Below, one piece after another: positions 1 through 25,778 of a stretch of DNA of 25,778 bases. The stretch's first letter is position 1. The number at the start of each line of letters is the position of its first letter. The stretch spans positions 1 through 25,778 of IMG/VR virus record IMGVR_UViG_3300035698_017052; one strand, given 5' to 3'. A model generated the notes under the pieces. That model saw nothing but the letters and a program-made list of their open reading frames with translations, made no database searches and was not told where the DNA came from. The stretch is from a virus. Position numbers and translations under genes: made by a program.

Positions 1-236
1 GGGCTTTAGCAGGAAGATTTATAATTTCAATTGCATGTTGAACTTGTTGTTCATCAAAATTGATAACAGGCCTAGATGATATTTTACATATGTTACCTAG
101 AGTTGTTGATCCGCCATATGAAACAACACCTTCTGCTCCTATTTCTGTGTCAGCAAGAACAAATGTCCATCTAAACTTGCGTTTTTAGAACGGCGTTCGG
201 GCTACTAAGTATTCCTATGTCCATTTTTATAGGCAT
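1..236 (-). CDS. second tail tube protein paralogue, partial, frameshifted
   Basis: The 3' part runs off the left edge of the window. From an ATG at 234-236 the frame gives MPIKMDIGILSSPNAVLK and then stops. One base later the other frame continues RKFRWTFVLADTEIGAEG to the window edge. The start and the VLK/RKFRW junction match the complete tube gene just upstream (MAHNMDIGYISG, then VFKRKFRW), so this is a tandem paralogue of that gene. The frames meet in a run of five A (minus strand; positions 182-186). Four A would restore one frame. This could be an assembly indel, a real inactivation, or a +1 shift. The gap to the upstream stop is only 19 bases, with an AAAGG in it. Tube-family membership rests on the match to the neighbour. 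Confidence 0.7.
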
Positions 237-255
237 GCGTCAATTTACCTTTTAG

Positions 256-867
256 TTATGCCGATGGTTCGGCTGGATAGAATTTTGCTCTATCAAAACG
301 AATTGTAGTTTCAACATCTGCAGTATCGCTTGGAGAATAGTCCAAATCTCCCCAGTTTGTGACTTGTGGCCACGCGCCGCTGAGAATCCACGATTCCATT
401 GTTCCACCATGACCGTCAAGCATTCTAAGAGTCAAGTCCATCTTATACTCGTTATTATGATCTCCCATATCAAACGGGGCATAATTACCAGTTGTTGGAG
501 CTATTTGATTATTATCAGAAAATCTCCATACAGAGTTTAACCATCTATGTAGTGACAGTTCGGAAGCACTTGACGAACCCATATTTGGATCAAACTTTAC
601 GTCGAAAATAGTAATCCCAATGGTTTCCCACACAGGTTTACCTGCGATGAAGTGTTTTTCGTGGAGGTGATCAATTGGTGTTTCTTCGACGGTTAGAGTG
701 GGTCTGTTAGCTACTCTAGCGTACCACATATATTGACTAACGGCTTCGTCTTCTACTGCACCACCTAGATATTTCCCCATGCTTATGGTCCAACGAAATT
801 TTCTTTTAAAAACGCTCGTTCTTCCTTTTTCACCGGAGATATAACCAATATCCATGTTATGTGCCAT
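256..867 (-). CDS. tail tube protein (T4 gp19-like)
   Basis: 203 residues, a little longer than T4 gp19. The product would polymerise into the rigid inner tube of the contractile tail. The N-terminus (GEKGRTSVFKRKFRW) and the Thr/Asp-rich C-terminal strand (DTADVETTIRFDRAKFYP) fit a tube fold, and the gene directly follows the sheath gene, as gp19 follows gp18 in T4. The start is set by an AAAGGAG at good spacing before the ATG at 865-867. A second tube-like gene starts 19 bases after its stop, so two tube isoforms may be made. I recognise it mainly by position, length and strand pattern. Confidence 0.82.
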   Translation of the reverse strand: MAHNMDIGYISGEKGRTSVFKRKFRWTISMGKYLGGAVEDEAVSQYMWYARVANRPTLTVEETPIDHLHEKHFIAGKPVWETIGITIFDVKFDPNMGSSSASELSLHRWLNSVWRFSDNNQIAPTTGNYAPFDMGDHNNEYKMDLTLRMLDGHGGTMESWILSGAWPQVTNWGDLDYSPSDTADVETTIRFDRAKFYPAEPSA

Positions 868-935
868 TTTATTTCTCCTTTATTTTATTTACCTTCTTTG
901 TTTAATTCTCCTAAAGATTAGGTGGCAGAGTCACC

Positions 936-3581
936 TTATATAGATGACTCTGTAAATGTTCCTGTTCTATGGATTGTGAATTCGATAAAGATGAATTCAG
1001 CTGTTTTTGTTGGTTGCACACCGATCTTGGCACGTAGTTCATTTCTATCGACAACTTCTGTAGGATTAAGTTCTTCATCGCATTTGACAATGAAATCTGC
1101 CACTCCTCTTCCACGCTCGACTTCATTAAGCAAGTTGGTAGCAATTCTCACGAATTCAGATCTGAGTTGTTCATCATGAGGTTCGAAAATCAAGAATCTT
1201 GAACGAATCTTTATGTTCTTCTCTAGGTAAAGCATTAGTCGTCTGACATTAACTCTGTCTAGAGCTGTTGTGTTTCTTTGTAGAGTTTTTTGTCCCCAAA
1301 CAGCTGGACCTTCAACAGGGAATGGAACAACAACATTGACTGCATTTCTGTTTCCATATAGTGAATCTCTCTCTGAAAGATATGCATATGTTTCAACTTC
1401 TAGGATTGTAGGAATAGTTCCACGTCTTAGTCCAGCTGGAGCTGCCCAGGCGTTTGAAATTCTTTCAGAATTAGCGTAAACACCAAGAATAGATCCTGTT
1501 GGCGGAACCCAGACATCAACGGCATTTTGTCCGTCTCTGATTTTGACCCATGGCCAATAAAGTGCAGCATATGAACTATTAAGTCGTTGAGTGTTCAATG
1601 GATGTGCTCCATTATGCCATTTTTTTACATCGGTACTTGAGAGGCTAGCTGGACTATCTATGATAGCCATACAGTCTCTACGAGTTATTCCGCAAAGTTC
1701 GAGCAAAGCGTTCATAACAGAAGTTGAATTGATTGCAGGAACCGCGACTAAATCAATATCGATTCTTTCCGGTTCAGCAAGAGTATTTAGTCCAGTACCC
1801 AATTGAGTACTACCTACAACCAACGCATCAATAGCTGTTGAATCTGGAAGACCTTCAAGATCATATGGATATCCATCTGATCCAGCTGTTCCAGCTGCTT
1901 GACCTAGAGTATATGTACCAGCGATTGGAAGACCAGCCACTGTAGTCTCATGTTCAATAAATAGGTAATCTGAGAATCCATTAATCCACTGTTCGATATA
2001 ATATGGATTATTTGTGGTAGTCGAATTAAGGTTTAGCTGAGAATGAGATTCAACATAAATACTATTATTATAAACGGTAAGAGAGATTAGGCCTTCATCG
2101 TCAACTGCGACTTCAACTTGTGTGTTGTTGCCAGTGAGACCTGGACTTTCTGCCCACATGGTTAGTAGCAATGGTTGTTCGCTTGCTGTGTAGCTATATC
2201 CAAGAGTGTATCCGATCTCATCAATTGTTAAACCTGTAGTTGCATCTGTTCCACCAGCAATAAATGCTGTTGAAGATGGAGCACCAACAGTTGCGCCATA
2301 TGTTCCTAATACGGCGTTATTACTAAATCCGAGGATCGTATCAACTTGTTTTGACTGGAACCTGACCTGGACAAGAGCATTTGCTCCTCTAATTGTATTG
2401 ATACCATCATAGTCAGTATCGGCTAGTCCGGTATTAGGATTGAGGGCACCAGATGTGAGTCCTTGAGTTGTTTTTGCGTTTCCAAAAGAATCAATATATC
2501 TTTTAGCAGTGTAAAGAGATATTTGTTCTCCGTTCAGAGTAATAGTTGCACGGAATCCGCCGGGAATTGTGTATCCCGAAGGAACATTGTCTATCCACCA
2601 GTTAATGTATTCGACAACGGTAGCAGCGGTTACTTGTGGACCTTGGAATCCTCCGGTATTGATTGTTGTTGCATCTGTTACATGTGTGAGGTCTTCAAAT
2701 GGAATTGTCTGTGTGATATTGTCAATTGCAGCATCACCGGTTCCGGTTATTCTGATTTCAAGAGTTGGCCCTGTATCTTCATAGTCACCGAAGTAGAATC
2801 CAATATTGGATGATCCTTCTGGCCATTCAGTGTTAGAACATGTGACTTCTGCTATTGTCATATCTTTACCAATACCGATAGTTTCGTAGATAGCGTCTTC
2901 TACAGAAATTAATTCAATAGAAGCTGTACTACCAAAAATCTTAGTAGTTCTAAATGCGATTTTACTATCACTAGTATAAGCTTCGATACCATCATCGTCT
3001 ACGAAAAGTAGATTGAATTGATCGACAAGATCAGTGTCGGACGAAACTGTTCCTGGAACCAAGTTATATGTTCCAGCAGGGATTTGGATTATATGGTTGT
3101 AAAGCGCTCCATTCACAGAAAATCTGAATTTATCATTGATATCTTCTTCGATTGCGACCTGTGTTGGTAGAGCTGAACCATCCGTGTAAGTTCCTAGAGA
3201 TTTAATAACAGCTGCTGTTCCTGAAGCATTTACTTCAGTATAGGCTGTTTTTGCAAAGTTATCCCAGTCTCCTTCATCTGTTTCTCCAACGCGCAAAATC
3301 CATGCCTCTGTTCCATATTTCAGGAATTCGATAGCAGCATAGATTAGATATGAACCGTGATTTGCGGTTGGATCTGGATAACCGAATTTGCGGTAAAGTT
3401 CTTCGTGGTTAAAAACCTGAGTTGGTTCATTAATTGGTCCTTTCGATGCAAATCCGACTAGAGCAGATTTTGAAAAAGACGTTCCTTGATTGTAGTAGGA
3501 ATAATCAGTTTCAAGCAATCGCACCGAAGGGCTAATTGACCCCGAAGGCGGAAAACCAAATAATTCTGTTAGAGGTGCCAT
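936..3581 (-). CDS. contractile tail sheath protein (T4 gp18-like)
   Basis: 881 residues, clearly longer than T4 gp18 (about 660), which suggests added surface domains in the middle. The N-terminus (MAPLTELFGFPPSG, then SVRLLETD, then SKSALVGFASKGPINEPTQV) and the C-terminus (ALDRVNVRRLMLYLEKNI, then RGRGVADFIVKCDEELNP, then a final IEFTIHRTGTF) are classic sheath motifs. The C-terminal region forms the conserved polymerisation and tube-contact core. The middle (about residues 130-620) is Thr/Gly-rich and variable. An AAAAGGAGAAAAAA immediately before the ATG fixes the start. It sits upstream of the tube gene with a 68-base gap. Plus-strand frames inside it are antisense shadows. Confidence 0.97.
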   Translation of the reverse strand: MAPLTELFGFPPSGSISPSVRLLETDYSYYNQGTSFSKSALVGFASKGPINEPTQVFNHEELYRKFGYPDPTANHGSYLIYAAIEFLKYGTEAWILRVGETDEGDWDNFAKTAYTEVNASGTAAVIKSLGTYTDGSALPTQVAIEEDINDKFRFSVNGALYNHIIQIPAGTYNLVPGTVSSDTDLVDQFNLLFVDDDGIEAYTSDSKIAFRTTKIFGSTASIELISVEDAIYETIGIGKDMTIAEVTCSNTEWPEGSSNIGFYFGDYEDTGPTLEIRITGTGDAAIDNITQTIPFEDLTHVTDATTINTGGFQGPQVTAATVVEYINWWIDNVPSGYTIPGGFRATITLNGEQISLYTAKRYIDSFGNAKTTQGLTSGALNPNTGLADTDYDGINTIRGANALVQVRFQSKQVDTILGFSNNAVLGTYGATVGAPSSTAFIAGGTDATTGLTIDEIGYTLGYSYTASEQPLLLTMWAESPGLTGNNTQVEVAVDDEGLISLTVYNNSIYVESHSQLNLNSTTTNNPYYIEQWINGFSDYLFIEHETTVAGLPIAGTYTLGQAAGTAGSDGYPYDLEGLPDSTAIDALVVGSTQLGTGLNTLAEPERIDIDLVAVPAINSTSVMNALLELCGITRRDCMAIIDSPASLSSTDVKKWHNGAHPLNTQRLNSSYAALYWPWVKIRDGQNAVDVWVPPTGSILGVYANSERISNAWAAPAGLRRGTIPTILEVETYAYLSERDSLYGNRNAVNVVVPFPVEGPAVWGQKTLQRNTTALDRVNVRRLMLYLEKNIKIRSRFLIFEPHDEQLRSEFVRIATNLLNEVERGRGVADFIVKCDEELNPTEVVDRNELRAKIGVQPTKTAEFIFIEFTIHRTGTFTESSI

Positions 3582-3620
3582 TTTTTTCTCCTTTTAGATT
3601 GGTAGTTATATTATAAAAAA

Positions 3621-3691
3621 CCATTTTATATAGTAATATATATACGTTTATTATGTAAAATAAACATATATATTATCCTTATATAAAATGG
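3621..3691. repeat. 71-base imperfect inverted repeat in the sheath/endonuclease gap
   Basis: The outer arms are a perfect 12-base match (CCATTTTATATA at 3621-3632 against its complement at 3680-3691). The inner arms, AT-rich and ending in GTTTATT, continue the pairing with a few mismatches and a loop of about six bases near 3653-3658. It lies 40 to 110 bases upstream of the sheath start on the minus strand and about 130 bases upstream of the plus-strand endonuclease. It could be a cruciform or regulatory hairpin, a bidirectional terminator, or the end of an insertion. Apart from this and the palindrome at 3697-3714, I see nothing in the 3582-3818 gap. Confidence 0.6.
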
Positions 3692-3696
3692 AACCT

Positions 3697-3714
3697 AAGA
3701 CCTAATTAGGTCTT
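3697..3714. repeat. 18-base perfect palindrome
   Basis: AAGACCTAATTAGGTCTT is its own complement. It directly follows a TGGAACCTAA box (3689-3698). The same box recurs at 8325-8334, upstream of the gp15-like gene, there followed by CCC/GGG around AAATA. It may be an operator or a processing/terminator hairpin; the role is unknown. Confidence 0.5.
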
Positions 3715-3818
3715 TAATTAGTGTTATTTAATTAATGTTAAATTATATATTGGTTTTTAAGTGAAATTTAAAAAATATTTAAGTAAAATTTAAAAAATAT
3801 TATATGCTGGTGTTTATA

Positions 3819-5549
3819 ATGAGAGGAATAATAAAGCAATGGATTACAGATAATTGTTTTGATAAAAATAATAATCTTCAAGGAAGACTTCTTTCCCTTA
3901 AACAGGGAACTGAAGAATATAGGCAAATAAAGATAGAAACATTGTTTTTAGATGACAACGTTACTATTTCTGAACGCGTGTATTGTATAATGAATGATGT
4001 TTACTGTTCATTAAATATTTGTTTAAATGACGAATGTGTAAACAAAACCAGTTATATAAATTATAAATATGGATATTCTACATATTGTTCGAATAAATGC
4101 GCGGCTAATCATTTTATAGTACGAGACAAAGTAAAACAAACATGTATAAAAAAATATGGTGTTGAATATAATTTTCAGTCTAAAGAAACTAAAGATAAAA
4201 TAAAAAAAACAAATTTGGAAAAATATGGTGTTGAATATAATTTTCAGTCTAAAGAAATCAAAGATAAAATAAAACAAACAAATTTGAAAAAATATGGTGT
4301 TGAATATCCGATTCAGTCATCTTCTATTAAAGATAAAATAAAACAAACAAATTTGGAAAAATATGGCGTTGAATACCCAATGCAATTTAATGAAATAAAA
4401 CAAAAAGCTTTAATTTCTATTAAGAACAGTTTTTTAGACACAAATCGTATACAAAAGATGAAACAAACAAATTTGAAAAAATATGGTGTTGAAAATATTT
4501 CTCAAAAACATCTTTTAGATAAAGACATTTTAAAAAAAGTAAATAATTCTGAATGGCTAAGATATCAGCATTACAATTTGAAAAAACCATGTAGGCAAAT
4601 TTCTAAAGAATTAGAAATAAATAAAACGTCTACTGCTTATTTTATGGGCAAATACAATATTAAAATAAAAAACTATATAAGTTCTCAAAATGAAAAAGAA
4701 ATAGTAGATTATATCAATATAAAAAATATACAAACTAATATTTGCAAAATAATATCTCCGTATGAATTAGATATTTATATTCCAGATCATCAATTAGCAA
4801 TAGAGTTTGACGGTTTATATTGGCACTCAAATAAACCTAAAAATTATCATTTAATGAAAACTAAAATGTGCGAAGAAAAAGGAATTCAATTATTACATAT
4901 ATTTGAAAACGAATGGGTAAATCCAATTAAACAAGATATATGGAAAAGTATAATTAATGGAAAGTTGGGTAAAAACGAACGAATCTTTGCTAGAAAAACT
5001 GAAATAAGAGAAATAGTAGATAATAAGATAGTTAAAAAGTTTTTAAATAATAATCATTTACAAGGTTTTGCCGGAAGTAGTGTGAAATTAGGTTTGTTTT
5101 ATGAAAATGAATTAGTTGGTCTTATTACATTTGGCAAGACTAGGTTTAGTAAAAAATATCAATATGAAATGATTAGATTTTGTAATAAAAAGTTTGTTAG
5201 CGTTGTTGGCGGGGCTAACAAGTTATATAAATATTTTGTTAGGAATTATAAACCTAAAAGTGTAGTTAGTTATGCAGATCGTAGATATAGCGATGGCGGT
5301 TTATATAAAAAATTAGGATTTGAATTTAGTCATAATAGTGATCCTAATTATTGGTATTTCAAAAACGGATCTTTATTATTACAATCTCGGATAAAATTTC
5401 AAAAGCATAAATTAAAAATTTTGCTAGAATCATATGATTCTAGCAAAACTGAAGTTGAAAACATGTTAGATAATAGTTATCGTAGAATTTTTGATTGTGG
5501 GAACATTGTGTTTTTAGATCATTGTCGTGATATGTTGGATGTGTTATGA
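3819..5549 (+). CDS. modular homing-type endonuclease, copy A
   Basis: 576 residues from the ATG at 3819, preferred because the following MRGIIKQWITDN aligns with the paralogues; an in-frame ATG at 3804 adds five residues. Order of parts: SERVYCIMNDV and a Cys cluster (CLNDEC, then CSNKC; about 68-94); five KYGVE repeats, four at exact 23-residue period (about 112-235); a helix-turn-helix-like stretch (ISKELEINKTSTAYFM); a nuclease core (ELDIYIPDHQLAIEFDGLYWHS, then GIQLLHIFENEW) resembling Vsr/PD-(D/E)XK enzymes, with Asp of ELD, Glu of IEF and the WH His as likely active-site residues; and a GNAT-like C-terminal domain (about 400-560). AT-rich and opposite in strand to the structural genes. 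Its stop overlaps the next copy's start (ATGA), so the two are probably translated together. Confidence 0.85.
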   Translation: MRGIIKQWITDNCFDKNNNLQGRLLSLKQGTEEYRQIKIETLFLDDNVTISERVYCIMNDVYCSLNICLNDECVNKTSYINYKYGYSTYCSNKCAANHFIVRDKVKQTCIKKYGVEYNFQSKETKDKIKKTNLEKYGVEYNFQSKEIKDKIKQTNLKKYGVEYPIQSSSIKDKIKQTNLEKYGVEYPMQFNEIKQKALISIKNSFLDTNRIQKMKQTNLKKYGVENISQKHLLDKDILKKVNNSEWLRYQHYNLKKPCRQISKELEINKTSTAYFMGKYNIKIKNYISSQNEKEIVDYINIKNIQTNICKIISPYELDIYIPDHQLAIEFDGLYWHSNKPKNYHLMKTKMCEEKGIQLLHIFENEWVNPIKQDIWKSIINGKLGKNERIFARKTEIREIVDNKIVKKFLNNNHLQGFAGSSVKLGLFYENELVGLITFGKTRFSKKYQYEMIRFCNKKFVSVVGGANKLYKYFVRNYKPKSVVSYADRRYSDGGLYKKLGFEFSHNSDPNYWYFKNGSLLLQSRIKFQKHKLKILLESYDSSKTEVENMLDNSYRRIFDCGNIVFLDHCRDMLDVL

Positions 5550-7210
5550 TAAAAGATTTTATTAATGATAATTTAATAAAAAAATCAGGCAAAATAAATA
5601 GCGCCAAGCTTATTTCTCTAATAAGAAAAAATCATATTATTATAGAAAAAATTATTAATAAAACAAAATTTATTAATAATAACTCTTTTTCAGAAAGAAT
5701 ATACTGTATATATAATGATATACGTTCAAAAAAAATATGTATAATATGTAATAAAAATCCCGTATCATTTATAAGCTTTTCTAAAGGCTATAGGGTTTCA
5801 TGTTCTGCAAAATGTAATGGTCAAATAGAAGAAATAAAACAAAAACGAAATAAAACAATTCAAAAAAAATATAATGTTGATAACATATCTCAATCGCAAG
5901 AAATAAAAAACAAAAAAAAAGAAACCGTAATTACAAACTATGGAGTAGACAGCCCATTAAAATCAAAAAAAATATTAAATAAACTACATGAAACTAATAT
6001 GAAAAAATACGGATGTAAATGTTCACTGTCTAACAAACGGGTTCGAAAAAAATACGAAAATACAATGACAAAAAAATATGGAGTGAAAAATCCATCGTTG
6101 GTTAGAAACTTTCAAAATAAACGAAAGAATACTTTTATGGAAAGATATGGAGTAGAAAATCCGATTCAATTTGAAAGTTTTAAACAAAAAGCATTGTTAA
6201 ATAAAAAGCTGCAGGTATCGCAAGATGCTTATAATAAATTGAATAATAAAAAATGGTTGATAGATAATCATCATATTCTTAAAAAAACTGTAACAAAAAT
6301 AGCAAATGAATTAGGCGTTACATTATCAGCCGTGTCATATCATTTAAATAAATTTGATATAAAAACAATACGTTTTTCTTCATCTCAGTATGAGGAGGAG
6401 ATATTGAGATATATAAATAACTATAATCCAGAGTCTAATTCAAGAAGAATTATTCCTCCGCTAGAATTAGATATTTATATTCCAGATTATAATTTGGCAA
6501 TTGAATTCAATGGTATATACTGGCATTCTAGACATGACAAGAACTATCATTTGAATAAAACGCAAATGTGCGAAGAAAAAGGAATACAATTACTACATAT
6601 TTTTGAAAATGAATGGTTAGACTCAATAAAACAAGATGTATGGAAAAGTACAATAAATGAGAAGTTAGGTAAAAATAAAAAAATACTTGCCCAAAAATGT
6701 GAAGTTAGAGAAATTAAAAACAATAAATTAGTTGAAGAATTTTTAGATAATAATCATTTACATGGATTTATTGAAAGTTCTATCAAGTTAGGATTATTTT
6801 ATAAAAACGAACTCCACTCTTTAATAGTATTCAATATGATACAAAACGATAAACAGCAAAATTATAAGATTGTTAGATTTTGTAATAAAAATTTTGTTTA
6901 TATAATCAATGGTGCTAGCAAACTATTTGATTTTTTTATTGATAACTATAAGCCACAAAGTATGATTATATCTTTAGATCGAAGATATGAAAATGGTGAT
7001 TTATATAAAGAATTAGGATTTGAATTTAGTTATTATGTTGATCCAAATATTTGGTATTTTAAAAAAGGAACATTAGACTTAGTAATGCATAAATTAAAAG
7101 ATTTGCTAGAAAATTTCGATCCTAGCAAATCTGAGGTTGAAAATACGTATAATAATAATTATCTTAGAATTTTTGATTGTGGTAATATTGTATATAAACT
7201 TATTTTTTAG
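5546..7210 (+). CDS. modular homing-type endonuclease, copy B
   Basis: 554 residues, starting in a 4-base overlap with copy A. It has the same layout: SFSERIYCIYND, a Cys cluster (CIICNKN, then CSAKC), five degenerate KYGV repeats (KKYNVDNISQ to ERYGVENPIQ), an HTH-like segment (IANELGVTLSAVSYHL), a nuclease core with ELDIYIPDYNLAIEFNGIYW and LLHIFENEW intact, and a GNAT-like C-terminal domain. That last domain is more diverged than in A: the TFGKTRFSKKY stretch is replaced and the RIKFQKH segment is shortened. Its stop (7208-7210) directly abuts the stop of the convergent gene at 7211, so the insertion fits exactly to a gene end. Probably a free-standing homing endonuclease or a decaying cousin; its target is unknown. 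Confidence 0.82.
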   Translation: MIKDFINDNLIKKSGKINSAKLISLIRKNHIIIEKIINKTKFINNNSFSERIYCIYNDIRSKKICIICNKNPVSFISFSKGYRVSCSAKCNGQIEEIKQKRNKTIQKKYNVDNISQSQEIKNKKKETVITNYGVDSPLKSKKILNKLHETNMKKYGCKCSLSNKRVRKKYENTMTKKYGVKNPSLVRNFQNKRKNTFMERYGVENPIQFESFKQKALLNKKLQVSQDAYNKLNNKKWLIDNHHILKKTVTKIANELGVTLSAVSYHLNKFDIKTIRFSSSQYEEEILRYINNYNPESNSRRIIPPLELDIYIPDYNLAIEFNGIYWHSRHDKNYHLNKTQMCEEKGIQLLHIFENEWLDSIKQDVWKSTINEKLGKNKKILAQKCEVREIKNNKLVEEFLDNNHLHGFIESSIKLGLFYKNELHSLIVFNMIQNDKQQNYKIVRFCNKNFVYIINGASKLFDFFIDNYKPQSMIISLDRRYENGDLYKELGFEFSYYVDPNIWYFKKGTLDLVMHKLKDLLENFDPSKSEVENTYNNNYLRIFDCGNIVYKLIF

Positions 7211-7411
7211 CTAGTCTTCTTTTTTTGTAATTTTCTTCACCGATACATCTCCTCTCATTTTGAGAGCGTCTATTTGTGATGAATAACGCTCTTCGGGAAT
7301 ATCAAAAGTTTTCTTCCATGGAAGAACTATTATTGATGTGCCTCGCCCATCACGAGTTTTTAGCGCTAATTGTACTGGCCCGCGCCTTTTATTTGTAACT
7401 CTGTAAATCAT
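7211..7411 (-). CDS. small basic protein of unknown function
   Basis: 66 residues, MIYRVTNKRRGPVQLALKTR at the start, rich in Lys/Arg, with several predicted beta strands (SIIVLPWKKTFDIPEE). I do not recognise it. The start has a strong AAAGGAG close before the ATG. It follows the gp15-like gene by 21 bases on the same strand and ends one base from endonuclease copy B. Its place between gp15 and the sheath gene suggests a small virion or assembly protein of the tail module; no catalytic motif is visible. Confidence 0.75.
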   Translation of the reverse strand: MIYRVTNKRRGPVQLALKTRDGRGTSIIVLPWKKTFDIPEERYSSQIDALKMRGDVSVKKITKKED

Positions 7412-7432
7412 TTTTTTCTCCTTTTTTTTATC

Positions 7433-8251
7433 TTATAGCAACGAAGGTTCTTCTCCCTCTTTTTTTTCTTCTATAATTGTCTCAATTTCACTGTTCGAAG
7501 GAGCTAAATCTCCCATAAGGACATATCTCTGTGTAATCTTATGAACTGTTTTATCTCTCCTAATTGGTTGAACAATATGACTTTCTGCTATAAAATTAAA
7601 AACATATTTTAGTATTCTTACTTGTCTGTCTCCTACATCATCATTAACGTTGTTTGAAGATCCAGTTATTTTAACTGGTGTTTCCCAAGGAATACCTTCG
7701 GGATTTATATATGCTATTGGAGAGAATTTCTGCATGATTTGTTCTACCATCTGCATAAGGTGTTCATAATATTTAGCCCACAAAGTGAGCGTAAAATTCA
7801 TATCAATTGGAATACCTTTTGATATTCTATAAACTACGTCAAATGGTTTTCTCTCTTGTCCATATGAAGCTTTTCTTTTAGCTTCATGATAAACATATCT
7901 TCCTTCTGATAAAGGAATATCTCCTCCCATTAAGGCTATCATTGGTAACTTAATTCTGTCGACTAGACCTGTATCTTGTCGATCTGGGTTATTTACAAAC
8001 TGTTCTCCAAAAGCATAAATAACAGCTTTTTCTTGTGTTCCCCAGATTATTGGAACTGGATATATGGTGTTATCATCTTCGTTCAAAATTGTTACGTCGG
8101 AAAATAAATCTAAAACTGCACGATTGGTGTTTCTTATACATTTAGAATATCCATAAACATATTGTCTTCCAGCTTTTGATGTAGGTTGATATTGCCGAGG
8201 TGTTTGGATTTCCGGATTATCAGCTACTGATTTATTTATTTTCTTTGTCAT
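7433..8251 (-). CDS. tail sheath stabiliser / tail completion protein (T4 gp15-like)
   Basis: 272 residues, the same length class as T4 gp15, which caps the tail and binds the neck. Matching features in order: GYSKCIRNTNRAVLDLFSDV at the N-terminus, VPIIWGTQEKAVIY (T4: VPITYASKEH), a LPMIALMGGDI strand, the PIDMNFTLTLWAKYYEHLMQ-MVEQIMQKFSP helix region (T4: MIYELSIFTRYEDDMFQIVEQILPYFQP), PWETPVKITG, and RQVRILKYVFNFIAESHIVQP. The alignment with T4 is from memory. AAAGGAAA lies 11 bases before the ATG. Long upstream gap (8252-8524), described separately. Expected to act at the head-proximal end of the tail. Confidence 0.75.
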   Translation of the reverse strand: MTKKINKSVADNPEIQTPRQYQPTSKAGRQYVYGYSKCIRNTNRAVLDLFSDVTILNEDDNTIYPVPIIWGTQEKAVIYAFGEQFVNNPDRQDTGLVDRIKLPMIALMGGDIPLSEGRYVYHEAKRKASYGQERKPFDVVYRISKGIPIDMNFTLTLWAKYYEHLMQMVEQIMQKFSPIAYINPEGIPWETPVKITGSSNNVNDDVGDRQVRILKYVFNFIAESHIVQPIRRDKTVHKITQRYVLMGDLAPSNSEIETIIEEKKEGEEPSLL

Positions 8252-8367
8252 AATACAAAAATTTCCTTTTTAGATATAAGTTCCCTTCTTATACTTATAT
8301 ATAAGAAAAAATCCAAAAATAAACTGGAACCTAAACCCAAATAGGGAATTCAATTGTTAATATAATG

Positions 8368-8481
8368 TTATGAACCGACACGGCCTTGAATGGTTATGTC
8401 TTCTTGCCACGAACGATTAATGTCTATTTGTATCTGACAAGCGTTAATTTCCGTAGTTCCTACGGTATTTTTAAATTTATT
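8368..8481 (-). pseudogene. orphan 3' end of a lost coding gene
   Basis: The otherwise empty gap 8252-8524 contains 37 codons with no start codon, opening after a TAA at 8482-8484. It reads KNTVGTTEINACQIQIDINR then SWQEDITIQGRVGS and stops at 8368-8370. Composition and codon choice look like the structural genes, and unlike the AT-rich flanks. I do not recognise the protein. By analogy with the displaced gp13 end at 20001-20111 it may be a gene tail left by an insertion or recombination. A very short gene with a non-ATG start is less likely. Confidence 0.5.
8451..8472 (+). terminator. possible plus-strand hairpin terminator
   Basis: CCGTAG-TTC-CTACGG (6-bp perfect stem, 3-base loop) is followed by TATTTTT. 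It has the form of a weak rho-independent terminator for plus-strand transcripts, but it lies within the orphan coding tail, so it may be chance. Confidence 0.3.
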
Positions 8482-8524
8482 TTATATAAGTCTCTATTAA
8501 TATTCACGCGATTTTCAAAAGATA

Positions 8525-8899
8525 TTAATTGATACTCTGTAACAACACTTGTAGATCAGCGGTAACATCTTGCCCCGCCATTGCTTTTTGTTTCATTTGT
8601 TGTAATGAACGCATTATAGCAGGATTAGCAGCGCCTTGAGCTTGCTGGGCCGTGACAGGTGTTGTTGCGGGTATTGAAGCATTAGGAGTAGCAATTGAAG
8701 CACCAGGAGCAGCAATAGTTCTCATCATTGCTTCTTTAGCTATTTTTTCTTGTTTATCTTTTTGTTCTTGAGCAAGAATTTTATCACAACTATCAATGTA
8801 GCCTTGAAGCTCTTGATCTAGTACCAGTGATTCTATTAGCTCTGTTGCTTTATGATATTGCTTTTCGCTAAGATCTTTCATTTTTGATTCTATTATCAT
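8525..8899 (-). CDS. small protein with helical N-terminus and Ala/Pro/Thr linker
   Basis: 124 residues, not recognised. Residues 1-60 are charged and likely helical (KDLSEKQYHKATELIESLV, then AQEQKDKQEKIAKEA). Residues 60-100 are a low-complexity linker (PGASIATPNASIPATTPVTA). The C-terminus is a second helix (MRSLQQMKQKAMAG). AAGGAAAATAAA before the ATG supports the start. It lies between the gp14-like and gp15-like genes on the same strand, so a small virion or assembly protein is plausible. No enzyme motif. Confidence 0.7.
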   Translation of the reverse strand: MIIESKMKDLSEKQYHKATELIESLVLDQELQGYIDSCDKILAQEQKDKQEKIAKEAMMRTIAAPGASIATPNASIPATTPVTAQQAQGAANPAIMRSLQQMKQKAMAGQDVTADLQVLLQSIN

Positions 8900-8915
8900 T
8901 TTATTTTCCTTATTT

Positions 8916-8975
8916 CTATATAGTATTTTGATCTTTTTTATATTTTGCCATAGTTGGACTTAGAGGAGCTGCCAT
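8916..8975 (-). CDS. possible 19-residue mini-ORF or gene-start remnant
   Basis: ATG at 8973-8975 reads MAAPLSPTMAKYKKDQNTI and stops. A GAGGAA lies about 12 bases upstream, and the stop falls 16 bases before the next gene's start, so it could be a leader coupled to that gene. The MAAPLSP opening resembles virion protein starts, so it may instead be the 5' stub of a truncated gene. Low certainty. Confidence 0.3.
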   Translation of the reverse strand: MAAPLSPTMAKYKKDQNTI

Positions 8976-9026
8976 GTTTTTATTTTAATTCCTCTTTATA
9001 TTTTATATACACTGTTACGTATTATT

Positions 9027-9578
9027 TTAATAAAGTTTAACATTGAGACTATTATCACCAGAGTCTTTTCGAGTAGGATGTTTCTCTGCTCGAGATGGTT
9101 GATATTTTCTACCTGTTACTTGAAGCCTATATTTCTGCCAAAGTTTGTATGGATTTTCTTGATCATTCTGAATTATTTCAAACCAGCTCCGATCCCATTT
9201 ACAGAAAAACAGGCTTTTTATTCTTGGCATTTCTTTGACTATTTCGCGCCATTTCGTAAGATTGAAATTAAAAAGAACTTCATCCGGAGAATCGATTCCA
9301 AACGTGTTAAGATTTTGAACTGGCCGGACGGGCTCGAATTGGCAAGTTAATTCGAATCCTTCCTGGGCAATTATACTGTCGATACTTTCCATATATAAAG
9401 TATCATAGTTAGTATCTATGTAACAAGGATAATATAGGATTGGTGACCCCGCTAATTCCACAATTTCTTGGTCCCATTTATCAAGTAGTTCTATATCTTG
9501 ACCGTCAGGACGGTAACTTTTCAACGAGTTACGTCCACCAACCGTATAAGAAGATCCATCTGATTTTTTTATAGTCAT
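9027..9578 (-). CDS. neck protein (T4 gp14-like)
   Basis: 183 residues. The pattern SPILYYPCYIDTNYDTLYMES, then EGFELTCQFEPV, DEVLFNFNLTKWREIV, FFCKWDRSWFEIIQ and KYRLQVTGRKYQPS follows T4 gp14 (CYYVPREYVSPDLIFGED, GMQVQDEVTLSINPN, DNSLFEINWVEP, RKITAGKFIYSGE). T4 gp14 works with gp13 to close the head and join the tail. The order gp13, gp14, gp15 is kept on this strand. The ATG at 9576-9578 starts MTIKKSDGSSYTVGGRNSLK; no clear Shine-Dalgarno is seen. The first 34 codons are duplicated beyond the endonuclease at 11871-11972, and a shorter relative lies at 15979. The match is remote and from memory. Confidence 0.6.
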   Translation of the reverse strand: MTIKKSDGSSYTVGGRNSLKSYRPDGQDIELLDKWDQEIVELAGSPILYYPCYIDTNYDTLYMESIDSIIAQEGFELTCQFEPVRPVQNLNTFGIDSPDEVLFNFNLTKWREIVKEMPRIKSLFFCKWDRSWFEIIQNDQENPYKLWQKYRLQVTGRKYQPSRAEKHPTRKDSGDNSLNVKLY

Positions 9579-9612
9579 GAAATTATATATGTATATATCT
9601 ATATTAATTATA

Positions 9613-11895
9613 ATGAAAAAATGGATTAAAGAAAATTTAATAAATAATAATAAATTAATAAACAGCCGAATGTCAAAAAAGTATTTATTAAATAATCATA
9701 ATAATTTTTATTACAAAATAATAAAGATTACTTATTTTTTGCCAAAAAATGTAAAACTAAATGAAAGAATTTATTGTATAATTAATGATATAACTGAACT
9801 AGTTAGATGTAGAACATGTAAGATAAATAGTCCTAGTTTTACAAGTTATTCTAAAGGGTATAATAGTTTTTGTTGTTGTAAATGTGCTCAAAACAATAAA
9901 AATGTATTAGAGAAATATAAGCAGACAAATTTAAAAAAATATGGTGTAGAATATCCTCTTCAGTTGGAAAAAATAAAAGATAAAGTTAAACAAACCAATA
10001 TGAAGAAATATGGCGTTGAGTGTTCTTTACAAAATAAAGAAGTACAAGACAAAATTAAACAGACTAATTTAAAGAAATATGGTGTAGAACATCCTCTTCA
10101 AAACAAAGAGATAAAACAAAAAAGAAAACAAACTTGTTTCAAACGTTTTGGCGTAGAACATCCTATTCAAAATAAAGAGATAAAACAAAAAATCAAAAAT
10201 ACAAATTTAGAAAAATACGGAGTCGAGTTTGCCATTCAGTCTAAAGAAGTAAAAGATAAAATTAAACAAACTAATAAAAAAAAATATGGATTTGAATATC
10301 CAATACAATCCGAAGTCGTAAAACAAAAAATCAAAAACACAAATTTAAAAAGATATGGAGTAGAGTACCCTATTCAAAATAAAGAAGTTCAAGAGAAGTA
10401 TAAGCAAACATGTAAAGAGAAATATGGAGTAGAATATCCTGTTCAATTAGAAAAAGTAAAAGATAAGATTAAACAAGCAAACAAAAAGAGATATGGAGTG
10501 GAATATGCTGCTCAATCTAAAGAAATACAAGATAAAATAAAACAAACCTGTATAAGAAAATATAATGTTAAAAATGTATTTCAATTAGAAGCTGTAAAAG
10601 AGAAAATCAAGCAAACATGCAAAGAAAAATATGGCGTAGAATATCCCGTTCAATTAAAAAAAGTGCAAGATAAGGCCAAGCGAACAAATCAAAAGAAATA
10701 TGGCGTAGAGTATGCTACTCAATCGAAAAAAGTAAAAGATAAAATAAAACAAACTAATAATAAAAAATATAATGTTGAAAATGTATTTCAATTAGAAACC
10801 GTACAAGATAAAATCAAGCAAACATGCAAAGAAAAATATGGCGTAGAACACCACACTCAATCTCATATTGATAAAAAAAATCTTCTTATTTTAGAAGATA
10901 AATTTATAATGAAAAAACTACATCATAATAATAAGTTGTCATTATCAGAAATAGCTAGTTTGCTTGGAGTAGTTCAGAGCACGATAAGTCAATGTTTAAA
11001 AAAACATAAAATTGAAATAAAAAAATATAATTTTAATATTCCGGAAAAAGAAATAGTTGATTTTATAAACATAACAAATATTCAAGTTAATACAAGAAAT
11101 ATAATACCACCCTATGAATTAGATATTTATCTACCAGACTACAAACTGGCTATTGAATTCAATGGTTTATATTGGCATAGTAAAAAAGATAAAGATTACC
11201 ATCTAATAAAAACTGAAATGTGTAAAGAGCAAAATATTCAATTACTCCACATATTTGAAAATGAATGGACAGATCCGATAAAACAAGAAATATGGAAAAG
11301 TATAATTAGTGGTAAACTAGGTAGGAATGATAGAATATTTGCTAGAAAAACCGAAGTTAGAGAAATTAAAGATAATAAATTGATACAAAAGTTTCTCAAT
11401 GAGAATCATCTGCAAGGATTCTGTCCTAGTAGTATAAAATTAGGTTTATTTTATGAAAATGAAATAGTTAGCTTAATGACATTTGGTAAAACTAGGTTTA
11501 GTAAGAAATATCAATATGAAATGATACGTTTTTGTAATAAGAAGTTTATTAGTATTATTGGCGGAGCATCTAAGTTGTATAAGTATTTCACTAAAAACTA
11601 TAAACCTGAAAGCGTAGTTAGTTATGCTGATCGGCGTTATAGTGATGGTAATTTATATAGGAAATTAGGATTTGATTTCAGTCATTATTCCACGCCAAAT
11701 TATTGGTATTTCAAAAGCAATGAAAATATTCTATTATCAAGAATAAAATTTCAAAAACATAAACTTAATGGTTTATTAGAGAGTTTTGATGAAAATAGAA
11801 GCGAAGTAGAAAATATGGCGGGTAATGGTTATCGAAGGATCTGGGATTGTGGTAATATGATATATATAAACTTATCAAGTAGTTTTATATCTTGA
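9613..11895 (+). CDS. modular homing-type endonuclease, copy C (14 repeats)
   Basis: 760 residues from the ATG at 9613, chosen because MKKWIKENLINN aligns with the other copies; an upstream in-frame ATG at 9577 would overlap the gp14 start codon. Parts: LNERIYCIINDI, a Cys cluster (CRTCKIN, then CCCKC), 14 KYGVE units at an unbroken 23-residue period, an HTH-like segment (LSEIASLLGVVQSTISQCL), a nuclease core (ELDIYLPDYKLAIEFNGLYW, then LLHIFENEW), and a full GNAT-like C-terminal domain ending RIWDCGNMIYINL. The last residues (SSSFIS) are read from antisense gp14 sequence, so the reading frame was extended across the junction with a displaced gp14 start. By far the longest repeat array of the set. 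Probably a homing endonuclease whose site lies in gp14. Confidence 0.87.
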   Translation: MKKWIKENLINNNKLINSRMSKKYLLNNHNNFYYKIIKITYFLPKNVKLNERIYCIINDITELVRCRTCKINSPSFTSYSKGYNSFCCCKCAQNNKNVLEKYKQTNLKKYGVEYPLQLEKIKDKVKQTNMKKYGVECSLQNKEVQDKIKQTNLKKYGVEHPLQNKEIKQKRKQTCFKRFGVEHPIQNKEIKQKIKNTNLEKYGVEFAIQSKEVKDKIKQTNKKKYGFEYPIQSEVVKQKIKNTNLKRYGVEYPIQNKEVQEKYKQTCKEKYGVEYPVQLEKVKDKIKQANKKRYGVEYAAQSKEIQDKIKQTCIRKYNVKNVFQLEAVKEKIKQTCKEKYGVEYPVQLKKVQDKAKRTNQKKYGVEYATQSKKVKDKIKQTNNKKYNVENVFQLETVQDKIKQTCKEKYGVEHHTQSHIDKKNLLILEDKFIMKKLHHNNKLSLSEIASLLGVVQSTISQCLKKHKIEIKKYNFNIPEKEIVDFINITNIQVNTRNIIPPYELDIYLPDYKLAIEFNGLYWHSKKDKDYHLIKTEMCKEQNIQLLHIFENEWTDPIKQEIWKSIISGKLGRNDRIFARKTEVREIKDNKLIQKFLNENHLQGFCPSSIKLGLFYENEIVSLMTFGKTRFSKKYQYEMIRFCNKKFISIIGGASKLYKYFTKNYKPESVVSYADRRYSDGNLYRKLGFDFSHYSTPNYWYFKSNENILLSRIKFQKHKLNGLLESFDENRSEVENMAGNGYRRIWDCGNMIYINLSSSFIS
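9937..10902 (+). repeat. 14 x 69-bp in-frame coding repeats
   Basis: Each 69-bp unit encodes a KYGVE-type motif followed by a Lys-rich helix (typical unit: KYGVEYPLQLEKIKDKVK plus about five residues). KYGV codons fall exactly every 69 bases from 9937 to 10834. The third codon positions differ between units, so the array is old and not a recent slippage product, though units 8 and 11 are nearly the same. Presumed DNA-binding modules. Confidence 0.85.
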
Positions 11896-11972
11896 CCATC
11901 AGGACGATAACTTTTGAGGGAATCTCTTCCTCCGAGATTATAATTGGACCCATTTGATTTCTTTATAACCAT
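11871..11972 (-). pseudogene. displaced 5' end of the gp14-like gene
   Basis: Read from an ATG at 11970-11972 this gives MVIKKSNGSNYNLGGRDSLK then SYRPDGQDIKLLDK. It matches 27 of 34 residues of the start of the intact gp14-like gene at 9578, in the same orientation. Homology stops at codon 34, where the 3' end of endonuclease copy C begins. There is no rest of gene: the fragment is cut off by the endonuclease. The copies differ enough in DNA to come from different phages. Best read as the old gene start left behind when copy C invaded carrying its own gp14 start. Confidence 0.8.
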
Positions 11973-12022
11973 AAACATATATATAACTATTATTCGTGAA
12001 AACATCTATATTTAAATGAAAC

Positions 12023-13159
12023 ATGTTTAAAATTATCAAAGACAAAGACTCATATTTGAAATCATATAAAAATTTTCTGATTAATCCAGAAAAAGAATCA
12101 TTATGTTTTGTAAAAAATATTATATCGTGTAGTGATGTTGCTTCTATGTGGACCAATGATATTCATGAAATATTTGAAGAAAATAAACACGAGAAATGTT
12201 TTCCGGTAACTTTACAATCAAATGGATCTATTAATGACGTTCCTCAAAAATATGATTATAGTTATAGTGTGTTCATAATTAGAGATTATATATGGAAATA
12301 TATGCACAGATTTTTATTTGATAAATTTTTATTAAATAAAAATCTAAATCGGTATTGGATAGAATCATGTTATAAATATAATAACAACAGAATTTTGAAT
12401 GAAACTAACTGCGAAGGATTAATATTATTTTTTAATCCAATGAAATTGGATAAAAAACTCTTTAAGCAAACAAGTAATAGTTTTTGGATATTAAGTCCAA
12501 GAGTTGCAAATAATATATGTCAGTACAAAAATGTTCTTTCTTTTATTAAAGAAAATAATATCAAACTAAGCATTACTTCATGTGATAGTTCTTTTTATAA
12601 TTTTTCTATACTAGATAAAATGAATATCCCATGGACTAATCAGATGAGAAGTTGGCAAGAAGGAACAACTTTTTATACTTGCCCATATGGAGAAAAACAT
12701 TGGATGGAAAATCTTTTTTTCTGTACAAAAGAAAAAAAGATAATTGATTTATTGAATGTTTATAATACATGGTGGGAGAATGATAATTGTAATCCAGATT
12801 ATATTTGGCCTTTACAAGAAGAGTTCATAAGATGTAAATGTGGAACACTGTACAGGCCGATGAATTTTCACTCACACCGTTGGAAATCATTTCGCAATCA
12901 TAATGGAAAACTAGTAAATTATCAAAATCCAAAGTTTGATTTTATTAAAGATTTTGAATATTTTCAATTAGTGCAACAAGAAAATACTAGTCATTTCTTT
13001 ATTCATTCAAATAAAAAAGTGGATAATAACGTATTAGATAGCGTGCGTTGTTTCATACGTACGTTTTATAAAAAACAATTTGAAATATATTTTCGCCACT
13101 ATATATATTTAACAGGAAATAAAAGCCCTGTTTTTTGGTCTGAAACCAAACAAAAGTGA
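12023..13159 (+). CDS. unrecognised enzyme-like protein, possibly PaaK-type adenylate-forming
   Basis: 378 residues, first gene of a four-gene plus-strand operon. No confident family. The order of motifs resembles short phenylacetate-CoA-ligase/LuxE-type adenylate-forming enzymes: a Ser/Gly loop (LQSNGSINDVP, about residue 65; family TSGSTGKP), SFWILSPRVANNIC with FIKENNIKLSIT, an RSWQEGTTFYTCPYGEKHW block (about 213-231; family STEGxxxxECxxGxxH), and CKCGTLYRPMNF before a basic segment (family CxCGRxxP then GR). The canonical loop is degenerate, so activity is uncertain. If correct, it would activate a carboxylate as AMP ester for the peptide pathway downstream. The gene ends in front of the next gene's AAGGAAG. 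Very AT-rich. Start ATG at 12023 has only a weak ribosome binding site. Confidence 0.4.
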   Translation: MFKIIKDKDSYLKSYKNFLINPEKESLCFVKNIISCSDVASMWTNDIHEIFEENKHEKCFPVTLQSNGSINDVPQKYDYSYSVFIIRDYIWKYMHRFLFDKFLLNKNLNRYWIESCYKYNNNRILNETNCEGLILFFNPMKLDKKLFKQTSNSFWILSPRVANNICQYKNVLSFIKENNIKLSITSCDSSFYNFSILDKMNIPWTNQMRSWQEGTTFYTCPYGEKHWMENLFFCTKEKKIIDLLNVYNTWWENDNCNPDYIWPLQEEFIRCKCGTLYRPMNFHSHRWKSFRNHNGKLVNYQNPKFDFIKDFEYFQLVQQENTSHFFIHSNKKVDNNVLDSVRCFIRTFYKKQFEIYFRHYIYLTGNKSPVFWSETKQK

Positions 13160-13176
13160 TTTATAAGGAAGAATTA

Positions 13177-14271
13177 ATGATATCTATGTCTAATAAATAT
13201 TTTGAGTTATTTTTGCACAAGAATATTTTAATAAACGAAAATGCACCAGAAATAAATTATTCTTGTGCAAAATGCAGAACAGATAATCAAGAAGGATCTA
13301 AGTTTTGTTCGAATTGCGGAAACTCTTTATTATTATCAAATAATAGTTTATATTTTATTTGTGACTCGTTGGATCAAATTGATCAACAAGCAATATCAGG
13401 ATTACAATCAAATATATTCATTTCCTCTGGATCTATAGGTTCGGCTCAAGCAGATTATCAAGATTTCAAGTATTATATAGGTTTTGGCGATAAAATATAT
13501 GAATTTATGAACGAGGAGTTCGCGTTCGAAATTAGCAAGTCTTTTAATGGTTTTATAAAAGATCAAGAATTAGAAGATTCATATGAAGATCTAGAATTAG
13601 ACGTTTTATTCATATTTCCAAATAATCATTTAATTGGTGATATTAGGAATAGATTATTATTCCCGATACTAGAACTTTCGCATTTATTTAAATCTTTTGG
13701 AAAAGAAATTAAAATAGGTATTAATTGTGAACAAGAAAATATAAGTTTTTCTTCTATTTTTACAGAAAATATGAAAAACGAGTATAGATCTAATGTTACT
13801 CAATTAGAAGAGACGTATAACAATTTAATATTTTTACCTAATTTGGTACCGAATAAATATCTAGAGACAAGTAAAACACTTGTTTTTGTAGACCCGCTAG
13901 ACTCTAGAATTTTTTATGCAGATTTTATAAAAAATAAATCATTCATTTTTAATAGTATAGATGATCTGTTATTGAAGAACTTCATTAACGATGAATTACT
14001 ACGGCAACATTATAGCTCCTTGTATTCTTCGAGAAATTTTAGAAATATTTTTTCATCTTTTATTTCAAAAAAGAAAAATTATAGAGAATTTATCAATCAG
14101 TTCTATAATTTTTATGAGGATAAAAGTGCTGTTATAAATAGTCACAATTCTTCTTTGTGGAGAGTTAATGTAATAGATAGATTTAATAATTTGATAAGCA
14201 ATCCAGTTGTAGATCAAATAATACCCGACGTTTCACTTGATGTCAAAGAGTGTCTTTTGAATATAATTTAA
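13177..14271 (+). CDS. zinc-ribbon protein of the peptide-modification operon, function unknown
   Basis: 364 residues from the ATG at 13177, which has AAGGAAG at correct spacing; a GTG at 13156 would overlap the previous stop but lacks that support. Residues about 30-52 form a zinc ribbon with two Cys pairs (CAKCRTDNQEGSKFCSNCG). The rest is not recognised: about 120-185 looks like an alpha/beta Rossmann-type strand-helix unit (LDVLFIFPNNHLIGDIRNRL, then GKEIKIGINCE), followed by a helical, Asn/Phe-rich C-terminal half. In this operon it could bind the precursor peptide or act as scaffold or partner enzyme. It ends 10 bases before the small peptide gene. Confidence 0.6.
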   Translation: MISMSNKYFELFLHKNILINENAPEINYSCAKCRTDNQEGSKFCSNCGNSLLLSNNSLYFICDSLDQIDQQAISGLQSNIFISSGSIGSAQADYQDFKYYIGFGDKIYEFMNEEFAFEISKSFNGFIKDQELEDSYEDLELDVLFIFPNNHLIGDIRNRLLFPILELSHLFKSFGKEIKIGINCEQENISFSSIFTENMKNEYRSNVTQLEETYNNLIFLPNLVPNKYLETSKTLVFVDPLDSRIFYADFIKNKSFIFNSIDDLLLKNFINDELLRQHYSSLYSSRNFRNIFSSFISKKKNYREFINQFYNFYEDKSAVINSHNSSLWRVNVIDRFNNLISNPVVDQIIPDVSLDVKECLLNII

Positions 14272-14275
14272 GGAG
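14270..14275 (+). promoter_or_regulatory. strong ribosome binding site of the small peptide gene
   Basis: AAGGAG, six bases before the ATG at 14282. It overlaps the upstream gene's TAA and supports high translation of the 69-residue peptide relative to its operon neighbours. Confidence 0.7.
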
Positions 14276-14281
14276 AATTTT

Positions 14282-14491
14282 ATGATTTCTATATTTTCAA
14301 TTAAAAAAACAAAGAAAACACAAGATGAATTCCAAGATAAAATCTTTGGCATTTCAGTAAAATCAATGATAATAAAAGCAGGAGGAACTGAATTATGTTC
14401 TATTGCTTATGACTCTGTTGATCCATGTAATTGGGGCGGCGGACCTCCACAGGAAACAGGAGAGGCGTGCGGTGGAAGTTGTGGCCCATAA
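14282..14491 (+). CDS. putative RiPP precursor peptide
   Basis: 69 residues. The N-terminal part (MISIFSIKKTKKTQDEFQDK and following FGISVKSMIIKAGG) is a charged, leader-like sequence. The C-terminal part is Gly/Cys/Pro-rich: four Cys in the last 32 residues, CNWGGGPPQETGEACGG and a final SCGP. A short Cys/Gly-rich peptide directly before a radical SAM enzyme is the usual layout of RiPP clusters, where the leader guides the enzyme and the C-terminal core is modified. It matches no precursor family I know. The final Gly-Pro and GGGPP turn are unusual. It could alternatively be a small structural peptide, but the neighbours argue against that. Start is secure (AAGGAG); 23 bases separate it from the next gene. 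Confidence 0.6.
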   Translation: MISIFSIKKTKKTQDEFQDKIFGISVKSMIIKAGGTELCSIAYDSVDPCNWGGGPPQETGEACGGSCGP

Positions 14492-14514
14492 AAGTTATTT
14501 AAAAGGAGATTGTT

Positions 14515-15996
14515 TTGATCCGTATATTTCAATGCGAACCATCATATGAAAATACTCCTTCCGGAATATTAAATTTTCTGATAAAGAATAAAGAAATCAA
14601 CATAGAATATACACAAGCCAAAAATAGCAATCAGGTTTCTAAATGGATAAATTCTATAAACAAATTTGATATTATCATATTTCCTTTTTATAAAGATCCT
14701 TTTTATCTTGGAAAAGATATAATTCGTAAAATTAGAAAACTTAATTATAACAATAAAATATATGCCTGCGGTCCGCTTGCGGTGTATTATCCGGAAAAGA
14801 CCATTGAATATTTTGGCGTTGATGACATTATTATAAACAACGAATTACCATTTGTGACATTTATAGATTATAAAAAAGGTAATTATAATCATGATTTAGT
14901 TTCTAAACCAAACAAGATGCGTGTAGATATCCCATTTAAATTAGAGTCAAGCATTCTCCATGTAATAGCTGTTCCTTATCCGTCGTGTTCTAATAAATGT
15001 TCTTTTTGTATCCGTAGAGATAAATTTTCATTATCACGTTTAGCATGTTATTCTCATAAAATGGATATCGATAGGATAGTAAGAATAATCAAGGAAAATA
15101 CCAATAAACAAAGAAAAATTGTTGCTATTCATGTTGACAATTTATTTAATCAATATTCATTAGATGAAATTCAAGAATTATTTGATAAAATAGATAATTT
15201 AGAAAACAAGATTTATAAGATAATTTTATGGGCATGTGTCAATGATATTCTCAAAAACAAAGAGTTTATCAAAAATATAAATAAAAATTTTTTAGTGCAA
15301 TGGTATGTTGGAATAGAATCATTTTGCAAAGTTTCTCTTGATAGATATCAAAAACCATTCTATAATCAAAATATAGAATTTTATGATCTTGTACAGGATA
15401 ACTATTTTATCAAAACAAATAATATTTTTGATATGCTTTTTATTCATTTTGATCCATGGACAACTCCAGAAGAAATAAAAATTAATATAGAGTTTTCTAT
15501 GAATTTTAACAAGAGATCTACTAAGTGTTCAAGGTCATCATATTTTTTAGTTTTACCACAAAGATTTTGGAGACCAATAAAAAATACTCCTTTATATGAA
15601 AGAGCCATAGAAGAAAATATTCTTATAAAGAAAAAAATGTCCCCTGTTGGAACATTTGTATTTGATTATGATGGGTATATCACATTAAAACAGCTTCCAT
15701 GGAAATTTCAGAACAAAAGATCTCAAGAAATTTTTGTTTTTTTATGCGAGCTAAGAGATTATTATTACAAAAATATAATTAAAAATACAAAAAGATTAGA
15801 TATAGTAAAAAATAGTAATGATAAAAGAAAACAATGTGTTGCATGTTCCGGATCAAAAAGAATTTTCAATGACGAATTTATACAGTTAGAAAAAATGATT
15901 CTTCGGTGGGTATCTAATAAAAAAAATTGCAGTAAAAAAGATATTAGAAAAAAATTATCCGAACTCAAAGACAAAGTTTTAGGATATAAGTATTGA
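14515..15996 (+). CDS. B12-binding-type radical SAM enzyme
   Basis: 493 residues with a TTG start, set by AAAAGGAGA six bases upstream. Residues 1-110 look like a cobalamin-binding-like Rossmann domain (FDIIIFPFYKDP, then NNKIYACGPLAVYYPEKTIE, FGVDDIIINNE). The radical SAM core follows with CSNKCSFC (C-x3-C-x2-C for the 4Fe-4S cluster, about residues 158-166), then VAIHVDNLFNQ, VGIESFCKVSLDRYQKP and MLFIHFDPWTTPEEI, all standard landmarks of this class. A C-terminal Cys pair (CVACSG, about 442-447) may bind metal. The B12 axial His motif is not clear. Expected to do radical chemistry (methylation, cross-linking or similar) on the peptide encoded just upstream. Its 3' end overlaps the convergent gene by 18 bases. 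Confidence 0.75.
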   Translation: MIRIFQCEPSYENTPSGILNFLIKNKEINIEYTQAKNSNQVSKWINSINKFDIIIFPFYKDPFYLGKDIIRKIRKLNYNNKIYACGPLAVYYPEKTIEYFGVDDIIINNELPFVTFIDYKKGNYNHDLVSKPNKMRVDIPFKLESSILHVIAVPYPSCSNKCSFCIRRDKFSLSRLACYSHKMDIDRIVRIIKENTNKQRKIVAIHVDNLFNQYSLDEIQELFDKIDNLENKIYKIILWACVNDILKNKEFIKNINKNFLVQWYVGIESFCKVSLDRYQKPFYNQNIEFYDLVQDNYFIKTNNIFDMLFIHFDPWTTPEEIKINIEFSMNFNKRSTKCSRSSYFLVLPQRFWRPIKNTPLYERAIEENILIKKKMSPVGTFVFDYDGYITLKQLPWKFQNKRSQEIFVFLCELRDYYYKNIIKNTKRLDIVKNSNDKRKQCVACSGSKRIFNDEFIQLEKMILRWVSNKKNCSKKDIRKKLSELKDKVLGYKY

Positions 15997-16557
15997 TATT
16001 ACTTTTTTCGAGTTATCAACAACTTCTATACTTATAATTTTCCAAAAACTTTTTTCCCACTCGCAAATAATTATATTGTCTATTTGTATATTTTGGTTTT
16101 TAGATATAATATATACTCTTTGATTTTTACTTTGATTTTCTATTTGAGCATATATTTTTACTTCTTTAGGACCTTCGATAGGATCGACATATCTATATAT
16201 GACAGGAGATCCGCCTTCTAATTCACGTTCGTTATTATCAACATTTTTTGTTTGATTGTTTCGCTTAGAGTTATATCTTTCCACTTCAAATTCTTTATCA
16301 AAATCACCCAGATAATTATCTTCAAATATATCTTTTTTTAAATTATTTTCTGATATTTGATTTTTTTGTTCTTGTGGTTCCTGCTCAGGAATAGTTATTT
16401 TAATTGATTTTACCGGATCTAGTAAAACTAAATCTCCGTAATTAAAAAAATTAATGTATTTGATATTATCAAAATCCCAAAACCTGCCTGATTTTCTTGA
16501 CAGTTTATTAGGTCCATTTAATTGATATACTTCCCCGTTAATCTGTTTGATCGTCAT
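15979..16557 (-). CDS. diverged gp14-like neck paralogue
   Basis: 192 residues. The start MTIKQINGEVYQLNGPNKLS parallels MTIKKSDGSSYTVGGRNSLK of the gp14-like gene, and the bases before both ATGs match (TATAATYTC). Near the C-terminus IICEWEKSFWKIIS parallels FFCKWDRSWFEIIQ. The middle (about 55-120) is a charged, Asn/Glu/Lys-rich, probably disordered insert, and the protein ends soon after the CEW motif without gp14's last segment. So it is either a second neck/connector subunit or a diverged duplicate. It lies 9 bases after the gene at 16567 on the same strand. More AT-rich than the main structural genes. Confidence 0.6.
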   Translation of the reverse strand: MTIKQINGEVYQLNGPNKLSRKSGRFWDFDNIKYINFFNYGDLVLLDPVKSIKITIPEQEPQEQKNQISENNLKKDIFEDNYLGDFDKEFEVERYNSKRNNQTKNVDNNERELEGGSPVIYRYVDPIEGPKEVKIYAQIENQSKNQRVYIISKNQNIQIDNIIICEWEKSFWKIISIEVVDNSKKVISILIS

Positions 16558-16566
16558 GAGATTATA

Positions 16567-16878
16567 TTAAATACTTCCAAGTCCTTGAAATTTCATGTTA
16601 AAATTAGACATTTCAATTACAAGTTTGGTTATATTTCTAACACCATTTATCATCATTCTGGCATTTTCTTTGTTTTGTTTTTGGGCCGTAGAATTTTCTA
16701 TTTTTTCCATTGCTAAATCTTTGGCTTTTTCAAAATCTGTCATAGCTGATATCTGGCTAATAAAATCCATATCAAATATGCCTTGCCCTATCTTTAAATC
16801 AGCTCTACGACGAGCGTCTTGAGCTTGTCTTTCGCCTTCTAGTTCAGAAGTTTCTAAATATTCTTTGAATGTTTTCAT
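16567..16878 (-). CDS. small helical protein with MKTFKEY head-targeting-like N-terminus
   Basis: 103 residues. Starts MKTFKEYLETSELEGERQ, then mostly helical and charged (DFEKAKDLAMEKIENSTAQK) to the end. The next upstream gene also begins MKTFKEY. T4 internal head proteins carry an N-terminal capsid-targeting sequence of the form MKTYQEFI that is removed by the gp21 protease; these two fit that pattern. The function is otherwise unknown. AAGGAA before the ATG supports the start. Likely a packaged or neck-associated protein, by inference. Confidence 0.65.
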   Translation of the reverse strand: MKTFKEYLETSELEGERQAQDARRRADLKIGQGIFDMDFISQISAMTDFEKAKDLAMEKIENSTAQKQNKENARMMINGVRNITKLVIEMSNFNMKFQGLGSI

Positions 16879-16893
16879 TTTTATAATTCCTTA

Positions 16894-17274
16894 TTATGAT
16901 CTATATCCAGTTATTATTTTATTGTTTTTCATTTGAGAAATATAATCTCTTGTATAATCTTTGCCAAGTGTGTTCCCCCACTCTTCTTCGTCTGAATATG
17001 AATCTACATGGAATGAAGATGGAACTAAATCTGTACTACCAAGAGCAGTGAAATCAATAGTGATATAATCAGGAAGTTTATATCCAGGAGCACCGCCTTC
17101 TAGTCCAAGTTCTTTGACTATTTCAGACATTGCTTTTTCAACATCTTCCTCTGTTGGACTTGGTACATCTAAATCAGTGGTATCATTAATTGTCCACGTA
17201 TAATTCCACGACCAATTTTTATCCATGTATTGTTTATATAATGGTTTGTTGATATATTCTTTAAATGTCTTCAT
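16894..17274 (-). CDS. acidic protein with MKTFKEY head-targeting-like N-terminus
   Basis: 126 residues from the ATG at 17272-17274, which has AAAGGAAA eight bases upstream; an in-frame ATG further up (17376) lacks support and would overlap the regulatory repeat. Begins MKTFKEYINKPLYKQYMDKN, then a Trp-rich strand (WSWNYTWTINDTTDL) and a very acidic region (PSPTEEDVEKAMSEIV, then DSYSDEEEWG). Shares only its first seven residues with the gene downstream, which points to a shared targeting signal and not to duplication. Possibly an internal or neck-region virion protein. A TATAAATA box lies about 110 bases upstream. Confidence 0.65.
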   Translation of the reverse strand: MKTFKEYINKPLYKQYMDKNWSWNYTWTINDTTDLDVPSPTEEDVEKAMSEIVKELGLEGGAPGYKLPDYITIDFTALGSTDLVPSSFHVDSYSDEEEWGNTLGKDYTRDYISQMKNNKIITGYRS

Positions 17275-17318
17275 TTTGATATTTCCTTTTATATTATTTA
17301 TTTGAAAAATTTCATTTT

Positions 17319-17360
17319 TGTACAATTTTTTAAATAAAAGGTGAAAAAAATAATTGTACA
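17319..17360. promoter_or_regulatory. inverted repeat (TGTACAATT / AATTGTACA) in a divergent control region
   Basis: TGTACAATT at 17319-17327 is the exact complement of AATTGTACA at 17352-17360. The arms lie between the leftward acidic-protein gene and the rightward MerR-type gene. Each arm holds a TGTACA palindrome, as in operator half-sites. The small MerR-type protein encoded just to the right is the natural candidate to bind it (inference). Confidence 0.45.
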
Positions 17361-17382
17361 TACTTATATATATCATAACATA

Positions 17383-17390
17383 TATTTATA
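17383..17390 (-). promoter_or_regulatory. T4-type late promoter box
   Basis: TATAAATA on the minus strand, the T4 late-promoter consensus, pointing at the MKTFKEY genes about 110 bases away. In such AT-rich DNA an 8-base match may be chance. Confidence 0.4.
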
Positions 17391-17403
17391 AAGGAGAATA
17401 TAA

Positions 17404-17568
17404 ATGAATGACATGTTATTGAAATTGCCCGAAGTAGCGAAATTGATTGGAGTGCACGTAGGAACTTTGCGTAGATGGGACAGAGAAGGAAAATTGAAAG
17501 CAACAAGAACACCAGGGGGACAAAGAAGATACCGCAAAAGTGAAATAGAAAAAATTATTAATGGATAA
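17404..17568 (+). CDS. 54-residue MerR-type DNA-binding protein
   Basis: Encodes MNDMLLKLPEVAKLIGVHVG, then TLRRWDREGKLKATRTPGGQ and RRYRKSEIEKIING. This is one complete winged-helix MerR-family head: helix-turn-helix LPEVAKLIGVHVGTLRRW followed by the wing TRTPGGQRRY. It closely resembles the N-terminal domain of IS607-type serine recombinases and small phage excisionases, but no recombinase domain follows. AAGGAG seven bases before the ATG makes the start secure. It probably acts as a repressor or recombination accessory factor; the adjacent inverted repeat (17319-17360) is a plausible site. It is on the plus strand among accessory genes. Confidence 0.8.
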   Translation: MNDMLLKLPEVAKLIGVHVGTLRRWDREGKLKATRTPGGQRRYRKSEIEKIING

Positions 17569-17574
17569 ATACTA

Positions 17575-17873
17575 ATGGATATAGTCACATATATCATTAA
17601 ACAGTAAAGAAATATAAATTATTTTGGGATGAATTTAAAGAAAAATGTGGATTTGACAACAAATTACGGAAAATCGGATTATCACTAGAAGATTTAATTG
17701 AAGAATATCAATTGATAGTAAAAAAATATGGAGAAAAAGCATTTAGTACTACTTGGATTATAAAAAATGGATATTTATGGTTATATCGACAAGTAAGTAG
17801 AAAATATAACATTCCATGGAAACAATTTATTCAAACGTGTAAGTCTAGAATAGAATTAAATTTTGAATGGTAA
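17575..17873 (+). pseudogene. small gene broken by a one-base frameshift
   Basis: The ATG at 17575 gives MDIVTYIIKQ and stops. A second frame, open from 17601 to the TAA at 17871-17873 but lacking any ATG near its start, gives VKKYKLFWDEFKEKC and ends RIELNFEW. One extra A in the AAA at 17599-17601 would join them into a single 99-residue protein. The second part (LSLEDLIEEYQLIVKKYG, then TWIIKNGYLWLYRQVSRKYN and IPWKQFIQTC) looks like a small helical DNA-binding repeat of the kind seen beside homing endonucleases, but I cannot assign it. Seven bases after the MerR-type gene, so probably one operon. Confidence 0.5.
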
Positions 17874-17900
17874 ATAAATAACTCTAAAAAGGATTTAAAT

Positions 17901-19574
17901 ATGTACAAAACAATTTTTACTCTTATTTTTATTTTTTTATCTGTTAATCTTATGGCAGATACTTATCAAATTAAAATGAAAAATGGAGTGATTATAAAAG
18001 CTACTAATGTAGTTTCCTTAGATGATACTAGATATTCAATTAATACAAAAGGTGGAAAAATTATACTCAATAAAGATAGAGTACGATCAGTCAGTAAAGA
18101 TAGAGTACGATCAGTCAGTATAAAAAAAGAACCCGTAGTTGTTCCAGTAAAAATAAAATCTAAAGTTACCTTACCAGCAAAAGTTACTCCTACTCCTACT
18201 CCTACTCCTACTCCTATTAAAAAATATAGCGAAGATTCATTAGGCATGACATATGATGAATTTATGAAAAAATTTGATAAATTTGGACACACGTTAGAAA
18301 TAAAAATGTATGATAATAAATGCAAATATGAATGCAGGAATATATACAAAAATAATAAAACAAAACAGGAACACAAACCTTATATTTTAAATATTTCTGT
18401 TAATGACGATGATGAAATTGTTGATATCTTAATGCCGTTTAACATGGTTAAAAATTCTGGTGGGAATGGTAATATTATGTTTGCGGTTGCTCTTTTGAAG
18501 AAAATGTTTTATTCATATGATTTTTTCAAAGATAAAAGTAGTGTCGAAGAAAAATATATTTTTTCAGTTGTTAGCGGTGATATTAAAATAGAATCTTCTT
18601 ATGATTCCGATCTAGGTCTTGGTATTTTACATATTTTTAATGTTAATTATGAAGAAGAACCTATTCGAAAGCAAAAAACATATAGCGATTATTCATTAGG
18701 AATTACTTACGAAGAATTTATGAATAGTTTTAATACCGCAAAAACAGATAAATTTAAAATGAAAAAGAACGGGAATATTTATTCTGGAATTAACCAAAAA
18801 GCATTCAGTTGTTTTTTACATATAAGAGTAAATGATAAAAAAGAAATAATTGAGATTGTTATGCCTTTTTCATATTCAACGAAAAAATTAATGCAATCTA
18901 TGTCAGTTACTGTTTATGTAGTTTCATTAAAAAGTCATTTTATAAAACATGAATTAAATGATAATCCTTGCGAAGATTGGGCGAAACGATTATCAACTAG
19001 ACCGTATGCAAATTATAATAAAACTTATACTAAAGATGAGATTTATCCAAACCAAACCATTGTGACTATTTTTATGAATCCTGATTTTGGAACGGGTTAT
19101 GTTCATGTTTATAAGAAATCAACACAAAAAATATATGGAAAAAACCCGAAAGATTTGCAAGATTTTTTACAACTTAATAGGTATAAAGATCTTGAAGAAG
19201 TTTGCAATGTTGACAATCTTTACATATTAAACGGTTTCGATGATTTTGCATCATTGGTTTCTTCAAAAACTGATAAGGAAGGAAATATTTACCAGATAGG
19301 TACACATTTTGGTTTTATGGATGGTTCTCCAGGGCCGGATGAAAATGAAATAAGAAAATCCGCCCTATTGCTTTCTAGTTTAGAGTATATTTTTGGCGAT
19401 CAAGTTACTCATAGGTGGGGAGCAATGCAAAAAATGTTTACGGCTTCTCTTGCAACTGATAGAGTTCAAAATACAGGAAAAATAGAACCTATCGAGGAAA
19501 TAATAGGCGGAGTTAGTTGTTCGATAGCAAAAAGTTTTTTGACGCTTGATTTTAAAATGGAAGTTAAAAAATGA
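17901..19574 (+). CDS. secreted two-domain protein with slippage-prone repeats, function unknown
   Basis: 557 residues. A Sec signal peptide (YKTIFTLIFIFLSVNLMA, cut after MADT or nearby) leads into a short beta-domain (YQIKMKNGVIIKATNVVSL), an exact duplication (KDRVRSVS twice), a Thr-Pro linker (PTPTPTPTP), and two related domains (SLGMTYDEFMKKF about 113-255; SLGITYEEFMNSF about 267-400, each with an acidic or basic turn then IVDILMPF or IIEIVMPF), followed by a unique C-terminal domain. Likely exported to the periplasm or cell surface of the infected host, perhaps as a phage-encoded cell-modifying factor. I do not recognise the fold. AAAAAGGA before the ATG supports the start. Its stop (19572-19574) overlaps the endonuclease remnant, which marks a recombination joint. 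Confidence 0.7.
   Translation: MYKTIFTLIFIFLSVNLMADTYQIKMKNGVIIKATNVVSLDDTRYSINTKGGKIILNKDRVRSVSKDRVRSVSIKKEPVVVPVKIKSKVTLPAKVTPTPTPTPTPIKKYSEDSLGMTYDEFMKKFDKFGHTLEIKMYDNKCKYECRNIYKNNKTKQEHKPYILNISVNDDDEIVDILMPFNMVKNSGGNGNIMFAVALLKKMFYSYDFFKDKSSVEEKYIFSVVSGDIKIESSYDSDLGLGILHIFNVNYEEEPIRKQKTYSDYSLGITYEEFMNSFNTAKTDKFKMKKNGNIYSGINQKAFSCFLHIRVNDKKEIIEIVMPFSYSTKKLMQSMSVTVYVVSLKSHFIKHELNDNPCEDWAKRLSTRPYANYNKTYTKDEIYPNQTIVTIFMNPDFGTGYVHVYKKSTQKIYGKNPKDLQDFLQLNRYKDLEEVCNVDNLYILNGFDDFASLVSSKTDKEGNIYQIGTHFGFMDGSPGPDENEIRKSALLLSSLEYIFGDQVTHRWGAMQKMFTASLATDRVQNTGKIEPIEEIIGGVSCSIAKSFLTLDFKMEVKK
18072..18119 (+). repeat. 24-bp perfect tandem duplication
   Basis: Two identical 24-bp units, 18072-18095 and 18096-18119, in frame, each coding KDRVRSVS in the secreted protein. 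A perfect copy suggests recent expansion. Confidence 0.9.
18186..18215 (+). repeat. hexamer microsatellite (ACTCCT x 5)
   Basis: Five perfect ACTCCT units encode the Thr-Pro linker of the secreted protein. A change in unit number by slippage would keep the frame and change linker length. Confidence 0.9.
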
Positions 19575-20004
19575 AAACAAAGATGAGCTAATTAGTTTAA
19601 TGACGTTTGGTAAAACTAGGTTTAGCAAAAAATATGAGTGGGAGATGATTCGTTTTTGTAATAAAAAGTTTACCTCTGTTACAGGTGGTGCTAGTAAATT
19701 GTTTCAGTATTTTATTAGGAATTATAAACCTGAAAGTATAATTAGTTATGCAGACAAAAGATATAGCAACGGTGGTTTATATAATAAATTAGGAATGATT
19801 TTTAGTCATAATAGTGAACCTAATTATTGGTATTTTAAATTACCCAATATGACTCTTTACTCAAGAGTAAAATTTCAAAAACACAAACTAAAAGTTTTAC
19901 TAGAAAATTTTAATGAAGATAAATCAGAAGTAGATAATATGCTAAATCACGGTTACCTAAGAATTTTTGACTGTGGTAATTCTGTTTATGTTTGGAAAAA
20001 TTAA
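19570..20004 (+). pseudogene. endonuclease C-terminal domain remnant (copy D)
   Basis: The frame matches only the last 145 or so residues of the endonuclease family: DELISLMTFGKTRFSKKYEW, MIRFCNKKF, GGASKLFQYFIRNYKPESII, SYADKRYSNGGLYNKLGM, NYWYFK, RVKFQKHKLKVLLENF and a final RIFDCGNSVYVWKN. The nuclease core, repeats and zinc cluster are absent. Homology begins within a few bases of the stop of the secreted-protein gene, so the front was removed when that island joined here. The open frame extends back to an ATG at 19546, so a stand-alone 152-residue GNAT-like protein could still be made. Its 3' end overlaps the displaced gp13 tail in the same way that copy E overlaps the intact gp13. Confidence 0.85.
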
Positions 20005-20111
20005 CCTATAATAATATTCAATGGTTCTTGCCACTTGTAAATCAAGTCATGTTCTAATTGTTTCTTTTCATCTTTGCCTTCTTGCAAAATTGTTGCCCCG
20101 TCTAAGGTTAC
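20001..20111 (-). pseudogene. displaced 3' end of the gp13 neck gene
   Basis: 36 codons plus stop: VTLDGATILQEGKDEK, then KQLEHDLIYKWQEPLNIIIG. It matches 31 of 36 residues of the end of the intact gp13-like gene (22068-22175). A 25-base stretch is identical (20089-20113 and 22156-22180). Homology stops sharply just before the Val codon, and the upstream sequence belongs to endonuclease copy E. The fragment has no gp13 start of its own. Best read as the old gene end left in place when copy E entered with a replacement end. Confidence 0.85.
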
Positions 20112-20128
20112 TCTAAAGCTATTACTAA

Positions 20129-20136
20129 TATTTATA
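20129..20136 (-). promoter_or_regulatory. T4-type late promoter box
   Basis: TATAAATA on the minus strand between the hairpin of copy E and the displaced gp13 tail. It would transcribe leftwards through the tail and antisense to copy D. A chance match is possible in this AT-rich stretch. Confidence 0.3.
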
Positions 20137-20139
20137 AGG

Positions 20140-20181
20140 AAATTGCTCCTTAATATACTATTATATATTAAGGAGCAATTT
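20140..20181 (+). promoter_or_regulatory. 18-bp perfect hairpin hiding the ribosome binding site of copy E
   Basis: Bases 20140-20157 pair perfectly with 20164-20181 around a six-base loop (20158-20163). The right arm contains the AAGGAG (20170-20175) and ends at the base before the ATG at 20182, so in a full-length transcript the site is buried. T4 homing endonuclease genes such as I-TevI use the same kind of RNA block against early read-through. Here a transcript starting inside the hairpin would free the site. It could also work as a bidirectional terminator. Confidence 0.75.
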
Positions 20182-22098
20182 ATGATTTGTGAAATATGTA
20201 AAAAAGATTTCAAAAACTTAGGAAGACACTTATCAAATAATAAAAATTTAGTACATGGAATAACATGTAGAGATTATTATTTAAAATTTATATTGAAGCA
20301 AGATAAAATTCCTAAATGTTTATTTTGTGGAAAAGACGTGAATTTTTATGGAATTAGTGTAGGGTTTACAAAAACATGTTCGTTAAAATGCAATGCTGCT
20401 GCAATGTGGAAAAAGAAAGGCCATAAAGAAAAAGTTTCTAAAAGTTGTAAAAAAACATGGAATAAAGAAAAGTATAAAAAAATAGCATCACTAAACAGTA
20501 AAAAAGACTGGAAAGAAAAAAAGAATAAAAAAACAATAGAAATAAAAGATTTTAAATCGCTACAAGAGTGGATAATTGATAATTTATGTAATAAAAACAA
20601 GCATTTAATTGCTAGCAAGGTTCAAGAGAGATATATAAAACATGTATATGTTAATATTTTTGATGAAATAATTAAATATACATTATTTTTAGAGAATAAT
20701 AACATTTCATTATCAGAACGGTTATATTGTATAATCACTGGGCTACAAGCACAAAAAAGATGTATAGAATGTGATAAGAAGTTAAAGTTTGTATCATATA
20801 ATAAAGGATATAATACTTTTTGTTCTACGAAATGTTCTACTAATAACGAACAAATCAAAAGTAAAACGAGAGATACATGTATAAAGAAATTTGGAGGCCC
20901 TGCGCCAATTTCTTCGCATCATATAAGAGAAAAAATAAGAAAAACAAATCTTATAAAATATGGAGCAGAAAATCCATTACAGTCAGAGATAATAAAAAAC
21001 AAGATGAAAAAAACATGCATGAAAAAATACGGTAGGAATCATTATTCTAGATATCCGATTTCTCAAGAAATATTGTCTAAAATTAGCAATATAGATTGGT
21101 TAAAATCAGAACATTTTATAAAGCAAAAATCAGTTTTACATATAGCTAAAGAATTGGGCATAAGCCAGCGTCGACTTTTGAATGAATTCAATAAATTAGA
21201 AATAAAAGTTAAAACATTTTCTAAATCCAGATTTGAAGTTGAAATAGTGAAATTCATTAATTTAGATGATATGGAAACTAATACTAAAAATGTTATTTCT
21301 CCATATGAATTAGATATCTATATATCAGATTATAATTTAGCAATAGAGTTTAATGGATTATATTGGCACAGTAAAAAAGATAAAAATTATCATTTAATGA
21401 AAACAGAAATGTGTGAAGAAAAGGGAATTCAATTATTACACATATTTGAAAATGAATGGGTTGACTTAGCCAAGCAGAGTATTTGGAAAAGTATAATTAA
21501 TACTAGACTTGGTCGAAGTAAAAATATACGTGCTAAAAATACTGAAATCAGAGAAGTTGAAGATAATGAAATGATAAGAGAATTTTTGAATAATAATTGT
21601 TTTGAAGGACATTGTCCTAGTTCTATTAAATTAGGTTTATTTTTAAAAGACGAACTGGTTAGTTTGGCAACTTTTAGTAAATCAAAATTTTACAAAAAAT
21701 ATGAATGGGAAGTAAATTCTATTTGCAACAAAAAATTTATCCATGTAATAGATGGCGCAAATAAATTATATAAATATTTTATCAGGAACTATAATCCCGA
21801 AAGTGTAGTTAGTTATTTAGATAGACGTTATAGTGATGACAGTTTATATAAACAATTAGGATTTGAATTTAGTCATTATAGTACTCCTAATTATTGGTAT
21901 TTTAATAATAATGAATATATATTACATGCAAATACAACGTTTCAGAAACATAAGCTATCTAATTTACTAGAAAGTTTTGATGAAAATAAAACTGAAGCTA
22001 AAAATATGCTAGATAATGGTTATAGAAGAGTTTTTGACTGTGGTAATATAATTTATACTTGGAAAAATCAACCTATTAATATAGCAAGTGGTTCCTGA
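20182..22098 (+). CDS. modular homing-type endonuclease, copy E (extra N-terminal zinc fingers)
   Basis: 638 residues from the ATG at 20182, which has AAGGAG at good spacing. Unlike its paralogues it starts with a C2H2-like finger (CEICKKDFKNLGRH) and a second Cys cluster (CLFCGKD, then CSLKCN), then a basic stretch. The common plan follows: LSERLYCIITGL, third Cys cluster (CIECDKK, then CSTKC), only three KYG repeats, an HTH-like region (IAKELGISQRRLLNEF), the nuclease core (ELDIYISDYNLAIEFNGLYW, then LLHIFENEW) and the GNAT-like C-terminal domain. The last residues (QPINIASGS) are read from the antisense of the gp13 3' end, overlapping it by 31 bases. Translation is probably gated by the hairpin just upstream. 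The likely target is gp13. Confidence 0.87.
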   Translation: MICEICKKDFKNLGRHLSNNKNLVHGITCRDYYLKFILKQDKIPKCLFCGKDVNFYGISVGFTKTCSLKCNAAAMWKKKGHKEKVSKSCKKTWNKEKYKKIASLNSKKDWKEKKNKKTIEIKDFKSLQEWIIDNLCNKNKHLIASKVQERYIKHVYVNIFDEIIKYTLFLENNNISLSERLYCIITGLQAQKRCIECDKKLKFVSYNKGYNTFCSTKCSTNNEQIKSKTRDTCIKKFGGPAPISSHHIREKIRKTNLIKYGAENPLQSEIIKNKMKKTCMKKYGRNHYSRYPISQEILSKISNIDWLKSEHFIKQKSVLHIAKELGISQRRLLNEFNKLEIKVKTFSKSRFEVEIVKFINLDDMETNTKNVISPYELDIYISDYNLAIEFNGLYWHSKKDKNYHLMKTEMCEEKGIQLLHIFENEWVDLAKQSIWKSIINTRLGRSKNIRAKNTEIREVEDNEMIREFLNNNCFEGHCPSSIKLGLFLKDELVSLATFSKSKFYKKYEWEVNSICNKKFIHVIDGANKLYKYFIRNYNPESVVSYLDRRYSDDSLYKQLGFEFSHYSTPNYWYFNNNEYILHANTTFQKHKLSNLLESFDENKTEAKNMLDNGYRRVFDCGNIIYTWKNQPINIASGS

Positions 22099-23015
22099 AA
22101 CTTATAGATTAAATCATGTTCTAATTTGAGTTTCTCATCTTTTCCCTCTTGTAATATTGTTGCCCCGTCTAAGGTTACTCCGGTTCCAGGAGACACTATG
22201 GTACTATATTTACTCCGTATTCTACCAACCATTATTTTACACAAAGCCAAAGCATATTCATTCATAAACTGATGCACCGATTTCCAATCTTTACGTTTCT
22301 GTAAATATTGGACTGAAACACTACCGCCTCCGTATGCTGGAGTTGGATATACTTTTATTGAATGATCGTCTTCGTAGAATTCCCATCCGCCATTACGACC
22401 AGATGTTCGCTCGAACATGTCTTCATACTGCTTGAATAAAACCCATTCGCCCGCGTAGCCCCAGTACGGTTGATGTCTATTGTACCCCCATGCTCCCCAA
22501 GCTAATCCTCCAGCTCCATATCCAGTATCTCCAATCCATCCTAGCGGCATTGCTCCACCAAGTTCTCTTGCGCCGTCACATGATGGCGGGAGATATTGCA
22601 CGTCTCTTATAAGACCGATATCGCACGGCATTTGATATATGGATTGCTGGGCAACAGTATCAAAATGATACCATTGAAAATATGACTGAGGAGCCCATTC
22701 TTCGAACATTCGAAGAGATTCGTCGACGGCAAAGGTAAGTTGTTGCTGGTCTAATTCCAGGTCTATCACTGGACCGCCGAGAAGGAGAATACACGCATCG
22801 GCGATTTGACTTCTTATTTTTTCACGGTTAAATCTAGGTCCGGTAACACAGTCGTAACCTCTAGCTGTAGACTCGCTTTCTGGAAGTATATTATCATTTA
22901 GTTGTTCGCCGCCAATCGTTGCTGTTAATGGACCACAGGTAACTGCTGTTGAGCTAGTACTAGGAGTAGAAGTTGACGGGGCTGTTGCATAATCTGTTTG
23001 GAATTCAATAGCCAT
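22068..23015 (-). CDS. neck protein (T4 gp13-like)
   Basis: 315 residues. T4 gp13 closes the filled head and joins with gp14 to the tail. A Ser/Thr/Pro-rich start is followed by REKIRSQIADACILLLGGPV, FAVDESLRMFEEWAPQSYFQ-WYHFD, IYQMPCDIGLIRDVQYLPPS, a Gly/Trp/Tyr-rich loop (GYGAGGLAWGAWGYNRHQPY), ERTSGRNGGWEFYEDDHSIKVYP, WKSVHQFMNEYALALCKIMV, and a C-terminus GVTLDGATILQEGKDEKLKL that fits gp13-like proteins of cyanophage type (GVTLNGQKIYDEAVDEIEKL), quoted from memory. The start ATG is at 23013-23015. The 3' end is overlapped by endonuclease copy E, and an older copy of that end lies at 20001. Confidence 0.72.
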   Translation of the reverse strand: MAIEFQTDYATAPSTSTPSTSSTAVTCGPLTATIGGEQLNDNILPESESTARGYDCVTGPRFNREKIRSQIADACILLLGGPVIDLELDQQQLTFAVDESLRMFEEWAPQSYFQWYHFDTVAQQSIYQMPCDIGLIRDVQYLPPSCDGARELGGAMPLGWIGDTGYGAGGLAWGAWGYNRHQPYWGYAGEWVLFKQYEDMFERTSGRNGGWEFYEDDHSIKVYPTPAYGGGSVSVQYLQKRKDWKSVHQFMNEYALALCKIMVGRIRSKYSTIVSPGTGVTLDGATILQEGKDEKLKLEHDLIYKFQEPLAILIG

Positions 23016-23083
23016 GATATTATTTATTGTTTTAGAGCAAGAAAACAGTAAAAATATTTCAATTTTATTAATATAATAATATT

Positions 23084-24979
23084 ATGTCTTATAAGAACAC
23101 GAATAAAGAGCTATTGGATTGGATTAGTTTATTTTTATTGAAAAATGATACAGCTTTGTATTCGGCAAGGGTTAGAGATAAATTTTTAAAGAATAGTTAT
23201 TTAGATAATTATAATGAAGTAGTTGGTTTAACTTCATTTTTAGAAGAAGACGTAAAAGTTTCAGAGAGATTATATTGTATATTGAACGATATTTATAATA
23301 TAGTTATATGTGGTTCGAGTAGTTGTAATAATGAAGTTAAATTTGTAAAATTTCGTATGGGATATAAAAGTTATTGTTGTAATAAATGCCAGAGATTAGA
23401 TCAAGAAAATATTAATATTAAACAACTAGACAGCAACAAGAAGACATGTTTAGAAAAGTATGGTGTAGAAAATGTATTTCAACTCGAAGAAGTTAAAGAG
23501 AAAATAAAAGAAACTTGCGTAGAGAAGTACGGTGTAGAAAATTCTTTTCAATCTGTAGAAGTTAGAGCCAAGCAAAAAGAAACAATGGTTGAACGTTATA
23601 GTGCAGACCATAACATGAGGTCAGATTTTTTAAAAGAAAGATTGAAAGAGAGGTATGGCGGTATATTTCCTATGCATAGCGAGGAAAGTAAACAAAAAAT
23701 AGAAGAAACTTTTGATAAGAAATACGGCGGACGCTTTGCTGGTTCTCCTATTATTAAAGATAAAATTAAAAAAACTGTTAAAGAGAGATACAACGTAGAT
23801 TGGATAACAAAATCTAAATTTATTAAGAATAAGATAAAACACACTGTTAAAGAAAGATATGGTGTAGATCATGCCATGCAATCTCCTATTATCAAAGATA
23901 AGATAAAAAAAACTTGCCAAGAAAGATATAGAGTAAATTCACCTTCTCAAATAAAATTAAATGACAAGAACATGTTAGATAAACTACATGATAAAGAGTG
24001 GTTAAAGCATCAACACCATGATTTAAAGAAATCGTGTATTGATATTACAAAGGAATTTAATTTAAATCGTGGAACTATAATATATTTCATGTCCAAAAGT
24101 GGAATAGATGTAAAAAGGTATCCTTCTTCTTCTTTAGAAAAAGAAATAGCTAATTATATTAATATTGAAAATATACAAACCAATACAAGAAAGATAATAC
24201 CTCCACTAGAGTTGGATATTTATTTGCCAGATTATAATTTAGCTATAGAATATAATGGATTATATTGGCATTCTTTGCATAATAAAGATTATCATTTGAA
24301 CAAAACAGAGAAGTGTGCAGAAAAAGGAATTCAATTATTACATATATTCGAGAGCGAATGGTTGGATTCAACTAAACGGGATATATGGAAAAGTATAATT
24401 AGTAATAAACTTGGTAGAAATAATACAATATATGCTAGAAAAACTGAGATTAAAGAAATAACTGACAATAAACAAATAAAAGAATTTTTAGATAATAATC
24501 ATTTACAATGCTTTGTTGGAAGTTCTATAAAACTAGGCTTGTTTTATTCTGATGAATTAGTTAGTCTTATGATGTTTGGCAAAAGTAGATTTAGTAAGAA
24601 ATATGAATGGGAGATGATTAGATTTTGTAACAAGAAATTTCTTTCTGTAGTAGGCGGTGCTAGTAAATTATATAAATATTTTGTTAGAAATTATAAACCT
24701 AAGAGTGTGGTTAGTTATGCAGATAGAAGATACAGTGATGGAGGTTTATATAGGCAGTTGGGGTTTGAGCTTAGTCATAATAGTGATCCTAATTATTGGT
24801 ATTTCAAAAATAATGAGTTTGTACTGTATAATAGAATTCATTTTCAGAAGCATAAACTTTCGCTTTTATTAGAAAAATTTGATTCTAATATAACAGAGGT
24901 AGAGAATATGACAGAAAATGGTTATTTGCGAATTTTTGATTGTGGTAATATGGTTTATTATAATCTAATAAATAGTTAA
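23084..24979 (+). CDS. modular homing-type endonuclease, copy F
   Basis: 631 residues. Parts: KVSERLYCILNDI, a Cys cluster (CGSSSC, then CCNKC), eight KYG-type repeats with some slippage in spacing (19-23 residues), an HTH-like segment (ITKEFNLNRGTIIYFMSK), the nuclease core (ELDIYLPDYNLAIEYNGLYW, then LLHIFESEW) and the GNAT-like domain, closest to copies A and C (VVSYADRRYSDGGLY). It fills the space between the gp13 start (23015, divergent) and the stop of the next structural gene (24990), ending 10 bases from that stop. No good ribosome binding site before the ATG at 23084. No scar of a duplicated neighbour seen. Confidence 0.86.
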   Translation: MSYKNTNKELLDWISLFLLKNDTALYSARVRDKFLKNSYLDNYNEVVGLTSFLEEDVKVSERLYCILNDIYNIVICGSSSCNNEVKFVKFRMGYKSYCCNKCQRLDQENINIKQLDSNKKTCLEKYGVENVFQLEEVKEKIKETCVEKYGVENSFQSVEVRAKQKETMVERYSADHNMRSDFLKERLKERYGGIFPMHSEESKQKIEETFDKKYGGRFAGSPIIKDKIKKTVKERYNVDWITKSKFIKNKIKHTVKERYGVDHAMQSPIIKDKIKKTCQERYRVNSPSQIKLNDKNMLDKLHDKEWLKHQHHDLKKSCIDITKEFNLNRGTIIYFMSKSGIDVKRYPSSSLEKEIANYINIENIQTNTRKIIPPLELDIYLPDYNLAIEYNGLYWHSLHNKDYHLNKTEKCAEKGIQLLHIFESEWLDSTKRDIWKSIISNKLGRNNTIYARKTEIKEITDNKQIKEFLDNNHLQCFVGSSIKLGLFYSDELVSLMMFGKSRFSKKYEWEMIRFCNKKFLSVVGGASKLYKYFVRNYKPKSVVSYADRRYSDGGLYRQLGFELSHNSDPNYWYFKNNEFVLYNRIHFQKHKLSLLLEKFDSNITEVENMTENGYLRIFDCGNMVYYNLINS

Positions 24980-24989
24980 GATTATAATA

Positions 24990-25778
24990 TCAATCTGCTA
25001 CTGCAACAAATGGTTCGTTTTGAATTGATTTAACACCATCTTTTCTCATGCTTAAGAAATATGTTATTCCAGCATCAAGAAGGAAAGTAGCTTTTCCATT
25101 ACTATTAGTTTGAAGGGTACCAGCAATTACACGTCTTCCAATAAGATCTGTAGTAATCCATACGCTGGCATCAGCTATTGCGACTGAATCAACGACAATT
25201 CTAATAGTTACTCTGTCGGCTCCAGAACCAGCAGCGCTAGGTATATCATCTATTTGGCCGGAAAGCGTCTCTAGCGTATCAGTCTCGCTTCCTGTGCGTG
25301 CCACTCTCTCGCTTTCTATATCAATTAAAATATCAGCTATAATATCTACAGTATTATTTGTGGTCATGGTGAATATTGCAGGATCTGATTCAAGAGTAAT
25401 AGTTTTTGTTGTTCCGATATAATTTAATACTCTTCCAACAGCTTTTTGCGATGAATCTAGGTGATTTGTAATGATGATTTTGGAATTGTTATATGCATCA
25501 TCATCTGATGACCCGTCATTTAATGTAAAATTAGTTTGCGATGCTAAAGTAGCTATAGTTGTATTTTTAAGTAAATCAGAACTTGATTCTCCTCCCCCTG
25601 CCGTTTGTCTAATAGATGTTTGGAAAATCCAACCACCGGTTCCTGTTATTTCAAAATCATTAGCGGCAACTGTTATTTTTTGATTTTTAAAGGTGATTCT
25701 AATTGAGTCGTTTTCGGCATAACCAGTACCAGAATCAAAAACTTCATCGTAATAGATAAGACCGTCAGCTTCAGAGCA
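24990..25778 (-). CDS. phage structural protein, partial (5' end beyond window)
   Basis: The frame is open from the right edge to the TGA at 24990-24992, so the ATG at 25365-25367 is internal. The order is a beta-rich part (GLIYYDEVFDSGTGYAENDS), a block typical of phage tail or appendage proteins (SSDDDAYNNSKIIITN, KAVGRVLNYIGTTKTITLE-SDPAIF, NTVDIIADILID), a helical linker (SETDTLETLSGQIDDI) and a C-terminal Ig/carboxypeptidase-regulatory-like beta domain (VTIRIVVDSVAIADASVWIT, then NSNGKATFLLDAGITYFLSM). Probably a tail, neck-whisker or fibre-associated protein, by position just upstream of gp13. About 263 residues are visible. Confidence 0.6.
   Translation of the reverse strand, partial: CSEADGLIYYDEVFDSGTGYAENDSIRITFKNQKITVAANDFEITGTGGWIFQTSIRQTAGGGESSSDLLKNTTIATLASQTNFTLNDGSSDDDAYNNSKIIITNHLDSSQKAVGRVLNYIGTTKTITLESDPAIFTMTTNNTVDIIADILIDIESERVARTGSETDTLETLSGQIDDIPSAAGSGADRVTIRIVVDSVAIADASVWITTDLIGRRVIAGTLQTNSNGKATFLLDAGITYFLSMRKDGVKSIQNEPFVAVAD

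Follow-up and report, generated by a model that had tools for sequence, protein, structure and literature searches.

The window (the whole stretch of DNA that was analysed, 25.8 kb) comes from a phage related to a 595-kb uncultured huge phage. Its minus strand holds neck and tail genes (tube, sheath, gp15-like tail sheath stabiliser and neck adaptor). Within this leftward cluster lie four tightly packed plus-strand genes, as the sequence-only reading had described, and our ORF check found all four frames between 12023 and 15996 intact. The operon and its flanking features are as follows:

9027-9578, minus strand: x183, a conserved tail/neck gene on the far side of the HE3-operon insert, 34% to LR756511.1
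9577-11895, plus strand: HE3, a homing endonuclease gene (DUF7487 / phrog_3339) directly upstream of the operon
11868-11972, minus strand: a duplicate of the first 35 codons of x183 (77% amino acid identity, tblastn of x183 on the window), between the end of HE3 and gene A
12023-13159, plus strand: gene A, a divergent PaaK/F390-type adenylate-forming protein of 378 aa (blastp and hhalign to huge-phage relatives)
13177-14271, plus strand: gene B, a zinc-ribbon protein of 364 aa from ATG 13177 (Pfam Zn_Ribbon_1, 1e-5)
14282-14491, plus strand: a putative precursor peptide of 69 aa with the Shine-Dalgarno (SD) sequence TAAGGAG (composition and open-frame statistics)
14515-15996, plus strand: a radical SAM enzyme of the cobalamin-binding class, 493 aa, TTG start (PF04055, 3e-8; CxxxCxxC at residues 158-165)
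15979-16557, minus strand: x192, a conserved phage gene flanking the 3' end of the operon

Good SDs are found on three of the four operon frames, those of the peptide and radical SAM genes being of the AAGGAG type. For gene B, a GTG at 13156 would give a longer frame (13156-14271, 371 aa), but the SD upstream of ATG 13177, aaggaagaattaatg, makes the latter the more likely start.

Insertion site among neck and tail genes

The genes x192 and x183 are near neighbours in related phages (N-terminal matches to x192 occur in L080, L098 and L114, near x183 there), while in the window they are separated by the operon and one homing gene. Homologues of x183 are present in 91 related loci; a comparison of x183 with x192 as possible paralogues was not significant. 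The duplication of the x183 codons is also seen as a direct repeat (9478-9590 and 11872-11984, 77%). The neck/tail region is riddled with homing genes, five full and one partial, distributed among the tube, sheath, gp15, x183 and neck genes, so that at least two of them bracket essential phage genes; in the relative L037 a homing gene also lies between x66 and the sheath gene. The operon has been inserted beside homing genes. Since its direction is opposite to that of the late genes, such insertion explains its site among them, noted earlier as unusual, better than a late-gene function does.

The operon is absent from the related phages examined, including syntenic relatives sharing the same tail genes. 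Searches of phages and plasmids with the operon proteins (tblastn) gave no matches, and scans of viral contigs with the radical SAM enzyme, the peptide and the neck gene as single-protein queries found nothing. The earlier remark that a transporter and an immunity gene are missing holds across the 25.8-kb window, which has no protease gene either.

The position inside the neck/tail cluster would suit a scheme in which a phage or host protein is modified instead of a released peptide, i.e. a tail protein is matured by the radical SAM enzyme together with its partners, with the 69-aa product in the role of activator or chaperone; eight radical SAM genes have been reported in a structural cluster of the giant phage 332-Vera (PMC12390700). 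Given the orientation opposite to the late genes, the homing gene at the flank and the lack of the operon in syntenic relatives, we consider this scheme very improbable.

The PaaK-like and zinc-ribbon proteins

Gene A has no direct match in Pfam or NCBIfam, where its PaaK-like motif order is undetectable, yet homology to huge-phage relatives confirms that order. It matches the PaaK-like proteins g401 and g403 with blastp E-values of 1.5e-11 and 3.9e-11 and in an hhalign comparison (96.3%, E 1.5e-9; score 73.2 versus at most 24.0 in 50 shuffles). The phage set in turn matches bacterial PaaK-like sequences (E 1.2e-7); direct hhalign of gene A to the latter is not significant. The homology in the C-terminal half, together with the zinc-site residues C220, H226, C271 and C273, which gene A has kept and which are invariant in alignment A8, places gene A in the PaaK/F390 family. 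The canonical ATP P-loop, (S/T)SG(S/T)TG, is lacking: the aligned segment reads SNGSIND (SNGSINDVP versus TSGSTTGLP), and gene A may therefore not adenylate. Motif-directed scans for gene A returned nothing, and a weak match among about 400 genomes of the phylum to which Nonomuraea belongs proved spurious. AlphaFold2, run on A and B as had been suggested, gave pLDDT values of 34-35 without an alignment, and the fold search with A returned no match below 0.001, with PaaK ligases at ranks 35-41 and E about 1; the fold search was not used as evidence.

The zinc ribbon of gene B was recovered by Pfam, in agreement with the sequence-only reading. Beyond the ribbon, no relatives were found in phages, plasmids, the same set of about 400 genomes or motif-directed scans, and the assignment of gene B as a GT9 glycosyltransferase was not supported.

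Several of these features would fit a decaying or captured bacterial fragment, moved by homing or recombination and devoid of present phage function: the altered P-loop, the lack of relatives for gene B and the peptide, the GC content of 26%, similar to that of selfish homing genes, the rearrangement evident from duplicated gene ends around HE3, and the absence of the operon from the related phages examined. This is improbable in our view, since all four frames are intact and three have good SDs, the radical SAM enzyme still has its motif cysteines and gene A its PaaK-type zinc-site residues, and such dense packing is atypical of debris.

The candidate precursor peptide and the radical SAM enzyme

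The 69-aa ORF, which has its own SD, ends 23 nt before the gene of the putative modifying enzyme. Its N-terminal half is Lys-rich, Cys-free and ends in KAGG, and is followed by a 34-aa Cys/Gly/Pro-rich C-terminus, TELCSIAYDSVDPCNWGGGPPQETGEACGGSCGP; this leader/core-like appearance comes from composition, no family alignment being possible. Cys, Gly and Pro account for 15 of the 34 C-terminal residues, versus a background of 8% (binomial 1.8e-8, post hoc), and the probability of a 69-codon open frame at the local base composition is about 0.001. The ORF for a Cys/Gly/Pro-rich peptide with a strong SD, noted earlier, is confirmed. The proposed neighbourhood search for its homologues next to radical SAM genes found none in viral contigs, plasmids or related loci. 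A match in Nonomuraea gerenzanensis (E 5) is due to chance, with no radical SAM gene nearby, and a weak match in L163 lacks a corresponding small ORF. As no homologue was detected, it is position alone that ties the peptide to the radical SAM enzyme.

The enzyme combines CxxxCxxC with a radical SAM core. The B12-binding-like N-terminus proposed earlier is weak when taken alone (PF02310, E 0.26), but the short N-terminal domain aligns partly to relatives of the B12 class. These relatives, the only ones detected, are encoded in Nonomuraea (tblastn 1e-12), share the motifs LDRYQK, FDPWTTP and SR with the phage enzyme, and are 26-28% identical to it, in a motif-limited scan. In the motif-directed scans and the genome scan, alignments were padded with partly randomised copies of the query, whose sole purpose was to guide which search motifs were chosen; these copies are neither homologues nor evidence. 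Among PDB entries, a profile including the Nonomuraea relatives matches OxsB and TokK, both of them B12 radical SAM enzymes. From these sequence comparisons we assign the phage enzyme to the cobalamin class, as a distant member. The Nonomuraea loci carry a conserved ORF of 54-60 aa upstream, as well as genes for a ThiF/TOMM-leader-binding-like protein, a JmjC-like protein, an MFS protein and a P450, and look like RiPP clusters by gene content.

Motif-directed scans with the enzyme found nothing, and the search of about 400 genomes of the Nonomuraea phylum with the enzyme, A and B gave nothing useful. No RRE-type or known maturase family in Pfam or NCBIfam matched the operon; some B12-class RiPP enzymes lack an RRE. 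No small-molecule equivalog in NCBIfam matched the enzyme, so membership of a known small-molecule family, which would have spoken against peptide modification, was not found.

Peptide modification, glycan chemistry and known systems

In contig G400, from the same phage lineage, a methyltransferase, an 81-aa SD-equipped peptide (...GFKIVDAGGCPPFNVA) and a SPASM radical SAM protein are encoded in a row; the peptide gene is at L166 7695-7940 and the SPASM gene at L166 7950-9410. The best family for the latter is the RiPP maturase TIGR04463 (1.7e-55, below cut-off), and its SPASM domain, TIGR04085, scores above cut-off. A PaaK-like gene, a member of the set to which gene A is homologous, lies tail to tail with the peptide and maturase genes, outside their operon. 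By chance alone, the 4.1 Mb searched should contain about 0.03 such PaaK-radical SAM adjacencies (post hoc).

Other relatives point to glycan chemistry, a serious rival because PaaK-like genes lie beside glycosyltransferases in two of them: g401, itself fused to a GT9 domain, and g403 both adjoin GT2 glycosyltransferases. In another related phage, a B12-class radical SAM gene lies within a sugar cluster, beside a DegT aminotransferase and near a neck gene, and in a further relative radical SAM genes are found among apparent glycosyltransferase genes. The PaaK-like protein and the B12-class enzyme could accordingly make or modify a sugar or acyl group that changes host-surface glycans, with the 69-aa product as a small carrier, metal-binding or structural protein. 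We regard this as rather unlikely: no glycosyltransferase, nucleotide-sugar or acyl-carrier gene lies in or beside the operon, its enzyme has no detectable similarity to the one from the sugar cluster (E about 5), and the leader/core-like ORF directly before the radical SAM gene is left unexplained.

RiPP-type modification of the peptide is the best-supported, if putative, reading. It is favoured by the close packing of the four genes, with a short ORF that has its own SD lying between enzyme genes, the bipartite composition of the peptide, the Nonomuraea loci with their short ORF, the OxsB/TokK profile matches, and the joint occurrence of peptide, maturase-like enzyme and PaaK-like gene in G400. 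Against it stand the undetected peptide homologue, the unrecognised RRE, protease and transporter, the low identity of the relatives from a motif-limited scan, the altered P-loop, the sugar-associated genes of other relatives, and the convergent, separate position of the PaaK-like gene in G400. The earlier operon interpretation is supported as to gene content, enzyme classes, PaaK homology and RiPP-like anatomy, but not as to peptide homologues and a leader-recognition domain; the ideas that the product kills competitors or decorates the virion are unsupported. Whether the four genes form a RiPP-type peptide modification cassette that a huge phage carries as non-structural cargo within its homing-riddled neck/tail region is, in our judgement, about evenly balanced.

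In the RiPP-type reading, the 69-aa product would be the substrate, with its N-terminal ~35 aa as leader, the terminal GG as a possible cleavage site and the 34-aa C-terminus as core. The cobalamin-class enzyme would act on the core by C-methylation or by carbon-carbon or thioether chemistry, the PaaK-like protein might activate or bind a carboxylate joined to, or formed on, the peptide, and the zinc-ribbon protein may have an adaptor role or be an auxiliary enzyme. For maturation, and for export if there is any, the system would rely on proteins of the host or on phage genes beyond the fragment. More tentatively, at least two unrelated radical-SAM systems for peptide modification (cobalamin-class here, SPASM in G400), both paired with a PaaK-like protein, may have entered one huge-phage lineage; they would be homing-associated or accessory cargo and make modified peptides during infection.

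Among known systems, cobalamin radical SAM RiPP clusters (NCBIfam ApyD, rSAM_ocin_1) likewise have a short ORF beside a B12-class gene, and the phage enzyme is related to the class via its Nonomuraea members; unlike them, the operon lacks a direct NCBIfam match, RRE, protease, transporter and peptide homologues, and adds PaaK-like and zinc-ribbon genes. Via its huge-phage relatives, gene A has in common with PaaK/F390 synthetase-related enzymes (TIGR02304) both the order of domains and the signature C-x-x-G-x-x-H ... C-x-C-G, but is very divergent, with an altered P-loop and no direct family match. The G400 cluster resembles the operon in its SD-equipped short peptide, radical SAM gene and nearby PaaK-like gene, whereas the operon enzyme is B12-class and not SPASM, a zinc-ribbon protein stands in place of the methyltransferase, and the peptides are unrelated. 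Modified-peptide genes, here putative, are also borne by temperate SPbeta, whose sublancin 168 cluster arms the host and comprises the glycosyltransferase SunS, exporter SunT, oxidoreductases and immunity protein SunI (PMC8270828); the operon has no exporter or immunity gene and has a radical SAM enzyme instead. If correct, the presence of a radical-SAM peptide cassette in a huge phage, a phage of another kind than SPbeta, would point to modified peptides that these phages produce for their own benefit, with G400 as a second, clearer case. As in HEG-islands, where homing endonuclease genes bracket essential structural genes (PMC10448857), homing genes bracket such genes in the window, but the window differs in having a non-structural enzyme operon in their midst and duplicated ends of target genes next to them; the cargo considered in the HEG-island idea would then include enzyme operons as well as structural genes.

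Gene map and host lineage

The 25,778-bp window is a complete IMG/VR record. The sequence-only reading had described a four-gene plus-strand cluster, and this was confirmed: the operon runs rightward, as do the homing endonuclease genes (HE1-HE5), and the structural genes leftward.

Features of the window (coordinates, direction, description)
256-867, leftward, tail tube
936-3581, leftward, sheath
3804-5549, rightward, homing endonuclease HE1
5546-7210, rightward, homing endonuclease HE2
7433-8251, leftward, gp15-like stabiliser
9027-9578, leftward, conserved phage gene x183
9577-11895, rightward, homing endonuclease HE3
12023-13159, plus, gene A
13177-14271, plus, gene B, ATG start with SD
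14282-14491, plus, peptide gene (69 aa)
14515-15996, plus, radical SAM gene, TTG start with SD
15979-16557, leftward, conserved phage gene x192
17901-19574, plus, secreted-looking protein (557 aa), signal-peptide-like start
19546-20004, rightward, partial homing endonuclease, truncated to a C-terminal piece, with the gene for the secreted-looking protein on one side and the repeated end of the neck gene on the other
20074-22098, rightward, homing endonuclease HE4
22068-23015, leftward, neck adaptor
23084-24979, rightward, homing endonuclease HE5

With 26% GC, the peptide gene excepted, the operon resembles the homing genes (24-27%) and is lower than most structural genes (33-43%). The gene for the 557-aa protein is a further plus-strand, non-homing insert; its product contains an internal repeat (SLGMTYDEFMKKF / SLGITYEEFMNSF) and has no Pfam match.

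The neck protein is 42% identical to its counterpart in LR756511.1, a 595-kb uncultured huge phage, and gp15, x183 and the tube 28-35%. Profiles built from such protein pairs retrieved 111 related IMG/VR loci, some on contigs of 100-527 kb. Searches of these with the window proteins detected x183 in 91 loci, the neck protein in 54 and gp15 in 107. None of the four operon proteins was found in these loci at 1e-3, nor was a relative of the radical SAM profile in LR756511.1.

The operon proteins

Gene A has no Pfam or NCBIfam match. Its PaaK-like character, guessed from motif order in the sequence-only reading, is now a matter of homology, because three relatives (pk, g401 and g403) turned up in contigs of huge phages (G400, G401 and G403, respectively). 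The first is clearly PaaK-like (TIGR02304, 5.9e-8, below cut-off; hhalign 95.8% to bacterial members), and gene A matches g401 and g403 in blastp (1.5e-11 and 3.9e-11) and the profile of all three at 96.3% with a score of 73, where 50 shuffles give at most 24. Residues C220, H226, C271, C273 and D254 are invariant in the alignment. Catalysis by gene A is uncertain, since its P-loop (SNGSINDVP) differs from those of g401 (TSGTTTGYP) and g403 (TSGSTTGLP).

The sole recognisable part of gene B, for which a GTG start at 13156 overlapping the end of gene A is also listed, is a zinc ribbon; beyond it, no relative was found in related phages or elsewhere searched. The 69-aa reading frame would rarely stay open by chance (P about 0.001). 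Residues 1-35 of the peptide are Cys-free and end in KAGG, and the final 34 include 15 Cys/Gly/Pro against a background of 8% (1.8e-8, for a region picked post hoc).

The radical SAM enzyme has a clear CxxxCxxC motif and PF04055 domain, and a B12 domain as a weak Pfam match only. A motif-limited genome scan with this enzyme gave at least 586 candidate stretches; among the matches listed there were two radical SAM relatives, both from Nonomuraea (28% and 26% identity, E 1e-12 and 6e-11), which share with it the motifs LDRYQK, FDPWTTP and SR. Because the scan was limited, this pair may not be the nearest relatives. Both are of the B12 class, with matches to BchE, ApyD, ArsL and others at 1e-36 to 1e-30 that all stay below cut-off. 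Among PDB entries, OxsB (3e-18) and TokK are hit by a profile in which the pair is included. Upstream in both Nonomuraea loci lies a conserved 54-60-aa ORF with C-terminal LPDAAAILTYE(Y/E), followed by a ThiF-like protein whose TOMM leader-binding match exceeds the cut-off (scan of one locus, L002). JmjC-like, MFS and P450 genes also occur in both, and the cluster (L002 and L003, about 5700-13500) is probably a RiPP cluster. A TPR-like gene is present there too.

A second cluster and the glycan alternative

Of 34 related records, 7 contain radical SAM genes. One of these, G400 (IMGVR_UViG_3300031991_000117, 157.8 kb), keeps the synteny of gp15, sheath, x183 and neck (L080) and carries the following cluster:

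L166 6951-10701, methyltransferase, 81-aa peptide, RiPP-maturase-like enzyme of the SPASM type, and PaaK-like gene in convergent orientation

The methyltransferase, 81-aa peptide and 486-aa SPASM protein genes are consecutive inside 2.5 kb, and pk lies tail to tail with the last. The peptide gene has the SD AGGAG, and its product ends in GFKIVDAGGCPPFNVA. The best family of the SPASM protein is the RiPP maturase TIGR04463 (1.7e-55, 188.6 bits against a cut-off of 525), with the SPASM domain TIGR04085 above cut-off. For the 4.1 Mb searched, chance alone would give about 0.03 PaaK-radical SAM contacts (counted post hoc). The RiPP-like nature is clearer here than in the window operon, and the G400 case strengthens the earlier proposal that the operon makes and modifies the 69-aa peptide, which is plausible. 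That the peptide is the substrate we infer, as we do the chemistry of the operon enzymes and the biological purpose of the operon.

The alternative, glycan or envelope modification, draws on other members of the lineage, in which PaaK-like and radical SAM genes appear also in glycan settings: g401 (L175 7079-9361) is fused to a GT9 glycosyltransferase, g401 and g403 (L176 7812-9682) each adjoin a GT2 glycosyltransferase gene, and contigs G421/G410 have, close to the neck gene, a B12-class radical SAM gene that adjoins a DegT aminotransferase. For this reason we give RiPP-type peptide modification by the operon even chances. In the 527-kb contig G399 (L167 4590-14743), from another huge phage of this kinship, at least three radical SAM genes lie among apparent glycosyltransferase and sulfotransferase genes.

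Insertion site and comparison with known systems

The common order in relatives is neck, ~1000-aa gene, ~100-aa gene, x192-like, ~135-aa gene, x183 and gp15, the x192-like proteins starting with M.IKD.DGKVY.LRGPNP and being encoded near x183. In the window the x192-x183 interval is filled by HE3 and the operon, and the ~135-aa gene, looked for across the window, was not found. Other inserts occupy this interval in L112 (a 413-aa peptidase-like gene) and L126 (a 413-aa gene), the former suggesting an insertion hot spot. The L112 ORF (6765-8006) is M16-peptidase-like by eye (HFLEH motif). In relatives (e.g. L080, L038, L078) neck and x192 are on one strand and x183, gp15 and sheath on the other, whereas in the window (7433-23015) all five share one strand; it therefore seems that a segment in the insert region or close to it was inverted.

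A copy of the first 35 codons of x183 stands directly beyond HE3 (11868-11972, 77%), and one of the neck C-terminus past HE4 (20004-20219, 53%), suggesting that HE3 and HE4 carry replacement ends for their target genes. The operon may have been moved by a homing gene.

A phage-borne modified-peptide cluster is known from SPbeta (sublancin; PMC8270828), and a giant Aeromonas phage is reported to have eight radical SAM genes within its structural cluster, termed highly unusual (PMC12390700). RiPPs of the host, as opposed to phage-borne ones, have been tied to phage infection (PMC11118758). Our searches of open-access papers turned up none on RiPP clusters in huge phages, which does not prove novelty. 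The duplicated ends and homing genes of the window fit the published picture of the HEG-island (PMC10448857), from which the window differs in having enzyme genes as additional cargo.
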